Below, one piece after another: positions 1 to 62,350 of a stretch of 62,350 nt of DNA. Both the position numbers and the translations under genes were made by a program. Under the pieces are notes generated by a model that was not told the DNA's origin, did no database searches, and worked only from the letters and a program-made list of their open reading frames with translations. The stretch covers positions 1 to 62,350 of the forward strand of contig NZ_JADYUM010000017.1 of the NCBI RefSeq assembly GCF_021531815.1, in the 5' to 3' direction. The stretch's first letter is position 1. Each line of letters starts with the position of its first letter. The DNA comes from Pseudoflavonifractor phocaeensis (GTDB lineage Bacteria; Bacillota; Clostridia; Oscillospirales; Oscillospiraceae).

Positions 1-116
1 AGGCTCTGGTCCATGGAGGCGTGGACCCCGACCGCATCGTGAAGGAGGTCCCCTATCTTGGGGTGCTGCTGAAGAAGAACGAGGACATGGACGCCCTGCG
101 GCGCAACTGGAGATAA
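1..116 (+). CDS. C-terminal fragment of an AAA+ (MoxR-type) ATPase
   Basis: The window opens inside a reading frame (first full codon at base 3) that ends in TAA at 114-116 and gives 37 C-terminal residues ending in Arg-Asn-Trp-Arg. The fragment carries no diagnostic motif. It is called a MoxR-type ATPase only because the next gene, three bases downstream, encodes a CoxE-like VWA protein, and MoxR ATPase plus VWA protein is a common gene pair. In such pairs the ATPase is thought to act as a chaperone-like remodeller with the VWA protein as adaptor. The rest of the gene lies outside the window, so this is an inference from context. Confidence 0.5.
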   Translation, partial: ALVHGGVDPDRIVKEVPYLGVLLKKNEDMDALRRNWR

Positions 117-119
117 AAT

Positions 120-1316
120 ATGTTCGAGGATTTTCTCTACCTTTTGCGGAGAAATGGCCTTAAAATTTCCCTGACGGAGTGGATGAGTCTGATGGAGGCC
201 CTGGACAAGGGCCTCCACAACTCCAGCTTCACCGGGTTCTATCACCTGTGCCGCTGTCTGCTGGTGAAAAGCGAGGCGGACTTTGACCGCTTTGACCGGG
301 CCTTTCTGGAATATTTTAAGGACGTACCCTTCCAGCAGGAGGTGTCCCAGGAGCTGCTGGACTGGCTCAACCGCCCCGACGTACTGAACGACTACGCCAA
401 CTGGGACGAGGAGCAGGCCCTGAAAAACATGGGCCTGTCCGAGGACGAGATCGAAAAGATGCTCCGGGAGCGGATGGAGGAGCAGGACTCGGAACACAAC
501 GGCGGCAAATACTGGGTGGGCACCCACGGCATGTCCACCTTCGGCAACGCTGGCCTGTCCCCCAAGGGCATCCGGGTGGGGGGCCAGTCCATGTACAAGC
601 GGGCCTTCCGGGTGGCGGGGGAGCGGAAATTCCGGGATTTCCGCCGAGACAATACCCTGGACACCCGGCAGTTCCAGGTGGCCCTGCGGAAGCTGCGGCA
701 GTTCTCCGGCCTGGTGGACCTGCCCCCCACGGAGTTCGACGTGGACAACACCATCCAGGACACGGCGGAAAACGGCGGACTTTTAAAGGTCCGCTACAAG
801 CGCCCCCGGGAGAACACGGTGAAGGTGCTGCTGCTCATGGACTCGGGCGGCTCCATGGACTACTACTCCCAGCTGTGCTCCGCCCTGTTCCAGGCGGTGA
901 GCAAATCAGGCCACTTCAAGGACCTGCGGGTGTACTACTTCCACAACTGCGTCTACGCCCGGCTGTACAACGACCCCACCCTCATGAGCCGGAACAGCGT
1001 CACCACCGACTGGGTGCTGTCCAACATCGCCACCGACTGGAAGGTGATCTTCGTGGGGGACGCCCAGATGGCCCCCTATGAGCTGATGGGGGGCTACTAC
1101 GGCCGCAGCAACCCCGACGGTCCCCAGTGCGGCCTGGACTGGCTGCGCATGTTCCGCAGCCGGTACCAGAACGTCATCTGGCTCAACCCCAGCCGCCGCC
1201 CCCAGTGGGGGGCCTACTGGTCCGACACCTACGACACCATCGCCCGGGAGTTCCCTATGTTCCCCCTCACCGTGGACGGCCTAGAGGAGGGCATGAAAAA
1301 GCTGCTGGCAAGGTGA
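120..1316 (+). CDS. VWA domain-containing protein (CoxE-like)
   Basis: This is a 398-residue cytoplasmic protein without a signal peptide or membrane segments. The C-terminal half (about residues 235-395) looks like a von Willebrand A domain: a hydrophobic strand runs into Asp-Ser-Gly-Gly-Ser-Met, a MIDAS-like metal site that differs from the usual DxSxS at its third position. The N-terminal half is helical and acidic, as in CoxE/YehP-type proteins. The start ATG follows GGAG and lies three bases after the stop of the preceding frame, so the two are probably one transcript. The likely role is partner of the upstream AAA+ ATPase in maturation or remodelling of an unknown target. Family call is firm, function is not. 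Confidence 0.85.
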   Translation: MFEDFLYLLRRNGLKISLTEWMSLMEALDKGLHNSSFTGFYHLCRCLLVKSEADFDRFDRAFLEYFKDVPFQQEVSQELLDWLNRPDVLNDYANWDEEQALKNMGLSEDEIEKMLRERMEEQDSEHNGGKYWVGTHGMSTFGNAGLSPKGIRVGGQSMYKRAFRVAGERKFRDFRRDNTLDTRQFQVALRKLRQFSGLVDLPPTEFDVDNTIQDTAENGGLLKVRYKRPRENTVKVLLLMDSGGSMDYYSQLCSALFQAVSKSGHFKDLRVYYFHNCVYARLYNDPTLMSRNSVTTDWVLSNIATDWKVIFVGDAQMAPYELMGGYYGRSNPDGPQCGLDWLRMFRSRYQNVIWLNPSRRPQWGAYWSDTYDTIAREFPMFPLTVDGLEEGMKKLLAR

Positions 1317-1360
1317 CCCGCCGGTGCCCGCCGTTTTCTCCTTCCCGCAACCATATAAAA

Positions 1361-1392
1361 ACCGGATGGCCGACATTCTTCGGTCATCCGGT
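1361..1392. terminator. Bidirectional terminator between VWA gene and small minus gene
   Basis: A 13-base stem (1361-1373 with 1380-1392, one G-T pair) closes a 6-base loop. An A run lies to the left and a T-rich stretch to the right. It serves the two convergent genes. Confidence 0.75.
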
Positions 1393-1393
1393 C

Positions 1394-1585
1394 TTACTCT
1401 TTTTCCCCTTTTCCGCCGGGGATGAGTTCATAGATTCGCTCTGCCTTGGGAGGCTCCCCACCCGCCGCCTTCCATCCAGCGGCGAAGGCCAGCCGAACCA
1501 TGGAAAACAGGTAATTTTCCGCCTCGTCGTACTCATGACGGTCTAGAAAACTGGCGAAGGCGTCCTCAAACTCATTGGAGTACAT
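1394..1585 (-). CDS. Small hypothetical acidic protein, 63 aa
   Basis: The reading frame could open further upstream, but the ATG at 1585 has AAGGAG seven bases before it, so the 63-residue form is preferred. The protein starts Met-Tyr-Ser-Asn-Glu-Phe, is rich in Glu/Asp and aromatic residues, and has an amphipathic helix around residues 20-40 (Tyr-Leu-Phe-Ser-Met-Val-Arg-Leu-Ala-Phe). There is no signal peptide or membrane segment and I recognise no family. It is divergent from the small ribbon-helix-helix gene at 1678, with about 90 bases between them, which raises the possibility of shared control. It shares a terminator with the VWA gene. Confidence 0.6.
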   Translation of the reverse strand: MYSNEFEDAFASFLDRHEYDEAENYLFSMVRLAFAAGWKAAGGEPPKAERIYELIPGGKGEKE

Positions 1586-1677
1586 ACCATCACTCCTTAA
1601 AGCGATTATAGGCGATAAGGTCGGATTCGTCAATATTCAATCCTACTAAATGGTATAGTTGGGTTGGGTGAGATCAA

Positions 1678-1836
1678 ATGAAGATGAAACCACTGAAAAC
1701 CAAAATCAGCATTACATTGGACGACCCTGTTTTAGACCAGATCAAAGAATTGGCCGACCTGGAGGACCGCTCCCTGTCCAGCTATATCAATCTGGTCTTG
1801 AAAGCCCACTTGGAGACTCTAGACCGGGAAAAATAG
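1678..1836 (+). CDS. Small ribbon-helix-helix (CopG/Arc-type) protein, 52 aa
   Basis: This short frame encodes a 52-residue protein with a basic N-terminus, a beta-strand-like Thr-Lys-Ile-Ser-Ile-Thr-Leu segment (residues 8-14), a helix around 15-30, and Ser-Leu-Ser-Ser-Tyr-Ile-Asn-Leu-Val-Leu at 32-41. That is the strand-helix-helix layout of ribbon-helix-helix DNA-binding proteins, in which the strand contacts the major groove as a dimer. GGTGAG precedes the ATG by five bases. It may act as a repressor of itself or of the divergent gene at 1585. No toxin partner is recognisable, so an antitoxin role is only a possibility. Confidence 0.65.
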   Translation: MKMKPLKTKISITLDDPVLDQIKELADLEDRSLSSYINLVLKAHLETLDREK

Positions 1837-1868
1837 GGCAAAACCACTCTAAAAACTCGGTTTTCCCC

Positions 1869-1897
1869 TTGACAACCCCGGTTTTCTGTACTAAAAT
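1869..1897 (+). promoter_or_regulatory. Sigma-A promoter of glyS
   Basis: TTGACA at 1869-1874 and TAAAAT at 1892-1897 are separated by 17 bases. This is a near-consensus vegetative promoter placed just before the T-box leader. Confidence 0.85.
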
Positions 1898-1903
1898 GGC
1901 CCA

Positions 1904-2136
1904 TAACAGCGTTGACAGAGAACAGTACCCCATGTCCGGGCGGCAGAGAGAGGGCGGTTGGTGCAAGCCCTACGACGGCATGGTGGGAAAGGCCCTCTGG
2001 AGCGCGGGCAGGAAATGGCCCGCCGGTCCCCGCCGTTACCGGGAAAGAGTGCGCATCAGCCAGATGCGAATTCAGGTGGAACCACGGACATTTTATGTTC
2101 GCCCTGAGCCGACACAGCCGGCTCAGGGCGTTTTTG
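1904..2136 (+). promoter_or_regulatory. T-box leader of glyS
   Basis: The leader has the hallmarks of a T-box. An AGTA motif lies near the 5' end, followed by a distal-loop region of the type seen in glycine T-boxes (GGTTGGTGCAA). GGC at 1991-1993, directly before CCTCTGGAG, is the likely Gly specifier. The 14-base T-box sequence at 2073-2086 (CAGGTGGAACCACG) pairs with uncharged tRNA ends. It is followed by an intrinsic terminator (stem 2100-2110 with 2120-2130, then a T run). Uncharged tRNA-Gly would favour the antiterminator and raise glyS expression. The specifier was assigned by eye. Confidence 0.9.
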
Positions 2137-2269
2137 TTTATAGCGTCTGAGGCCGTGAGCAGGGGAGATAACGCCGGAGGCGGAGAAGTTATCGACCCGG
2201 TCGCGAACGTGCCGAGGCGTGAATGAGTGTCTCTGAGCCAAAACTCAATTTGAAAAGGAGACAACCGAC

Positions 2270-3691
2270 ATGAAAAACACCGAAAAGACCATGGAAAAAA
2301 TCGTGACCCTGTGCAAGGGCCGCGGCTTCATCTTCTCCGGCTCCGAGATCTACGGCGGCCTGGCCAACACCTGGGACTACGGCCCTCTGGGTGTGGAGCT
2401 GAAGAACAACGTGAAGAAGGCCTGGTGGAAGAAGTTCGTCCAGGAGAACCCCTATAACGTGGGTCTGGACGCCGCCATCCTGATGAATCCCCAGGTCTGG
2501 GTAGCCTCCGGCCACGTGGGCGGCTTCTCCGACCCCCTGATGGACTGCAAGGAGTGCAAGGAGCGCTTCCGCGCCGACAAGGTCATCGAGGACTGGTGCC
2601 AGGAGAACAAGTTTGACCTGGGCCACAGCGTGGACGCCATGAGCCAGGCCCAGATGAAGGAGTTCATCGAGGAGCACGAGATCTGCTGCCCCACCTGCGG
2701 CAAGCACAACTGGACCGACATCCGCCAGTTCAATCTGATGTTCAAGACCTTCCAGGGGGTCACTGAGGACGCCAAGAACACCGTCTACCTGCGGCCCGAG
2801 ACCGCCCAGGGCATCTTCGTCAACTTCCAGAACGTCCAGCGCACCACCCGGAGAAAGCTGCCCTTCGGCGTATGCCAGGTGGGCAAGTCCTTCCGGAACG
2901 AGATCACCCCGGGCAACTTCACCTTCCGTACCCGCGAGTTCGAGCAGATGGAGCTGGAGTTCTTCTGCAAGCCCGGCACCGAGCTGGAGTGGTTCGCCTA
3001 CTGGAAGCAGTTCTGCCACCAGTGGCTGCTGAACCTGGGCATGAAGGACGAGAATTTACGCCTGCGCGACCATGAACCGGAAGAACTCTCTCATTACTCC
3101 AACGCCACCACCGACTTCGAGTTTGTCTTCCCCTTCGGCTGGGGCGAGCTGTGGGGCGTGGCCTCCCGCACCAACTTCGACCTGACCGCCCACCAGAAGA
3201 CCTCCGGCAAGGACATGTCCTACTTCGACCAGGAGGCCAACGAGCACTATATCCCCTACGTCATCGAGCCCTCCCTGGGCGCCGACCGCGTCACCCTGGC
3301 CTTCCTGGTGGATGCCTATGACGAGGAGGTGGTGGACGCCGAGAAGAACGACGTGCGCACCGTCCTGCGCCTGCACCCCGCCCTGGCTCCCTTCAAGTGC
3401 GCCGTGCTGCCCCTGTCCAAGAAGCTGGGCGACAAGGCCCGGGAGATCCAGACCGAGCTGTCCAAGTATTTCATGGTGGACTACGACGACGCCGGCTCCA
3501 TCGGCAAGCGCTACCGCCGCCAGGACGAGATCGGCACCCCCTACTGCATCACCGTGGACTTTGAGACCGTGGGCGACGACAAGACCCCCGCGGACAACGC
3601 CGTCACCATCCGGGATCGGGACACCATGGAGCAGGTCCGCGTACCTATCTCCGAGCTGAAGGCCTGGCTGGAGGAGAAGCTGGCTTACTAA
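2270..3691 (+). CDS. glyS: Glycine--tRNA ligase (single-chain, dimeric type)
   Basis: This 473-residue enzyme charges tRNA-Gly with glycine using ATP. It is the eukaryote/archaea-like single-chain class II form, not the bacterial alpha2beta2 GlyQ/GlyS. Class II motif 2 is visible around residue 200 (Gly-Lys-Ser-Phe-Arg-Asn-Glu-Ile) and motif 3 around 330-345 (Gly-Ala-Asp-Arg). An anticodon-binding domain covers about the last 100 residues. Cys pairs at about 84-87 and 143-146 (CKEC, CPTC) suggest a zinc site in an insertion. AAAAGGAG precedes the ATG. It is a single gene under the T-box at 1904-2136, and a strong terminator follows. Confidence 0.97.
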
Positions 3692-3708
3692 GCCCTTTTC
3701 CACATTTT

Positions 3709-3745
3709 ACCGGGACGTGTTGCTTCACGTCCCGGTTTCTTCATT
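3709..3745 (+). terminator. Terminator of glyS
   Basis: An 11-base perfect stem (3709-3719 with 3726-3736) with a 6-base loop is followed by a T-rich tail. Confidence 0.85.
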
Positions 3746-3881
3746 TTTCGAGGCGGTTTCCGAGCCCCCCCCCTGAACGGGTGGAGGTTGATCACGCCCT
3801 GGACGCCGCTCCAGTAGGGCCCGATGCCCCCATCGGGCCGCGTCGCCTCTTGCTTCCTTTCGGCCTGCTCCAAACTTCCTC

Positions 3882-3930
3882 TTGACAGCGGTGTCCTACA
3901 AGTGTAAGATGTGATTATACTACATCTGTA
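3882..3930 (+). promoter_or_regulatory. Promoter with double BlaI-type operator
   Basis: TTGACA (3882-3887) and TAAGAT (3905-3910) are 17 bases apart. Two TACA-N2-TGTA sites, at 3897-3906 and 3921-3930, form a larger inverted repeat (TCCTACAAGTGTA facing TACATCTGTAGGA). TACA/TGTA dyads are the known BlaI/MecI recognition pattern. The first site covers part of the spacer and the -10, so bound repressor would block RNA polymerase. This predicts autoregulation of the three-gene operon. Confidence 0.85.
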
Positions 3931-3947
3931 GGACAGGAGGTTTTTCC

Positions 3948-4307
3948 ATGAAGCTGACGGAAGCGGAGTGGGCGGTACTGGATGTGCTCTGGACGGGGGA
4001 GCGGTTTTCCCTGGGGGAGCTCACCGGCGCCCTGAAGCCCATCAAGGGCTGGAACAAAAACACGGTGTACACCTACCTCACCCGGATGGAGGGGAAGGGA
4101 TTGGTGTCCATCGACCGCAGCCACCCCAAGCCCTACGGGGCGGCGGTGAGCCGGGAGCAGTGCGCCCGGACGGAGCGTGAGGAGCTGCTGTCCAAGGTCT
4201 ACGGCGGGGCGGCGGGGGACCTGATCGCCGCCTTTTTGAAGGACTCCTCCCTGTCCCGCCAGGAGGCGGAGCGGTTACGGCAGATGCTGGACGACATGGA
4301 GGTGTGA
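3948..4307 (+). CDS. BlaI/MecI/CopY family transcriptional repressor
   Basis: This 119-residue winged-helix repressor carries the family pattern: Leu-Thr-Glu-Ala-Glu-Trp-Ala-Val-Leu-Asp at the N-terminus, a recognition-helix region with Trp-Asn-Lys-Asn-Thr-Val-Tyr-Thr-Tyr-Leu (about 45-54), and a wing with Gly-Lys-Gly-Leu-Val. The C-terminal helices should form the dimer interface that is cleaved when the partner protease is activated. Length is typical for the family. Matching operators overlap its own promoter. GGAGG precedes the ATG. The next gene overlaps or abuts it, so repressor and protease are coupled. Confidence 0.93.
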   Translation: MKLTEAEWAVLDVLWTGERFSLGELTGALKPIKGWNKNTVYTYLTRMEGKGLVSIDRSHPKPYGAAVSREQCARTEREELLSKVYGGAAGDLIAAFLKDSSLSRQEAERLRQMLDDMEV

Positions 4308-4309
4308 CC

Positions 4310-6316
4310 GTGAGCAATATCTGGGGATTTCTGCTCCAAACGCTGTCTGTGTCCCTGACGGCGGCCCTGCTGCTGGCGGTGAAGTGGCTGCTGGCGGATA
4401 AATTATCCCCCCGGTGGCAGTACGGGGTGTGGTCTGTTCTGACCCTTCGGGCCCTGATCCCGGCGGGGACGGCCCGGAGTCTGCTTCCCGCCCTGCCCCT
4501 GTGGCTGGAGACCGGGAAGGGCATGGCGGAGGGGCGGCTCTCCTCCGCCTATTCCGCCGTCTACCGGCCCATCCACCTGGACCACGTGTTTCCCGTTCTC
4601 TCCGGACCCCCCGTCAGCCTCACCGACTGGCTGCTGGTGGTTTACGCCGCCGGGGTGGTCCTGTTTCTGGCCTGGTACCTGTTTTCCTACCTCCGGCTGC
4701 GGCGGCTGCTGGCCCGGGGTACCCCCGCCGGGGCGGAATTGGAGGCTCAGCTGGCCCGGGTGGGGGAGCGGTACGGCCTGCGGCCCTGCCGGGCGGTCCG
4801 GGTCCGGGGTCTGCCCTCCGCCTTTGTGTGCGGGGTGCTCCGCCCGGTGCTGGCGGTCCCCGAGGGGGAGGCGGTGGATGACAAGGTCCTCCTCCACGAG
4901 CTGCTCCATCTGAAACACCGCGACGCCCTCCAGAGCCTGGGCTGGGCCCTGCTCCGTTCCCTCCACTGGTGCAACCCCTTTCTGTGGTATGTCTTTGACC
5001 GGGTGGGCAACGACATGGAGTCCTTGTGCGACCAGCGGGTGCTGGAGCAGCTGGAGGGGGAGGAGCGGCGGGAGTACGGGAAAATTCTCCTCTCCATGGC
5101 CAACGACCGCTACCCCCGGGCCCCCGGCACCACCTCCCTCTCCAACGGCGGGAAGAACATCGCCCGGCGCATCACCGCCATCGTCCGGTTCAAGAAGTAC
5201 CCCCGGGGGATGGCTCTGGTGTCAGTGTGCGCGGCGCTGGTGCTGGCCAGCCCCGCCCTCTACGGGACGGCGGCGGCCTACGGCTTTTCCGATTTTTCCC
5301 CCGCCTGGGCCAAAGAGCTGGACAGAGCCATGGCCATGGCCCGGATCAACCGCTGCACCACCCTGGCCGGGGCATTGGACACCTACGCCAAGGGGCTGAT
5401 CGAGGCCAACGGCGTCTACATCGCCACCGCGTCCCCCCTGTCCAGGCATCAGCAGCTGGAGGCGGAGATGCGCCGCAGCGCGGAGGAGGAGGGCTGGGTG
5501 GCCTACCACCTGGACCGTGGCCCCTGGCTGGACGGCATTGAAAAAATGAAAGGCTACACCATTTGCGACATCACCCCGGCGGAGGACGGCAGGTTTCACG
5601 CCTGGCTGGAATTCCCCGTCAGCTATTTTCTGTCTGAAAGCGGAGAAGGCTTTGTCAAAAATGAGGGCGGAGAGACCCTGGGCGGCTCCGTCCTGGTCCC
5701 CGTCTCTGTCTGGGAAGAAGACGGCTGGGTGGTGGAGGAAGCGGGGGAGCGGGTGTGCTCCTACCGGAGCTACGGCCAGGTCCAATATTACGGCGACGCC
5801 ATCCCCTGGCTCCGGGAGCTGACCGCCCAGTCTCCCCACGGGACGGTCACCATCCAGAACCGGACGGTTTATACCATCGACAACCAGAACCAGGCCGACG
5901 GCTTCTTCGGCTGGACTTCCTTCAATTTGACCCCCATGGTGGACGCCCAGTGGCAAGAGGCGTGGATTTATCTTTCCTACCACTATATTCCGGGAGATTC
6001 CCTTTCCTCCCAGCCCCGGGAGTACGCCGGCATCATGGTGGCGGAGCTGGACGACCCGGACCAGGAGGTGGAGTTCCCGGCCATGCCTGTGGGCAGCCAG
6101 GGGGGCGCCAGCAGCGGACCCAACGGGGAGTTTGACTGGAACAGCGTCCCGGTGACCGGAGAGGACTGGGGCGGCGCGGTCTCCGGAGGGGGCGGCACCT
6201 ATGCGGACCAGTGGGGAGACGGCCCCGTCTCCCTTCCGCCGGCTTACCGGGTGCGGCTGTACTGGGACGGAAACATGGTGGAGGAACTGACCTTGACGGA
6301 GGAGGGCGCCCTATGA
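4310..6316 (+). CDS. M56 family membrane metalloprotease (BlaR1-like sensor)
   Basis: The product is 668 residues from the GTG at 4310, which lies six bases after GGAGGT; a GTG at 4304 is in frame but too close to that site. Several N-terminal membrane segments surround a cytoplasmic zinc-protease region with HELLH at about 196-200, the M56 catalytic motif. A further membrane segment around 300-318 leads to a roughly 350-residue outer region. In BlaR1/MecR1 that region is a penicillin-binding sensor; here I see no serine-active transpeptidase motifs, so the signal is probably not a beta-lactam bound in the usual way. On sensing, it should trigger cleavage of the upstream repressor. It sits in the BlaI operon. 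Confidence 0.88.
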   Translation: MSNIWGFLLQTLSVSLTAALLLAVKWLLADKLSPRWQYGVWSVLTLRALIPAGTARSLLPALPLWLETGKGMAEGRLSSAYSAVYRPIHLDHVFPVLSGPPVSLTDWLLVVYAAGVVLFLAWYLFSYLRLRRLLARGTPAGAELEAQLARVGERYGLRPCRAVRVRGLPSAFVCGVLRPVLAVPEGEAVDDKVLLHELLHLKHRDALQSLGWALLRSLHWCNPFLWYVFDRVGNDMESLCDQRVLEQLEGEERREYGKILLSMANDRYPRAPGTTSLSNGGKNIARRITAIVRFKKYPRGMALVSVCAALVLASPALYGTAAAYGFSDFSPAWAKELDRAMAMARINRCTTLAGALDTYAKGLIEANGVYIATASPLSRHQQLEAEMRRSAEEEGWVAYHLDRGPWLDGIEKMKGYTICDITPAEDGRFHAWLEFPVSYFLSESGEGFVKNEGGETLGGSVLVPVSVWEEDGWVVEEAGERVCSYRSYGQVQYYGDAIPWLRELTAQSPHGTVTIQNRTVYTIDNQNQADGFFGWTSFNLTPMVDAQWQEAWIYLSYHYIPGDSLSSQPREYAGIMVAELDDPDQEVEFPAMPVGSQGGASSGPNGEFDWNSVPVTGEDWGGAVSGGGGTYADQWGDGPVSLPPAYRVRLYWDGNMVEELTLTEEGAL

Positions 6317-6882
6317 ACGAGGAGAACAAGCTGGACCTGTGCATGGCGGTGAAGCAGATCGCCTGGGGGTATGTCCTCCTTCACTTCAATATCAACCTGG
6401 GGACCTTCAACATGCTCCCCAACTGGCTGGGGTACCTGCTGATGGTGGAGGCCCTGTCCGCCCTCAGCCAGGAGGAGCCCTCCGCCGCCCTCCTGCGGCC
6501 CCTGGGCCAACTGCTGGCAGGGTGGGAGGGGCTGTGCTGGGTCATGGCCGTTTTCAAGCAGGAGTTCTCTTTTCCCCTCCTGAACGCCGCCGCCGCCGCG
6601 GCCACCCTCTATTTCCACTTTCAGTTGCTCACCGACCTGGCTATCGCCGCCCGGAACCACCAGTGTCCCCAGGAGAAGCGCATTCTCCGCCTGCGGACGG
6701 CTCGGACCCTGCTGGTCACCCTGTTGGCCCTGCCCTTTCCCTGGGAGCGGCACCAGTTCCTCACCGTGGTCGTCGCCCTGGTCTACATGGCGGCGGCGGT
6801 CTGGATCTGCTCGGTGCTGTTCTCTCTGAACGGCTCTCTGCGGGAGGAGCAGACCGGGGGCCCGGCTTCAGACGCGCTGTGA
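6313..6882 (+). CDS. Small multi-pass membrane protein of the BlaI/M56 operon
   Basis: The start ATG at 6313 overlaps the protease stop (ATGA), so translation is coupled, and the in-frame upstream extension is rejected. The 189-residue product has about five hydrophobic segments (near 10-30, 35-48, 68-100, 130-145 and 150-172). I recognise no catalytic motif. Such small membrane proteins often follow BlaI/M56 pairs in Clostridia. It may be the regulated output or help the sensor. Real gene with high certainty, function unknown. Confidence 0.75.
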   Translation: MNEENKLDLCMAVKQIAWGYVLLHFNINLGTFNMLPNWLGYLLMVEALSALSQEEPSAALLRPLGQLLAGWEGLCWVMAVFKQEFSFPLLNAAAAAATLYFHFQLLTDLAIAARNHQCPQEKRILRLRTARTLLVTLLALPFPWERHQFLTVVVALVYMAAAVWICSVLFSLNGSLREEQTGGPASDAL

Positions 6883-6969
6883 CCTACCCTACCTATCGCT
6901 TCCGCTTTCTTGAGGGCCCCATGTGGCCGCCCAACGGACCCCACAAGACCTGTCCCTGCTGCATACAAA

Positions 6970-6999
6970 AAGGCCGCCCGGCTGGGCGGCCTTTTTTGA
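6970..6999. terminator. Bidirectional terminator
   Basis: A 10-base perfect stem (6970-6979 with 6984-6993) closes a 4-base loop, with an A run before and a T run after. It separates the plus operon from the minus cluster. Confidence 0.85.
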
Positions 7000-7012
7000 T
7001 GGAATAAAGAGT

Positions 7013-7390
7013 TTACTCCTCCACCTGGACCACAGGGGCCTCAGGGGCGTTCCGGCCGATGGAGTCGATGCCATTGAGGCAGCTGGCCTTTGCCTTGTAG
7101 CCCTCGCCGGTGGCGATGATCTCCCCGTTCTTGGCTTTCAGACGGAAGCGGAATTCGCCCGCCTTGTCCTTGTACACCTCATACTTGGGGTGGGTCAGCG
7201 TCTCAAAGCCCTCCTTGGTCTGGTCCTCCACATGGGCGGCGCAGTTCTTCCGGACGCTCTCCACGCCGTTCTTGCAGCTGTCCAGGCTGGAGTAGGTCTC
7301 GCTGGTGGCGATGACCTGTCCATTGGTGGCGATCAGGTTGAACCGGAACCCTCCGTTCTTGGTCTGCTTGATCTCGAATTTGCTTGCCAT
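7013..7390 (-). CDS. YegP-like protein with two DUF1508 repeats
   Basis: The product from ATG 7390 is 125 residues; AGAAGG lies upstream and the longer frame is rejected. It contains two similar modules, at about 3-50 and 69-118. Each has a Phe-Arg-Phe-x-Leu core followed by Asn-Gly-x-x-Ile-Ala-Thr and Cys-x-Asn-Gly-x-x-Ser, the pattern of the YegP/DUF1508 family. The family is small, cytoplasmic and of unknown molecular function. It is the last gene of the minus-strand cluster that begins at dnaA, but it is probably transcribed separately. Confidence 0.88.
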   Translation of the reverse strand: MASKFEIKQTKNGGFRFNLIATNGQVIATSETYSSLDSCKNGVESVRKNCAAHVEDQTKEGFETLTHPKYEVYKDKAGEFRFRLKAKNGEIIATGEGYKAKASCLNGIDSIGRNAPEAPVVQVEE

Positions 7391-7509
7391 GTCTGTTTGC
7401 CTTCTTTCTTTCTGTATATTTTCTGGCCCTCTGGCCCTGAAAACAACATGGATGAATGGGGCATCGCTGGATCGCAAATGGGGCCTCTGAATCGGATCAG
7501 GTGCTTCAG

Positions 7510-7947
7510 TCACTTGTACTTCTGACTCTCCGCTACAGCCAACTGGTCGCAGCGGTTATTGTAGGGGTTTTCCGCATGGCCCTTGACCCAGTGGAGGTGG
7601 ACGGTGTGGTAGTCGCACAGGTCCAGCAGCCTGCCCCACAGGTCGGGGTTCAGGGCGGGCTTCTTGTCCGACTTCACCCAGCCCCGGGCCCGCCAGCCCT
7701 TAGCCCAGCCCTTGCCCAGACCGTCGATGACATATTTGGAGTCGGACCACAGCTCCACCACACAGGGCTCCTTCAAGGCCTCCATGGCAGTGATGACGCC
7801 GGTGAGCTCCATGCGGTTGTTGGTGGTCTGCCGTTCGCCCCCGGACATCTCCTTCTTGTGAGGACCGTACATGAGGATGGCCCCCCATCCTCCGGGACCG
7901 GGATTGCCGGAACAGGCCCCGTCGGTGTATATGGTAACAGTTTTCAT
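7510..7947 (-). CDS. rnhA: Ribonuclease HI
   Basis: The 145-residue enzyme cuts the RNA strand of RNA-DNA hybrids. The fold starts with [16 protein letters not shown]. The acidic active site is complete: Asp9 in that motif, Glu at about 47 (Asn-Arg-Met-Glu-Leu), Asp at about 69 (Trp-Ser-Asp-Ser-Lys-Tyr-Val) and Asp at about 134 (Asn-Arg-Cys-Asp). A Trp-Val-Lys-Gly-His-Ala segment precedes the last Asp. There is no N-terminal hybrid-binding domain. GGAG precedes the ATG by seven bases. Confidence 0.97.
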
Positions 7948-7956
7948 TTGGTTCTC

Positions 7957-7993
7957 CGTCCCTGCCTTTCCCCCTGTGGGGGAAGGCTTTTCA
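7957..7993. repeat. Small CCTTYCCC/GGGGAAGG-type hairpin
   Basis: An imperfect stem of CCTTTCCCCC and GGGGGAAGG lies between the SHOCT gene and rnhA. Similar hairpins are at 18836-18862 and 33828-33845, suggesting a small interspersed palindrome. Confidence 0.5.
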
Positions 7994-8386
7994 AAGGTCC
8001 CTCAAAATCTCCTGGCGCTTCTGCTTATACTCCTGGTCGGTGAGCAGCCCGGCGCCTTTCAGGGTCTCCAGCTGCTCCAGCCGTTTCTGGGTGCTGAGGG
8101 CGGTGGAGGGGATATGGTCGTGGGCCTGGGCGGCGGGGGAGAAGGGAGCCTCCACCTGGGTAGGCCCGTCCTCCTCGATGTGGATCTCCGGACCGGCGTA
8201 CTTTTTGCCAAACGCCTGAAATCCGTTCATGACGGTGATGGCGATCGCGGCCAGAGTCCACAGGACGCCGAAAGCCCCAAAGATGGGGATGACCACAAAC
8301 AGGCCGATGAGAATGAAGATGCCGCCCCACACGATTCCGAAAACGCCCTGGGCCTTACCGGGCCGGTAGGTCACTCTTTTTTTCAT
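7991..8386 (-). CDS. Membrane protein with C-terminal SHOCT domain
   Basis: The product is 131 residues. Two hydrophobic segments (about 13-33 and 36-52) form a hairpin near the N-terminus. A linker follows, and the last 30 residues (Leu-Glu-Gln-Leu-Glu-Thr-Leu-Lys, then Gly-Leu-Leu-Thr-Asp-Gln-Glu-Tyr) match the SHOCT short C-terminal domain that often ends small membrane or oligomerising proteins. Function is unknown. AAAGGAG precedes the ATG. It follows gyrA by 46 bases and may be read with it. Confidence 0.78.
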
Positions 8387-8432
8387 AAATGCTCCTTTTT
8401 ACCGGGCGGCCCCGCGGGACCGCCCCCGGGGA

Positions 8433-10955
8433 TCAGTCTGCCTCTGGATTTCCATCCGCTTCCGCGGTCTGCACTTCTTCGCTTTCCTCCCGGTCTGCAA
8501 GGGCCAGGGAGATGACCCGGTCCCCCTCCTCCTTGAAGCGCATGACGATGACGCCCTGGGTGGCCCGGTTGGCGGTCTCCTTGATGGTGTCCACATGGGT
8601 ACGGATGAGGATGCCGCTCTGGGTGACCAGCAGCAGGTCCTCCGAGCCGTCCACCACCTTGATCCCCACGATCTTGCCCGTCTTCCCGGTGACCATATAG
8701 TTCTTGATGCCGATGCCGCCCCGGTTGGTGATCCGGTACTCCTCCACAGGGGTGCGCTTGCCGTAGCCCTTCTCAGTGATGGTCAGGACGGTCTTGCCGG
8801 CGGTGGCCCGGGCGGCCCCCACCACATAGTCCCCCTCCCGGAGGCGTATGCCCCGGACGCCCACGGCGGTGCGGCCCATGGGCCGGACGTCGTTTTCGTC
8901 GAAGCAGATGGCCATGCCGTCATGGGTGGCGATGAGGATCTTCTGGTTTCCGTCGGTCTCCCGGACAGAGATCAGCTCGTCCCCCTCGTCCAACGTCAGG
9001 GCCCGGATGCCGCTCTGGCGGATATTTTTCAGGGCGGTGACGGGCAGGCGCTTGACGGTGCCGTCCCGGGTGACCATCATCAAAAACAGGTCCTCGTTTT
9101 CAATGGACCGGGTGTGGATCATGGTCTGGACCCGCTCGCCCTGCTCCACCTGGAGGATGTTGACGATATTGGTGCCCTTGGCGGTCTTGCCGCTCTCAGG
9201 GATCTGGTAGCCCTTCTTGCGGTAGACCTTGCCCGTGTCGGTGAAGAAGAACAGGTAGTCGTGGGTGGAGGCGGTGAACACGTCCACCACATAGTCCTCC
9301 TCCCGGGTGGTGATACCCTTCTTGCCCATGCCGCCCTTGGACTGGGCGGTGTACTCGCTCACCGGGGTGCGCTTGATATAACCCGCCTGGGTCAGGGTGA
9401 AGACGCACTGCTCCTCCTCGATCAGGTCCTCGATGTCGATCTCGTCCTCCACGTCCTGGATCTCGGTGACTCGCTCGTCGCCGTACTTGTCCCGGATTGC
9501 GGACAGCTCGTCCTTCAGCACGCCCCGGAGCATCCCCTCGTCGGACAGCAGCTGCTGGAAGTAGGCGATGCGCGCCTCCAGCTCCTTGTACTCGTTTTCC
9601 AGCTTCTCCCGGTCCAGACCCTGGAGGGCTTTCAGGCGCATGTCCAGAATGGCCTGGGCCTGGACGTCGTCCAGGTCAAAGCGGGTCATCAGGTTTTGCT
9701 TGGCGTCGTCGTAGCTCTCCCGGATGATCTTGATGACTTCGTCGATGTTGTCCTGGGCGATGAGCAGGCCCTCCAGCAGATGGGCCCGCTCCTGGGCCTT
9801 TTTCAGGTCGTATTTGGTGCGGCGGATGATGACCTGCTCCTGGTAGGCGATATACTCGTCCAGAATGTGGCGCAGGGACAGGATGCGGGGCTGGAGCTTG
9901 CCGTTGACCTCCACCAGAGCCAGCATGTTGATGGCAAAGGTGGTCTGGAGCTGGGTCTGGCTGAATAGGCGGTTGAGCACCACCTGGGGGTTGGCGTCCC
10001 GCTTCAGCTCGATGACGATGCGCATGCCGTTGCGGTCGGACTCGTCCCGGATGTCGGAGATGCCATCCAGCCGCTTGTCCTCCACCTGCTCGGCCATATT
10101 CTTGATGAGCATGCGCTTGTTCACCTGGTAGGGGATCTCGGTGATGACAATGCGGGTGCGGTCCTTGCCGAACTCCTCAAACTCATGCCGGGCCCGGACC
10201 ACCAGACGGCCCCGGCCGGTGGCGTAGGCCGCCCGGATGCCGGACCGGCCCATGATGATGCCCCGGGTGGGGAAGTCGGGGCCCTTGATATGCTCCATCA
10301 GGTCGGAGAGGGTACACTCCGGGTTGTCCAGAACGCAGATGGTGGCGTTGATGACCTCGGTGAGGTTGTGGGGCGGGATATTGGTGGCCATGCCCACGGC
10401 AATGCCGCTGGAGCCGTTGACCAGCAGGTTGGGGAACCGGGAGGGGAGCACCTTGGGTTCCTTCCGGGTCTCGTCAAAGTTGGGGTCCCAGTCCACCGTG
10501 TCCTTGTCGATGTCCCGGAGCATCTCGTCGGAGATCTTGGACAGGCGGGCCTCGGTGTAACGGTAGGCGGCCGGGGGATCGCCATCCACGGAACCGAAGT
10601 TGCCGTGGCCGTCCACCAGCATGTAGCGCATGGAGAAGTCCTGAGCCAGACGGACCAGGGCGTCGTAGACCGACTGGTCGCCGTGGGGGTGGTAGCGGCC
10701 CAGCACGTCGCCCACGCAGGTGGCCGACTTCTTGAAGGGCCGGTCCGCCGTCAGGTTGTCCTCGTACATGGCGTAGAGGATGCGGCGGTGGACGGGCTTC
10801 AGACCGTCCCGCACGTCGGGCAGGGCCCGGCCCACGATGACGGACATGGCGTATTCAATATAGGATTGCTCCATCTCCGGAACCAGGGGGGAGGTGACGA
10901 TGGTCTGGTTCGGGTAACGGATCTCCTCGGGATCGTATTGGGGCTTTTTGCTCAT
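8433..10955 (-). CDS. gyrA: DNA gyrase subunit A
   Basis: This 840-residue subunit breaks and rejoins DNA in the A2B2 gyrase that introduces negative supercoils. The catalytic Tyr is at about 133 in Arg-Tyr-Thr-Glu. The quinolone-determining segment reads [10 protein letters not shown] at about 89-98. The position equivalent to E. coli Ser83 is therefore Gln94 (codon CAG), while the acidic residue equivalent to Asp87 is kept. The C-terminal beta-pinwheel contains several Arg-Gly/Gly-Ile-rich blades, and the tail is acidic. AAGGAGG precedes the ATG. gyrB lies 34 bases upstream, so the two form an operon. Confidence 0.98.
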
Positions 10956-10989
10956 TTATGGTGTTCCTCCTTATGGAAGAGTACGTTTT

Positions 10990-12936
10990 TTAATAATCCA
11001 GGTTCACCGCGTACTTGGCGTTTTTCTCGATGAACTCCTTCCGGGGCTCCACCTTTTCGCCCATGAGGACGTTGAAGGTGGCGTCGGCGGCCACGGCGTC
11101 GTCCAGCTCGATGCGGCGCAGGGTGCGCTTCTCCGGGTCCATGGTGGTCTCCCACAGCTCGTGGGGGTTCATCTCGCCCAGGCCCTTGAACCGGCTGATG
11201 TCGATCTTCACATTGGGATTGCCGCCCCGCATTTCGGCGGAAATGGCGTCGCGCTCCTCGTCGGAGAAGGCCACCCGGGTGGTCTTTCCCCGGGTCAGCT
11301 TGTACAGGGGGGGCACGGCGGAGTAGACGTAGCCCTGCTCAATGAGGGGCCGCATGAAGCGGAAGAAGAAGGTGAGCAGCAGAGTCCGGATGTGGGCGCC
11401 GTCCACATCGGCATCGGCCATAATGATGACCTTGTGGTAGCGCAGCTTGGCCAGGTCAAACTCGTCCCCGATGCCGGCCCCCAGGGCGGTGATGACGGGC
11501 TGGAGCTTGTCGTTGCCGTAGACCTTGTCCGCCCGGGCCTTCTCCACGTTGAGCATCTTGCCCCACAGGGGGAGGATGGCCTGGAACCGGGAGTCCCGGC
11601 CCTGGGTGGCGGAGCCGCCTGCGGAGTCGCCCTCGACGATATAGATTTCAGTGAGCTCCGGGTTATTCTCGTTGCAGTCCCGCAGCTTGTCGGGCATGGC
11701 CGCCCCGCCCAGGGCGGTCTTGCGGCGGATGGACTCCCGGGCCTTCCGGGCGGCCTCCCGGGCCCGGTTGGCGGTGAGGGCCTTGTCCAGAATGGCCCGG
11801 CCCACGGCGGGGTTCTCCTCCAGGAAGGTCTCCAGCTTCTCGGACACAATGGCGTTGACCAGGGTGCGCATCTCGCTGTTGCCCAGCTTGGCCTTGGTCT
11901 GGCCCTCGAACTGGGCCTCGGTGAGCTTCACCGAGATGACCACCGTCAGACCCTCCCGGCAGTCCTCGCCGGACACCTTCTCGTCGTCCTTCAGCAGCTT
12001 GATCTTCCGGCCGTAGGCGTTGAGCACCGAGGTCAGGGCTCGCTTGAAGCCCTCCTCATGCATGCCGCCCTCGGGGGTGTGGACGTTGTTGGCAAAGGAC
12101 ACCATGATCTCGTTGTACCCGTCATTGTACTGCATGGCCACCTCGGCCATGGAGTCCTCTTTGGCCCCGGACATATAAATGACCTGCTCATGGAGGGGGT
12201 CCTTGTTCTTGTTGATGAAGGTGACAAATTCCCGGATGCCGCCCTCATAGCACATGTCATCCTCCTGCTCCTTGCCGGGACGCAGGTCCACGGTCTGGAT
12301 GCGCAGGCCGGCGTTGAGGAAGGCCTCCTCCCGCATGCGGGTGTGGAGGGTCTCGTAGTTATACTCCAGAGTGTCGAACATCTCCGGGTCGGGCTTGAAG
12401 GTGACGGTGGTACCGGTGCGGTTGGTCTTGCCCACCACCTTCATTTCCTGGGTGATCTTACCCCGGGAGAACTTCATCTCGTAGATCTGGCCGTTCTTGT
12501 GGACCTGGACCTCCAGCCATTCGGACAAAGCGTTGACCACGCTGGCGCCCACGCCGTGGAGGCCGCCGGACACCTTGTACCCGCCGCCGCCGAACTTGCC
12601 GCCGGCGTGGAGGATGGTGAAGACCACCTCCAGGGCGGGCTTGCCGGTCTGGGGCTGGATGTCCACGGGGATACCCCGGCCGTTGTCGGTGACGGTGATG
12701 GTGTCCCCGGGATTGATGGTCACGGTGATGTCGGTGCAGTAGCCCGCCAGGGCCTCGTCGATGGAGTTGTCCACGATCTCATAGACCAGGTGGTGCAGGC
12801 CCGACTCGCTGGTGGAGCCGATATACATGCCCGGGCGCTTCCGGACGGCCTCCAGGCCCTCCAGGACCTGGATCTCAGAGCCGCCATACTCATGGTCCAC
12901 CTGGGTGGAAGTCAATTCGTTCAGTTCTTCAGACAT
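10990..12936 (-). CDS. gyrB: DNA gyrase subunit B
   Basis: The 648-residue ATPase subunit of gyrase. It has a GHKL ATP-binding site (Glu-Ile-Val-Asp-Asn-Ser near residue 55, Asp-Asn-Gly-Arg-Gly-Ile near 85, Gly-Leu-His-Gly-Val-Gly near 125). The Toprim domain has Glu-Gly-Asp-Ser-Ala-Gly-Gly and Asp-Ala-Asp-Val-Asp-Gly-Ala-His-Ile. The length is that of Gram-positive GyrB, without the large insert of enterobacteria. GGAGG lies before the ATG. The order recF, remB, gyrB, gyrA is the standard Firmicute arrangement, here with a small membrane gene inserted before gyrB. Confidence 0.98.
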
Positions 12937-13063
12937 AATTTACCTCCAATGGGTTGATAGGGGATGTTCCAAAGGTCATCCCAAAAACCAAGGCAATCAG
13001 AGTCGGGCCGGAAGCCTTCCGGCCCGGTTCTCCTTGCCCTGGCGCGAAACACATAGGACAAAG

Positions 13064-13399
13064 TCAGTCCTTTTTCTTCTTTACCACGTCCCAGAAGATC
13101 AGGGCGATACAGCCGGCGGCGGCCCCCAGGGCGCAGGCAGCGAAAAACACCTCGATCCAGGCAAAGAGCATCCCAGCCTCTCCGGTGACCAGGTACATCC
13201 CCAGCTCGCTGAGGACGATGACCACCAGAAGGACCAGGGGGATGAGCCAGGGCTTCCACTTCTTCTGGAGCAGCACAAACTGGGCCACGGCTCCGATGAT
13301 GAAGTAGCCCAACGTCACCAGATGGAAGGGGCTGGACCAGTCCCAGGCGTCCAGCATGGCAAAGATGGTATTGAAGGCGTCGATCAGATGAAATTCCAT
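13064..13399 (-). CDS. Hypothetical three-helix membrane protein, 111 aa
   Basis: The protein has hydrophobic segments at about 28-44, 50-70 and 78-103 and ends in a Lys-rich tail (Val-Val-Lys-Lys-Lys-Lys-Asp), consistent with a cytoplasmic C-terminus. AAAGGA precedes the ATG. I recognise no family. It sits between remB and gyrB, where most Firmicutes have no gene, and is oriented with them. The flanking intervals (12937-13063 and 13400-13593) hold no other coding sequence that I can support. Confidence 0.7.
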   Translation of the reverse strand: MEFHLIDAFNTIFAMLDAWDWSSPFHLVTLGYFIIGAVAQFVLLQKKWKPWLIPLVLLVVIVLSELGMYLVTGEAGMLFAWIEVFFAACALGAAAGCIALIFWDVVKKKKD

Positions 13400-13593
13400 A
13401 ATAAAGAATCCTTTTTACGTCCTGCCTGCTCGCGGCGGCTCGGACACTTTTTCTTGTCACGCTGCGGCTGTTCGCGACGCGGTCATAAGTCCCTCCGACT
13501 GCGGGCAAACCCGGTGCGGCCCGCGGCCTCCCTGGGCTTTGCCCATTCGCTTCGGGCCTTATGCCGCTGCTCACGACGCCTCCGCGCTTCTTT

Positions 13594-13857
13594 TTACTCA
13601 AAACTGTTTTTCTCCGCCCGGCTCAGCAGGGCAGAGGAGGAGAGCTGGGAGATGTAGACGGTGGGAGGGCGGTCCCCCTGTCCCACCACCACAAAGGAAC
13701 GGGGCAGGTCGTCTCCCAGCCAGACCACCCGGCCCTCAGATTCGGCCCGTTCCAGAAATTCCCGGGTCTTGTAGGCCCAGCTGGCGTTGTCCAGGTCGAA
13801 AATACCCAAAATCTCCTTGTGGGGGACCACGACGGATTGGCCCAAGTGCAGATACAT
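13594..13857 (-). CDS. remB: RemB/DUF370 family regulator
   Basis: An 87-residue protein starting Met-Tyr-Leu-His-Leu-Gly. It contains the DUF370 core (Val-Val-Pro-His-Lys-Glu-Ile-Leu-Gly-Ile-Phe-Asp-Leu-Asp) and a C-terminal Val-Tyr-Ile-Ser-Gln-Leu-Ser-Ser-Ser-Ala-Leu. In Bacillus subtilis this family member (YaaB/RemB) lies between recF and gyrB and takes part in control of biofilm-matrix genes alongside the DNA-binding paralogue RemA. Position and sequence both support the call. AAGGAG is nine bases before the ATG. The role in this organism is unproven. Confidence 0.88.
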   Translation of the reverse strand: MYLHLGQSVVVPHKEILGIFDLDNASWAYKTREFLERAESEGRVVWLGDDLPRSFVVVGQGDRPPTVYISQLSSSALLSRAEKNSFE

Positions 13858-13863
13858 GGCGGC

Positions 13864-14190
13864 TTACTCCTTATGACGGCGGCGGGCGATGAACTTTTTG
13901 ATCTGGTCCACCACCAGCCAGGTGAGCCACAGGGCCAGAAAGTAGAGGGCCCAGTAGACCAGGATATACGAAACCGGAACGTCGGGCAGAAAGAAAGCCA
14001 GCGACCCTGCCATCCCCAGCGCTCCCAGCCCGGCGGGGACCCAGCGGACCCAGCCCTTCTGTCCGAAAACGGTGAGCACAAGCTGGAGAAACATTCCCAC
14101 ACAAAACGGAACGCTGAGTATCACAAGCACAATGACCCCATATACCGCCATCAGTCCCAGAACAGGGGCCACCAACATGACATGAAACAT
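13864..14190 (-). CDS. Hypothetical membrane protein, 108 aa
   Basis: The product is very hydrophobic, with segments at about 3-42, 50-68 and 73-95, and ends with a basic tail (Ala-Arg-Arg-Arg-His-Lys-Glu). AAGGAG precedes the ATG. The gene sits 13 bases after recF and 6 bases before remB on the same strand, so it is part of the recF-remB transcript. I recognise no family. Confidence 0.72.
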   Translation of the reverse strand: MFHVMLVAPVLGLMAVYGVIVLVILSVPFCVGMFLQLVLTVFGQKGWVRWVPAGLGALGMAGSLAFFLPDVPVSYILVYWALYFLALWLTWLVVDQIKKFIARRRHKE

Positions 14191-14203
14191 ACTTTCTCCT
14201 TCT

Positions 14204-15307
14204 TTATACCAGCCGTCCTCCCTGGATGTGAAAGGCTTTTCCCCCCTCCAGCCCCTCCAGCTTCTCCTCCTCGCAGCAGGTGATGAAAACCTGTCCTCCC
14301 TGAATGCGGTTGAGAACGAAAGATTGCCGTTTCGGGTCCAACTCGGACAGCACGTCGTCCAACAGAAGGACGGGCCACTCCCCAGTCTCCTCCTGGAAGA
14401 TCTCCCGCTGGGCCAGCTTCAGGGACAGGGCGGCGGTACGGGTCTGGCCCTGGGAGCCGTAGGTCTTGGCGGACACCCCGTTGACATCCACCGTCAGATC
14501 ATCCTTGTGGGGTCCGGACAGGCACTGGCGGGAGTCCAGCTCCGCCTGCCGGTGGGACTCCTGGTGGCTGAGGAGCATGGGCAGGATCTCCCGGGGCGTT
14601 TTCAGGGGGTCGTCCACGGTGGACACCGTCTCATACCCCAGCTCCATGGTCTCCCGGCCCCCGGAGAAGTCGGCGTGGATGGCGGGGGCGTGGTCCCGCA
14701 GCCGCTTGACAAAGTGGGCCCGGTAGTGGATGAGGATGGCCCCGGTCTGGGCCATGCGCAGGTTGAAGTCGTCCAGGGTCTGGAGCAGGGAGGGGTTCTC
14801 CGGCCAATCCCGCAAAATCCGTGTCTTATGCTCATAGAGGCGGTTATATTCCGCCAAGGCCTGGGCGTACCTCGGCCGCAGCTGGCAGATGGCTCCGTCC
14901 AGGAATTTCCGCCTGGCCGCGCCCCCCTCCCGGATGAGGTACAGGTCCTCGGGGCAGAACAGCACGGTGGTCAGGATGCCAGCCAGCTCTCCCGCGGTCT
15001 TGAGCCGGACCCCGTTGGAAAAGAGCTGCCGTCCCCGGCCCCGGAACAGTTTGGCCTCCAGAGTGAAGTCCCGGTCCCGGCTGCTGACCTCCCCCCTGAG
15101 AAAGGCGGAGTCGATGCCCATCTGGATCATCTCTTTGTCGTACCGGGCCCGGTGGGACCGGGCGGAGGACAGGTAGGCGATGGCCTCCAGCAGATTGGTC
15201 TTGCCCTGGGCGTTGTCCCCATAGATCAGGTTGACCCGGGGATCAAAGGCGGCCTCTAGGTGGACATAATTCCGGAAAAAGTCCAGTTCCAGGGTCTTGA
15301 CGATCAT
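14204..15307 (-). CDS. recF: DNA replication and repair protein RecF
   Basis: A 367-residue SMC-like ATPase that helps load RecA at gaps. Walker A is Gly-Asp-Asn-Ala-Gln-Gly-Lys-Thr-Asn at about 30-38. The ABC-type signature region is Ser-Gln-Gly-Gln-Thr-Arg-Thr-Ala-Ala-Leu-Ser-Leu-Lys, and Walker B is Leu-Leu-Leu-Asp-Asp-Val-Leu-Ser-Glu-Leu-Asp. The start at 15307 overlaps the end of yaaA by four bases. The in-frame extension to 15382 would lie inside yaaA and is rejected. Gene order dnaN-yaaA-recF is conserved in Firmicutes. Confidence 0.97.
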   Translation of the reverse strand: MIVKTLELDFFRNYVHLEAAFDPRVNLIYGDNAQGKTNLLEAIAYLSSARSHRARYDKEMIQMGIDSAFLRGEVSSRDRDFTLEAKLFRGRGRQLFSNGVRLKTAGELAGILTTVLFCPEDLYLIREGGAARRKFLDGAICQLRPRYAQALAEYNRLYEHKTRILRDWPENPSLLQTLDDFNLRMAQTGAILIHYRAHFVKRLRDHAPAIHADFSGGRETMELGYETVSTVDDPLKTPREILPMLLSHQESHRQAELDSRQCLSGPHKDDLTVDVNGVSAKTYGSQGQTRTAALSLKLAQREIFQEETGEWPVLLLDDVLSELDPKRQSFVLNRIQGGQVFITCCEEEKLEGLEGGKAFHIQGGRLV

Positions 15308-15519
15308 TGGACCACCAGTTCCAGCTCGTTGTCGATGGAGCAGCGGTCTCCGGAGCGCATTTTCTTGCCCCGCATGGTGCACACTTCTCCGTTGACGGCC
15401 ACCCGGCCCTCCTGGATGATGAGCTTGGCGTCGCCACCGGTCTCCACCGCCCCCGCGAATTTCAGCAGGTCCTGGAGCTTGATAAATTCGGTGTGAATTT
15501 TGATCTCATGTGATTCCAT
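15304..15519 (-). CDS. yaaA: S4 domain protein YaaA
   Basis: A 71-residue RNA-binding S4-like protein: Lys-Leu-Gln-Asp-Leu-Leu-Lys-Phe-Ala-Gly, then Gly-Gly-Asp-Ala-Lys-Leu-Ile-Ile-Gln-Glu-Gly-x-Val-x-Val-Asn-Gly. The ATG at 15519 has GAGG eight bases upstream and starts where family members start. The longer frame to 15666 runs through non-coding sequence and is rejected. It lies in the conserved slot between dnaN and recF and overlaps recF by four bases. In Bacillus YaaA has been linked to large-subunit ribosome assembly. Confidence 0.93.
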   Translation of the reverse strand: MESHEIKIHTEFIKLQDLLKFAGAVETGGDAKLIIQEGRVAVNGEVCTMRGKKMRSGDRCSIDNELELVVQ

Positions 15520-15693
15520 AATCAGCCTCGCAGAGTTTCGCCGCCGCAGCGGCGAAAGAAATTTTAATCTGTTTTTTCCGGGGACATGTGCCTCGGAAAA
15601 AACACTTCTCGGCTCGCAAACGTGCGAGCGCAGCAAGCGCGCTGCAGCGGGCCGCAGCCTTCTCAAACAAGTGGCTTTGCCCCTTGTTTGATC
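15520..15693. other. yaaA-dnaN intergenic region with hairpins
   Basis: The 174 bases hold no gene that I can support. Two inverted repeats are visible: TTTCGCCGC with GCGGCGAAA near 15537-15558, and TTTTTTCCG with CGGAAAAAA near 15573-15604 (imperfect). They could shape the dnaN-recF transcript or be remnants of interspersed elements. Confidence 0.4.
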
Positions 15694-16800
15694 TCAGTTT
15701 GCTTTCAATCTGACGGGCAGCACCATATAGATGAACTTCTCCTCCCCCTCGGCGGGCAGGATGACGCAGGGAGCCACCCCGGAGGTGAATTCCAGCCGCA
15801 GCTTGTCGGCGGGGGCGTATTTCAGGGCGTCCATCAGATACTTGTTGTTGAAGCCGATCTCCAGCCCCTGGCCGTCGCCCCGGATGGGGCACTGGTCGGC
15901 GGCGTCGCCGATGGCGGTCTTGGTGGTGATGGACACCAGGCCGTCCCCAAAGACGCAGCGCAGGGGGGACTTGAGCTTTTCGCTGATGATCAGGGAGACG
16001 CGGTCGATGGAGGCGGCCAGGGCCCGGGTGTCGCACTCCACTTTTATGGAGTTGTTCCGGGGAATGGCGTTCTTATAGGGCAGGAACTCGCCCTCCAGCC
16101 GGCGGCAGACCAGGACGATTTCCCCGGTCTTGAACATGATGTGCCGGGCGCCCTGGGTGACGGTGATGTCCTCCTCCCCGGCGCAGATCTTCTCTACCTC
16201 TCCCAGTGCGGAGCCGGGCACCACGAAGGAGAAGGCGTCGGCCCCCCGCTTCTCCGCCACCTGCTCCCGCCGCAGGGCCAGCCGGTAGCCGTCCACCGAG
16301 ACTACGGTGAGAGTGTCCCCCTCCACGTCAAAGAGGGAGCCGGTGTGGACGGGGCGGCTCTCGTTGTCGCTGATGGCAAAGAGGGTCTGGGAAATCATGG
16401 AGCGAAGGACAGGTTGGGGAAGGGTGAGGCCGTTGACCTGGTCCACGGTGGGCAATTCAGGGAACTCCTCGGGATCGGTGCCCAGAATGTTGAACTCAGA
16501 CAGGCCGCACTTGATGTTGACCATATATCCGTTGGAGGAGAAAACCACCATGTCGTCGGGCATTTTCCGGACGATCTCCCCGAACAGCCGGGCGGACAGG
16601 ACCAGAGACCCCTTTTCTGTGATCTCGGAGGGGACAGTGGCCTGGATGCCCGTCTCCAGATTGTAGCCGGTGAGGCGGAGCTGGCTCCCCGCTTCGATGA
16701 GGATGCCCTCCATGGCGGGAATGGAGCTTTTGGCGGCTACCGCCCGGGAGGTGACGGACACCGCCGCGGAGAGCAGCGCCTTTTCACAGGAAAATTTCAT
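15694..16800 (-). CDS. dnaN: DNA polymerase III sliding clamp (beta)
   Basis: This 368-residue ring-forming clamp gives the replicative polymerase its processivity. It starts Met-Lys-Phe-Ser-Cys-Glu-Lys and shows the three-domain clamp pattern, with Met-Glu-Gly-Ile-Leu-Ile-Glu-Ala in domain 1 and a C-terminus Met-Val-Leu-Pro-Val-Arg-Leu that forms part of the partner-binding pocket. Length is normal. AGGTATCCTC-type sequence (GGAGG on the coding strand) precedes the ATG. dnaA lies upstream on the same strand with the DnaA-box cluster between them. Confidence 0.97.
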   Translation of the reverse strand: MKFSCEKALLSAAVSVTSRAVAAKSSIPAMEGILIEAGSQLRLTGYNLETGIQATVPSEITEKGSLVLSARLFGEIVRKMPDDMVVFSSNGYMVNIKCGLSEFNILGTDPEEFPELPTVDQVNGLTLPQPVLRSMISQTLFAISDNESRPVHTGSLFDVEGDTLTVVSVDGYRLALRREQVAEKRGADAFSFVVPGSALGEVEKICAGEEDITVTQGARHIMFKTGEIVLVCRRLEGEFLPYKNAIPRNNSIKVECDTRALAASIDRVSLIISEKLKSPLRCVFGDGLVSITTKTAIGDAADQCPIRGDGQGLEIGFNNKYLMDALKYAPADKLRLEFTSGVAPCVILPAEGEEKFIYMVLPVRLKAN

Positions 16801-16853
16801 GAGGATACCTCCAATCGTTTTCTCTCTCAGGTGGGGAGAGGATAGGTTTCTTT

Positions 16854-17029
16854 TAGTGATAATAGTCGTAGGCGAAAAAAATGTGGAAAAAGAGCACGAA
16901 CCTTAGAGCGGCAAGGAAAAGACCGTCCACAGGGGGTGTGAAGAAAATTCGGGGGTTTTCCACAGCGTATTTTTGAGAGGAAAGTTTTCCACATGGTTAC
17001 ACGAACATTCCACAATTGGATGTGGAAAA
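16854..17029. other. oriC: Probable oriC: DnaA-box cluster with candidate DnaA-trio
   Basis: Four exact TTTTCCACA boxes (a one-base variant of TTATCCACA) lie at 16882-16890 (minus), 16956-16964 (plus), 16985-16993 (plus) and 17021-17029 (minus). Weaker TCCACA matches are near 16923 and 17006. Beyond the leftmost box, triplets TAG-TGA-TAA-TAG-TCG-TAG at 16854-16871 (CTA/TTA on the other strand) resemble the DnaA-trio used for strand opening in Firmicutes. The location between dnaN and dnaA matches oriC of this phylum. Seen directly: the boxes. Inferred: that unwinding occurs here. Confidence 0.8.
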
Positions 17030-17171
17030 TAAGAAGTGCTGAGCCGTCGTGAGCAGTGAGCCTGGACCGGAGCGCGGGTCCGTGCATGCTCTCCCTGTAG
17101 GGGCAGGTGCCCTCACCGGGCCGAAACGGAACCGTACGTCAAATCCCATAGGGGCGGGACGGGGGGCGGGG
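17030..17171. other. dnaA-dnaN spacer, no gene
   Basis: Between the last DnaA box and the dispersed element there is GC-rich sequence without a supported reading frame or recognisable RNA. The spacer as a whole runs to 17485. Confidence 0.4.
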
Positions 17172-17398
17172 ATGTTTCGCCCCCGGGCGAGCTACTTTCC
17201 AGGGAAGGAAAGTAGCAAACGGCCCAGGCCGCCTTCTCTTGCCCCTTCGGGGCAATTCACCTCGAGTTCCCCGGGCCTGCGGGCCCGGACCCGATGAGGG
17301 TTCTATTTGTAAAGTGTTCCTCGCGTCCGGCGTGCAATATCTGGTTTTGCTGCCTCGCCTTCCGGGCCTTCGGCCCTGGGCAGATAAAACTTGAACGA
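17172..17398. repeat. Dispersed intergenic element, copy A
   Basis: This stretch shares two cores with 22908-23155. The first core is ATGTTTCGCCCCCGGGCGAG at 17172-17191, leading into a hairpin whose arms are GCTACTTTCC (17191-17200) and GGAAAGTAGC (17207-17216). The second is CTGGTTTTGCTGCC at 17341-17354, followed by CCTTCCGGGC and GGCCCTGGG. The middle parts diverge. In the other copy both arms change together (GGTACTTTT with AAAAGTACC), so the hairpin is conserved by covariation. It lies between dnaA and oriC. The short frame it contains is not treated as a gene. Confidence 0.7.
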
Positions 17399-17485
17399 GA
17401 CAACCGCTGAAGATTGGCGCCTGAGTTTTCCAATCAGGGTGGCTGCTGCGAAACCTGTCTGCGTGACTGCAAAGCCCGTTTGTGC

Positions 17486-18799
17486 CTATTCGTAACGGAT
17501 ATTGATATTTGCGGTGATGTCCTTGATGACCTCGCTCTTTTCCGGGTCGTTTTTGGACAGGTCCTCGATGCGCTCGATGGAGTGAAGGACGGTGGTGTGG
17601 TCCCGGCCGTCGAACTCCTTGCCGATCTCCTTCAGTGACAGGTTGGTCATCCGGCGGATCAGGTACATGGCGATCTGGCGGGCAAGGGAGATGTCCTTGG
17701 CCCGGCCCTGGCCCCGGAGGATGGCGGGCTCGATGTTGTAATATTTACAGACCTCGTCGATGATCACGTCGGCGGTGGGCACGATGTCCGACTTGTCCTT
17801 GAACATGTCCTTGACCGCCCGGACCACCGTCTCCTTGTCCACCGTGTCTCCCATCAGGTCCTGATAGGCCATGATCTTGTTGACGGTGCCCTCGATCTGC
17901 CGCACGTTGGCGGTGATGTTCTCCGCGATGAGCTGGAGCAGGAATTCGGGGAGCTCCACCCCCATGCGGATGGCCTTATTTTTGATGATGGCCATGCGGG
18001 TCTCATAGTCCGGGGGCTGAATATCCGCCAGCAGGCCCCACTCGAACCGGGTCTTCAGACGGTCGTCCAGCCGGAGCAGCTCCTTGGGGGGACGGTCGGA
18101 GGTGAAGACGATCTGCTTTTTCAGCTCGTACAGGGTGTTGAAGGTATGGAACATCTCCTCCTGGGTGGAGTCACGGCCGGCGATGAACTGTACGTCGTCC
18201 ATGAGGAACACGTCGGCCCCCCGGTACTTCTCCCGGAACTCCTGGTTCCGGCCCTCCCGGATGGCCTGGATCAGGTCGATGGTGAAGGCGTCGCCCTTGA
18301 TGTACACCACCTTGTAGTCGGGATGGGTGTCGTGGATGGTGTGGGCGATGGCGTAGAGCAGATGGGTCTTGCCCAGGCCGGATTCCCCGTAGATGAACAG
18401 GGGATTGTAACTCTGCCCCGGGTTATCGGCCACTGCCCGGGCGGCGGCGTGGGCGAATTTGTTAGAGGAACCCACCACGAAGCGCTCGAAGGTATATTCC
18501 TCGGTGCCGGGGAGAAAATTGTTCTTGACTGGCTTCTGATAGCTGTCCAGCTCTCCTTCGGTGAGGACGGTTACATCGAAATCAGCGGAAAACAGCTCAT
18601 ACAGGGCTTTTTTGATAAACTGGACGTACCGGGTGGCGATGATGTCCCGCTTGAAGTGGGTGGGGGAGTAGAGGACGAAGCGGTCCTCCTCCAGGGCCAC
18701 CGGGGTCACGTCATCGAACCAGGTATGGATGGTGGTGGCGGTCATCTCCGACTGCATCAGCTCCACCAGCTTGGTCCATATGTCGGCGGCAGGGTTCAT
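17486..18799 (-). CDS. dnaA: Chromosomal replication initiator DnaA
   Basis: A 437-residue AAA+ initiator that binds DnaA boxes and opens oriC. Walker A is Gly-Glu-Ser-Gly-Leu-Gly-Lys-Thr-His at about 150-158. Walker B is Val-Phe-Leu-Met-Asp-Asp-Val-Gln-Phe-Ile. The C-terminal domain IV has the box-recognition motif Gly-Arg-Asp-His-Thr-Thr-Val-Leu-His-Ser near 397-406. Domain I is present and domain II is short. GGAGG precedes the ATG. The leader carries an 11-base hairpin (18836-18862). The gene is divergent from rpmH. Confidence 0.98.
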   Translation of the reverse strand: MNPAADIWTKLVELMQSEMTATTIHTWFDDVTPVALEEDRFVLYSPTHFKRDIIATRYVQFIKKALYELFSADFDVTVLTEGELDSYQKPVKNNFLPGTEEYTFERFVVGSSNKFAHAAARAVADNPGQSYNPLFIYGESGLGKTHLLYAIAHTIHDTHPDYKVVYIKGDAFTIDLIQAIREGRNQEFREKYRGADVFLMDDVQFIAGRDSTQEEMFHTFNTLYELKKQIVFTSDRPPKELLRLDDRLKTRFEWGLLADIQPPDYETRMAIIKNKAIRMGVELPEFLLQLIAENITANVRQIEGTVNKIMAYQDLMGDTVDKETVVRAVKDMFKDKSDIVPTADVIIDEVCKYYNIEPAILRGQGRAKDISLARQIAMYLIRRMTNLSLKEIGKEFDGRDHTTVLHSIERIEDLSKNDPEKSEVIKDITANINIRYE

Positions 18800-18834
18800 G
18801 CCGGAACCTCCTTCTCGTGGTCTAAACTTTCAAA

Positions 18835-18863
18835 GCGCCTTCTCCCGAATGGGGAGAAGGCGT
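18835..18863 (-). promoter_or_regulatory. Hairpin in the dnaA leader
   Basis: CGCCTTCTCCC (18836-18846) pairs perfectly with GGGAGAAGGCG (18852-18862) around a 5-base loop, 36 bases upstream of the dnaA start. On the dnaA strand it is followed by CTTTGAAAGTTT, not a strong T run, so it is a weak attenuator or a member of the small palindrome family. Confidence 0.5.
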
Positions 18864-19065
18864 CTTCCAAAACGCTGAAAAAGCAAAATTCCCACCCATT
18901 TATTATACCAAAAAAGGGACTGTACCGCAAGGATTTTACCCTATTTTTTATTTTAAATGTGTATGTGCCGGCCGGATAATTTGTGTGTTCCGCAGAGAAA
19001 CCACACAAGATATTGAAACGGTGGAAAAAACAAAAAAATTCCGGGGAAAAGGACGAAAAAGATGG
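18864..19065. other. dnaA-rpmH divergent spacer
   Basis: This AT-rich spacer has no gene that I can support and no exact DnaA box. It should hold the dnaA promoter on the minus strand, which I could not place with confidence. Confidence 0.4.
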
Positions 19066-19095
19066 TTGACATTCCGGTATTTTATCGTCTATAAT
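19066..19095 (+). promoter_or_regulatory. Promoter of rpmH
   Basis: TTGACA (19066-19071) and TATAAT (19090-19095) are both full consensus with an 18-base spacer. A leader of about 150 bases follows, with GGCCGG-rich inverted repeats near 19147-19168. Confidence 0.88.
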
Positions 19096-19247
19096 GAGCA
19101 TTACGTTCTCAAAGGAAAGGGGACTTTGTGCCCTTTTTCCGGGGAGCACCGGCCGGAACACCGGCCGGAAGGATACAGACCGCAGCCCGAAGGGGCTGTT
19201 GTTGGGCCGGAAAAGCCGGCTTGAAATCTGATGAGGAGGTGTCCCCT

Positions 19248-19388
19248 ATGTCTACGGTTCGTACCTATCAGCCCAAGAAGCGTCAGCGTTCCAAGGAGCA
19301 TGGCTTCTTCAAGCGCATGGCCACCGCCAATGGCCGCAAGGTGCTGGCTCGCCGCCGCGCCAAGGGCCGCGCTCGTCTGACCCACTGA
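19248..19388 (+). CDS. rpmH: 50S ribosomal protein L34
   Basis: A 46-residue, Arg/Lys-rich protein of the large subunit. It starts [11 protein letters not shown] and carries the family signature [15 protein letters not shown]. GAGGAGGT lies before the ATG; the longer frame from 19128 is rejected because it lacks such a site and L34 is 44-46 residues. It heads the rpmH-rnpA-yidD-yidC-jag run typical of the origin region. Confidence 0.97.
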
Positions 19389-19565
19389 GGATAGGGGCTT
19401 TGGCCCTTACTCTGTCAGAAGATCGGACAAGACCAGATCGTTGAGACACGACGAGAGGACACAGTCGGTATAGATCGCGCAGAAGGGGCGTGGGAGCTTT
19501 TCCCCCGCCCCATGTGTGCATACGGATCTTTTTCGCCGCAGACCCGGTTTTCAGGAGGCCAAGGA

Positions 19566-19907
19566 ATGAAATATACCGTTTCTCTGAAACAAAATCACGA
19601 GTTCCGCCGCCTGTACAACAAGGGAAAGAGCGCGGTGTCCCCCTACTTCGCCGTCTACTGCCGTCAGACCCGGCGGCCATACAGCCGCCTTGGCATCACC
19701 ACCGGCGTAAAGCTGGGAAAGGCCGTCAAACGCAACTTTGTCCGCCGCCGCATCCGGGAACTGTACCGCACCAATGAGGAGAAGTTCCTGCCGGGGTTTG
19801 ACATCGTGGTGGTGGCTCGGACCCGGGCCATCTACGGCCGGTATGCCGACCTGGAGCGCAGCTTTCTCCAGCTGATGAAAAAGCTGGGGATCTTGGCGCC
19901 CAAGTGA
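19566..19907 (+). CDS. rnpA: Ribonuclease P protein component
   Basis: A 113-residue basic protein that assists the catalytic RNA in 5'-end maturation of tRNA. It starts Met-Lys-Tyr-Thr-Val-Ser-Leu-Lys-Gln and contains the RNR motif (Lys-Ala-Val-Lys-Arg-Asn-Phe-Val-Arg-Arg-Arg-Ile-Arg-Glu) near 52-65. AGGAGG precedes the ATG at 19566; the in-frame upstream Met at 19512 is not used by the family. yidD begins nine bases after its stop. Confidence 0.96.
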   Translation: MKYTVSLKQNHEFRRLYNKGKSAVSPYFAVYCRQTRRPYSRLGITTGVKLGKAVKRNFVRRRIRELYRTNEEKFLPGFDIVVVARTRAIYGRYADLERSFLQLMKKLGILAPK

Positions 19908-19916
19908 GGGTGTCCC

Positions 19917-20135
19917 ATGAAACATGTTCTGCTCTCTCTGATCCGGTTCTACCAGAAAAACATCTCTCCCCTGCGCCCCCCCTGCTGCCGCTTTATTCCC
20001 ACCTGTTCCCAGTATGCCCAGGAGGCGGTGGAGAAGTACGGCGCCCTCAAGGGGGGCTGGCTGGCCCTGCGGCGCGTGCTGAAGTGCCATCCGTTCCACC
20101 GGCAGAAGTCCGTTCAGTATGACCCGGTGCCCTGA
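19917..20135 (+). CDS. yidD: Membrane protein insertion efficiency factor YidD
   Basis: A 72-residue protein with the family pattern: an amphipathic N-terminus ([11 protein letters not shown]), then Cys-Arg-Phe-x-Pro-Thr-Cys-Ser-Gln-Tyr-Ala and [13 protein letters not shown]. It is thought to sit on the inner face of the membrane and assist YidC-dependent insertion. It lies between rnpA and yidC as in most bacteria. Confidence 0.95.
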
Positions 20136-20179
20136 GAGGGCTGGTCTGCCGCCCCATTTTGAATTGTGGAGGTAACAAC

Positions 20180-21574
20180 GTGGGTATTATCCTGAAACCC
20201 TTTGCCTGGCTGCTGCTGTTCTTCTATGAGTTTTTTAACAGCTATGGCATTGCCCTGATCCTGTTTGCCGTCGTGGTCAAACTGATCCTGTTCCCTGTTA
20301 CCCTGAAGAGCAAAAAGAGCATGATCCAGACCACCATGCTCTCCGGTAAGATGCAGCAGCTGCAGAAGCAGTACGGCAAGGACCGGGAGCGCTATAACCT
20401 GGAGGTCCAGAAGCTCTACGAGAAGGAGAAAGTCAACCCCATGGGCGGCTGTCTCTGGTCCCTGATCCCCATGGTGGTGCTCATCGCTCTGTACGGCATC
20501 ATCCGTGAGCCCCTGACCTACTTCATGGGCCTGAATGCTGACCAGGTGGCCCAAGTGGCTGAGGTCACCGGCATCGCCAACACCGGCGGCTTCCCCCAGA
20601 TCGCCATGGCGCAGGCCCTCAACGACTCTTCCGTAATGGCCAGCGTCCAGTCCAAGCTGGGTGAGGCCGGTTCCGGCTTGTTCGCCATGAACTTCTCCTT
20701 CCTGGGTCTGGACCTGTCCGCCATCCCCAACTGGAAGTTCTGGGCGGGCGGTATCACCTGGAATTCCGTGGGCCTGTTCCTCATGGTCCTGATCTCCACC
20801 GTCGTCTCTTTCCTGTCCATGAAGGTGTCCATGGCCACCAACCAGATCAACAAGCAGAGCCAGAACGCCCAGATGGACCAGACCAACAAGATGATGATGT
20901 ATATGATGCCCCTCATGTCTCTGTGGATCGGCTTCACCCTGCCCGCCGGCCTGTGTGTGTACTGGATCGCCCAGTATGTGATCACCATGGCCCAGGAGGT
21001 CATCTGCTCCAAGATGCTGAAGAAGGACTATGAGGCCGCCCGCATCGCCGCCGAGAAGCGGGAGCAGGAGGAGAAAGAGGAAGAAAAGCGCCGCAAGGAA
21101 GAAGCCCGTCTGGAGAAGGCCCGCCGCATCGAGGAAGAAAAGCAGAACAAGGGCAAGAAAAAGAAGGGCGCCGTCAAGAAAGACGTGGAGCCCGACCAGG
21201 AGGGCGTCAACAAGGATGACAGCCGGGAGGGCATCCGTGCCTATGCCCGGGGCCGCTCCTATATCCCCGGCCGGTTCGGCGGTGTCACCCCTTATACCGA
21301 CCCCAGCGATCTGATCCGCGCCCAGGCTGAAGCCGAGGCGCAGAAGAAGAACAAGAAGAAGGCCAACTCCGCTCCTGCCGAGGAAAAGAAGCAGGAGGAG
21401 AAGGCGGAAACCCCCGCCCAGCTGCCTGCCGAGACTGTGGAAGCCGTTGAGGCCGCTCCCGCCGAAGAAGCGGTCCAGACTGTCGACGCCCCCGTGGAGA
21501 CCGAGGAGGTCGAAGTGGAAGTGGAGCAGGTCGAGGTGGAAGTGAACGAGGATGAGAACAAGGAGGGTGTCTGA
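20180..21574 (+). CDS. yidC: YidC/Oxa1 family membrane insertase
   Basis: The GTG at 20180 follows GGAGG by seven bases and gives 464 residues; the earlier in-frame TTG lies before that ribosome site and is rejected. The Oxa1-type core has about five membrane segments within the first 290 residues, with a Lys/Gln-rich loop after segment one. The remainder is an unusual soluble tail of about 180 residues: a Glu/Lys/Arg coiled coil (about 290-345), a Lys-rich stretch, then an Ala/Pro/Glu region ending in alternating Val-Glu. The tail may contact ribosomes or Jag. jag follows after two bases. Confidence 0.95.
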   Translation: MGIILKPFAWLLLFFYEFFNSYGIALILFAVVVKLILFPVTLKSKKSMIQTTMLSGKMQQLQKQYGKDRERYNLEVQKLYEKEKVNPMGGCLWSLIPMVVLIALYGIIREPLTYFMGLNADQVAQVAEVTGIANTGGFPQIAMAQALNDSSVMASVQSKLGEAGSGLFAMNFSFLGLDLSAIPNWKFWAGGITWNSVGLFLMVLISTVVSFLSMKVSMATNQINKQSQNAQMDQTNKMMMYMMPLMSLWIGFTLPAGLCVYWIAQYVITMAQEVICSKMLKKDYEAARIAAEKREQEEKEEEKRRKEEARLEKARRIEEEKQNKGKKKKGAVKKDVEPDQEGVNKDDSREGIRAYARGRSYIPGRFGGVTPYTDPSDLIRAQAEAEAQKKNKKKANSAPAEEKKQEEKAETPAQLPAETVEAVEAAPAEEAVQTVDAPVETEEVEVEVEQVEVEVNEDENKEGV

Positions 21575-21576
21575 CC

Positions 21577-22596
21577 ATGATCAAGTGGATCGAAACCACC
21601 GGACGCTCTGAGGAAGACGCAATTGCCGCCGCCCTGTTCCAGCTTGGTCTGGAGCGCGACGACGTGTCCGTGGAAGTGATCGAGCGGGCCAAGTCCGGGT
21701 TCCTGGGCTTCGGCAGCAACCCCGCCAAGGTGCGGGTCAGCTATGAGGAGGAGAACGGCGTCCCCAAGGCCAAGACCCGCGACGAGTTCAAAATCGACGT
21801 CTTTGCCAAGGAGGAACCCAAGAAGCCGGCGGAAAAGCCTGCCCCCAAGGCGGCTCCCACCCCCGCCGCTCCTGTGGAGAAGAAGACCGAGGCCCCTGCG
21901 GAAAAGCCCGTGGAGAAGGCCGAAGCGGCTCCCGCCGCCCCTGTGGTGGAGGAGACCATCCTGGCCGCCAAGCCCGGCTGGCAGCCCCCCAAGAAGAACC
22001 AGCCCCGCCCCGAGCGCCGGGAACAGCCCAGAAAGGCCCGCGCCGCCCAGCTTCAGGAGGGCGACGAGGTGCTGATCGGCGGCAGCCAGCGTCCCGCGGC
22101 CAAGGAGGTCACCCTGACCCCCGCCCCCGCTGACGACGAGAAGGCCCAGAAGATCAGCCAGTTCCTGGCCGGCCTGATGGAGCATCTGGACGTCCAGGCC
22201 ACCCCCGAGATCTTTGTCACCGATGAGGGGGGCTATAAGGTCATCCTCCAGGGCAAGGGGCTGGGCGCCATCATTGGCCGCCGGGGCGAGACCCTGGACG
22301 CGATCCAGCAGCTGACCAACTACTCCGTCAACCACGGCCAGTCCAAGCGGGTCCGCATCCATGTGGACGCTGAGGGCTACCGGGCAAAGCGGGAGGAGTC
22401 CCTCCAGCGCCTGGCCGTCAAGGTGGCGGGCAAGGTGGTCAAGTACCGCAAGAATATGACCCTGGAGCCCATGAACGCCTATGAGCGCCATGTGATCCAT
22501 ACCTCGCTCCAGGATTATCCCAACGTCACCACCTACTCCACCGGTGTGGAGCCCAACCGCCGTACCGTGGTGGCTTATGCTCCCGGTCAGAAATAA
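21577..22596 (+). CDS. jag: RNA-binding protein Jag (KhpB/SpoIIIJ-associated)
   Basis: A 339-residue protein with three parts: a Jag_N domain (about 1-50, Trp-Ile-Glu-Thr-Thr-Gly-Arg-Ser and Gly-Phe-Leu-Gly-Phe-Gly), a long Pro/Ala/Lys/Glu linker (about 60-175), and a C-terminal KH domain (Ile-Ile-Gly-Arg-Arg-Gly-Glu-Thr-Leu-Asp near 229-238) followed by R3H (Arg-His-Val-Ile-His near 308-312). The family binds RNA and affects cell-envelope growth and sporulation. AGGAGGG precedes the ATG. The linker is longer than in Bacillus. Confidence 0.95.
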   Translation: MIKWIETTGRSEEDAIAAALFQLGLERDDVSVEVIERAKSGFLGFGSNPAKVRVSYEEENGVPKAKTRDEFKIDVFAKEEPKKPAEKPAPKAAPTPAAPVEKKTEAPAEKPVEKAEAAPAAPVVEETILAAKPGWQPPKKNQPRPERREQPRKARAAQLQEGDEVLIGGSQRPAAKEVTLTPAPADDEKAQKISQFLAGLMEHLDVQATPEIFVTDEGGYKVILQGKGLGAIIGRRGETLDAIQQLTNYSVNHGQSKRVRIHVDAEGYRAKREESLQRLAVKVAGKVVKYRKNMTLEPMNAYERHVIHTSLQDYPNVTTYSTGVEPNRRTVVAYAPGQK

Positions 22597-22609
22597 GAAT
22601 CACGGATCA

Positions 22610-22643
22610 GCGGCGGGAGGAAGTTCCTCCCGCCGCCTTTTCT
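22610..22643 (+). terminator. Terminator of the rpmH-jag run
   Basis: An 11-base perfect stem (22610-22620 with 22626-22636) and 5-base loop is followed by CTTTTCTTTG. Confidence 0.85.
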
Positions 22644-22907
22644 TTGTGTGACTGATAAGCTGTGAGGGTTCAATTTTTGGTTACACGCCCGGATAATTCC
22701 GGGTAGGGCGGAGGCTTGCCCCCGCCGCAAAGTGGTTCCCTGCACATCAGGTTTTATCAAGCCACGATTTTTTCTTTCGTGGCCCATGTACTTAAAGTCC
22801 AGGTCATGTAGGGCAAGGGCTCTGCCCTTGCCTTTCCAGGTGCACCAAATACTGGGAGAAATTTGTGCACTTGAACACTTCGCCTGCGGGCGGGACGGGA
22901 GATAGGG
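22644..22907. other. Spacer after jag, no gene
   Basis: No coding sequence is supported here. The sequence contains short degenerate inverted repeats and leads into copy B of the dispersed element. Confidence 0.4.
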
Positions 22908-23155
22908 ATGTTTCGCCCCCGGGCGAGGTACTTTTGCAGAGATGAAAAAGTACCCAAAAAATCTCCGGGGGACGGCGGCCAAAGAAAACACGAAAAATTT
23001 CCAGCGAGAGAAATTTTTCCGTGCTTTCATGCCGCCTTTCCCCCGGTCCCCCTGTTACGGGGAACGCACTTCTGTTCTGTCGCGGTTTCATCCGGCGCCC
23101 ATCCTCTGGTTTTGCTGCCCCACCTTCCGGGCTTTTGGCCCTGGGTGGGGAAAAC
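22908..23155. repeat. Dispersed intergenic element, copy B
   Basis: It matches copy A (17172-17398) in two cores: ATGTTTCGCCCCCGGGCGAG at 22908-22927 and CTGGTTTTGCTGCC at 23106-23119 with the following CCTTCCGGGC. The hairpin after the first core has arms GGTACTTTT (22927-22935) and AAAAGTACC (22946-22954); relative to copy A, one base pair is flipped on both sides. The middle of this copy is longer and contains further inverted repeats. Frames inside it that start Met-Phe-Arg-Pro-Arg-Ala arise from the core and are unlikely to be proteins. Confidence 0.7.
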
Positions 23156-23349
23156 TTGGATTTGAACTGCCACTGCCCACCAGCGCCTGCGTTTCCTAAC
23201 TGTGCAGCGTGGTTCTTGACTGTACGGTCCGCTCCACTGCGTCAGCTTGATTCAGCGGCAACCCCCATTGGAACCCCACAGAGCGTAGACCGTTGTCCTA
23301 TCAACGAAAAATTATATATCTTACTGACTCTGATTTTTGGAGGTGTCCC

Positions 23350-24657
23350 ATGCCCACTCCCCTTTACGATGTTCTGGTGAAATACGCCGCCCGAAATCCC
23401 GCCCGGTTCCATATGCCGGGGCACAAGGGAACTTCTCTGCCCGCCCCGGAGCTGGCGGGGTTGTCCGCCATCGACGTGACGGAGATCCCGGGCACCGGGA
23501 ACCTGTACGAGGCGGGGGAGCCCTTCGATTCCGCCCAGAAGCTGTGGGCGGAGGTCTTCGGTTTTGAGCATTGCCAGTTCCTCACCGGAGGGTCCACCAT
23601 GGGTATCCACACGGGACTGGCCCTGTTCTGCCGGCCGGGGGATCAGGTGCTGGTGGACCGGGGCTGTCACCGGGCGGTGTACAACGCCCTGGCCCTGCTG
23701 GACCTGGAGCCTGTTTTTCTGGAACGTCCCTGGCTGCCGGAGCACAATCTGACCGGCCCGTTTTTCCCGGAAGATGTGGAAAAAATGCTGGACATCCACC
23801 CGGAAATCAAAACTGTTTGTATTACATCCCCTACTTATTCCGGTTTGTTGTCTGATATTGCGGGGATTTCCCGGGTGATCCACGCCCGGGGTGGAAAACT
23901 TTTTGTGGACGGCGCCCACGGCGCCCACCTGCCGTTTCTGTCTGTGGACGCCTTTACCGGGGCGGACGGAGTGGTGGTGTCCGCCCACAAGACGCTCCCC
24001 GCCATGGGTCAGTCCGCCCTGCTGTTCACCAACGGGGTGGACCCGGACCAGGTGCGGAGAACAGCCTCCATATACGGCAGCTCCAGCCCCTCCTACCCCA
24101 TGATGGCCTCCCTGGATCTGGCCCGCCAGTGGCTGCTGGACCACCCGGGGGAATACCGCCGGGCGGCAGACCGGGTGGCCGGGCTGCGGGACAAGTATCC
24201 CAGTTTGGGGGCGGTCCTGCCTCTGGACCCCTGCCGGTTTACCCTCAAGGTGAAAAACGGCCCCACCTTTGCCCGCGGCCTGGAGGCCCGGGGAATCTAT
24301 CCGGAGATGGAGGACGGGGGCCATGTGGTGTTCATCTGCACCGCCTCGGACAGCGAGGAGAATTTCCGCCATCTGGAGGAGGTACTGACGGAAAAGCGGG
24401 AAGAAATGGGGGATTGCCCTCCGCTGCCCGCCCCGCCTCTGCCGGAACGGGTGCTCTCGCCCCGGCAGGCCCTGTTCGCGCCCAGCGAGGGACGGAGATT
24501 GGCTGACTGTGAGGGGGCGGTCTCCGCGGTCCAGGTGGCGCCCTATCCCCCGGGTGTGCCGGTGGTGGCCCCCGGCGAGCGGATCGGAAAAAAAGAACTT
24601 TCTTATTTACGGCAAATAGGATATAATACTATGTTGGAAATACGGACCGTAAAATAA
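23350..24657 (+). CDS. Orn/Lys/Arg decarboxylase family PLP enzyme
   Basis: The product from ATG 23350 (GGAGG seven bases before) is 435 residues. It shows Phe-His-Met-Pro-Gly-His-Lys-Gly near residue 20, the PLP-lysine motif Ser-Ala-His-Lys-Thr-Leu-Pro near 216, and an Asp-Gly-Ala-His-Gly-Ala-His-Leu-Pro-Phe cofactor segment. It is of the short YaaO/SpeA-like type, lacking the N-terminal wing domain of inducible decarboxylases. It probably decarboxylates arginine, lysine or ornithine for polyamine synthesis; the substrate cannot be read from sequence. In Bacillus yaaO also lies close to holB. Confidence 0.9.
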   Translation: MPTPLYDVLVKYAARNPARFHMPGHKGTSLPAPELAGLSAIDVTEIPGTGNLYEAGEPFDSAQKLWAEVFGFEHCQFLTGGSTMGIHTGLALFCRPGDQVLVDRGCHRAVYNALALLDLEPVFLERPWLPEHNLTGPFFPEDVEKMLDIHPEIKTVCITSPTYSGLLSDIAGISRVIHARGGKLFVDGAHGAHLPFLSVDAFTGADGVVVSAHKTLPAMGQSALLFTNGVDPDQVRRTASIYGSSSPSYPMMASLDLARQWLLDHPGEYRRAADRVAGLRDKYPSLGAVLPLDPCRFTLKVKNGPTFARGLEARGIYPEMEDGGHVVFICTASDSEENFRHLEEVLTEKREEMGDCPPLPAPPLPERVLSPRQALFAPSEGRRLADCEGAVSAVQVAPYPPGVPVVAPGERIGKKELSYLRQIGYNTMLEIRTVK

Positions 24658-24689
24658 CCGGGAATCTGGTCCGTCAGCGAGGAAAATAT

Positions 24690-25619
24690 ATGGAGCTTTC
24701 ATCCCTGGCGGGAAACAGCCGCCTGAAGGAGCTGCTCTCCCACGGGGAGGAGGGCCGCGGCCTGTCCCACGCCTATATCATCTCCGGACCCGCCGGTTCC
24801 GGGCGGCACACCCTGGCCCGGCTGCTGGCCGCCGCCATGGTCTGTACTGCCTCTCCGGCAAAGCGGCCCTGCGGCAGCTGCGCCCCCTGCAAAAAGGTGT
24901 TGGCGGGCATCCACCCCGATGTGACAGTGATCTCCGGGGCGGGGGAGGGGAAGCCCATTACGGTGGATCAGATCAGGTCCCTCCGGGCCGACGCCCACAT
25001 CCGTCCCAACGAGGGGGAGCGGAAGGTCTACCTCCTGGAGGGGGCAGACCAGATGAACGCCTCGGCCCAGAACGCCATGCTCAAGCTGCTGGAGGAAGGA
25101 CCCCAGTACACCGCCTTTTTGCTGCTGGCGGAAAACGGAGGCGGCCTGCTCCAGACGGTGCGCTCCCGGTGTGAGGAGCTGGTCCTGGCCCCTGTTCCGG
25201 TACAGGAGTGCCAGGGATGGCTGGAGAGAAAATACCCCCAAAAGACCAAGGAGGAGCTCCGCCGGGCTGCTTTGGACTGCCAGGGCCTGTTGGGCCGGGC
25301 GGTGGAGCAGCTGGAGGGAACGGGAGAGAGCCTCCGGGTCCGGGAGGACCAGGCCGAAAAGCTGGCCGGCGCCCTGGAGCAGGGCACGGAATTGGAGCTT
25401 TTTGAGGCGGCTATGGTGCTGGACAAGCAGAGCCGGGAGGAACTGCCCAAGCTGCTGGACGCCCTGGAACGGGAGCTGACAGAGCGGATGGCGGGACAGT
25501 CAGACCGCCGCCGGCTGTTCCGGGCGGTGGAGCTGACCCGGCAGATCCGGACCGCTGCCCGGCTCAATGCCAATCCCGGCCAACTGGCTGGCTGGCTGTG
25601 CGCGGGAATGTTTCTTTGA
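24690..25619 (+). CDS. holB: DNA polymerase III subunit delta prime
   Basis: A 309-residue clamp-loader subunit. The zinc-binding Cys cluster is Cys-Gly-Ser-Cys-Ala-Pro-Cys near 62-68 with an earlier Cys at 52. The P-loop region Gly-Pro-Ala-Gly-Ser-Gly-Arg-His-Thr lacks the Walker lysine, as expected for the delta-prime subunit, which does not hydrolyse ATP. The SRC motif is Ser-Arg-Cys-Glu near 159. It works with DnaX and HolA to load the DnaN clamp. ricT follows about 110 bases later, as in the Bacillus holB-ricT order. Confidence 0.94.
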   Translation: MELSSLAGNSRLKELLSHGEEGRGLSHAYIISGPAGSGRHTLARLLAAAMVCTASPAKRPCGSCAPCKKVLAGIHPDVTVISGAGEGKPITVDQIRSLRADAHIRPNEGERKVYLLEGADQMNASAQNAMLKLLEEGPQYTAFLLLAENGGGLLQTVRSRCEELVLAPVPVQECQGWLERKYPQKTKEELRRAALDCQGLLGRAVEQLEGTGESLRVREDQAEKLAGALEQGTELELFEAAMVLDKQSREELPKLLDALERELTERMAGQSDRRRLFRAVELTRQIRTAARLNANPGQLAGWLCAGMFL

Positions 25620-25726
25620 GAATTAGAAGTTTGGGGGCCGCTTGGGAAGATCGCCTGCAATCCGGCTTCGCCGTAGGGGCGCTTCAACTCCTGCCTCTTC
25701 ACTTTGAACAGAATAAGGAGAGTCAT

Positions 25727-27022
25727 ATGGTAGAGATCATCAGTGTCCGCTTCAAAAACGGCGGAAAGCAATATTACTTCAACCCCGATGGGAAGCAGTT
25801 CCAGCTGGGGGACGGGGTCATCGTGGAGACCTCCAGGGGCACCGAGTACGGCGAGTGCGTCCAGGAAAATTCCATGATCGACGAGATCGAGCTCATCGCC
25901 CCCCTCCGTCCGGTGGTCCGGAAGGCCACCGAGGAGGACAAGCTGACGGTGGAGCGGAACAAGGAGAAGGAGAAGAAGGCCTTCGCCATTTGCCAGGAGA
26001 AGATCGCCGAGCACGGTCTGGACATGAAGCTGGTGGAGGCGGAGTACAGCTTTGAGGGGAACAAGGTCCTCTTCTTCTTCACCTCCGACGGCCGGGTGGA
26101 CTTCCGGGCCCTGGTGAAGGACCTGGCCAGCACCATCCACGCACGGATCGAGCTGCGCCAGATCGGCGTCCGGGACGAGGCCAAGATGCTGGGCGGCCTG
26201 GGTATCTGCGGCCGGCCCTTCTGCTGCTCCCAGTTCCTGGACGAGTTTCAGCCCGTCTCCATCAAAATGGCCAAGACTCAAAACCTGTCTCTGAACCCCA
26301 CCAAGATCTCCGGCACCTGCGGCCGGCTGATGTGCTGCCTGAAATATGAGCAGGACGCCTATGAGGATTTGGTGAAGAAGGCCCCCAAGCAGGACTCCTT
26401 TGTGGAGACCCCCGACGGGGCAGGTACTGTGTCCAGCGTCAACCTCCTGCGCCAGACGGTGCAGGTCCGGCTGGACTCCGCTCCTGAGACCCCCAAGTGC
26501 TACCACAACTGTGAGCTGTGCGTCATCCGCAACGGCAAGGGCAAGCGGCCCGAGGATTATGTGGAGCCTCCTCTGGAGGAGCTGGCCAAGCTGCGCCGCC
26601 AGCCCGAGGAGAAAGAGGTTCAGATGAGCGAGGAGGAGGCTCTGACCGCCGCGCTGGACGCCGCCTTTGGGGGTGGAAAAACCCAGTCTGAGCCCCCTGA
26701 GGAACCGGAGGAGGCCCAGGAGGAGGCCCAGCGCCCCGCCCGGAGCCGCCGGAACCGGAACCGCCGCCGCCCAAAGGCCGAGGGAGAGGCTCCCAAGACT
26801 GACCAGTCCGCCGGGAAGCGGGAGAAGCTCCGGGAGGAGAACCAGACGGCCCGTCCGGAGCGCCGCCGCCCCGCCCGGCCGCCCAAAGCCCCCCAGGAGG
26901 GGGGCGAGGTGCCCGACGCTCCCCCCGCCTCAAAAGAGGGCGGGGAGAAGAAGTCCTACCGCCGCCGCCGCCGCCGTCCCAGAGGGGGCGGGGACAAGCC
27001 CCAGTCCGGCGGACAGGAGTAA
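25727..27022 (+). CDS. ricT: RicT/PSP1 domain protein (YaaT)
   Basis: The ATG at 25727 has AAGGAG upstream and matches family starts; the longer frame from 25598 overlaps holB and is rejected. The 431-residue protein carries the PSP1 region in its first 270 residues, with two Cys clusters (Cys-Gly-Arg-Pro-Phe-Cys-Cys near 155 and Cys-Gly-Arg-Leu-Met-Cys-Cys near 195). In Bacillus RicT joins RicA and RicF in a complex that directs RNase Y processing and affects sporulation and competence. The last 140 residues are an Arg/Pro/Glu-rich disordered tail, unlike the shorter Bacillus protein, perhaps for RNA binding. Confidence 0.93.
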   Translation: MVEIISVRFKNGGKQYYFNPDGKQFQLGDGVIVETSRGTEYGECVQENSMIDEIELIAPLRPVVRKATEEDKLTVERNKEKEKKAFAICQEKIAEHGLDMKLVEAEYSFEGNKVLFFFTSDGRVDFRALVKDLASTIHARIELRQIGVRDEAKMLGGLGICGRPFCCSQFLDEFQPVSIKMAKTQNLSLNPTKISGTCGRLMCCLKYEQDAYEDLVKKAPKQDSFVETPDGAGTVSSVNLLRQTVQVRLDSAPETPKCYHNCELCVIRNGKGKRPEDYVEPPLEELAKLRRQPEEKEVQMSEEEALTAALDAAFGGGKTQSEPPEEPEEAQEEAQRPARSRRNRNRRRPKAEGEAPKTDQSAGKREKLREENQTARPERRRPARPPKAPQEGGEVPDAPPASKEGGEKKSYRRRRRRPRGGGDKPQSGGQE

Positions 27023-27034
27023 AGAACGTCAAAG

Positions 27035-27067
27035 CGGGCCCCGGCGGGGAGAAAACGCCGGGGCCCG
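27035..27067 (+). terminator. Terminator after ricT
   Basis: A 12-base perfect GC stem (27035-27046 with 27056-27067) closes a 9-base loop; the following T run is weak (TCTCATT). Confidence 0.7.
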
Positions 27068-27208
27068 TCTCATTGATGCTGCTTTCCAATAAAGTGCTTG
27101 ATTTGAAAGCCCGCGTGCGCCGCCGCCTCTCATAAAAACCTGACGCGCGGTCCGCGATAATAAGCTTTTTATTAGATTTTCCCAGGAACATAAAGAGGAA
27201 GTGAGGAT

Positions 27209-28153
27209 TTGACCGGATTTTTCAACGCCCTTTCAGCGTCTCTGGTGCTGCTGATGCTGATGTCGGTGGGCTATTTCATGGGAGTTCGGGGCTGGATGAC
27301 GGCCCAGGAGAAAAAATTCGTCAGCAAGTACATCGTCAACATCGCCGTGCCCTGTAACTGTCTGGTGGGGCTCATGAACAACCTGAGCCACGACCAGCTG
27401 GCCCAGGCGGGGGTCATGCTGGTGTCCGCCCTGCTGGGGGTGGGGGTCACCATGCTGCTGTCCATGGCGCTGGCTACCCTGCTGAAGCTGCCCCGGGAGC
27501 GCTGGGGCGTGTTCGTGCTGATGGCGGGGCTGTCCAATACCCTGTTTATCGGCATCCCGGTGAGTACCCAGCTCTTTGGAGACGCCTGTCTGCCCTATCT
27601 GATGATCTACTACCTCGGGAATACCACTTTCCTCCAGTCCATCGGCTTCGTCCTGATGGAGCGGGCAGGAAATCAGGGCGGCGGAAAGATCACGGTGGGC
27701 GGCGTACTGAAAAGCCTGTTCAGCAAACCCCCCATCATTATGGTGATCTTCTCCATTGCCCTCCTGCTGCTGGACCTCCGGCTGCCGGGGCCCATCATGA
27801 AGTTCGCCGGGTACATCAGCAACTCCGTCTCTCCCCTGGCTCTGATCTACTGCGGCTTTATCATCTATGAGCTGGGGCTGAAAAATGTCCGCCTGATGCG
27901 GGGCCTGCCGCTGATGCTGGTGGTCCGGCTGGGCATCGCCCCGGTGATTTGCCTGGTCTTCTGCCAGCTGTTTGGGATCACCGGCCTGGCCCGGGACGTG
28001 TTCATTGTGGAATCCGCCCTGCCTGTGGTCAGCCAGGTGACCGTGATGGCCGGGGCCTACGGTGCAGACGAGCGCTATGCCGCCACCGGAGCCTGCCTGT
28101 CCACCCTGGGCAGCTTTATCACCATTCCCATTCTCATGCTGCTGTTGGGGTGA
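27209..28153 (+). CDS. AEC family transporter (auxin efflux carrier type)
   Basis: A 314-residue integral membrane protein with about ten hydrophobic segments in two halves. Asn-Thr-Leu-Phe-Ile-Gly-Ile-Pro near 111-118 is the first-half motif of the family, and Ser-Ala-Leu-Pro-Val-Val-Ser-Gln appears in the second half. The start codon is TTG at 27209 with GAGGAAG upstream. AEC proteins export or import organic acids such as malate or malonate; the substrate here is unknown. The gene stands alone after the ricT terminator. Confidence 0.9.
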   Translation: MTGFFNALSASLVLLMLMSVGYFMGVRGWMTAQEKKFVSKYIVNIAVPCNCLVGLMNNLSHDQLAQAGVMLVSALLGVGVTMLLSMALATLLKLPRERWGVFVLMAGLSNTLFIGIPVSTQLFGDACLPYLMIYYLGNTTFLQSIGFVLMERAGNQGGGKITVGGVLKSLFSKPPIIMVIFSIALLLLDLRLPGPIMKFAGYISNSVSPLALIYCGFIIYELGLKNVRLMRGLPLMLVVRLGIAPVICLVFCQLFGITGLARDVFIVESALPVVSQVTVMAGAYGADERYAATGACLSTLGSFITIPILMLLLG

Positions 28154-28287
28154 GGAGCGCCAGCCATTCGGTTTTTACAGCAGCGGCGGGGGCAAGCACC
28201 CGCCTTACCGGAGGCCCACGGACACCTTACGGCATACCCCATGGGCCGGTTCGGTGAAAAATTTCGTGTCCGCTCAATGATAAAAAC

Positions 28288-28325
28288 GACCCGTCCCGGT
28301 GAAAGCCGGAGACGGGTCATTTTTT
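28288..28325. terminator. Bidirectional terminator
   Basis: GACCCGTC (28288-28295) pairs with GACGGGTC (28311-28318), extended inward by CCGG/CCGG with one bulge, and is flanked by an A run and a T run. It serves the AEC gene and the convergent Xre gene. Confidence 0.8.
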
Positions 28326-28535
28326 CGGATAAGGTTTTTTCACATCGGTGCGGCCCAGGAGGTAGTCCACGCTGGTACCGTAATAATCGGCCAGACGGCA
28401 CAGAACCTCGGGAGGGATCACGTGCTGGCCACATTCATAATAGGAGTAGGAGCGCTGGGGGATGTTGATGGCTTCACCCAATTCCCGCTGGGACAGGTCG
28501 TGGTCTTCCCGGAGATCAAGCAGTCTTGAATACAT
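28317..28535 (-). CDS. Small Xre-family (HTH_3) regulator
   Basis: From ATG 28535 the product is 72 residues; a GTG three codons earlier is also possible. It is a bare helix-turn-helix domain: Leu-Arg-Glu-Asp-His-Asp-Leu-Ser-Gln-Arg-Glu-Leu-Gly-Glu, then Ser-Tyr-Ser-Tyr-Tyr-Glu-Cys-Gly and Leu-Cys-Arg-Leu-Ala-Asp-Tyr-Tyr-Gly-Thr-Ser-Val-Asp-Tyr-Leu-Leu-Gly, the classic Xre ending. There is no sensor domain. A perfect inverted repeat upstream (28561-28577) is its likely operator. Confidence 0.9.
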   Translation of the reverse strand: MYSRLLDLREDHDLSQRELGEAINIPQRSYSYYECGQHVIPPEVLCRLADYYGTSVDYLLGRTDVKKPYPKK

Positions 28536-28560
28536 AGTTATCACCGGAATCAGGATAATC

Positions 28561-28577
28561 TAGAACAAAATGTTCTA
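28561..28577. promoter_or_regulatory. Candidate operator of the Xre regulator
   Basis: TAGAACA-AAA-TGTTCTA is a perfect 7-3-7 inverted repeat in the spacer between the Xre gene and the divergent small gene at 28616. Confidence 0.6.
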
Positions 28578-28615
28578 TTGCATTTTAGATAGTTTCGGTC
28601 TAAATTTGCCTTGAG

Positions 28616-28858
28616 ATGATGACCACGGCGAAGGATACAAATGAGCTGCGCCAACTGTATCAGAGCGTCGCGTTTTTGAAAGCAGAGCTGGACAGCTGGC
28701 AGGACCGGCTGATCGACCGTTTCACCGCCAGCATGGCGGAATTTGACGGGATCATGGAGTGCTGTGACAGTGTTCTGTATCAGGCTGCGCGGATCTGTGG
28801 GCGCTCCCCCGGGGCAGGGGAGGGCCAGGACGAAAGAATTCCCCCGGACCGGGTGTGA
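28616..28858 (+). CDS. Small hypothetical protein, 80 aa
   Basis: The product is 80 residues (79 if the second ATG is used), mostly helical and charged, with Leu-Arg-Gln-Leu-Tyr-Gln-Ser-Val-Ala-Phe-Leu-Lys-Ala-Glu-Leu-Asp and two Cys at about 49-50. The ribosome site is weak. Support for a real gene is the divergent position opposite an Xre regulator with a palindrome between them and the terminator that overlaps its stop. No family recognised. Confidence 0.5.
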   Translation: MMTTAKDTNELRQLYQSVAFLKAELDSWQDRLIDRFTASMAEFDGIMECCDSVLYQAARICGRSPGAGEGQDERIPPDRV

Positions 28859-28873
28859 GGTCCGGGGGAATTC
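28836..28873. terminator. Bidirectional terminator
   Basis: A 15-base perfect stem (28836-28850 with 28859-28873) and 8-base loop covers the end of the small plus gene and lies just beyond the FAH gene stop on the minus strand. Confidence 0.8.
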
Positions 28874-28876
28874 TGT

Positions 28877-29734
28877 TTAACAGAAGGTGGTGGTCAGGGT
28901 ACCGATGCCCTGGATGGTCACGTCCACCCGGTCGCCGGGTTTGAGCCAGTCTTTCTGGTCGGCGGGGTAGCCGTGCATGACCCCCTGGGGCGTGCCGGTG
29001 AAGATCAGGTCCCCGGGCTGTAGGGTGAAGTGATGGGACAGGTCGGCAATGATCTGCTGGACGTTGAAGATCATGTCGGAGGTGTTGGAGTTCTGCCGGG
29101 TCTCGCCGTTGACTACGCTGGAGATGTCCAGATTGTTGGGGTCCAGCTCTCCGGCAGGGACCAGGTAGGGGCCCACGGGGGCAAAGCCGTCGAAGGTCTT
29201 GGACAGCACCCACTGGTTACCCCGGGCGAATTGCAGGTCCCGGGTGGACAGGTCGTTGCCGCAGGTGTAGCCATAGACATAGCTGAGGGCTTCCGCCTCA
29301 GACACGTCCCGGGCGGGCTTACCCATTACAACCACCAATTCCGCCTCATAATCATACTCTTTGTAATCGGGCATCAGCCGCACGCAGTCCCCGTGGGCGG
29401 CCAGAGCGTTGGAAAACTTGTTGAACAGCACCGGGGCAGGGGGGAGGGGGAGGTTGCACTCCTTGGCGTGCTGCCGGTAGTTCAGGCCGATGCAGAAGAT
29501 GCGGTCGGTGCCCGTGACCACCGGGGCCAGAGGGGCGTCGGTGAAGCATTGGGCACCGTCGGCCAGAGCGGCCAGCTGGGCCAGGCCCTCGTCCCCGGCG
29601 GCGATGGCCTCCCTCATGTCGGCAGGGGCGGGCACTCCCCGGCGGGCGGCCTCCGCCTGGACGTCGATGATGCCCTGTTCTGTCTGAATACCGAGAACGG
29701 CCTTGCCGTCCTTCCGGATTTGAACCAGCTTCAT
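28877..29734 (-). CDS. Fumarylacetoacetate hydrolase family protein
   Basis: From ATG 29734 (GGAG nine bases before) the protein has 285 residues; the frame upstream to 29908 is non-coding. The FAH fold motifs are clear: Phe-Cys-Ile-Gly-Leu-Asn-Tyr near 86, the metal-binding Glu residues in Glu-Tyr-Asp-Tyr-Glu-Ala-Glu-Leu-Val-Val near 130-140, and Asn-Asp-Leu-Ser-Thr-Arg-Asp near 168. The N-terminal half-domain is short, as in bacterial 2-keto-3-deoxy-acid or acylpyruvate hydrolases. The exact substrate (acylpyruvate, hydroxymuconate type or oxaloacetate) cannot be told. Confidence 0.9.
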   Translation of the reverse strand: MKLVQIRKDGKAVLGIQTEQGIIDVQAEAARRGVPAPADMREAIAAGDEGLAQLAALADGAQCFTDAPLAPVVTGTDRIFCIGLNYRQHAKECNLPLPPAPVLFNKFSNALAAHGDCVRLMPDYKEYDYEAELVVVMGKPARDVSEAEALSYVYGYTCGNDLSTRDLQFARGNQWVLSKTFDGFAPVGPYLVPAGELDPNNLDISSVVNGETRQNSNTSDMIFNVQQIIADLSHHFTLQPGDLIFTGTPQGVMHGYPADQKDWLKPGDRVDVTIQGIGTLTTTFC

Positions 29735-29871
29735 GATGATACGCTCCTTTACAAGCGGTGTTTTATAGGAATATGTTACCATACCCCGGTTGGTCCTGCA
29801 AGGGGCTGGGAGGACTTCCTTTTGTCCCAAATATAGGATGAGATTCTTAGCTATTTCACCAAACAGCTTTG

Positions 29872-29900
29872 TTGCGGGCAGTTCCGTAGTATGGTACAAT
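29872..29900 (+). promoter_or_regulatory. Promoter of the AT-rich membrane gene
   Basis: TTGCGG (29872-29877) and TACAAT (29895-29900) are separated by 17 bases. Confidence 0.6.
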
Positions 29901-29965
29901 GGTTCCAATCAGAGTTTTTGTATCATATCATCTTTACGGTGGACTTATGAAAGGGATTGTTTATC

Positions 29966-30370
29966 ATGCTGCGGAAAATCAACAATGCCTACAATATCTT
30001 TTTTGTTTTCCAGTTTCTTTGCCTTGTGGCTGGAATCTTGGTCTTGCTGCTGACACCTCCAAGCGGTATCTACGTGTTCATTATTTTCGGGCAGGTTATT
30101 GCCACGATTATCTTTGGCATTATTGTGAGCAATCTGAGCGACAAGCACCTTTTAGACAAATATCCGTCGGCGGCAATCAAGGTGTCGTTATCGGTGGGGC
30201 TCACAGGTTTTCGGATGAAGGGAGATTTGGACGGCCCGCTGCTGGAAAAGGCAAAACTGAATGATGACCAACTGGCAGTGTTGATTCTTCGGAAAAAGAA
30301 GTATCTGATCGTGTTTTGCGCTTTCATCGCATTTTTCTTAGGCGGCTTGGCAAGTATTGTTTTTAATTAA
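29966..30370 (+). CDS. Small two-domain membrane protein, AT-rich orphan
   Basis: From ATG 29966 the product has 134 residues; TTG 29957 is an alternative. Two hydrophobic segments near the N-terminus (about 8-27 and 34-52) and one at the C-terminus (about 112-130) flank a charged middle with Leu-Asn-Asp-Asp-Gln-Leu-Ala-Val-Leu. The gene is clearly richer in A/T and uses codons such as ATT, TTA and AAA that its neighbours avoid, which suggests recent acquisition. It has its own promoter and terminator. No family recognised. Confidence 0.7.
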   Translation: MLRKINNAYNIFFVFQFLCLVAGILVLLLTPPSGIYVFIIFGQVIATIIFGIIVSNLSDKHLLDKYPSAAIKVSLSVGLTGFRMKGDLDGPLLEKAKLNDDQLAVLILRKKKYLIVFCAFIAFFLGGLASIVFN

Positions 30371-30447
30371 ATATGCCAAACAAATGATCATAACGGTAAA
30401 GTACATAACCCTCCATGCGTTAAATACCAGTTTATAGATATTAATGG

Positions 30448-30477
30448 AAAAGGGCGCCCGTTTACGGGCGCCCTTTT
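30448..30477. terminator. Bidirectional terminator
   Basis: A 13-base perfect stem (30448-30460 with 30465-30477) and 4-base loop, with A and T runs built into the arms. It ends the plus gene and the convergent hisS-aspS operon. Confidence 0.88.
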
Positions 30478-30488
30478 GATATGGGTAA

Positions 30489-32291
30489 TTATTCCGCTTC
30501 CTGGTCGGTCTCCTCCATACGGGTGACTGCGATGCTTAGATCGTCCAGCTGCTTAGCGTCCACCACGTCGGGGCAGGCCATCATCAGGTCGGAGGCGTTC
30601 TGGACCTTGGGGAAGGCGATGACGTCCCGGATGGAGGGGGCGCCGGCCATGAGCATGCACAGCCGGTCCAGACCGTAGGCCAGGCCACCGTGAGGGGGCG
30701 CGCCGAACTTGAAGGCGTTGACCAGGTGGCCGAAGCGCTCCTGGATGTCCTCCTCGGAGATGCCCAGGGCCTGGAAGGCCTTCTCCTGCATCTCGGGGGT
30801 GTTGATGCGGATGGAGCCGCCGCCCAGCTCGGTGCCGTTGAGGACGATGTCGTAGGCACGGGCCCGGCAGTTGGCCTTGTCGGTCAAGATCTTGTCCTCG
30901 TCCTCCACCATGGGGGCGGTGAAGGGGTGGTGCATGGCCATATAGCGGTTCTCTTCCTCGGACCACTCGAACATGGGGAACTCGGTGACCCACAGGAACT
31001 TGAAGTCCTTGGGGTCCAGCAGGCCCATCTGCTTGGCGATCTCGCAGCGCAGGGCGCCCAGGGCGGCCCACACCACGGTGTTCTTCTCGTCACCCACGAT
31101 GAGGACCAGGTCCCCGTCCTTGGCCCCGGCACGGTCCAGGATGGCGCGGTTCTCCTCCTCGGTGAGGAACTTGGCGTAGGAGGAGGTCATGTTCCCCTCG
31201 TGGAGCCGGGCCCAGGCCAGACCCTTGGCGTGGTAGGTCTTGGCGAAGTCGCCCAGCTTGTCGATCTTCTTCCGGGGGAAGGCGGCGGCACCCCCCTCGA
31301 TGTTGATGAGGCGGACGGAGCCTCCCGCGGCCACGGGGCCGGAGAACACACCGAAGCCGCAGTCCTTCACGATGTCGGAAATGTCCTTCAGCTCAAATCC
31401 GAAGCGCAGGTCGGGCTTGTCGGAGCCGAAGCGGTCCATGGCCTCCCGCCAGGGCATCCGCTGGAAGGGGGTCTGGATGTCCACATCCAGGACCTCCTTG
31501 AAGACCCGCTTCAGGAAGCCCTCCTGGATGGTCATGATCTCATCCTCGTTGAGGAAGGACATCTCCAGGTCAATTTGCGTAAACTCCGGCTGGCGGTCGG
31601 CGCGTAAATCCTCATCCCGGAAGCACCGGGCGATCTGGAAGTAGCGGTCAAAGCCGGACAGCATCAGCAGCTGCTTGTACTGCTGGGGGGACTGGGGCAG
31701 GGCGTAGAACTTGCCGGGGTGGACGCGGCTGGGGACCAGATAGTCCCGGGCGCCCTCGGGAGTGGATTTGGTGAGAATGGGAGTCTCGATTTCCAGGAAG
31801 CCCTGCTCGTCAAAGTAGTCCCGGGCAATTTTGGTGATCTTGTGGCGGGTGGCGATGGCCTTCTGCATCTCGGGGCGGCGCAGGTCCAGATAGCGGTACT
31901 TCAGCCGCAGCATGTCGTTGGCCTTGGAGTTCTCCACGATCTCGAAGGGGGGCGTCTCCGCCTTGGCCAGCAGCCGCAGCTCGGTGACGTAGATCTCGAT
32001 ATCGCCGGTGGCGATCTTGTTGGTCTTGGCCTCGCGCTCCCGGACCAGGCCGGTGGCGGCGATGACGTACTCGCCCCGGAGGGAGGCGGCCTTGTCAAAG
32101 ATGGCCTTGTCGGTGCTGTCGTCGAAGGACAGCTGGACCAGGCCGGTGCGGTCCCGCAGGTCTACGAAGATCAGTCCGCCCAGGTCCCGCTGGCGCTGGA
32201 CCCAGCCGCACACGGACACAGTCTTGCCCGCGTCACTGAGGCGCAGGTCACCGCAGTAATGACTGCGGTGGAAATCCTGAAGATTATCCAC
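30489..32291 (-). CDS. aspS: Aspartate--tRNA ligase
   Basis: The GTG at 32291, eight bases after AGGAG, is the preferred start (600 residues); the TTG at 32300 would touch the ribosome site. The bacterial-type class IIb enzyme shows an N-terminal OB fold for the anticodon, class II motif 2 (Phe-Arg-Asp-Glu-Asp-Leu-Arg-Ala-Asp-Arg near 217), a GAD insertion domain around 300-420, and motif 3 (Gly-Leu-Ala-Tyr-Gly-Leu-Asp-Arg near 545). It follows hisS by 78 bases and shares its T-box leader. Confidence 0.97.
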   Translation of the reverse strand: MDNLQDFHRSHYCGDLRLSDAGKTVSVCGWVQRQRDLGGLIFVDLRDRTGLVQLSFDDSTDKAIFDKAASLRGEYVIAATGLVREREAKTNKIATGDIEIYVTELRLLAKAETPPFEIVENSKANDMLRLKYRYLDLRRPEMQKAIATRHKITKIARDYFDEQGFLEIETPILTKSTPEGARDYLVPSRVHPGKFYALPQSPQQYKQLLMLSGFDRYFQIARCFRDEDLRADRQPEFTQIDLEMSFLNEDEIMTIQEGFLKRVFKEVLDVDIQTPFQRMPWREAMDRFGSDKPDLRFGFELKDISDIVKDCGFGVFSGPVAAGGSVRLINIEGGAAAFPRKKIDKLGDFAKTYHAKGLAWARLHEGNMTSSYAKFLTEEENRAILDRAGAKDGDLVLIVGDEKNTVVWAALGALRCEIAKQMGLLDPKDFKFLWVTEFPMFEWSEEENRYMAMHHPFTAPMVEDEDKILTDKANCRARAYDIVLNGTELGGGSIRINTPEMQEKAFQALGISEEDIQERFGHLVNAFKFGAPPHGGLAYGLDRLCMLMAGAPSIRDVIAFPKVQNASDLMMACPDVVDAKQLDDLSIAVTRMEETDQEAE

Positions 32292-32368
32292 GAAAATCAA
32301 CTCCTAATAGTATTACTGAAACTAAATTCGACAAATGGTATTGAATCAGACTTGGGCAGGGGGGAGGC

Positions 32369-33742
32369 TCAGCCCTCCGCCCCCTTGTCCAGAATGGGCG
32401 TGCCCTGATTGATCTCCTCCAGGCCGGCCTGGATCTGGGCCACGGCCTGGTCATAGGCCAGCTTGACCTGCTCGCCGGTGCGCATGTTCTTGACGGCGGC
32501 CACGCCCTCCTTCACCTCGTCGTCGCCCAGGAAGATCACGTAGGGGACGCCCAGCTTGTCGGCGTAGGACATCTTCTGCTTGAACTTCTTCTGCTCGGCG
32601 TGGATCTGGGCCCGGATGCCGGCGCTGCGCAGCTGGGTGGCCAGGGCGATGGCGGGGGCCATGTCCTCGGTCATGGGCAGGATCAGGGCGTCTACCGGGG
32701 CGGTGTTCATCTGGGCGTTCAGGTAGCCCTGGTCCTCCAGCACGAAGAACAGGCGGGTCAGGCCGATGGAAATACCCACTCCGGGAAGTTGTTTATCGGT
32801 GTAATATTCCGCAAGGTTATCATACCGGCCGCCGGAACAGATGGAGCCGATCTCGGGGTGGTCCAGCATGGTGGTCTCGTAGACGGTGCCGGTGTAGTAG
32901 TCCAGGCCCCGGGCGATGGTCAGGTCCACGGCGAAGTTGCTTTCGGGGACCCCGAAGGCGGACAGGTGGCGGACCACGGTGTTCAACTCGTCCAGACCCT
33001 CGTCAAACAGGGGGTCGCGGCCCCGGTAGCTCTCCAGAGCGCCCAGCACCTCGGCGTTGGTGCCCTTGATGTCGATGAACTTCAAGATCTCGGCGGCCTG
33101 CTGGTCGGTGAGGCCGATCTCCTCAGAGGTGAGCAGGTCCCGGACGCTCTTCTCACCGATCTTGTCCAGCTTGTCCACCGTGCGCATGATGTCGCTGGAC
33201 TTGCGAGTCAGGTCCAGCATGGAATAGAAGCCGTTGAGGATCTTCCGGTTGTTCACCCGGATCTGGAACCGCTTCAGGCCCAGGGCGGTGAAGGTGCGGT
33301 AGATGATTGCGGGGATCTCCGCGTCGTTGGAGATGTCCAGCTTGCCGTCACCGATGACGTCCACGTCGGCCTGGTAGAACTCGCGGAAGCGGCCCCGCTG
33401 GGCCCGCTCGCCCCGGTAGACCTTGCCGATCTGGAAGCGGCGGAAGGGGAAGGCCAGATTGTTATAGTTCAGGGCCACATACTTGGCCAGGGGAACGGTC
33501 AGGTCAAAGCGCAGGGACAGGTCGGTGTCACCCTTCATGAAGCGGTAGATCTGCTTCTCAGTCTCGCCGCCGCCCTTGGCCAGCAGGACCTCGCTGGCCT
33601 CGATGAGGGGAGTGTCCAGGGGGGTGTAACCGTAAAGGGAGTAACTCTCCCGGATGATAGAGACCATGCGGTCAAACTGGATCTGCTGGGCAGGGAGCAA
33701 TTCCATAAAACCGGACAGGGTACGGGGTTGTACTTTAGCCAT
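32369..33742 (-). CDS. hisS: Histidine--tRNA ligase
   Basis: A 457-residue class II synthetase. Motif 2 reads Tyr-Arg-Gly-Glu-Arg-Ala-Gln-Arg-Gly-Arg-Phe-Arg-Glu-Phe-Tyr-Gln near 110. The two histidine motifs are Leu-Thr-Ile-Ala-Arg-Gly-Leu-Asp-Tyr-Tyr-Thr-Gly near 277 and the Cys-Ser-Gly-Gly-Arg-Tyr-Asp-Asn-Leu stretch near 305. A typical anticodon-binding domain closes the protein. AAAGGAA precedes the ATG. It is the first full gene of the hisS-aspS operon and is preceded by a T-box leader that also contains a His-rich short frame. Confidence 0.97.
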   Translation of the reverse strand: MAKVQPRTLSGFMELLPAQQIQFDRMVSIIRESYSLYGYTPLDTPLIEASEVLLAKGGGETEKQIYRFMKGDTDLSLRFDLTVPLAKYVALNYNNLAFPFRRFQIGKVYRGERAQRGRFREFYQADVDVIGDGKLDISNDAEIPAIIYRTFTALGLKRFQIRVNNRKILNGFYSMLDLTRKSSDIMRTVDKLDKIGEKSVRDLLTSEEIGLTDQQAAEILKFIDIKGTNAEVLGALESYRGRDPLFDEGLDELNTVVRHLSAFGVPESNFAVDLTIARGLDYYTGTVYETTMLDHPEIGSICSGGRYDNLAEYYTDKQLPGVGISIGLTRLFFVLEDQGYLNAQMNTAPVDALILPMTEDMAPAIALATQLRSAGIRAQIHAEQKKFKQKMSYADKLGVPYVIFLGDDEVKEGVAAVKNMRTGEQVKLAYDQAVAQIQAGLEEINQGTPILDKGAEG

Positions 33743-33823
33743 AAGTCAAAATTCCTTTCTCTTGTTGAAGTCATTCATGTTCATGGGCGCGCGGGGCGCC
33801 GGGCTCCGGGAGCCGCGTTTTCA

Positions 33824-33910
33824 TTATCCTTCCCCTTGGGGAAGGTGGTGCGTATGATACTCCTGGCTGGTTTGGTGTCGTGGATGCAATACTTCGTGAA
33901 TGGGCATCAT
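33824..33910 (-). CDS. His-rich 28-residue ORF in the hisS leader
   Basis: The frame starts with two ATG codons, preceded by AAAGGAG at ideal spacing, and ends in tandem TAA, TGA. Six of 28 codons are His (residues 5, 9, 12, 19, 21, 22), all CAC or CAT. It lies downstream of the T-box terminator and about 80 bases before hisS. This is what one would expect of a leader peptide that couples ribosome stalling at His codons to hisS expression. Caveat: its last third overlaps a small palindrome (33828-33845) of an interspersed kind, so the last His pair may be incidental. Confidence 0.5.
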   Translation of the reverse strand: MMPIHEVLHPRHQTSQEYHTHHLPQGEG

Positions 33911-34035
33911 AAAGGCTCCTTTCTCCAAGATTTGATTTATGGGAAGGTCCCGCCGGGCGGGACGCGATCCGTGAAAGAAGATTTATACTGTGGCGCGGCG
34001 GCGTGTCCTCGTGGGACAGGACTGCTTGCCCGAGA

Positions 34036-34290
34036 GATGAAAAAAGCGCGCTCTCATCCCATGATTGGGACGAGAGCGCGAACCGCGCTTCGTGGTGCCA
34101 CCCAATTTCGGGCGGCTTCCGGGTCCGCCCCTTTCGCCTTCTGTTGCGGGAAGGGGACCGCACCCGTCTCCGGGTCCGCTGGTAGCGCTGTCTTCACCGG
34201 GGCCGGGTCCTGGGGCCCTCTCAACCGTGGGGCCCCTCTCTGTCGGAGGGCGTTCCGGGTACTAATGCGCCGTCATCACGGGGAATGGTG
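34036..34290 (-). promoter_or_regulatory. T-box leader of hisS-aspS
   Basis: On the minus strand an AGTA motif is followed by a distal-loop region with GGTTGAGAGGG. GAC at 34190-34192, in the context GGTGAA-GAC, is the likely specifier and is an Asp codon, not His. The T-box core GGGTGGCACCACG spans 34091-34103. The terminator pairs 34066-34080 with 34047-34061 and runs into six T (34045-34040). Uncharged tRNA-Asp should therefore induce both genes. Specifier assignment was done by eye. Confidence 0.88.
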
Positions 34291-34292
34291 TG

Positions 34293-34321
34293 ATACTACC
34301 CCATTTTCGGGAAAAAGTCAA
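34293..34321 (-). promoter_or_regulatory. Promoter of hisS-aspS
   Basis: On the minus strand TTGACT (34316-34321) and TAGTAT (34293-34298) are separated by 17 bases. It starts immediately after the mgsA stop codon. Confidence 0.82.
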
Positions 34322-34324
34322 GCC

Positions 34325-34741
34325 TTACAGGGCGAAGGGGACCCGGTTGGGGTTCATGCCCTCCCGCCAGTCCAGGTCGCCCCGGGCCAGGCCGTGGATC
34401 AGCAGCTCAGCGGTGGCCACATTGGTGGCCATGGGGACGGAGTGCTGGTCGCACAGGCGGGAGATATACAAAATGTCCTTGTCCATCTCGTTGTCCAGGG
34501 GGGAGTTGAAGAACAGAACCATGTCGATCTCGTTGTAAATGATGCGCTGGCCGATCTGCTCGATGCCGCCGTGTTCATGGGAGAGGAAAAGCTGGACGGA
34601 CAGGCCGGTGGCGTCAGCCACCATGCGGCCGGTGGCGTTGGTGGCGCAGACGGAGTGTTTGGACAGAATACCGCAGTACGCGGTGCAGAACTGCACCATC
34701 AGATCTTGTTTTTTGGTGTGGCTCATGATTGCGATGTTCAT
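34325..34741 (-). CDS. mgsA: Methylglyoxal synthase
   Basis: A 138-residue enzyme that converts dihydroxyacetone phosphate to methylglyoxal and phosphate, a bypass of lower glycolysis. The family landmarks are Ile-Met-Ser-His-Thr-Lys-Lys-Gln-Asp-Leu-Met near 5-15, Ala-Thr-Asn-Ala-Thr-Gly near 33-38, and the catalytic region Asn-Glu-Ile-Asp-Met-Val-Leu-Phe-Phe with Asp near 73. AAGGAGG precedes the ATG. It is 40 bases downstream of minD; minD and mgsA also lie together in other clostridial cell-shape clusters. Confidence 0.93.
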   Translation of the reverse strand: MNIAIMSHTKKQDLMVQFCTAYCGILSKHSVCATNATGRMVADATGLSVQLFLSHEHGGIEQIGQRIIYNEIDMVLFFNSPLDNEMDKDILYISRLCDQHSVPMATNVATAELLIHGLARGDLDWREGMNPNRVPFAL

Positions 34742-34781
34742 GGCGGCGGTACCTCCTTATGATGTAATGAAGCGGAGGGTA

Positions 34782-35516
34782 TTAGCGGATGCGCATAATG
34801 GGGACCTGGCGGCCTTCCAGCCGCTGGGCGATGTTCCAGCAGGCAAGGGCAGCGCCCCGGTGGCCCCGGCTGGTCAGAGGCAGCCCCTGGTTGGCGCACA
34901 GGATGACCTGGGGGTCCTCGGGGACCACGCCGATGAGGGGCAGGCCGGCGGTGTTCATGGCGTCATCGATGGTGGTGCGCAGCTTGCGCAGCAGTCTGGG
35001 CTGGATGCGGTTCATGACCAAATGCACCTGGCGGATGTGATCCAGCTCCGCCACCGTCCGCTGGGCGTCCCGAAGGGACGAGGCGTCATTGGTGGCCACC
35101 ACCAGTACCCGGTCGGCCCCGCAGGTGGCCAGTCGGAAGCCGGTGCCAAGACCGGCGGGAGAGTCGATGAGCACATAGTCATACATGCCGCCGGCGGTGC
35201 GCAGCAGGGCGCGGACCTTGTCGGCGGTCAGGCTGGCGGGGAGGGACAGGGGGGCGGTCAGCAGGGACAGGCCCTTCAGGTCGGGGTGGGATACTGCCGC
35301 CCGGGCCAGGGGGCAGCGACCCAGAGCCACGTCGGAGAAATCCATCAGAGCCCGGTCGTTGAGCCCCAACGAGATGTCCAGATTGCGCAGCCCAATGTCC
35401 ATATCGATGCACAGTACGCTCCGGCCCATCAGGGCCAGTGAGGCGGCAACGCCGCCGGTGATGGAGGTTTTTCCGGTTCCTCCCTTTCCGGAGGTGACTG
35501 TAATAATGGTTCCCAT
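34782..35516 (-). CDS. minD: MinD-like septum-site ATPase
   Basis: From ATG 35516 (GGGAGG seven bases before) the protein has 244 residues. It carries the deviant Walker A Ser-Gly-Lys-Gly-Gly-Thr-Gly-Lys-Thr-Ser near 6-15, switch I Asp-Met-Asp-Ile-Gly-Leu-Arg-Asn-Leu-Asp, and Tyr-Val-Leu-Ile-Asp-Ser-Pro-Ala-Gly. These are MinD rather than ParA features. It ends in Pro-Ile-Met-Arg-Ile-Arg and lacks the usual C-terminal amphipathic membrane helix. MinC and MinE are not next to it. A general FlhG/MinD-type role is an alternative. Confidence 0.82.
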   Translation of the reverse strand: MGTIITVTSGKGGTGKTSITGGVAASLALMGRSVLCIDMDIGLRNLDISLGLNDRALMDFSDVALGRCPLARAAVSHPDLKGLSLLTAPLSLPASLTADKVRALLRTAGGMYDYVLIDSPAGLGTGFRLATCGADRVLVVATNDASSLRDAQRTVAELDHIRQVHLVMNRIQPRLLRKLRTTIDDAMNTAGLPLIGVVPEDPQVILCANQGLPLTSRGHRGAALACWNIAQRLEGRQVPIMRIR

Positions 35517-35636
35517 GGAATATCCTCCCATCTCACCAAGTTAAAGTGTACCACAAATCTCAGTCGCGTCAATGGTTTTGGTCCAAACTTTTGAGAAAAT
35601 TTAACAATTTAGCAGAATAATGCAAAGAATGGGGGA

Positions 35637-36350
35637 TCATAAGGGATCTTTTTGAATTTTTGCCCACCGCCGGGGATAACCCTTCAAGGTTGGGGCCACC
35701 TTTTCAATAACCACGATCCGGTGGGTGACGCCGCTGCCGGGGATGGTGTAATCCACCCGGTCCCGGACCCGGCCCCCCATCATCTTGACGGCCCGGGCGG
35801 CTCCTTCGATCTCCCCGTCGCTGTCCACCGATTTCATGGCCAGAAACAGGCCGCCCACCTTGACATAGGGCAGGCACAGCTCCGCCAGCAGCCGCAGGTC
35901 GGCCACGGCCCGGGCGGTGGCCAAGTCAAAGGAGTCCCGGAAGCCCTTCACCTGGGCCTGCTCCTCGGCCCGGGCGTGGAGGGTGCGGATGCCCGTCAGG
36001 GACAGGGAGGAGCACACCTCGTCCAGCCAGTCCAGCCGCTTGTTCAGGGAGTCCAGCAGGGTAACCTCCAGGGAGGGCACCAGAATTTTCAGGGGCAGGC
36101 CGGGAAAGCCCGCCCCGGTGCCCACGTCGATGAGGGTCTTCCCTTGAAAATCGGCGCAGTTCAACAGGGCGGCGCAGTCCAGCATGTGGAGCCGGGCCAC
36201 CTGGTCGGGCTGGGTGATGGCGGTCAGGTTCATGACCTGGTTTTTTTCCAGCAGGAGCCGGCCATATTCTTCCAGCAGCTCCGGGGAATTGCCGGGGACC
36301 TGGGAAGTCAGCCCCAGAGCGTCCAGGCCGGCGGTGATGATGTCTCTCAT
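35637..36350 (-). CDS. rsmG: 16S rRNA (guanine-527-N7)-methyltransferase
   Basis: A 237-residue SAM-dependent methyltransferase. The SAM-binding motif is Leu-Ile-Asp-Val-Gly-Thr-Gly-Ala-Gly-Phe-Pro-Gly-Leu-Pro near 73-86. Leu-Leu-Asp-Ser-Leu-Asn-Lys-Arg follows, and [21 protein letters not shown] near 143 is a conserved family region. Loss in other bacteria gives low-level streptomycin resistance. In most Firmicutes it follows mnmG near the origin; mnmE and mnmG are not in this window. GAGG lies before the ATG. Confidence 0.96.
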   Translation of the reverse strand: MRDIITAGLDALGLTSQVPGNSPELLEEYGRLLLEKNQVMNLTAITQPDQVARLHMLDCAALLNCADFQGKTLIDVGTGAGFPGLPLKILVPSLEVTLLDSLNKRLDWLDEVCSSLSLTGIRTLHARAEEQAQVKGFRDSFDLATARAVADLRLLAELCLPYVKVGGLFLAMKSVDSDGEIEGAARAVKMMGGRVRDRVDYTIPGSGVTHRIVVIEKVAPTLKGYPRRWAKIQKDPL

Positions 36351-36354
36351 GTCG

Positions 36355-36699
36355 TTATCCTCCGAAGTTGGACAGCAGCCCCAGAATACCGATGGGCAGG
36401 GTGAAGGCGGCCAGGCAGAAGCACGCCAGGGCCAGCACGATGGCGGCTGTCCGGCTGGGGGAGCCGGTGGTTACCCGGCTGACGATCACCAGAACGCCCA
36501 GCCCCACCAGCCCGGGGACGGTGAGCAGGGGGGCCAGATTGCCCAGCATGGTCCCAGTGAAGTAGAAATAGGTGGTCAGCGCCAGGAAAATCAGCACATA
36601 GACCAGGGCGATCCAGGCCAGGGTCCGCTTGACGGGGGAGGCGGGGGTGTAGCCCTTGTCCTCCTCCGGCTGGTCTTTGGGGCGTTTGTCCTCGGACAT
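36355..36699 (-). CDS. Hypothetical membrane protein, 114 aa
   Basis: The first 22 residues are charged (Glu/Lys/Asp/Pro); then come three hydrophobic segments (about 26-48, 52-75 and 82-110). GGAG lies upstream of the ATG. The gene touches the stop of mscL and ends four bases before rsmG, so mscL, this gene and rsmG look like one transcript. No family recognised. Confidence 0.72.
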   Translation of the reverse strand: MSEDKRPKDQPEEDKGYTPASPVKRTLAWIALVYVLIFLALTTYFYFTGTMLGNLAPLLTVPGLVGLGVLVIVSRVTTGSPSRTAAIVLALACFCLAAFTLPIGILGLLSNFGG

Positions 36700-37137
36700 T
36701 TACTGCTTCTCCTTCAGCAAATCGCGGATCTCCATGAGCAGCTTCTCCTCGGCGGAGGGCTCGGGAGGAGCGGGCTCCTCGGCGGGGGCCTCCTCCTCTT
36801 TCTTGCGGTGGAGGTTGTTCAGGGCCTTTACCATGCAGAACACGGCGAAGGCGATGATGATAAAGTCCAGAATGACGGCGATGGTGTTGCCGAAGTTGAC
36901 GGCCACTTCCTCGCTGACCACGGCGCCCTGGGCGTCCAGGACGGCCTGCTTCAGTACCAGCTTCCAGCTGCTGAAATTGATGCCGCCGGTGAGCATGGAG
37001 ATCAGGGGCATAATGATGTCGTTGACGATGGAGGTGGTGATCTTGCCGAAAGCGCCGCCGATGACAACGCCGACAGCCATGTCGATCACGTTGCCCCGCA
37101 TGGCAAAGGTCTTGAATTCTTCCATGAACTTTTTCAT
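36700..37137 (-). CDS. mscL: Large-conductance mechanosensitive channel
   Basis: A 145-residue channel that opens under membrane tension to release solutes on hypo-osmotic shock. It starts [16 protein letters not shown], with TM1 carrying the pore motif [12 protein letters not shown]. TM2 is around 82-105. The cytoplasmic tail is Glu/Pro-rich and ends in a short helix. AGGAGG precedes the ATG at 37137; the longer frame is rejected. Confidence 0.96.
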
Positions 37138-37591
37138 TTGATGTTTGCCTCCTTTTTCCTTTGGAAAGAGATGTTTGGATCTGACGGTGCAACCACCGCC
37201 ACAGGACGCGGCCCAGGGGGGTGAGCAGATAGACGAACAGGGGTTGTCAGCTGCTATGGTCCGGGTGGGTGATGGGGAGCAGAGCAACGGCCCCACAGTA
37301 CCATGGCGCAGAAGGTCACATTCAGCCAGGGCTGTTCCGTTTTTTGTTAGCCGGTGGACATGGCAGTCTCCGTTCGGATGATGAGTCCCAAAAGCCTTGG
37401 GGTAAAAGGCTTTCAAGACTTAGACCGTTCTGGAGCCGTTTTCAGGAGGTGAAATGACCCTGAGATGGTCCGGGGGGCCTGAAAACGGCTGAAAACGGAT
37501 ATAACGAATCGTATAATTCTAAATAAAGATTACTAAATGTTATCGGCAGACACTTGCGCTGGGCCACCGAATAAGAGTGATCTCTTCGGGA
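37138..37591. other. mscL-serS spacer with a long inverted repeat
   Basis: No gene is supported in these 454 bases. AGCCGTTTTCAGG (37434-37446) and CCTGAAAACGGCT (37478-37490) form a perfect 13-base inverted repeat around 31 bases, with CTGAAAACGG repeated once more directly after. AGGAGG plus an ATG inside the loop starts a frame of only 12 codons. A 7-base hairpin at 37576-37596 overlaps the serS stop and may help termination. Confidence 0.5.
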
Positions 37592-38893
37592 TCACTTCTT
37601 GGGAGTCAGCACCTTGGTACCGCCCATGTAGGGCCACAGCACCTCGGGGATGACCACGGAGCCGTCGGCCTGGAGGTTGTTCTCCAGGAAGGCGATGAGC
37701 ATACGGGGAGGCGCCACCACGGTGTTGTTCAGGGTGTGGGGCAGGTAGGTGCCCTTCTCGCCCTTGACCCGCATCTTCAGGCGGCGGGCCTGGGCGTCGC
37801 CCAGGTTGGAGCAGGAGCAGACCTCAAAGTACTTCTGCTGGCGGGGGGACCAGGCCTCGATGTCGCAGGACTTGACCTTCAGGTCGGCCAGGTCGCCGGA
37901 GCAGCACTCCAGCTGGCGGACAGGGATGTCCATGGAGCGGAACAGCTCCACGGAGTACCGCCACATCTTCTCGTACCAGTCCATGGAGTCCTCGGGCTTG
38001 CAGACCACGATCATCTCCTGCTTCTCGAACTGGTGGATGCGGTAGACGCCCCGCTCTTCGATGCCGTGGGCGCCCTTCTCCTTGCGGAAGCAGGGGGAGT
38101 AGGAGGTAAGGGTCTGGGGCAGGGAGGCCTCGGGGATGATCTGGTCGATGAATTTGCCGATCATGGAGTGCTCGGAGGTGCCGATGAGGTACAGGTCCTC
38201 GCCCTCGATCTTGTACATCATGGCCTCCATGTCGGTCTGGGACATGACGCCCTCCACCACGTTGCCGTGGATCATGAAGGGGGGGATGCAGAAGGTGAAG
38301 CCCTTGTTGATCATGAAATCCCGGGCGTAGGCCAGCACCGCCTCGTGGAGGCGTGCGATGTCGCCCAGCAGGTAATAGAAGCCGTTGCCGGAGACACGGC
38401 CGGCGGCATCCATGTCGATGCCGTTGAAGGACTCCATGATCTCGGTATGGTAGGGGATCTCAAAATCGGGCACCTTGGGCTCGCCGAAGCGCTCCACTTC
38501 CACGTTGGCGGAGTCGTCGGGACCGATGGGGACGGAGGGATCGATGATGTTGGGGATGGTGAGCATGATCTTGCGGATGCGGGCGGCCAGCTCGGTCTCC
38601 TTAGCCTCCAGGGCGGCCAGCTCGTCGGCGTTGGCCTTCACCTGGGCCTTGACGGCCTCGGCCTCGGCCAGCTTGGAGGGGTCCTTTTTGGCCTGGCCCA
38701 TGAGCATGCCCACCTGCTTGGACAGGGTGTTGCGGGCGGAGCGCAGCTCGTTGGCCCGGGTCTGGGCGGCGCGGTTCTCCTCGTCCAGAGCCAGCACCTC
38801 GTCCACCAGGGGCAGCTTGGCGTCCTGGAACTTCTTCTTGATGTTCTCCTTGACGATCTCGGGGTTCTCCCGGACAAATCTGATATCCAGCAT
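37592..38893 (-). CDS. serS: Serine--tRNA ligase
   Basis: A 433-residue class II synthetase. The N-terminal 100 residues form the coiled-coil arm that grips the long variable arm of tRNA-Ser. Motif 2 is Tyr-Ser-Pro-Cys-Phe-Arg-Lys-Glu-Lys-Gly near 260, and motif 3 near 385 has Asn-Asn-Thr-Val-Val-Ala-Pro-Pro-Arg. AAGGAG precedes the ATG. No T-box is visible in the short upstream interval (38894-38954), so its control differs from glyS and hisS here. Confidence 0.97.
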   Translation of the reverse strand: MLDIRFVRENPEIVKENIKKKFQDAKLPLVDEVLALDEENRAAQTRANELRSARNTLSKQVGMLMGQAKKDPSKLAEAEAVKAQVKANADELAALEAKETELAARIRKIMLTIPNIIDPSVPIGPDDSANVEVERFGEPKVPDFEIPYHTEIMESFNGIDMDAAGRVSGNGFYYLLGDIARLHEAVLAYARDFMINKGFTFCIPPFMIHGNVVEGVMSQTDMEAMMYKIEGEDLYLIGTSEHSMIGKFIDQIIPEASLPQTLTSYSPCFRKEKGAHGIEERGVYRIHQFEKQEMIVVCKPEDSMDWYEKMWRYSVELFRSMDIPVRQLECCSGDLADLKVKSCDIEAWSPRQQKYFEVCSCSNLGDAQARRLKMRVKGEKGTYLPHTLNNTVVAPPRMLIAFLENNLQADGSVVIPEVLWPYMGGTKVLTPKK

Positions 38894-38954
38894 GGTTGTA
38901 TTCTCTCCTTAATGATATTGAATGGTTTGGGATGTTTGGGGAAACGCGGGGCTA

Positions 38955-39566
38955 TCAATACAGGTTCTCATAGATCTCCTGGTATCGGTCGTAGGGGGAG
39001 AAGCGGTCATTTTCGGTGGTGCTCTCTTTGGGCAGATACTCCACCAGACCGGCGCTCTGGAGGTTTTGGATCAGGCTGCGGCACAGGGAGTAGCGGCCCT
39101 TGGCGTAGGCCTCGTCGATCTGCCAGAACCAATCCATGGCCTGGAGGGATTTCTCCTGGCCCTCCACCTTCTGAAGCAGGGTGGTCTTCTCCGACTGCAG
39201 GTCCTGGGCGGCGGTCTGGAGCTGCTGCTCCAGGCTGGCTACCTGGTCCCGCAGTTCTTCGTTCTCTTTGTACAGGTTGTCCAGAGACTGGACGGCGGTG
39301 ACGGACTGCTGAAGGTTGTCGATCTGCTCCTGATTCTCCTGCTGGAGCAGCTGGTTCTGGCGGCGCTCCATGATGAAGGTGAACAGCAGCAGGACGAAGG
39401 CCGCGGCGAACAGGATGGTGATATACTGGAAAACCGACCGCTGGCGGCGCTTCTGCTGGCTGCGGGAGGAGCGGCGCTGGGGATGGCTGTTCTCCCGGGA
39501 AACGGGCTCCTCCTGGGGCGCGGACTCGGCCTGGGGAGCGGGGGAGGTCTGCTTTTCCTCACTCAT
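38955..39566 (-). CDS. Single-pass membrane protein with coiled coil
   Basis: The 203-residue protein has a Pro/Glu/Ser-rich cytoplasmic N-terminus with a basic cluster (about 30-42), one membrane segment (about 47-66), then a long Gln/Glu/Leu coiled coil (about 67-135). The C-terminal 60 residues are globular with Tyr/Asp. The start overlaps the end of parB by eight bases, so it is translated with the parA-parB operon. I recognise no family; the topology would let it link the segregation locus to the envelope. That is inference from position only. Confidence 0.75.
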   Translation of the reverse strand: MSEEKQTSPAPQAESAPQEEPVSRENSHPQRRSSRSQQKRRQRSVFQYITILFAAAFVLLLFTFIMERRQNQLLQQENQEQIDNLQQSVTAVQSLDNLYKENEELRDQVASLEQQLQTAAQDLQSEKTTLLQKVEGQEKSLQAMDWFWQIDEAYAKGRYSLCRSLIQNLQSAGLVEYLPKESTTENDRFSPYDRYQEIYENLY

Positions 39567-40452
39567 GGCTGGACACCTCCCCTCCGTTCAGGCTCTGGAG
39601 CAGGGCCAGCAGCCCTTCCAGGTCCTGGTCGTTGTAGTATTCCAGCTCAATGCGGCCCTTTTTGCCCTTGTGGGCGATCTTGACCTTGCGGCCCAGGCGG
39701 CCGGACAGGTCTTTTTCCAGCTCCCCCAGGTAAAGGGACAGGTCGGGGCCGTCGGGCTGGGGCTTGTCCTTTTTCTCCTTCTGGAGGGCCTTGACCAGGG
39801 CCTCGGTCTGGCGCACGGAGAGCTGTCCGTCTATGATCCGCTTGGCCGCCTCCCGCTGGAGGGCTGGGGAGGGGAGGGCCAGAACGGCGCGGGCGTGTCC
39901 CGCGGACAGCTGGCCCTCCTCCATCAGGACCAGCAGATCCTCGGGCAGGGCCAGCAGCCGCAGGGTGTTGGTGACGGCGGGGCGGGATTTGCCCATCCGC
40001 TGGGCCACCTGCTCCTGGGTCAGGCCGTATTCCTCCATCAGGGTCTGGTAGCCCCGGGCCTCCTCGGCGGGATTCAGGTCCTCCCGCTGGAGGTTTTCAA
40101 TCAGGGCCAGTTCCATCACCTTCCGGTCGTCGGCCTCGATGATGACGGCGGGGACCTCGCTGAGCCCGGCGGCCTTGGCGGCCCGCCAGCGCCGCTCGCC
40201 GGCGATGATCTGGTAGTAGCCCGTGGCCAGCCGGCGGACGGTCAGGGGCTGGATGATACCGTGGATGCGGATAGACTCGGTCAGGTCGTCCAAAGCGTCC
40301 TGGTCAAACCGCTTCCGGGGCTGGTTCAGCCCCGGCTCCACCTGGAAGATGGGCAGGGAGACGGCGCCCTCGCCCTGGGGCTGCAGGTCCGGGTCGCCCA
40401 GCAGGGCGTTGAGCCCCCGGCCCAGACCCAGTTCTGTTTTTCGTTTTGCCAT
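39559..40452 (-). CDS. parB: Chromosome partitioning protein ParB (Spo0J)
   Basis: A 297-residue CTPase that loads at parS and spreads as a clamp. The N-terminal domain contains the nucleotide-site motif Ile-Ala-Gly-Glu-Arg-Arg-Trp-Arg-Ala-Ala near 83-92. The central helix-turn-helix reads Leu-Thr-Gln-Glu-Gln-Val-Ala-Gln-Arg-Met-Gly-Lys-Ser-Arg near 142-155, and the C-terminus is a dimerisation domain. parA lies upstream on the same strand, and parS sites flank parA at 40518 and 41577. Confidence 0.95.
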   Translation of the reverse strand: MAKRKTELGLGRGLNALLGDPDLQPQGEGAVSLPIFQVEPGLNQPRKRFDQDALDDLTESIRIHGIIQPLTVRRLATGYYQIIAGERRWRAAKAAGLSEVPAVIIEADDRKVMELALIENLQREDLNPAEEARGYQTLMEEYGLTQEQVAQRMGKSRPAVTNTLRLLALPEDLLVLMEEGQLSAGHARAVLALPSPALQREAAKRIIDGQLSVRQTEALVKALQKEKKDKPQPDGPDLSLYLGELEKDLSGRLGRKVKIAHKGKKGRIELEYYNDQDLEGLLALLQSLNGGEVSSHE

Positions 40453-40517
40453 GTTGCACCCCTTTTGAGATAAAAAATATGAGGTAAGAGATATGCCGGT
40501 GAGGCAGGACCGCCGGA

Positions 40518-40533
40518 TGTTTCACGTGAAACC
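40518..40533. other. parS site 1
   Basis: TGTTTCACGTGAAACC matches the conserved parS 16-mer at 15 of 16 positions. It lies between parA and parB. Confidence 0.93.
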
Positions 40534-40678
40534 TCGCCGGCGTGGACTGCGTATCGTTCGCTCCGCCCTGGCGGGCAGAGCTCACTCATTTCGTCACGCC
40601 TCCTCTCCAAACCGGACCCGCTGCGCTGGACTCCGGGTTGGGCACTGCCCTACGGGCGGCAGGGGAGGGGAAAGCGGC
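40534..40678. other. parA-parB spacer
   Basis: The 145 bases after parS1 hold no supported gene; the sequence is GC-rich with degenerate short repeats. Confidence 0.4.
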
Positions 40679-41443
40679 TTAGTTTTTATTGTGGATGGAG
40701 GCGATCTCGCTGGCCAGGGCGGCGTAGGCCTCGGCGCCCCGGGAATAGGGGTCGTAAGCCGACACCGGCTTGCCGTGGCTGGGGGCCTCGGAGAGCCGGA
40801 CGTTCCGGGGGATCACCGTGGCGTAGACCTGGCCGGGGAAGAAGCGCTTGACCTCCTCCGCCACCTGGAGCGACAGGTTGGTGCGGCTGTCAAACATGGT
40901 CAGCAGCACGCCCTCCAGAGTCAGACGGGGATTCAGCTTCCGCTTCACCAGCCGGACGGTGGCCAGCAGGTCGCTGAGCCCCTCCAAAGCGTAATACTCA
41001 CACTGGACAGGTACCAGCAGGGACCCGGCGGCGCACAGGGCGTTGACGGTGAGCAGCTCCAGAGAGGGGGGGCAGTCGATGAAGATGTAATCATAGTTGG
41101 GGGAGAGCTGGTCCAGGGCCTGCTGCAGCAGCTTTTCCCGGTCTTCGATCCCAATCATCTCGATGCCTGCGCCGGCCAGAGCCTTGTTGGAGGGCAGCAC
41201 GTCGCCGTATTTGGTGGAGACTACCGCTTTTTTGGGGTCGGCGTCGTTGATGAGCACGTCGTAGACGTTGGGGGAGGCGGCGTTCTTGTCCACACCCATG
41301 CCCGAGGTGGCGTTGGCCTGGGGGTCGAAATCGCACAGCAATACCCGCTTGCCCAGTCCATGGAGGGCGGCGGTGAGGTTTACGGTGGTGGTGGTCTTGC
41401 CTACCCCGCCTTTTTGGTTGACAACGGCAATGATCCTGGCCAT
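40679..41443 (-). CDS. parA: Chromosome partitioning ATPase ParA (Soj)
   Basis: A 254-residue deviant Walker ATPase. Val-Asn-Gln-Lys-Gly-Gly-Val-Gly-Lys-Thr-Thr-Thr near 7-18 is the P-loop, and Cys-Asp-Phe-Asp-Pro-Gln-Ala-Asn and Ile-Phe-Ile-Asp-Cys-Pro-Pro-Ser are the other conserved strands. It binds DNA non-specifically and works with ParB to segregate origins; in Bacillus it also regulates DnaA. AAGGAGG precedes the ATG. It lies between the two parS sites. Confidence 0.96.
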   Translation of the reverse strand: MARIIAVVNQKGGVGKTTTTVNLTAALHGLGKRVLLCDFDPQANATSGMGVDKNAASPNVYDVLINDADPKKAVVSTKYGDVLPSNKALAGAGIEMIGIEDREKLLQQALDQLSPNYDYIFIDCPPSLELLTVNALCAAGSLLVPVQCEYYALEGLSDLLATVRLVKRKLNPRLTLEGVLLTMFDSRTNLSLQVAEEVKRFFPGQVYATVIPRNVRLSEAPSHGKPVSAYDPYSRGAEAYAALASEIASIHNKN

Positions 41444-41576
41444 GGGGCGCCTCCTTGATAATTCTGTGCCTGTCCCCGCGGGGCTTGGCAGAAAATTATT
41501 ATATCAACCACCGCTGTGCATTTCAACCGTTTTCACGGTTTTTTCTTATTTTAAGGTGGAACAAGGAGGATAGAAA

Positions 41577-41592
41577 TGTTTCACGTGAAACC
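41577..41592. other. parS site 2
   Basis: TGTTTCACGTGAAACC, identical to site 1, lies between noc and parA. Confidence 0.93.
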
Positions 41593-41660
41593 GCGGCGGC
41601 AGGGACGTGGCGCTGCCGAAAGGAAAGATGTGGGAAGCGGGGGCCGACTCAGATAAAAAA

Positions 41661-41686
41661 CCGCGCGTCCCAGTCGAGACGCGCGG
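41661..41686 (-). terminator. Terminator of noc
   Basis: On the minus strand CCGCGCGTC (41686-41678) pairs with GACGCGCGG (41669-41661) around an 8-base loop and runs into six T. Confidence 0.85.
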
Positions 41687-41710
41687 AGCAAAGAGAGAAA
41701 AGCAGTGGGG

Positions 41711-42523
41711 TCAGGGGGCGGCCCGGCGGGGGATCTGGATGGTGAGCAGGATGGCGTCGTCGGTGTCCTCCCGGCGGCACTGGGCGTTCACCCCGGCGGA
41801 CCGCATCAGGTCCAGCCCCCGGGTGAGGGTGTTCAGGAACAAGCGGACATCCTTTACAATAAAGGTGGGGCGGCGCTTTTCCGGCTTCGGCTGGGCGGAG
41901 AGGAGGGACTCCACCAGGGCCTCCGTCTGGGCCACCGTGAGGGAGCCCTCGGTGACCTGGCGGGCGGCGGCGCGCTGGGCCTCCGGGTCCTCCAGCCGCA
42001 GCAGGGCCCGGGCGTGGCGCTCGGTGCAGCCCCCGTCCCGCAGCAGGGTGAGAACATCGGGGGGCAGCTTCAGTAGCCGCAGCTTGTTGGCCACGGCAGA
42101 CTGGCTCTTGCCCAGACGGCGGGCCGCCTCATCCTGGGAGAGGTGGTACGTGTCGATCAGGGTACGCAGGGCCTGGGCCTCCTCCAGAAAATCCAGATCC
42201 CGGCGCTGCAGGTTCTCCACCAGGGCCAGCAGGGAGGAGGACTGGCTGTCCGCCTGGATGGACAGGCAGGGGACCTGGGACAACCCGGCCAGACGGGCCG
42301 CCCGGAGGCGGCGCTCCCCGGCCACCAGCTCCCAGCCCCCGTTTCGGCGGCGGACCGTCAGGGGCTGGAGCACCCCAAGGGCTTGAATGGAGGCGGCCAG
42401 CTCCTCCAGCTCCGGCTGGGAGAACCGCTTCCGGGGCTGGTCGGGGTTGGGCACAATGGCGTCTACAGGAAGAAAGAGCACTTTTCCCGTGTCAAAGATC
42501 CCTTTTTTATTCAGCAGCCCCAT
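41711..42523 (-). CDS. noc: Nucleoid occlusion protein Noc (ParB paralogue)
   Basis: A 270-residue ParB-family protein. It has the CTP-site motif Val-Ala-Gly-Glu-Arg-Arg-Leu-Arg-Ala-Ala near 66-75, a helix-turn-helix Leu-Ser-Gln-Asp-Glu-Ala-Ala-Arg-Arg-Leu-Gly-Lys-Ser near 125-137, and a divergent C-terminal dimerisation domain. Gene order noc, parA, parB and its shorter length fit Noc, which prevents division over the nucleoid. No Noc-binding sequence (ATTTCCCGGGAAAT type) is seen in the window, so a second ParB is the alternative. Confidence 0.85.
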   Translation of the reverse strand: MGLLNKKGIFDTGKVLFLPVDAIVPNPDQPRKRFSQPELEELAASIQALGVLQPLTVRRRNGGWELVAGERRLRAARLAGLSQVPCLSIQADSQSSSLLALVENLQRRDLDFLEEAQALRTLIDTYHLSQDEAARRLGKSQSAVANKLRLLKLPPDVLTLLRDGGCTERHARALLRLEDPEAQRAAARQVTEGSLTVAQTEALVESLLSAQPKPEKRRPTFIVKDVRLFLNTLTRGLDLMRSAGVNAQCRREDTDDAILLTIQIPRRAAP

Positions 42524-42707
42524 GAACGCCGCCTCCTTCCGTTGCGCTACACCTATAGTTTACCATATTATGGAAAATAAAAGGTCGAAATACCGGAGAC
42601 AGTCAAAATATTTTGACAGATTTCAAACCCAATTGCCCAAAAGAACGGGAGGACAGGCAGAAAATTAGACAAAATCGCCCATAAATTGAAAAATACAGCT
42701 TCTCCCC
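42524..42707. other. noc-symporter divergent spacer
   Basis: AT-rich spacer without a supported gene. The noc promoter should lie here on the minus strand but no convincing pair of boxes was found. Confidence 0.4.
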
Positions 42708-42736
42708 TTGTAAGAAATGGAAAAATACAGTATAAT
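42708..42736 (+). promoter_or_regulatory. Promoter of the symporter gene
   Basis: TTGTAA (42708-42713) and TATAAT (42731-42736) are 17 bases apart. A GC-rich leader of about 140 bases follows (GGCGGG and CCCGGC inverted stretches near 42790-42855) with no class that I recognise. Confidence 0.82.
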
Positions 42737-42882
42737 GGGGCCAGACGGAAAAGGAAACAAACCCGGGGCAAGGACGCCCCAAGCGCCCGCGGTCAGCGGT
42801 CCAGCCGGGAGGGCGGGCCGAGGCCGTTTTGTTGTCTCTCCCGGCCGGCCTAAGGCGGGGAGCATGAGAAAGGAGAGAGCGT

Positions 42883-44127
42883 ATGAAATCGAAGAAGATG
42901 CCTCTGGCCATGTGGATCTTTGTGGGCCTGGTAGTGGGTGTTGCCGCCGGACTGATCCTGATGGCGGTGCCCAACGGCGTGGGCATTGCCAAGAGCTATA
43001 TCAAACCCTGGGGCACCATTTTCCTGAACCTGCTGAAGTTCATCGTGGTGCCCATCGTCCTGTTCTCCATCGCCTCCGGCGTCATCTCCATGCAGGACAT
43101 CAGCCGGGTGGGCTCCGTGGGCGGAAAGACCGTGATCTATTACATGTGCACCACCGCCTTCGCCGTCATCCTGGCCCTGATCCTGTCCAGCGCCGCCAAA
43201 GCCATGCACCTGTTCACCGCCCTGTCCACCTCCGGACTGGAGTACACACCCCCTGAGGGACAGAGCCTGATGAACACCATTGTCAACATCTTCCCCTCCA
43301 ATATCATTGCCCCCCTGGCCAACGCCACCATGCTCCAGGTCATCGTCATCTCCCTGCTGCTGGGCTTCGGCATCCTGCTGGCCGGGGAGAAGGGCCTGGT
43401 GGCCGCCCAGGTGGTGGACAGCTTCAACGAGGTGTCCATGAAGATCATGGACCTGATCATCAAGCTGTCTCCCGTCGGCGTGGCCTGCCTGATCTGCCCC
43501 GTGGTGGCGGAGAACGGCCCGGAAGTGCTGGGCAAGCTGGCCATGGTGCTGCTGGTGGCCTATGTGGGCTACATCGTCCACGCCCTGATCGTCTATTCCA
43601 GCACCGTGAAGGCTCTGGGAGGCGTGTCCCCCGCGGCCTTCTTCAAGGGCATGGCCCCCGCCATGATGATGGCCTTCTCCTCCGCCTCCTCGGTGGGCAC
43701 CCTGCCCTTCACCCTGGAGTGCTCCGAGCGCCTGGGCGCCCGGCGTGAGGTGGCCTCCTTCGTCCTGCCCCTGGGCGCCACCATCAACATGGACGGCACC
43801 GCCATCTACCAGGGCGTCTGCGCCGTGTTTATCGCCTCCTGCTACGGCATTGACCTGACCATCGGCCAGATGGCCACCATCGTCCTCACCGCCACCCTGG
43901 CCTCCATCGGCACCGCCGGCGTTCCCGGCGCGGGCATGGTCATGCTGGCCATGGTGCTCCAGAGCGTCAATATCCCCGTGGAGGGCATCGCCCTGGTGGC
44001 GGGCATCGACCGCATCTTCGACATGGGCCGCACCACGGTGAACATCACCGGCGACGCCGCCTGTGCTGTCATCGTCTCCAAGCTGGAGGACCGGAAGGCC
44101 GCCCGGACCAGCGGCGCGGTGAAGTGA
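42883..44127 (+). CDS. Dicarboxylate/amino acid:cation symporter (DAACS family)
   Basis: A 414-residue transporter of the GltP/DctA/SstT superfamily, with about eight membrane segments and two re-entrant loops. The serine-rich motif Ser-Ser-Ala-Ser-Ser-Val-Gly-Thr-Leu-Pro near 266-275, Asn-Met-Asp-Gly-Thr-Ala-Ile-Tyr-Gln-Gly near 304-313 and Gly-Val-Pro-Gly-Ala-Gly near 346 are diagnostic. It likely imports glutamate, aspartate, serine or C4-dicarboxylates with Na+ or H+. AGGAGAG precedes the ATG. Single gene with its own promoter and terminator. Confidence 0.94.
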   Translation: MKSKKMPLAMWIFVGLVVGVAAGLILMAVPNGVGIAKSYIKPWGTIFLNLLKFIVVPIVLFSIASGVISMQDISRVGSVGGKTVIYYMCTTAFAVILALILSSAAKAMHLFTALSTSGLEYTPPEGQSLMNTIVNIFPSNIIAPLANATMLQVIVISLLLGFGILLAGEKGLVAAQVVDSFNEVSMKIMDLIIKLSPVGVACLICPVVAENGPEVLGKLAMVLLVAYVGYIVHALIVYSSTVKALGGVSPAAFFKGMAPAMMMAFSSASSVGTLPFTLECSERLGARREVASFVLPLGATINMDGTAIYQGVCAVFIASCYGIDLTIGQMATIVLTATLASIGTAGVPGAGMVMLAMVLQSVNIPVEGIALVAGIDRIFDMGRTTVNITGDAACAVIVSKLEDRKAARTSGAVK

Positions 44128-44180
44128 GCCGGGACCGGTCCTGCCGCCTGACACCAGATCTGAACCAAACAGAAGAAAGA

Positions 44181-44210
44181 AAACGGCCGCGCCCTCAGGC
44201 GCGGCCGTTT
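44181..44210 (+). terminator. Terminator of the symporter gene
   Basis: A 13-base perfect stem (44181-44193 with 44198-44210) around a 4-base loop, ending in GTTTT. Confidence 0.88.
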
Positions 44211-44297
44211 TGCGGCCCGGAGTCCGGCCAAAGACCGGAAAAAGGAAGAACTTCCGAGGCGTTTTCCGGAAAAACCAAGGGAAATCCCCCGCCGCCC

Positions 44298-44326
44298 TTG
44301 TAAAAAAAGAAAAAAGGCATTATAAT
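44298..44326 (+). promoter_or_regulatory. Promoter of asnS
   Basis: TTGTAA (44298-44303), a 17-base A-rich spacer and TATAAT (44321-44326). The 80-base leader has no T-box. Confidence 0.85.
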
Positions 44327-44406
44327 ATCATTCACTGAAAATGCGCCGGGGACCCGGAGCCTGACCGGGACCCCAATCATTTCAAGATACGGAGAGGATA
44401 TATACT

Positions 44407-45801
<1,395 letters not shown>

Positions 45802-45814
45802 TTATATTGAGAAT

Positions 45815-45843
45815 GGCCCCGGCGGTTTGAAACCGCCGGGGCC
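45815..45843. terminator. Bidirectional terminator
   Basis: A 13-base perfect stem (45815-45827 with 45831-45843) with a 3-base loop between the convergent asnS and dehydrogenase genes. Confidence 0.78.
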
Positions 45844-45853
45844 TTGCTTCATG

Positions 45854-46792
45854 TTACCGCACCCGGTTTTTCAGCGGCTCTCCGGCCAGATAGCGGCGCA
45901 GGTTGTCCTGAGCGATCCGGATGCACTCCTTCCGGGTGATCTCCAGGCGCATTCCGCCGGCCACATGGGGGGTGATGAGCAGGTTGGGGATGTCCCACAG
46001 GGGGCTGTCCTCAGGCAGGGGCTCGGGCACCGTCACGTCCAGGGCCGCGCCCCACAGCTTGCCCTCGCCCATGACCCGGACCAGGGCCTCCTGGTCCACC
46101 GCCGATCCCCGGCCGGCGTTGATGAGGATGGCGTCATCCTTCATCAGCCGCAGCCGCGCCTCGTTCATCAGCCCGGCGGTAGTGGGGGAGTGGGGCAGGG
46201 ACAGGGCCACCACGTCGGCCTGGGGCAGCAGCTCCTCCAGCTTGTCCATGGTGTAGACCTGGTCAAAACCGGGGAGGGGGCCGCTGACTGTCCGCTTCAG
46301 GCCGATGGTCCGGGCCCCCAGGTTTTTGCACATTCCGGCGAAGGTGGAGCCGATATTCCCGGCGCCCAGCACCAGCACGGTACCGCCGTGGATGGTCTTC
46401 ATCACGCCCTCGTCCGTCCAGCGGTGGGCCTGTTGGCTGTCCCGGTAGGTGGGCAGGCGGCGGCACAGGGCCATCACACAGGCCAGCATGTGCTCCGCCA
46501 CGCTGATCCGGTTGGACCCGCTGGAGGAGGTCATAATGACCCCTTCCGGCAGAATGCCAGGGGCCTCGTATTCATCGGTGCCCGCCCACATGGTCTGCAG
46601 CCACTTGAGGCGGACCGCCTTGTGCAGGTCCTTGGGGCGAGGCCAGCCCAGGATGATGGTGGCCTGGGCCAGCTGCTGGTCAGTGATCGTTCTGCGACCG
46701 GCGTAGACGTGGACAGCGTCGGGGGCGATGGCTTCAAATTCTTCCTTTTCCTCCCCATGGATGGGGAGAAGGTTCACGATATATTCAGACAT
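45854..46792 (-). CDS. D-isomer 2-hydroxyacid dehydrogenase family protein
   Basis: A 312-residue NAD(P)-dependent enzyme. The Rossmann motif Val-Leu-Gly-Ala-Gly-Asn-Ile-Gly-Ser near 140-148 and the catalytic set Arg (Asn-Ala-Gly-Arg-Gly near 228), Glu (Val-Pro-Glu-Pro-Leu-Pro near 257) and His (Thr-Pro-His-Val-Ala-Gly-Gly near 275) are complete. The short N-terminal substrate domain resembles the CtcP/GhrA-like group acting on glyoxylate, hydroxypyruvate or phenylpyruvate. Substrate unknown. AAGGAG precedes the ATG. Confidence 0.9.
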   Translation of the reverse strand: MSEYIVNLLPIHGEEKEEFEAIAPDAVHVYAGRRTITDQQLAQATIILGWPRPKDLHKAVRLKWLQTMWAGTDEYEAPGILPEGVIMTSSSGSNRISVAEHMLACVMALCRRLPTYRDSQQAHRWTDEGVMKTIHGGTVLVLGAGNIGSTFAGMCKNLGARTIGLKRTVSGPLPGFDQVYTMDKLEELLPQADVVALSLPHSPTTAGLMNEARLRLMKDDAILINAGRGSAVDQEALVRVMGEGKLWGAALDVTVPEPLPEDSPLWDIPNLLITPHVAGGMRLEITRKECIRIAQDNLRRYLAGEPLKNRVR

Positions 46793-47009
46793 GGGATACT
46801 CCTTCCGATTTGATCAGTAAGTACATTATAATCCGGGGAGAAAAAAGCTGCAAGCCATATTCCGCCTCAAACGCATCTTCGCCCGCAGTTTCCCGGGGGG
46901 CGGCGCGAAAAAACCGCTCCCCGGCGGGGGCAAAAAAGGCGGTGCAGGAAACAGACAGAAAAGGAGGAAAAATATGGAGAAAAACCGGGAAAATTTTTTG
47001 AAAAAGGGA
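46793..47009. other. Spacer before xpt, no gene
   Basis: No supported coding sequence. AGGAGG plus ATG near 46974 opens only a short frame. A-rich and GC-rich blocks alternate. Confidence 0.4.
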
Positions 47010-47038
47010 TTGCAGGGCCGGGGAATTTTTTGTAGAAT
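47010..47038 (+). promoter_or_regulatory. Promoter of xpt
   Basis: TTGCAG (47010-47015), 17 bases, TAGAAT (47033-47038). Confidence 0.65.
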
Positions 47039-47044
47039 GGATGC

Positions 47045-47275
47045 GTGTCATTCCAGGGCGGTATGCTGCGGAAACGGGATAAGGCCCGTTTTCCCCTGTG
47101 GAAAGCGCCCGGTATATTTCCCGGAAGACGTTTCAGCGCACAGGCGCTGAGAAGGGCGGCCCGCTGAGACCGCCGCTCCCGCCAAGCCCCGTGGTTTTGG
47201 CGGGGGAATAGGATCAGACAGCGTGGCCCGATTGCTCCGGGCCATTGTCATTTTTGCGGAAGGACGGAGAAAAAC
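47045..47275 (+). promoter_or_regulatory. Long structured leader of xpt, class unknown
   Basis: About 230 bases separate the promoter from xpt. GGAAACGGG pairs with CCCGTTTTCC inside an outer GGGCG/CGCCC helix (47055-47113). CCCGCCAA pairs with TTGGCGGG near 47178-47204. A last stem TGGCCCG/CGGGCCA (47224-47230 with 47238-47244) leads to TTGTCATTTTT, like a terminator. In other Firmicutes xpt is often under a purine riboswitch, but the conserved purine-aptamer loops are not visible here. It may be an attenuator of another class. Confidence 0.5.
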
Positions 47276-47854
47276 ATGGAACTGCTCAAGCAGCGTATCC
47301 GCCAGGACGGCACCGTGAAGGGAACCGACGTATTGAAGGTGGACAGCTTCCTCAACCACCAGATGGACGTGGCCCTCTTTGAGGAGATCGGCAAGGAATT
47401 TCAGCGGCGCTTCGCGGGATGTGGAGTGAACAAGATCCTGACCATCGAGGCCTCCGGGATCGGCATCGCCTGCGTCGCGGCCCAGTCCTTCCGCTGCCCG
47501 GTGGTCTTTGCCAAGAAGAGCCAGAGCAAGAACATCGCCGGGGAGGTATACACCACCAAGGTGGAGTCCTTTACCCACGGGAAGGTCTATGACGTCATCG
47601 TGTCCAAGAAGTTCCTGGGCCCGGAGGACCGGGTGCTTATCATCGACGACTTTCTGGCCAACGGCGCGGCCCTGGAGGGCCTGATGGACATCGTGCACCA
47701 GGCCGGAGCCACCCTGGTGGGCGCGGGCATCGTCATCGAGAAGGCCTTCCAGCCCGGCGGCGACCGCATCCGGGCCAGGGGCGTCCGGGTGGAATCGCTG
47801 GCCCGGATCAAGTCCATGTCTGAGGAGAACGGCGTGGAGTTCGCGGAGGACTAA
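47276..47854 (+). CDS. xpt: Xanthine phosphoribosyltransferase
   Basis: A 192-residue salvage enzyme that makes XMP from xanthine and PRPP. It starts Met-Glu-Leu-Leu-Lys-Gln-Arg-Ile-Arg-Gln-Asp-Gly, has Ile-Glu-Ala-Ser-Gly-Ile near 59-64, and the PRPP-binding motif Val-Leu-Ile-Ile-Asp-Asp-Phe-Leu-Ala-Asn-Gly near 121-131. GGAG lies before the ATG. The nucleoside-type ABC transporter downstream suits a purine-salvage function. The last codons are repeated about 150 bases downstream. Confidence 0.95.
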   Translation: MELLKQRIRQDGTVKGTDVLKVDSFLNHQMDVALFEEIGKEFQRRFAGCGVNKILTIEASGIGIACVAAQSFRCPVVFAKKSQSKNIAGEVYTTKVESFTHGKVYDVIVSKKFLGPEDRVLIIDDFLANGAALEGLMDIVHQAGATLVGAGIVIEKAFQPGGDRIRARGVRVESLARIKSMSEENGVEFAED

Positions 47855-48008
47855 AGCGGGCCGGAGGCCCGCCCTCACGGCAAAGCCCAGCGAAGCGGGT
47901 TTGCCGTGAAGAGGAGGAGCAGCGGAGTGAGCGAGCCTTGCCGTATACGGCGAGGTGAGTGATACGTAGCTCGCGACGACGAGCGTGGAATTTGTGGAGG
48001 ATTAAAGC
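47834..48008 (+). repeat. Duplicated xpt tail flanking a hairpin insert
   Basis: The 24 bases ending xpt (47834-47857) recur at 47985-48008 with four changes, all transitions that keep most of the encoded tail (Val-Glu-Phe-x-Glu-Asp-stop). Between them lie two hairpins, CACGGCAAA with TTTGCCGTG (near 47876-47910) and CCTTGCCGTATACGGCGAGG (near 47936-47955). The layout suggests an inserted small element or recombination between related gene ends. Confidence 0.55.
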
Positions 48009-48095
48009 CGAAAAATTCGGTTTTAATATAAGAGGGAAACGATCCCAAGGAATGAAAAGATCAAACCCAACAAAACTAAGGAGGACAAGCAAGTT

Positions 48096-49361
48096 ATGAA
48101 GAAGATCCTTGCAATGGTCATGGCCATGGCCATGGTGCTGTCCCTGGCCGCCTGCGGCGGCGGAGACAAGTCCAGCGCTTCCGCCGGTTCTGCCGCCAGC
48201 GCCGGTTCCGCCGGGAGCGCCGCTTCCGCCAGCACCGCCGACGCCGCCGAATTCAAGGTGGGCGCCATCTATATCAACAGCAAGAACGACACCGCCGGTT
48301 ACACCTTTGCCCACCACAACGGCATCACCACCGCCATGAAGGAGCTGGGTATGGACCCCGCCACCCAGCTGGTCATCGTGGACGAGGTGCCTGAGGACAA
48401 GGAGCAGGTGCTGGCCGCCATCGACACCCTGGTGGGTGAGGGCGCCAACATCATCTTCGGCATCTCCTTCGGCTATATCGACGCCATGGCCGAGGCCGCC
48501 GAGGAGTACACCGACGTGGTGTTCTCCCACGCCACCGGCTATATGTCCAACGACACCAACTTCAACAACTACTTCGGCCGCGCCTACCAGGCCCGTTACC
48601 TGGCCGGCATCGCCGCCGGTCTGAAGTCCCTGGAGACCGGCAACAATAACATCGGCTATGTGGCCGCCTACGGCACCGAGTACGCCGAGACCTGCTCCGG
48701 CATCAACGGCTTTGCCCTGGGCGTCCAGTCCGTCAACCCCGACGCCAAGGTCTATGTGAAGAAACTGGGCGCCTGGGGCGACGAGGTCAACGAGTCCGCC
48801 TTTGCCAAGGAGCTGATCGACAGCTACAACTGCGGCGTCATCTCCCAGCACTGTGACTCCGCCCAGCCCCAGATCGCCGCTCAGGACGCCGGCGTGTTCG
48901 GCTGCGGCTACAACTCCGACATGACCCCCGACGCTCCCAACGCCCACCTGACCGCCGCCATCTGGAACTGGAACGTCTACTACCACACCGCCATTGAGGC
49001 CGCCATGAACTGCGGCGACGCCTCCAACTTCGTCACCGCCATGGGCGGCGGCGCTTACTACGGCGGCCTGAAGGAGGGCTTCGTGGACGTGTCCCCCCTG
49101 AACGAGGCCACTGTCGCCGCCGGCACCCAGGACGCCATCGACCAGGTCAAGGAGCTCATCGTCTCTGGCGACTGGGATGTGTTCACCGGCGTGAAGCTGC
49201 ACATCACCGTGGCTGACGGCGCGGCCACCGTGGAGAAGGCCGACGAGGCCCTGGTGGACAACACCGGCGCTGAGATCGTGGCCGCCGGCGGCCCCTCCGT
49301 GGAGGACGGCGTCATCACCGGCTCCATGAACTACTATGTGGAGGGCGTAGAGGAGGCCTAA
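48096..49361 (+). CDS. BMP family ABC transporter substrate-binding lipoprotein
   Basis: A 421-residue secreted lipoprotein. The signal peptide ends in the lipobox Leu-Ala-Ala-Cys with Cys20, followed by a Ser/Ala/Gly linker to about residue 48. The mature part is a periplasmic-binding-protein type I fold of the Bmp/PnrA/Med group (Val-Gly-Ala-Ile-Tyr-Ile near 50; Ile-Phe-Gly-Ile-Ser-Phe-Gly-Tyr near 120). Family members bind purine nucleosides. It begins the four-gene transport operon; a GC hairpin after it (49401-49430) could allow more binding protein than transporter to be made. Confidence 0.92.
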   Translation: MKKILAMVMAMAMVLSLAACGGGDKSSASAGSAASAGSAGSAASASTADAAEFKVGAIYINSKNDTAGYTFAHHNGITTAMKELGMDPATQLVIVDEVPEDKEQVLAAIDTLVGEGANIIFGISFGYIDAMAEAAEEYTDVVFSHATGYMSNDTNFNNYFGRAYQARYLAGIAAGLKSLETGNNNIGYVAAYGTEYAETCSGINGFALGVQSVNPDAKVYVKKLGAWGDEVNESAFAKELIDSYNCGVISQHCDSAQPQIAAQDAGVFGCGYNSDMTPDAPNAHLTAAIWNWNVYYHTAIEAAMNCGDASNFVTAMGGGAYYGGLKEGFVDVSPLNEATVAAGTQDAIDQVKELIVSGDWDVFTGVKLHITVADGAATVEKADEALVDNTGAEIVAAGGPSVEDGVITGSMNYYVEGVEEA

Positions 49362-49400
49362 GGCCCTGCCCCCTTATCCACGCGCGAGACCCGAGCATCA

Positions 49401-49440
49401 CCGGGCCGGCTGGTCATCCGGCCGGCCCGGTTTGGTTTTT
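49401..49440 (+). terminator. Intercistronic terminator or processing hairpin
   Basis: CCGGGCCGGC (49401-49410) pairs with GCCGGCCCGG (49421-49430), followed by TTTGGTTTTT. It lies between the binding-protein gene and the ABC ATPase gene. Confidence 0.7.
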
Positions 49441-49578
49441 GCTCCCTGGACCGGGCGGACCCGGCCCGGAGAGGAAGGACCAAACCGGAACACAGGGGCG
49501 GCCAATGGCCGCCCATTGCGCCATAGGCGGGCGGCGGCGACCGCCCCCACTGGATTTTGGAGAAAAGGAGAGAACGCC

Positions 49579-51192
49579 ATGCCAGAACAATACGCCATCG
49601 AGATGCGGGGCGTCACCAAGACCTTCGGCAGCGTGGTGGCCAACAAGGACGTGGACCTGACCCTGCGGCAGGGGGAGATCCTGGCTCTGCTGGGGGAGAA
49701 CGGTTCGGGCAAGACCACCCTGATGAACATGCTCTCGGGCATCTACAAGCCGGACAAGGGCGAGATCCGGGTGGACGGAAAAACCGTGTCCATCGACTCC
49801 CCGGAGGACGCTAAGAGGCTGGGCATCGGCATGGTCCACCAGCACTTCAAGCTGGTGGACGTGTTCTCCGCCGCCGACAACATCTGGATGGGCCGAGAGA
49901 AGGCGGGGCTGACCCTGAAGGGGGACCGCTATGCCGAGATCGGGGAGATGGTCAAAAAGTTCGGCTTTGACATCGACCCCAAGAAGAAGGTCCGGAACAT
50001 GGCCGTCTCTGAGAAGCAGACCCTGGAGATCATCAAGGTGCTGTATTACGGAGCCAAGGTCATCATCCTGGACGAGCCCACCGCGGTGCTCACCGTCCAG
50101 GAGATCGAAAAGCTCTTTGAGGTCCTACGCCGTATGAAGGAGAACGGCCACTCCATCATCATCATCACCCACAAGCTCAACGAGGTGATGGAGATCTCCG
50201 ACCGGGTGGCCATCCTCCGGAAAGGGGAGTATATCACCACCGTCAACACCGCCGATACCAACGAGCAGGAGCTCACCGAGTGGATGGTGGGCCGGAAGGT
50301 GGACCTGAACATCGACCGCCCGGTGGTGGAGAAGACCCGGCCCCTGCTGGAGATCCGGGACCTGACCATCAAAAACGACGAGGGCGCCGTAGCCATCGAC
50401 CATGTGAATTTCTACATCCGCGGGGGCGAGATCCTGGGCGTGGCGGGCATCGCCGGCTGCGGCCAGAAGGAGCTGTGCGAGGCCATCGCCGGCCTGCGGC
50501 CCATCCAGTCCGGCCTGATGATCCACAAGGGGGACAACATTGTGGGCCTGTCCCCCAAGGCCATCCTGGAGAAAGGCATCTCCATGTCCTTCATCCCCGA
50601 GGACCGGCTGGGCATGGGCCTGGCGCCCTCCCTGTCCATCACGGACAACATGATCCTGAAGAACTACTCCGAGGCCAGGGGCCCCTTCGTGGACCGGAAG
50701 GGCGGCCGGGAGGACGCCCAGCGGGTCATTGAGGAGCTGGAGGTGGTCACCCCCTCCACCGAGACCCCGGTGCGCCGCCTGTCCGGCGGCAACGTCCAGA
50801 AGGTGCTGCTGGGCCGGGAGATCAAGGCCGGCCCCAACGTCATCGTCACCGCCTACCCGGTGCGGGGCCTGGACATCAACTCCTCCTACGCCATTTACAA
50901 CATCCTCAACCAGCAGAAGGAGGCCGGGGTGGGCATCCTCTTCGTGGGCGAGGACCTGGACGTGATGCTGGCCCTGTGCGACAAGATCATGGTGCTGTGC
51001 CACGGCAAGGTCATGGGCGTGGTCCACGCCCACAAGACCTCCAAGGAGGAGCTGGGCCTGATGATGACCGGCGCCCTGGACCTGACCAACAAGTATGAGG
51101 ACAAGCCCGCCGGTTACGCCAAGGACACCAACATCACCGACGAGGAGCTCCGGGAGCTGGAGCAGCGGGAAGGGGAGGAGGAGCAGCCGTGA
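49579..51192 (+). CDS. Nucleoside-type ABC transporter, double ATP-binding subunit
   Basis: From ATG 49579 (AAAGGAG before it) the protein has 537 residues and two ABC domains. The first has Walker A Gly-Glu-Asn-Gly-Ser-Gly-Lys-Thr-Thr near 37-45 and Walker B Ile-Ile-Leu-Asp-Glu-Pro-Thr-Ala. The second has a degenerate Walker A (Gly-Ile-Ala-Gly-Cys-Gly-Gln-Lys-Glu) but an intact signature (Leu-Ser-Gly-Gly-Asn-Val-Gln-Lys), with Thr-Ala-Tyr-Pro-Val-Arg-Gly-Leu-Asp in place of Walker B. That is typical of NupO/RbsA-like proteins in BMP systems. It overlaps the next gene by four bases. Confidence 0.93.
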   Translation: MPEQYAIEMRGVTKTFGSVVANKDVDLTLRQGEILALLGENGSGKTTLMNMLSGIYKPDKGEIRVDGKTVSIDSPEDAKRLGIGMVHQHFKLVDVFSAADNIWMGREKAGLTLKGDRYAEIGEMVKKFGFDIDPKKKVRNMAVSEKQTLEIIKVLYYGAKVIILDEPTAVLTVQEIEKLFEVLRRMKENGHSIIIITHKLNEVMEISDRVAILRKGEYITTVNTADTNEQELTEWMVGRKVDLNIDRPVVEKTRPLLEIRDLTIKNDEGAVAIDHVNFYIRGGEILGVAGIAGCGQKELCEAIAGLRPIQSGLMIHKGDNIVGLSPKAILEKGISMSFIPEDRLGMGLAPSLSITDNMILKNYSEARGPFVDRKGGREDAQRVIEELEVVTPSTETPVRRLSGGNVQKVLLGREIKAGPNVIVTAYPVRGLDINSSYAIYNILNQQKEAGVGILFVGEDLDVMLALCDKIMVLCHGKVMGVVHAHKTSKEELGLMMTGALDLTNKYEDKPAGYAKDTNITDEELRELEQREGEEEQP

Positions 51193-52295
51193 GATTTCAT
51201 GTGGTAAAGCGGGACAACTGTCCCCTGTGGAAAAAGCTGTGCCTCTATGTGCTGGCGGTGGCCGCCGCCCTGGGGCTGGGCGCCCTGGTGCTGCTGGCCA
51301 TGGGGGTCGACCCGGCCGCCTACTACTACCGGATGTTCACCATGGGCATGGTGGGCAACAAGATCGCCTACAAGACCTTTGAGAACTACCTGAAGGTGTT
51401 CGTCCCCCTGGCCCTGACCTCGGTGGCCCTGTCCCTGGCCTTCAAGATGCGCTTCTGGAACATCGGCGGCGAGGGCCAGTTCATCCTGGGCGCCGTGGCC
51501 GCCGCCACCGTGGCCTTCAAGCTGGGGCCCTCCCTGCCCGGAGCGGTCACCCTGGTGCTCATGTGTCTGGCCGCCATGCTGTGCGCCGGGCTGTACGGCG
51601 CCTTTGTGGCGGTGCTGAAGGTGAAGTTCGGCACCAATGAGACGCTGATGACCCTGATGCTCAACTATATCGCCCTGTACTTTATCACCTTCCTGGGGGA
51701 GACCAAGGCGGACTGGAACTTCTATCTGGACCCCAAGTCGGTGCGTCCCATCTTCGCCAGCTTCGCCGATATCGTATCCTTCCCCAAGATCCCCTTGGTG
51801 GGCAAGTTCAGCCTGAACGTATGCGTTATCTTCACCCTGGTCATCGGGGTGCTGGTCTTTATCTACCTCAAGTACACCAAGCATGGCTATGAGATCGCCG
51901 TGGTGGGCGACAGCGCCGGCACCGCCCACTACGCGGGCATGAAGGTGAACACCATCGTGCTGCGCACCGTCTTTCTCTCCGCCTGCCTCATCGGTCTGGC
52001 CGCCGCCTTCAAGGTGGGCACCGCCGGCATCCTGTCCACCGCCATCACCGACGACGTGGGCTGGACGGGCATCATCGTGGCCTGGCTGTCCCAGATGAAC
52101 ACCGCCGTCATTTTCCTGGTGTCCGCCCTCATCTCCATGCTGCGCTACGGCTCCACCATCGCCGCGGCCACCTTCTCCCAGGTGGACTCCAGCTTTGCCA
52201 ACATGCTCCAGGGCGCCATTCTGTTCCTGGTGCTGGCCGCCGATTTCTATACCCGTTTCCGGGTGGTCCCTGTCCAGAAGGGAGGCAAAAACTGA
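51189..52295 (+). CDS. ABC transporter permease (BMP/nucleoside type, subunit 1)
   Basis: A 368-residue membrane protein starting at GTG 51189, overlapping the ATPase gene by four bases. It has about nine or ten hydrophobic segments and the branched-chain/monosaccharide permease pattern: Ile-Gly-Gly-Glu-Gly-Gln-Phe near 91-97, Gly-Thr-Asn-Glu-Thr-Leu-Met-Thr-Leu-Met-Leu-Asn-Tyr-Ile-Ala near 147-161, and Val-Val-Gly-Asp-Ser. It pairs with the following permease to form the pore. Confidence 0.92.
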   Translation: MRFHVVKRDNCPLWKKLCLYVLAVAAALGLGALVLLAMGVDPAAYYYRMFTMGMVGNKIAYKTFENYLKVFVPLALTSVALSLAFKMRFWNIGGEGQFILGAVAAATVAFKLGPSLPGAVTLVLMCLAAMLCAGLYGAFVAVLKVKFGTNETLMTLMLNYIALYFITFLGETKADWNFYLDPKSVRPIFASFADIVSFPKIPLVGKFSLNVCVIFTLVIGVLVFIYLKYTKHGYEIAVVGDSAGTAHYAGMKVNTIVLRTVFLSACLIGLAAAFKVGTAGILSTAITDDVGWTGIIVAWLSQMNTAVIFLVSALISMLRYGSTIAAATFSQVDSSFANMLQGAILFLVLAADFYTRFRVVPVQKGGKN

Positions 52296-53293
52296 TGGAA
52301 ATGAATCAATTAGGGGTGGTCACCACCTTTGTTCACAACATCGTGGTCTATAACATCCCCCTGCTCTACGGCACCGTGGGCGAGATCGTGGTGGAGAAAT
52401 CCGGCAGCCTGAACCTGGGCGTGGAGGGCATCATGGCCGTGGGCGCCATCTTCGGCTACATCATCGGCTGCTATACCAACAGCATGGCAGTGGGCATCCT
52501 CACCGCCTTCCTGTTCGGAGCCCTGTGCGGCCTGCTCTTCGCCGCCCTCACCGTCTCCCTCCAGGCCAACCAGAACATCACCGGCTTGACCCTGACCACC
52601 TTCGGCCTGGGCGTCTACTTCTTCGTGGGCAACGGCCTGAAAGCGGTGGCCTGGCCCGCCATGAACGACTACGCCAACATCAAAAACGGCTTTGCCGACC
52701 TGGCCATCCCCGGCCTGTCCCAAATCCCCGTCATCGGCCGGGGCCTGTTCAGCCACAATGTGATGGTCTATCTGGCCGTGGCGGTGGCCCTGGCCATGTG
52801 GTGGTATCTCAACCGCACCACCCCCGGCCTGCGGCTGCGGGCTGTGGGCGAAAACCCCGGCGCCGCCGACTCGGTGGGCATCAACGTGAAGCGGTATAAG
52901 TACGTCCACACCATGCTGGGCTGCGGCATCATGGGCATCGGCGGCTACTATATGGCCCTGAATATGTCCGGCTCCTTCAACAGCACCTGCTGGATCAACG
53001 GCTACGGCTGGATCGCGGTGGCCCTGGTCATCTTCGCCAACTGGAACCCCGCCCTGGCTATCCTGGGCACCTTCGTCTTCGGCTTCTTCAACACCCTGCG
53101 GGTGTCTGGCTCCAGCCTGGCCGCCGCCTTCCCCGGCACCCTGGGCTGGCTGGCCGCCATCCCCACCCAGGTGTATCAGGCGCTGCCCTTCGTCATCACT
53201 GCCGTGGTCCTGGTGGCCACTTCGGTGCGGAAACGGGAGGGCTCCGGCCTGCCCGCCTCCCTGGGCCTGAACTACTTCCGCGAGGAGCGGTAA
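52295..53293 (+). CDS. ABC transporter permease (BMP/nucleoside type, subunit 2)
   Basis: A 332-residue membrane protein starting at ATG 52295, sharing one base with the preceding stop (GGAGG before it). Features: Lys-Ser-Gly-Ser-Leu-Asn-Leu-Gly-Val-Glu-Gly-Ile near 34-45, Gln-Asn-Ile-Thr-Gly-Leu-Thr-Leu-Thr-Thr-Phe-Gly, and Ala-Val-Gly-Glu-Asn-Pro near 186, all typical of the partner permease. It is the last gene of the transporter operon and is followed by a strong terminator. Confidence 0.92.
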   Translation: MEMNQLGVVTTFVHNIVVYNIPLLYGTVGEIVVEKSGSLNLGVEGIMAVGAIFGYIIGCYTNSMAVGILTAFLFGALCGLLFAALTVSLQANQNITGLTLTTFGLGVYFFVGNGLKAVAWPAMNDYANIKNGFADLAIPGLSQIPVIGRGLFSHNVMVYLAVAVALAMWWYLNRTTPGLRLRAVGENPGAADSVGINVKRYKYVHTMLGCGIMGIGGYYMALNMSGSFNSTCWINGYGWIAVALVIFANWNPALAILGTFVFGFFNTLRVSGSSLAAAFPGTLGWLAAIPTQVYQALPFVITAVVLVATSVRKREGSGLPASLGLNYFREER

Positions 53294-53300
53294 CTTTAAG

Positions 53301-53340
53301 AGAAAAAATGCCTGACCGGACCCGGTCAGGCATTTTTTCT
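53301..53340 (+). terminator. Terminator of the ABC transporter operon
   Basis: A long near-perfect stem (about 53301-53318 with 53323-53340) with A run and T run in its arms. Confidence 0.9.
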
Positions 53341-53437
53341 GTCCGCGGCAAAGCCGCCGGTGCGGACTCCGGTCATAACCGCCCTGTTCCCCGCATAGGA
53401 TGTGGGTACAAGCATGCGCGGGACAAGGGGTGGTACC

Positions 53438-54598
53438 ATGAGGGGAGAGCGGCTGTATCTCACGGCCCTGCGCCGGGGAGTGGCCTTAGGGCTGGTGCTG
53501 ACGGCCCTGTGGGGCGGGAGCCGCCTGGTGGACCCGGCCTGGCTGAGGGACAGGCTGGAGGAGCCGGCCGGACTGCAGACAGCCCTGCTGGCCCGGCAGC
53601 TGGGCGGGGCGGAGGAGAAGCCCCGGGCCCTGGAGGGCTGGGGGCGGCTGATCTTGGCCCAGTCGGCCCCGTTGGCCGCCGGGGAGGAGGAGGTCCTCCG
53701 CCTGCGGGCGGAGGGGGGCGGGAGCCAGGAGCTGCCCGGAGAGGAGGCCCACGACGGGGACGGAGACGACCAGGAAGAGCCCGACCTCCAGCCCCAGGCC
53801 GAGGAGGACGGCGTCGTGGAGATGACCGCCCGGGGGAAGCAGGAGGGCAAGTACCTCTGGGGCGAGGGCGTGTACCTGTATAACCGTACTGACCTGGACC
53901 TGGATGCCTCGGTGCTGTCCCAGGGCGCCGTGGACGTGCCCCTGGGGGAGGGGCCCCAGATCCTCATCGTCCACACCCACGGCAGCGAGGCCTACTCCCA
54001 GACCGACGGGGACTTTTACGAGGAGAGCGACCCCTACCGGACCACCGACTGCACCCACAATGTGGTGAAGGTGGGGGAGGAGATAGCCACCGTGTTCCGG
54101 GCCCACGGCTTCCAGGTGGTCCACGACACCACTCTCTTTGATTACCCCGCCTACAACGGGGCCTATGACCGCTCCAAGGCGGCGGTGGAGCAGTGGCTGG
54201 AGCAGTACCCTACCATCCGGATTGTGCTGGACGTCCACCGGGACGCCCTGGTGGGGAGTAACGGAGAGGTCTACAAGCTGGTCAGCGAGGAGGCTGGGAA
54301 CAAGGTGGCCCAGGTGATGCTGGTGGTGGGCAGCAGCGGCTCCGGGGCGGAGCACCCCCGCTGGAAGGACAATCTGGCCTTCGCGGTGAAGCTCCAGCAG
54401 GGGCTGGTCCGGGGGTACAGCAGTCTGGCCCGGCCCATCGTCCTGCGCAACAGCCGCTATAACCAGCAGCTTTCCCCCGGCTCCCTCCTGGTGGAGGTAG
54501 GGGGCCACGGAAATACCCTGTCTGAGGCCATCGCCGGGGCGCGGCTGTGGGCGGACAACGTGGCCCGGACCCTGCTGGCCATGAAGGAAGAGCAATAA
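53438..54598 (+). CDS. spoIIP: Stage II sporulation protein P
   Basis: From ATG 53438 (AAGGGG before it) the product has 386 residues. An N-terminal hydrophobic anchor (about 11-28) is followed by an acidic linker (about 85-130) and an amidase domain with Leu-Ile-Val-His-Thr-His-Gly-Ser-Glu-Ala-Tyr near 178-188, Val-His-Arg-Asp-Ala-Leu near 267, and Asn-Gln-Gln-Leu-Ser-Pro-Gly-Ser-Leu-Leu-Val-Glu-Val-Gly near 345. SpoIIP is the peptidoglycan amidase/endopeptidase that works with SpoIID and SpoIIM during engulfment. It shows that the organism has sporulation genes. No gpr gene is next to it. Confidence 0.94.
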   Translation: MRGERLYLTALRRGVALGLVLTALWGGSRLVDPAWLRDRLEEPAGLQTALLARQLGGAEEKPRALEGWGRLILAQSAPLAAGEEEVLRLRAEGGGSQELPGEEAHDGDGDDQEEPDLQPQAEEDGVVEMTARGKQEGKYLWGEGVYLYNRTDLDLDASVLSQGAVDVPLGEGPQILIVHTHGSEAYSQTDGDFYEESDPYRTTDCTHNVVKVGEEIATVFRAHGFQVVHDTTLFDYPAYNGAYDRSKAAVEQWLEQYPTIRIVLDVHRDALVGSNGEVYKLVSEEAGNKVAQVMLVVGSSGSGAEHPRWKDNLAFAVKLQQGLVRGYSSLARPIVLRNSRYNQQLSPGSLLVEVGGHGNTLSEAIAGARLWADNVARTLLAMKEEQ

Positions 54599-54633
54599 AA
54601 GAGGGCCGCGGAAAACCGCCGGCCCCAATCAAA

Positions 54634-54677
54634 CAACGAGACCCGGACGCCAGCTCCAAAGCGTCCGGGTCTTGTTG
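54634..54677 (+). terminator. Terminator of spoIIP
   Basis: A 17-base stem (54634-54650 with 54661-54677, one G-T pair) and 10-base loop ending in a T/G-rich tail. Confidence 0.82.
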
Positions 54678-54685
54678 TTGAAAAA

Positions 54686-54979
54686 GAGGATTAAAATGAA
54701 ACGAACTGTCTCTTGCAGATTTTATGATAAAGGAGAGTTATTAAAAAATCCAACCGGAATTGTTACATAAGTTTTAAATCTTTGGGGCGCGCGGGAAATT
54801 TGGCCCGGCCCCCGCACCCTCCGGGACGGCGGAAAAGAGAGAAAGACCGGCGGGAGGACCGCCAGTCTTTCAAAAATTGGAGGATAGAATGAAAAGATGT
54901 TCTTGCCTTGCGAGTATGAGTATACCCAAGGGTTATTAAAAAAGTTAACTCCAAATGTTACAAAAGATTTAAATCTTTT
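54686..54979 (+). repeat. Two copies of an AT-rich module with mini-ORFs
   Basis: Copy 1 (54686-54783) and copy 2 (54881-54979) each begin with GAGGAT, then an ATG starting Met-Lys-Arg, and share TTATTAAAAAA, TGTTACA and TTTAAATCTTT in the same order and spacing. Each is preceded by a GC hairpin (54640-54672; 54843-54870). The mini-ORFs have 24 codons (54696-54770) and 16 codons (54889-54939). The end of copy 2 includes the perfect palindrome AAAGATTTAAATCTTT and overlaps the tadA stop. On the minus strand both copies read Phe-Lys-x-x-Val-Thr-x-x-Val-x-Phe-Phe-Asn-Asn. Confidence 0.65.
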
Positions 54980-55457
54980 TTGGCGGCTTTGACGGCGGCG
55001 CCCAGTCCGGTTTTCCCCGCAGGGACTCAAAAAAGTCCTGGAGGACGGCCTCGCACTCCTGCTCCAGCGGCCCCTGGTAGATCCGGGGGCGGTGGTTGAA
55101 CCGCTCCTCAAAGAGGTTGAGCACCGAGGCGCAGCACCCGGCCTTCTCATCCCGGGCCCCGTAGCGGATGGCGTCGATGCGGGCGTTGATGATGCCCCCG
55201 GCGCACATGGGGCAGGGCTCCAGAGTGACGTACAGGGTGCAGCCGTGGAGCCGCCAGCTTCCTGTCCGGGCGCAGGCGTCCCGGATGGCCTCCAGCTCCG
55301 CGTGGGCGGTGGCGTCCCCCCGCTCCTCCCGGCGGTTCCGGCCCCGGCCGATGACCTGGCCGTCCTTCACGATGACGCAGCCCACGGGCACGTCCCCCTC
55401 CGCCGCCGCCTGCCGGGCCAGCTCCAGGGCCAGCCCCATGTAGTATTGGTGGTCCAT
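54969..55457 (-). CDS. tadA: tRNA-adenosine(34) deaminase
   Basis: From ATG 55457 (AGGAGG before it) the protein has 162 residues. The zinc deaminase motifs are complete: His-Ala-Glu-Leu-Glu-Ala-Ile near 52-58 and Pro-Cys-Pro-Met-Cys-Ala-Gly near 81-87. It converts A34 to inosine in tRNA-Arg. The last residues (Pro-Pro-Lys-Lys-Ile) are encoded by sequence at the edge of the downstream AT-rich repeat. It is the last housekeeping gene before the accessory region. Confidence 0.94.
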   Translation of the reverse strand: MDHQYYMGLALELARQAAAEGDVPVGCVIVKDGQVIGRGRNRREERGDATAHAELEAIRDACARTGSWRLHGCTLYVTLEPCPMCAGGIINARIDAIRYGARDEKAGCCASVLNLFEERFNHRPRIYQGPLEQECEAVLQDFFESLRGKPDWAPPSKPPKKI

Positions 55458-55632
55458 GCTCCCGCCTCCTTTTCCCTTTACAGTGTAACCCAGCCGCCGG
55501 GTTTTCGCAAGAAGGAAGCGGACCCCATACAGCGGCGGGAGGGCCCGAGCCGCCATTCTAAGAAATTCGTAAATTAAAATCTAGTAATATCAATAGGGAA
55601 AGTGCTATACTGTGCCGAGAATGTGGCATATG

Positions 55633-55672
55633 AAAGCGGTGGTCATCTTCATCTGATGACCACCGCTTTTTC
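55633..55672. terminator. Terminator at the edge of the accessory region
   Basis: A 15-base perfect stem (55633-55647 with 55655-55669), 7-base loop, A run before and T run after. It would stop transcripts of the minus cassette. Confidence 0.8.
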
Positions 55673-55692
55673 TGTTCTGTTATGGTTTATGG

Positions 55693-55791
55693 TCAGCCGA
55701 GGATCAGAGTGGCCCAGCCCTCCGCGCCGGCGGCCAGGACCAACACCGCAGCCCAGGTCAGCGCCGCTTTGATGTATTCGCTTCTCTTCAT
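55693..55791 (-). CDS. Small membrane peptide, 32 aa
   Basis: The frame begins Met-Lys-Arg-Ser-Glu-Tyr-Ile-Lys and then has one hydrophobic helix (about residues 9-24, Ala/Leu/Val/Trp-rich) followed by Glu-Gly-Trp-Ala-Thr-Leu-Ile-Leu-Gly. AGGGG lies nine bases before the ATG. It is the last frame of the minus-strand cassette, 35 bases after the amidotransferase gene. Size and topology resemble small phage membrane peptides; function unknown. Confidence 0.55.
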   Translation of the reverse strand: MKRSEYIKAALTWAAVLVLAAGAEGWATLILG

Positions 55792-55826
55792 ATTTTTACA
55801 CCCCTTCATGGAATTATTCGATCATG

Positions 55827-56465
55827 TCAGTCCGAAAAACTACACTGTACCATGGAATTATTGCGGCTTGCGCTGCGTGGCGTCCGCTGCTCCCGGAATG
55901 TCCCGTTGGAGAACAGCAGGCCCCGGTCATTGATGAACTCCCCCACCGTGGCGATGGTCCCGTCACGGTCCAGGAAGGCCCACCGGCTATTTGTAGTGCG
56001 CCGGATGGCCTCCAGGACCGCCGGGTCATCCAGGTCCTCCCGGCTGCGCAGGAAGAACCGCAGAAACTCCGTGATATAGTGGGCGGTGTCGCTGTACTCC
56101 CGGTCCGTCCAATCGCTGGTCAGCCGGATCACGCCGTTATGAGCCACGCCCACAGGACAGGACACGTCCAATAATTTACAGTCCTCCATGTGAGAAGTCA
56201 GCGGGAATGGGTGGGTCATCTCGGGCCCCACGCCCGCCTGGGTGGAGATGCGGCAATGGTAAACCACCGGGTCGGCGGCGGTGAATTGCTCGCGCCGGAC
56301 CGCGCGGATGAAGTCATCCCACACCATGAACCCCTTATAGATCTCCACATGGTCCCCACGGACCGACATATAGCCGGCGCCGTGGGGGTTGTTGGTGAAC
56401 ATGCGGCGAAGCTGTGCCTCGCTGGGCTGCCGGATCCCCGCCGCAGACGCGCAGATGATACACAT
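55827..56465 (-). CDS. Class II glutamine amidotransferase (Ntn hydrolase)
   Basis: From ATG 56465 (GGAGG before it) the protein has 212 residues. Cys2 directly after Met is the expected N-terminal nucleophile. The class II pattern continues with Asn-Pro-His-Gly-Ala-Gly-Tyr (26-32), His-Cys-Arg-Ile-Ser-Thr-Gln-Ala-Gly (70-78), His-Pro-Phe (85-87) and Val-Ala-His-Asn-Gly-Val-Ile (107-113). It should release ammonia from glutamine, or cut gamma-glutamyl bonds. It has no fused synthase domain. The amidoligase gene two places upstream could be the acceptor partner. C-terminal 60 residues are not recognised. Confidence 0.85.
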   Translation of the reverse strand: MCIICASAAGIRQPSEAQLRRMFTNNPHGAGYMSVRGDHVEIYKGFMVWDDFIRAVRREQFTAADPVVYHCRISTQAGVGPEMTHPFPLTSHMEDCKLLDVSCPVGVAHNGVIRLTSDWTDREYSDTAHYITEFLRFFLRSREDLDDPAVLEAIRRTTNSRWAFLDRDGTIATVGEFINDRGLLFSNGTFREQRTPRSASRNNSMVQCSFSD

Positions 56466-56467
56466 GG

Positions 56468-57007
56468 TCAGCCCTCCTCCCCGTCCGGGTCCAGGGCGTC
56501 GAAAGAGCCCCAACATCCGATTTCGTCCGACGTGAACCCGTCCAGCCTCTGGAGCACTGCATACAGTCCGCGGTAATACTTGTTGACGATCCGGAAGAAG
56601 CGCTTTTCGTGCTCCTCACCCTCGATCTGGTACTGCGCTGAGCGCAGGAAGGAGATCACGCCATAGACGGCCCGCCGCAGGTCCTTCACGGCGTCCGGCT
56701 GCTCCAGGGTATAGCCACGGCGCATCAGCTGGAGGCCCGTAGCCTTGGCGGCCTCAAACTCCGTCAGATAGTCGGCGCTGTCCTGCTCCCGCTGGTGGTC
56801 GTGGTACTGCTCCGCCACAGCCGCCGCGTTGATGGCATAGACCCGCTGGAGGTCCCGCCGCACGTCCTCCGCCTCATAGGGGCGATGCTCTCTCCTGTTC
56901 CACAGGTACATGACCGGCTCTCGGTAGTAGTTTTTCGTCTCGATGACGGCGGCCAGGAATCCGGCGGCCTTGGTATACTCCTTCTTGTCGATCACAAAGC
57001 TACTCAT
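56468..57007 (-). CDS. Unknown helical protein between amidoligase and amidotransferase
   Basis: A 179-residue, strongly charged, mostly helical protein with many Tyr, Arg and Glu residues and no membrane segment. Segments such as Arg-Asp-Leu-Gln-Arg-Val-Tyr-Ala-Ile-Asn-Ala-Ala-Ala-Val-Ala-Glu (about 51-66) and Phe-Phe-Arg-Ile-Val-Asn-Lys-Tyr-Tyr-Arg-Gly-Leu (about 136-147) suggest helix bundles. GGAGGT precedes the ATG. Its stop is two bases before the amidotransferase start, so the two are co-translated. It could be the peptide acceptor, an adaptor or a regulator; I recognise no family. Confidence 0.75.
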   Translation of the reverse strand: MSSFVIDKKEYTKAAGFLAAVIETKNYYREPVMYLWNRREHRPYEAEDVRRDLQRVYAINAAAVAEQYHDHQREQDSADYLTEFEAAKATGLQLMRRGYTLEQPDAVKDLRRAVYGVISFLRSAQYQIEGEEHEKRFFRIVNKYYRGLYAVLQRLDGFTSDEIGCWGSFDALDPDGEEG

Positions 57008-57132
57008 AATTTTTTACCTCCGTTACTGTAATTTTTTATTTACTTGCTGTTTAGGTTTGTGTTTCTACGTTGCTTCTTGTAGTTTTCTGTCACACCGACC
57101 CACATATTTTTCCATGGGGCGGTGTAATTTTT

Positions 57133-58086
57133 TTAGATCAGCTCCACCCGCTGGACGGTGGTCCGGATCTTCTCCAGTTCCGCCGCGGTGATGGTTCCGG
57201 CGTCCTTGCAGTGGGATTTGAGGCGGTCGAACACATACTGATTGCAGCCGGCGAAAATCTTTGTCAGGTCATCGCACTCGGACCAGGAAAGAGTCTTGAC
57301 CGCGTCGCACAGGTGAAACACACATTCCATTGTGTTACGGAAGCAGGCGTAATTTTTTTGGCCGCCCACCAGCCGGATCTCAATGCGTCCGGTGTTCCAA
57401 TGGCCCAGGTTGAAGCTGACGCCGTGGTTGGAGGAGCAGGACCCCAGGTCCAGGGACTTGCAGTAGTCCATGCTGTGAGCCATGCGGCTACAGTAGCCGG
57501 TCCGGTTCCGGTCCCGGTGGAACAGAGCACAGCAAAGGTCATAGTGCTTGTTGACGATGTAGTACAGCTTGCGGACGGCCTCCGTCTGGGCCTTGTCGCT
57601 CCGGCCAAACAGGCCGCGGGAGATATTGACGTGCATGCCGCAGTTGGGGCCACAGGTGATCCCGAAGGCGGGGAAATAGGTGTTATACATCAGCTTAAAA
57701 TTGCTGTAGTTGTTGCGGATGAACTCTCGGGTCATGATCTGGGTGATGCACTCCGCGCTGGTATCGCCGGACAGGCTGCCGTCACGCTGGAGCTTGAACA
57801 GGTCCGCCGGGAAGTGGGGGAAGATGATCTTGTTGAGCACTTCCGCCAGGACCTGGGGGTTATGGATACCGCTGCACTCCGTCTCGATCTCCAGCCCGAA
57901 GCCCTTCAAGGGCTTTCCGTCTGCGCGCTGGAAGCTGGCGTCAAGTGAAATATAACGGTCGCTGGTGTAATATTTGTTGGACTGGAATCCCTCGAAGGCG
58001 TAATTCTCATTGCGGAAGTTGCCGCCGTGGTAGCCGGCGATCTGGCTGATGGACGCCTGCTTGGTCTCTTTTGCTTCTTTTCTCAT
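57133..58086 (-). CDS. Amidoligase (glutamine synthetase-like COOH-NH2 ligase)
   Basis: A 317-residue protein with the Amidoligase_2 pattern: Gly-Phe-Gly-Leu-Glu-Ile-Glu-Thr-Glu (62-70) supplies metal/ATP-binding acids, Arg-Asp-Gly-Ser (101-104) with Ala-Glu (111-112), Gly-Met-His-Val-Asn-Ile-Ser (150-156), and Ile-Glu-Ile-Arg-Leu (235-239). Members are predicted to join a carboxylate to an amine with ATP, making peptide or isopeptide bonds. AAGGGG precedes the ATG. It is the first gene of the minus cassette. The family call rests on motif spacing read by eye; substrate unknown. Confidence 0.82.
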   Translation of the reverse strand: MRKEAKETKQASISQIAGYHGGNFRNENYAFEGFQSNKYYTSDRYISLDASFQRADGKPLKGFGLEIETECSGIHNPQVLAEVLNKIIFPHFPADLFKLQRDGSLSGDTSAECITQIMTREFIRNNYSNFKLMYNTYFPAFGITCGPNCGMHVNISRGLFGRSDKAQTEAVRKLYYIVNKHYDLCCALFHRDRNRTGYCSRMAHSMDYCKSLDLGSCSSNHGVSFNLGHWNTGRIEIRLVGGQKNYACFRNTMECVFHLCDAVKTLSWSECDDLTKIFAGCNQYVFDRLKSHCKDAGTITAAELEKIRTTVQRVELI

Positions 58087-58117
58087 GGTTTTACCCCTTT
58101 CTTTTTCCGGCGGGGTG

Positions 58118-58208
58118 TGGTATAATATCCACGCCCCTTATTACTTTTAGTTCGTTCATGTGGGCTGCCCTGTTGAGTGTTGCGAGCGCTCAACGGGGCT
58201 TTCTTTTT
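58118..58208 (+). ncRNA. Candidate small RNA with extended -10 and terminator
   Basis: TGG-TATAAT (58118-58126) is an extended -10 without a good -35. About 40 bases further is an intrinsic terminator: GCCC-T-GTTGAG (58167-58177) pairs with CTCAAC-G-GGGC (58089+100 to 58199) and is followed by TTCTTTTT. No coding sequence lies between. A transcript of roughly 75 bases starting near 58133 would result. The -10 region overlaps, on the other strand, an AT-rich box upstream of the amidoligase gene. Confidence 0.4.
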
Positions 58209-58275
58209 GCCCGGGTGGTTTGGATTTTTACAGCGGGACTTGGAATTATTTCCCGCCCTGTGCCTAAATCATAAA

Positions 58276-58399
58276 CCACTTAATACGTGTACGTCAATAT
58301 CGCATGTTAAACAAATTATTAAGTGGCTTTTTGTGCACAATAACCACTTATTAAGTGCGCAATATCACCACTTGACAAGTGGGCTGTTTTTGGTACACT
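58276..58399 (+). promoter_or_regulatory. Promoter and repeated CCACTT/AAGTGG operators
   Basis: Dyads built on CCACTT and AAGTGG occur at 58276-58289 (one good half), 58316-58325 (half), 58344-58358 (CCACTTATTAAGTGC) and 58368-58382 (CCACTTGACAAGTGG). The last covers the -35 TTGACA (58372-58377); TACACT (58394-58399) is the -10 at 16 bases. A small dimeric repressor binding cooperatively here is expected, most simply the ribbon-helix-helix protein encoded just downstream. Confidence 0.72.
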
Positions 58400-58425
58400 T
58401 ATTGATAAGAAAGAGGGGTGCTATT

Positions 58426-58968
58426 ATGCCAAGAAAGTACACTGACGCAAGGAAGGAAAACAACAGGAAATGGGACGCTGAGAACCTGGACAGAATGTCG
58501 CTTGCGCTCCCAAAGGGGCAGAAAGAGCGCATACAGGCCGCCGCCGCCGCATCAGGAGAGAAAAGCGTTAATTCCTGGATCTCCAAGGCCATCGAGGCAA
58601 GGCTTACCGGAGCGCAGGCCCAGGACCAGGCACAGCAGCAGCCAGCGCAGCCGGACGGGTTGACGGTGACCATCAGGCCGGAGGACCTGGACAAGATGCA
58701 CGCTCATCTGGAGCTTTACGGGCTGGACCTGGAAAAGTTTATCCATCGGGCCATCAATACCCAGATAAAGAACGATCTCAACGCAAAAACGCTTGGAATT
58801 CCGATGGAGCGAGAAGCTGACGAAAACAAAAGGATGATTCAAAAGGGGGACTGCCTGGACCTCACCCAGGCCGAAGGCTTTACCGTGGATCAGCTTGAGC
58901 GCGCGGCGGATCAGTGCGGCCAGAGCGTCAATGAGTGGGTCCTGGAGGCCATCAGGGAAAAGATTTGA
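58426..58968 (+). CDS. Ribbon-helix-helix regulator with two such modules
   Basis: From ATG 58426 (GAGGGG before it) the protein has 180 residues. A basic N-terminus leads to Met-Ser-Leu-Ala-Leu-Pro-Lys-Gly, then helices with Ser-Val-Asn-Ser-Trp-Ile-Ser-Lys-Ala-Ile-Glu (about 46-56), an Arc/MetJ-like module. A Gln/Ala linker follows. A second, similar ending near the C-terminus reads Ser-Val-Asn-Glu-Trp-Val-Leu-Glu-Ala-Ile (about 168-177). The repeated Ser-Val-Asn-x-Trp motif suggests internal duplication. It is divergent from the amidoligase cassette, with four operator-like sites between, so it probably controls itself and perhaps the cassette. Confidence 0.78.
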   Translation: MPRKYTDARKENNRKWDAENLDRMSLALPKGQKERIQAAAAASGEKSVNSWISKAIEARLTGAQAQDQAQQQPAQPDGLTVTIRPEDLDKMHAHLELYGLDLEKFIHRAINTQIKNDLNAKTLGIPMEREADENKRMIQKGDCLDLTQAEGFTVDQLERAADQCGQSVNEWVLEAIREKI

Positions 58969-58983
58969 CAGCAGGAAATGAAA

Positions 58984-59018
58984 AGCCCGTCCGGCGCTGA
59001 TCCGGGCGGGCTGTTTTT
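58984..59018 (+). terminator. Terminator of the ribbon-helix-helix gene
   Basis: An 11-base stem (58984-58994 with 59002-59012, one G-T pair), 7-base loop and T run. Confidence 0.85.
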
Positions 59019-59047
59019 GTAAAAAGAAAAGAATCAAAAGAAAAAAA

Positions 59048-59417
59048 GGTATATATATACTACGGTACTATATAGGCCTACGGTAGTACTACGGTACTAC
59101 GCTATAACTACGGTACTACGGTTCTACCGTATACACTCATAGCCTACAAAAAATTTATATACTACTTCTCTTCTACGGTGGCGGTATTAGTACAATCACG
59201 GTATATTACATCCACGGTACTACCACGGTATGATACTACCACGGTACTTCCGTGGGCTATGACAGTGTAGGCCTACACGGTATAATCAAGAGACGGTAGA
59301 AAAACGTAAAAAACACGGGGACTGGTGTAATAAAAAACGCGGATAATACAGTGAGTATTACACGATTTGTTGTAATTTTGTAGGCCTATAGATCCTCGGT
59401 ACTACTGTAGGCCTACA
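59048..59417. repeat. Iterated ACGGTACTAC / TAGGCCTA tract
   Basis: The 370 bases are non-coding and built of short repeated words. ACGGTACTAC or near matches occur at 59062, 59091, 59110, 59214 and 59397, with further CGGTA/TACCG words at 59081, 59119, 59127, 59175, 59182, 59199, 59226, 59242, 59279 and 59294. TAGGCCTA occurs four times (59073, 59268, 59381, 59408), twice inside larger palindromes (GTGTAGGCCTACAC at 59265-59278; TGTAGGCCTACA at 59406-59417). AT-rich runs (GTATATATATAC) are interspersed. The design resembles an iteron origin or a packaging/partition site. Confidence 0.75.
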
Positions 59418-59467
59418 AGGGGCCGCCTCCGCCGCAAAAATGGAAAATTTAACTGCATATTAACGAC

Positions 59468-59499
59468 AAAGCCTGCAATACCAATGGTTTGCGGGCTTT
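59468..59499. terminator. Terminator-like hairpin
   Basis: AAAGCCTGCAA (59468-59478) pairs with TTGCGGGCTTT (59489-59499) around a 10-base loop, one G-T pair. Confidence 0.6.
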
Positions 59500-60030
59500 C
59501 TGTGTCATTTATGGGGAAATATGGGGCAATTACGGGCTGCCGGGCGGAATGCGATAAAGGGTCTCGGCGGGCGCGGGGTGGGGTGGCACTTCCCGGATTT
59601 CTACAAGGGACCATGTAACGATCCCCCCCGGGGGTGGCGGAAAAAGGGGCGGGCGGTGAAAGGACGGGTGTATGGCTGTATCCCCACGTCCTCTCAACCT
59701 GTCCCTGCGCCTCTCAACACGACCTCTTCCCCGCCGCCATGTGGGGGCAGCGGAAAAACAGGGGGCCTGGTCAGAAAATCCTTGAAGTAATTTTTTGTAA
59801 TACACAGTAAATGTTAGTAAATAGCTGTAAACACGAAAAATTCCCACTTGAAATCCGCGAAAAAGTTGTTTATTCTCAGCTTGGAAGATAGCATCTTCCC
59901 TCCTCTTTCCGCTCCGGTTTTGCCATTTTCCCGGGGCGGTTCAACGAATGAGCCGGAGACGGCATGACATACAGCAAGGCTTTGGCAAAGGATTTTTAGC
60001 AGGGTGAACACCAGGAAGGGAGGTGTCTTC
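59500..60030. other. Spacer before the small-terminase gene
   Basis: About 530 bases without a supported gene. A frame from 59521 to 59790 exists but has no ribosome site and an unstructured, Pro/Gly/Arg-rich translation. The right part is AT-rich with repeated GTAA/TGTAA words (59785-59830) and may hold the promoter of the phage gene block. Confidence 0.45.
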
Positions 60031-60534
60031 ATGGCGGGAAAGAGAGGCAACCCGAATTTCAAGGCGAAGCGCGGCGAGGCGGGCTACACAGAGCGTAACA
60101 CCGGTCCTGCCACGAAGGCGGCGATTGAGGCATGCGCCACCTTCCCCACGGCTGAGAAATTCACCGAAGCGGCAGACCGGTACTTCGACGAGTGCGACGA
60201 GACGGGCGTGCTGTACGGGGAGGCCGGCCTCTGTCTGGGGCTGACCAAGTACAACGAGAAGGGCCGGACGGTGACCCTCAAGGCGCTGCGCAACTGGTAC
60301 GACGGGGAGAGCTGCGCCTGGCTCCAGGACGCGGTGCAGACGGCCTATCTCCGCATCCAGTCGCAGATCGAGAGCGACCCCCGGTATCAGGAGAAGGGCG
60401 GCATGGCCACCCGGGGAATCTTCCTCCAGAAGCAGATGCGCTTTGGCGGCTACCAGGACAAGATCGAGGCCAAGACGGACGCCACGGTGAAGATCATCCA
60501 CGGGTCCACCATGGACGAGAGCGACTTCCAGTGA
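60031..60534 (+). CDS. Phage small-terminase-like DNA-packaging protein
   Basis: From ATG 60031 (GGGAGGT before it) the protein has 167 residues. The N-terminus is basic (Ala-Gly-Lys-Arg-Gly-Asn-Pro-Asn-Phe), followed by a helical DNA-binding-type region with Leu-Gly-Leu-Thr-Lys-Tyr-Asn and Leu-Arg-Asn-Trp-Tyr-Asp-Gly, and near the C-terminus Ile-Phe-Leu-Gln-Lys-Gln-Met-Arg-Phe-Gly-Gly-Tyr. That ending is common in small terminases of Firmicute phages. It should recognise the phage packaging site. The expected large terminase and portal do not follow. Confidence 0.7.
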   Translation: MAGKRGNPNFKAKRGEAGYTERNTGPATKAAIEACATFPTAEKFTEAADRYFDECDETGVLYGEAGLCLGLTKYNEKGRTVTLKALRNWYDGESCAWLQDAVQTAYLRIQSQIESDPRYQEKGGMATRGIFLQKQMRFGGYQDKIEAKTDATVKIIHGSTMDESDFQ

Positions 60535-60544
60535 GGTGGGGGGC

Positions 60545-60766
60545 ATGGAACAGGTTTTCATGGGGCTTGTGCTCCTGCTGCTGGTGCTGGACCTGGCGGT
60601 GACGGCGGGGCTGTACTGCCGGATGTGCCTGCCAAGCCGGGAGGAGCGCAACGAGCGGGCGGTGGAGCGTGCCATGGAGCAGGAGGCCGCCGACCCCATC
60701 GACGAAGGATTTGAGAACATCATGCGGTTTTCCGTCAACGGAAAGACCGGATTTGAGACGGAGTAG
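60545..60766 (+). CDS. Small single-pass phage membrane protein, 73 aa
   Basis: From ATG 60545 (GGTGGGG upstream). One hydrophobic helix at about 5-24 is followed by a charged cytoplasmic tail with Arg/Glu-rich segments and an end Phe-Glu-Thr-Glu. The start is ten bases after the small-terminase stop, so the genes are co-expressed. No family recognised. Confidence 0.6.
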   Translation: MEQVFMGLVLLLLVLDLAVTAGLYCRMCLPSREERNERAVERAMEQEAADPIDEGFENIMRFSVNGKTGFETE

Positions 60767-60787
60767 CGGGAAAGGGGCGTGAGGACC

Positions 60788-61237
60788 ATGGCGGTGAACA
60801 GGACGGTGCAGGCCATCTTCGACAAGGCCATGCACCTCATGGACGCCCAGAACGAGAGCACCGGAAACACAGATACCAGCGACACCCGGGAGTACAAGGT
60901 CAGGACCATCGGCATCCTGAACAACCTGCTGGACCTGGTGTACCCGGCCAGCGACACCTTCGCCATCGGCGGGGACGGGAAGCGGCCGGCGCTGGATGAC
61001 ATCACAAGTTTTGAGGACGAGCTGGACCTGGACGCCCGCATTCTGCGGGACGTGCTGCCAAACGGGCTGGCGGCAAAGCTGCTCAGCGAGGAGAACCCAA
61101 GCCTTGCCGACTACTTCCAGCAGTGCTTTGAGCAGAGTCTGGCGGAGGCAAGGGCGCGCATACCGGCGTGCTTTGAGAGCATCGAGGACGGCCTGCCATA
61201 CGGCGGGATCGAGTACGGAGAATTCGGGTCCTGGTAA
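60788..61237 (+). CDS. Phage head-region protein, function unknown
   Basis: From ATG 60788 (AGGGG upstream; GTG 60779 is an alternative) the product has 149 residues. It is acidic and helical with Ile-Phe-Asp-Lys-Ala-Met-His-Leu-Met-Asp near 11-20, Thr-Ile-Gly-Ile-Leu-Asn-Asn-Leu-Leu-Asp near 40-49, and a C-terminal Ile-Glu-Tyr-Gly-Glu-Phe. Proteins of this look lie between portal and scaffold genes in some Firmicute phages; that is a memory of family style, not a verified match. Confidence 0.6.
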   Translation: MAVNRTVQAIFDKAMHLMDAQNESTGNTDTSDTREYKVRTIGILNNLLDLVYPASDTFAIGGDGKRPALDDITSFEDELDLDARILRDVLPNGLAAKLLSEENPSLADYFQQCFEQSLAEARARIPACFESIEDGLPYGGIEYGEFGSW

Positions 61238-61320
61238 GGGCCAGAATGCTGCAAAGTAAAATCAGCGCACACCACAGCGCTGGAAATAACCAGTAGACCA
61301 ACTGGGAAGGAGAACGAACC

Positions 61321-61974
61321 ATGGACGAGAACACCAGCCTGACCACGGAGCAGGAGTCCGCAGACCAGCAGGACGCTTTTCTGGAGAGTTGGGAGGACGA
61401 GGACGCCGAGGCCACTGAGCCCGCAGACCAGCAGGACCAGAAGCCGGAGGACAAAGCGGACCGGGGGTCGGACGCGGAAGCGAGCCAGCCCGCAGCCGGG
61501 ACCGAACACGCTGGCGGAAACGCGGAAGCGGACAAGGCCGAAACCAAGGCCGATGGCGCCGAAACCGTGAACGCCAAGCCGGAGGAGCAGAATGCTCCCC
61601 ATACGTGGAACGTCAAGCACATGGGCCAGGAGCGGACCCTGGGCGTTGCCGATGTGACGCCGGAGCTGCTTCAGAAGGGCCTGGATTACGACCGCATCCG
61701 CGGGAAGTATGACGAGGCCAAGCCTGTCATGGAGATGTTCAGCCAGTTCGCCAGGAACGCGGGCATGAGCATCCCAGAGTACGCCAGATTCATCCGCTCC
61801 GAGGCCAAGCGGGCCGGGGGCATGAGCGAGGCGGAGGCGAAGCGGGCAGTTGAGCTTGAGGACCGCGAGGCCGCCGTATCCGCCAGGGAGGCGGAGCAGC
61901 AGGCAGAGGCCGAGGCGAAGAAGGACGGGGAGGACCGGGTACGGGACGACCTTTCCCAGTTCGCCAAGGCATAA
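61321..61974 (+). CDS. Phage scaffold-like protein
   Basis: A 217-residue protein. The first 95 residues are acidic and low-complexity (Glu/Asp/Gln/Ala). Then comes a compact segment with His-Thr-Trp-Asn-Val-Lys-His-Met-Gly and Pro-Glu-Leu-Leu-Gln-Lys-Gly-Leu-Asp-Tyr-Asp-Arg (about 97-125), then a Glu/Ala/Arg coiled coil to the end. This matches the style of capsid scaffolding proteins. AAGGAG precedes the ATG. It ends abruptly after Gln-Phe-Ala-Lys-Ala, so a C-terminal capsid-binding part may be missing or short. Confidence 0.65.
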   Translation: MDENTSLTTEQESADQQDAFLESWEDEDAEATEPADQQDQKPEDKADRGSDAEASQPAAGTEHAGGNAEADKAETKADGAETVNAKPEEQNAPHTWNVKHMGQERTLGVADVTPELLQKGLDYDRIRGKYDEAKPVMEMFSQFARNAGMSIPEYARFIRSEAKRAGGMSEAEAKRAVELEDREAAVSAREAEQQAEAEAKKDGEDRVRDDLSQFAKA

Positions 61975-61982
61975 GTCAAGAG

Positions 61983-62350
61983 ATGCCCAGCTGGGTACGT
62001 AACTTGGAACAGAGTCGAGCGGACAAGGGGCTTCCAACGTTAAGTGGAATCGGCGCTAGCAGTTCCAGCAGCTCCAGCAAGTCGAGCGTCTCTGGAAGCT
62101 CAAGCAACTCCAGTAAATCCAGCAGCTCCAGCAGCTCCGGCAGCTCCAGCAGTGGCCGTGTGTCACAGGATATTAAGACGCCGTCCTCTGGAAGCTCTGG
62201 AGGTTCCAGCAGCTCCAGCAGTGGCCGTGTGTCACAGGATATTAAGACGCCGTCCTCTGGAAGCTCTGGAGGTTCCAGCAGCTCCAGCAGTGGCCGTGTG
62301 TCACAGGATATTAAGACGCCGTCCTCTGGAAGCTCTGGAGGTTCCAGCAG
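61983..62350 (+). CDS. Ser/Gly-rich repeat protein, truncated by window end
   Basis: The frame opens at ATG 61983, eight bases after the scaffold-like stop, with a weak ribosome site, and runs off the window. The first 25 residues are ordinary (Trp-Val-Arg-Asn-Leu-Glu-Gln-Ser-Arg-Ala-Asp-Lys). Then Ser dominates, with Lys and Gly spacers. From 62154 there is a 23-residue unit (Gly-Arg-Val-Ser-Gln-Asp-Ile-Lys-Thr-Pro plus a Ser/Gly run) encoded by identical 69-base repeats. It is likely a phage structural or virion-surface protein. Start uncertain. Confidence 0.55.
   Translation, partial: MPSWVRNLEQSRADKGLPTLSGIGASSSSSSSKSSVSGSSSNSSKSSSSSSSGSSSSGRVSQDIKTPSSGSSGGSSSSSSGRVSQDIKTPSSGSSGGSSSSSSGRVSQDIKTPSSGSSGGSS
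62154..62350 (+). repeat. 69-base tandem repeat, three copies (last cut)
   Basis: Units at 62154-62222, 62223-62291 and 62292-62350 (incomplete) are identical at nucleotide level and preserve the reading frame. The copy number beyond the window is unknown; such repeats expand and contract easily. Confidence 0.93.

Follow-up and report, generated by a model that had tools for sequence, protein, structure and literature searches.

Among the closest described systems is the podovirus 'peptidoglycan modification cassette' of RIO-1, PSA-HP1, phiEco32, LUZ24, PaP3, tf and PA11, which, as described in PMC5498523, is presumed to play a role in superinfection and comprises an amidoligase, a glutamine amidotransferase, a second amidoligase, an ATP-grasp enzyme and a gamma-glutamyl cyclotransferase. 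Comparable cassettes appear in the gene table of UFV-P2 (PMC3890496) and in the descriptions of tf (PMC3517423) and TC6 (PMC6209634). An amidoligase together with a GATase is reported in MEP401/402 and more than 30 metagenomic genomes (PMC10580990), and amidoligases with a cyclotransferase are reported in C. clostridioforme prophages (PMC11318856). That such cassettes modify the host wall is a presumption dating from 2009 (Iyer et al., cited in PMC10580990). The literature that we found on phage amidoligase/GATase pairs consists of predictions and annotations, with no assay among them.

Here we describe an amidoligase (AL) and a glutamine amidotransferase (GAT) encoded in the window, that is, the whole stretch of 62,350 nucleotides that was analysed. 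Since phage amidoligase/GATase pairs have already been predicted and annotated, this pair belongs to a described kind of cassette; it is a reduced form, borne by a prophage, and its AL subfamily falls below the Pfam threshold. The podovirus cassette and the window have the amidoligase and the glutamine amidotransferase in common. In contrast, the second amidoligase, ATP-grasp enzyme and cyclotransferase belong to the podovirus cassette, while a cyclotransferase was matched in only one of 50 records related to the AL-GAT group; and the podovirus cassette is placed among genes for transcription, DNA metabolism and replication (PMC5498523), whereas the AL-GAT pair is divergent from packaging genes.

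Organization of the cassette

The cassette consists of four frames, given here in their order of transcription:

57133-58086, minus strand: AL, predicted glutamine-synthetase-fold amidoligase, 317 aa, first gene of the cassette (profile and structure matches)
56468-57007, minus strand: MID, helical protein with the motif MSSFVI.K.EY, 179 aa (model pLDDT 88.6)
55827-56465, minus strand: GAT, predicted class II glutamine amidotransferase with a Met-Cys start, 212 aa
55693-55791, minus strand: hydrophobic membrane peptide MKRSEYIKAALTWAAVLVLAAGAEGWATLILG, 32 aa, last frame of the cassette

The intergenic gaps are 125, 2 and 35 bases, and a purine-rich, Shine-Dalgarno-like stretch lies upstream of every start. 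A preliminary description of this DNA had placed four minus-strand frames at these coordinates, correctly; all are uninterrupted, the two-base gap that it reported separates the end of MID from the start of GAT, and its small membrane peptide is present. The peptide gene ends 124 bp from a candidate attL site; at this end of a cryptic prophage the AL and GAT cassette is carried as cargo, divergent from a ribbon-helix-helix (RHH) regulator.

Identification of the amidoligase

Searched against Pfam, AL gave no match at E≤1, so that the cut-off of PF12224 (Amidoligase_2) was not reached, and NCBIfam gave no match either. AL matched PHROG 2443 ('amidoligase enzyme', 1.1e-6) and PHROG 16683 (3.4e-15), and PF12224 was matched at E≤0.1 by two of 29 AL homologues. 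In profile-profile comparison AL matched proteins of its own genome that lie above the Pfam Amidoligase_2 cut-off (98.3%, E 1.7e-14), as well as longer phage amidoligases (99.5%). The Amidoligase_2 search proposed for this frame in the preliminary description thus failed as a direct match and succeeded by profile comparison, on which basis we assign AL to a subfamily below the Pfam threshold that is related to Amidoligase_2.

The AlphaFold2 model of AL (pLDDT 90.2) has glutamine synthetases (GS) as its nearest solved structures, at low Foldseek TM-scores of 0.3-0.4. Seven residues are invariant in 37 AL sequences (E66, E68, D102, E112, H152, E236 and R238), and we take them to represent the ExE, DGS..E, GxHxN and ExR motifs of the GS-fold amidoligase (COOH-NH2 ligase) superfamily. 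Both the predicted fold and these motif residues place AL in that superfamily, as had been claimed from the sequence. The claim was to be given up if the acidic residues 66-70 and Arg238 were absent; this objection falls away because E66, E68 and R238 are invariant.

Identification of the amidotransferase

GAT begins with Met-Cys. In an alignment of 24 sequences C2, R72, T75, H85 and G111 are invariant, and N110 and D126 are conserved at ≥90%, with the same picture in an alignment of 27. The set presumably corresponds to the Cys1/Arg/Thr/His/Asn-Gly/Asp residues of glucosamine-6-phosphate synthase, which it resembles, and we assume that the conserved R, N-G and D are the glutamine-site residues of class II (Ntn) amidotransferases.

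GAT alone gave no match in Pfam, and a profile search of the PDB gave none. When its profile, built without the two rows shared with the phage GATase set, was compared with 12 phage GATases, hhalign gave 100% with an E-value of 1.4e-60; five members of that set reach GATase_4 in Pfam at E≤0.01 (best 3.2e-6). The check for a class II GATase suggested earlier was therefore negative as a direct Pfam match and positive through relatives that include GATase_4 members. Profile and residue pattern together place GAT among the class II (Ntn) glutamine amidotransferases, with its N-terminal Cys site intact.

Conservation of the pair across viral loci

Two sets of viral loci (numbered with the prefix L) were compared: 54 loci on 54 viral contigs selected by GAT, and 19 loci on 18 viral contigs selected by AL, with several contigs common to both sets. 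AL was found in 52 of the 54 GAT-selected loci, in 50 of them on the same strand, upstream and at most 3,317 bases from GAT; in L086 it lies on the opposite strand, 5 kb from GAT, and in L097 it sits between two GATs. Two of the 52 matches are weak (L077, 1.2e-5; L103, 5e-4), and the matched AL piece of L103 gave no match in PHROGs. The AL profiles were partly built from GAT-selected loci; among the 37 loci that contributed no row, AL was present in 35. As for the two loci in which AL was missed, L070 has just 242 bp of sequence ahead of GAT, and in L067 a gene 3' of GAT is an amidoligase by PHROG 2443 (1.9e-85). GAT was found in 13 of the 19 AL-selected loci. Five of the misses (L031, L033, L037, L040 and L041) have at most 793 bp of sequence beyond AL, and the sixth, L018, has 2,949 bp beyond AL with no GAT in it. 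Some contigs are near copies of each other (for example L011/L029/L030, L079/L080 and L081/L083), and the number of independent cases of pairing is therefore smaller. The pairing of amidoligase and amidotransferase put forward in the preliminary description is borne out by these counts, and on comparative sequence grounds we regard AL and GAT as a real conserved pair.

A crude gene call puts 0 to 8 small frames between AL and GAT. In loci with a short AL the gap is frequently occupied by unrelated small genes, which weighs against assuming co-translation or a fixed complex. The gene terL, for which the three seeds of the locus survey were confirmed by PHROGs, was found in 26 of the 54 GAT-selected loci, in 24 of these on the opposite strand and upstream of AL; AL and the terS-like gene of the window have the same divergent layout. 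An integrase was found in three of the 54.

Outside these sets, the OM43 phages MEP401 and MEP402 and Podoviridae ctgrD200 carry a long gene of AL's PHROG immediately before GAT on the same strand (PHROG 16683: MEP402 gp06, 6.8e-16; ctgrD200, 3.4e-26). Their proteins, of 518-548 aa and about 290-305 aa, are longer than those of the window, and their GATs are 23-28% identical to the window GAT; in an alignment of ctgrD200 with seven viral contigs, the extra N-terminal part has conserved Cys residues. The Christensenellales phage IMGVR 15666929 (PV036454.1, human faeces) has an 'amidoligase enzyme' followed by a GAT that is 55% identical to that of the window, whereas its amidoligase is 22% identical to AL, three hypothetical genes lie between the two, and MID has no match.

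Proposed function

Given a GS-type ligase and an intact class II glutaminase, an amide synthase is the simplest reading. We lean towards the view that AL and GAT are the two subunits of an amide synthase that depends on glutamine and that a temperate phage carries as accessory cargo, with a host-envelope carboxylate as the likeliest target. The N-terminal Cys of GAT would hydrolyse glutamine to provide ammonia for AL; the GS-type active site of AL would phosphorylate a carboxylate with ATP; and the ammonia would displace the phosphate on the AL-bound carboxylate, leaving an amide. Both this reaction and a physical complex of the two proteins are what we infer from their assignments; against them, GAT might work on its own, as a glutaminase or by hydrolysing amides. 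The target is a guess: an envelope carboxylate, with the cell wall favoured and the peptidoglycan stem peptide first in line, so that the wall of the lysogen would be altered against competing phages.

We liken the pair to GatCAB/GatDE and MurT-GatD, in which an ATP-dependent carboxylate amidation is served by a glutaminase that is a separate subunit. The catalytic domains of GatB/GatE belong to the GS-like fold. The glutaminases of these systems differ in fold from class II (they are amidase, asparaginase-like and class I), and their targets are known, namely tRNA-bound Glu or Asp, and lipid II. A bolder formulation, which we hold to be rather unlikely, is that of a minimal split amidotransferase, in which a stand-alone class II (Ntn) glutaminase feeds a GS-fold ligase and a wall or envelope polymer of the lysogen is amidated against competing phages; if true, both the pairing of these enzymes and this way of lysogenic conversion would be new.

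Two further GS-fold relatives, glutamate-cysteine ligase and gamma-glutamylmethylamide synthetase, rank alongside GS among the structural matches of AL. They speak for a ligase that joins, instead of ammonia, an amine such as an amino acid, a polyamine or a protein lysine in an isopeptide or gamma-glutamyl conjugate, with GAT trimming or editing the linkage, as proposed for the multi-gene podovirus cassettes. The same is suggested by the amidoligases of LUZ24-like phages and of C. clostridioforme prophages, which are grouped with ATP-grasp and/or gamma-glutamyl cyclotransferase genes (PMC3890496, PMC11318856), and by the placing of the amidotransferase among degradation genes (PMC5498523). However, the search for the cyclotransferase (PF06094), made in 47 of the 54 GAT-selected contigs, many of them fragments, plus three phages, with a control that was positive in 9 of 14 genomes, gave a match in just one of the 50 records; this is L067, which has an odd gene order. 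In addition, GAT keeps the standard glutamine-site residues, and we consider conjugate formation unlikely, if well worth weighing against the amide synthase. PF06094 was also absent from the window proteins scanned with Pfam, and a second amidoligase (PF14395) was matched in none of the 50 records, the control genomes likewise giving no match. With only two genes, conservation across dozens of viral contigs and, it seems, no cyclotransferase of the podovirus type, this version offers a simple form in which to hunt for the substrate.

Near the pair, some loci carry genes with an ArdC domain (antirestriction-type) together with unknown genes; no cell-wall gene was noticed there, which counts against a wall target. 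Members of one three-member cluster of ArdC-domain genes stand beside the pair in L032, L066 and L073 (the L073 member matches ArdcN at 7.1e-4, under the Pfam cut-off), and an ArdC-domain gene adjoins AL in L084 (4.8e-25). This neighbourhood would suit a pair whose product is a modified nucleotide, a phage DNA base or a small metabolite directed against restriction or another host defence, a proposal that we find quite improbable; no gene for base hypermodification was noticed close to the pair, and the PADLOC models match none of AL, MID and GAT.

The cryptic prophage element

The window is an entire contig, C8, and ends inside a Ser/Gly-rich repeat array. The unit of this array has a single other location in the genome, where it differs by one mismatch: the start of contig C15 (30,373 bp). 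The features of the element outside the cassette and its regulator are as follows:

55555-55568, plus strand: candidate attL, the 14-mer ATTCTAAGAAATTC, with an exact second copy at C15:6101-6114, just beyond the integrase gene
55632-55670, plus strand: terminator-like 16-pair hairpin with a T-rich stretch, near the left end of the element (7 such sites in the region against 5.4 expected by shuffling)
60004-60534, plus strand: terS-like packaging protein (PHROG 606, 7.8e-4, weak; 62% to L133)
60536-60766, plus strand: small hydrophobic protein, matching in position a small frame in L134
60779-61237, plus strand: conserved phage protein (47-70% to L133-L136)
61321-61974, plus strand: acidic protein, scaffold-like by eye (42-48% to L133-L136; 33% to L045)
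61983-62350, plus strand: start of a Ser/Gly-rich repeat protein, cut short by the contig end and apparently continued at C15:2-1378
C15:2-1378: apparent rest of the Ser/Gly-rich repeat protein
C15:1390-3393: 667-aa frame
C15:4831-5943: tyrosine integrase (PHROG 1, 1.3e-55)

The 14-mer occurs once in the window, and about 0.002 such matches would be expected, by estimate, in the 401 x 1600 bases compared. The candidate attL and attR sites enclose 6,796 + 6,114 = 12,910 bp plus a repeat gap; beyond the integrase, C15 continues with frames that look chromosomal by eye (thiolase-like, peptidyl-tRNA-hydrolase-like). The link between the two contigs is supported by the relative L126, in which the C15 stretch 9977-11057 and the C8 stretch 54642-55487 are separated by 110 bp; gene order in L126 is rearranged, and in the other four relatives the stretches matched C8 only.

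The terS-like proteins of L133-L136 are 37-62% identical to that of the element. In L134, terL and portal genes come next after the terS-like gene and the relatives of the 60779 and 61321 genes. What comes after the repeat protein in the element is the 667-aa frame, three frames that are short or reversed, and the integrase; the three frames gave no match in PHROGs, terL and portal are absent among the element frames scanned, and a genome search with a phage terL (from L042), run without a positive control, was negative. The late-gene block is therefore missing or hidden in the repeat gap, and the element is a cryptic prophage of about 12.9 kb distributed over two contigs. An integrase with a terS-like gene would also suit a phage satellite (PICI-like island), but the neighbouring late-type genes keep the order of L134 up to the point at which terL begins in that phage, and a remnant fits better. 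The preliminary description had set the cassette next to phage morphogenesis genes: the phage setting stands, by the weak terS-like match and the identities of 37-70% to L133-L136, whereas the phage is not intact.

Because the element is cryptic, this genome may hold the pair as a relic. If the cassette were left without function in a decaying prophage, this would agree with the unmatched frames and integrase where L134 has terL and portal, and with the unmatched terL of a related phage in the search without a control. However, AL, MID and GAT are uninterrupted, have ribosome-site-like starts and keep the conserved catalytic residues, and we judge loss of function unlikely. The AL/GAT gene pair is intact although the prophage is broken down, and similar pairs are common to many phages.

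Regulator and intergenic region

The regulator that the preliminary description saw facing the cassette is real and of the Arc/HicB type. The features of this region are:

58426-58968, plus strand: RHH (Arc/HicB-type) regulator, 180 aa (PHROG 13890, 2.6e-24)
58297-58268, minus strand: promoter-like site toward AL
58372-58399, plus strand: promoter-like site toward the regulator
58268-58399: candidate operators with the palindrome ACTTNNNAAGT, exact at 58346 and 58370, imperfect at 58274 and 58310

The region holds 5 promoter-like sites where shuffles gave 2.6 +/- 1.6, and the number is therefore barely above chance. Apart from the exact palindromes, the 62-kb window has no ACTT..AAGT pair with a spacer of 2-6 bases; when the letters of the intergenic stretch were shuffled 5,000 times, two such pairs were reached twice, for a motif picked after being seen. 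The palindrome is absent from L134 and L135, which have related regulators. We infer that the divergent RHH regulator controls the AL promoter, from which the cassette would be transcribed.

The MID protein

MID is predicted to fold into a confident helical bundle (pLDDT 88.6), for which the solved structures hold no convincing relative. It was found in none of the 54 GAT-selected viral loci, and within the available stretch neither AL nor GAT occurs in any of the 14 MID-selected viral loci; in the 11 of these 14 whose whole records were searched, without a positive control, AL was absent. The neighbourhood survey proposed in the preliminary description thus shows AL and GAT travelling together in these loci, without MID, and lends no support to MID as acceptor or adaptor of the system as a whole; judged by its distribution among these sequences, MID is not a core member of the AL-GAT system. 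Setting the window's own aside, at least seven of 23 MID homologues share a longest-contig size with the listed AL or GAT homologues, through four long contigs (9,399, 14,659, 23,819 and 34,721 bases) and three short ones whose agreement is possibly chance (1,430, 2,060 and 2,064 bases). On this indirect evidence, MID seems to accompany AL and GAT in close relatives of this phage.

Gene neighbourhood of the amidoligase and its relatives

A single protein cluster was found near the pair formed by the GS-fold amidoligase and the class II glutamine amidotransferase in seven of the compared loci (L027, L028, L032, L059, L079, L081 and L082), and its member in L032 is a DUF3846 protein (PF12957, 1.7e-13). 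This DUF3846-containing cluster is a recurrent neighbour of the pair. The helical protein encoded between the two enzymes is also carried by the viral contig L047, in which no match to the amidoligase was found. There (L047:9398-10733) its neighbours, judged by eye, are DnaJ-like on one side and similar to the RHH regulator of the window on the other, an arrangement that hints at a context of its own.

Besides this enzyme, the same genome encodes four more amidoligases above the Pfam Amidoligase_2 cut-off:

L001, C11:279579, amidoligase
L002, C33:17887, amidoligase
L003, C22:178357, amidoligase
L004, C42:51163, amidoligase

Their N-termini are Cys-rich, and their identity is 65-93% with the first of the four as reference and 22-24% against the amidoligase of the window.

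Repeats and margins of the element

Upstream of the terS-like gene, 59060-59415 holds four copies of the palindrome TAGGCCTA, a count attained in 0/100 shuffles, with no other copies anywhere in the window, and four of CTACGGTA, matched in 1/100 shuffles. These repeats are possibly a packaging site or a regulator array.

The contig break falls in a gene with a 69-bp tandem unit:

61983-62350, apparently continued in C15:2-1378, Ser/Gly-rich repeat protein

At roughly this position in L134, a phage relative, the terL gene comes next.

Adjoining the element, 48096-54598 contains frames for a putative BMP-type substrate-binding protein along with putative ABC transporter genes, followed by a 398-aa protein whose HTHGSEAY motif is reminiscent of SpoIIP.
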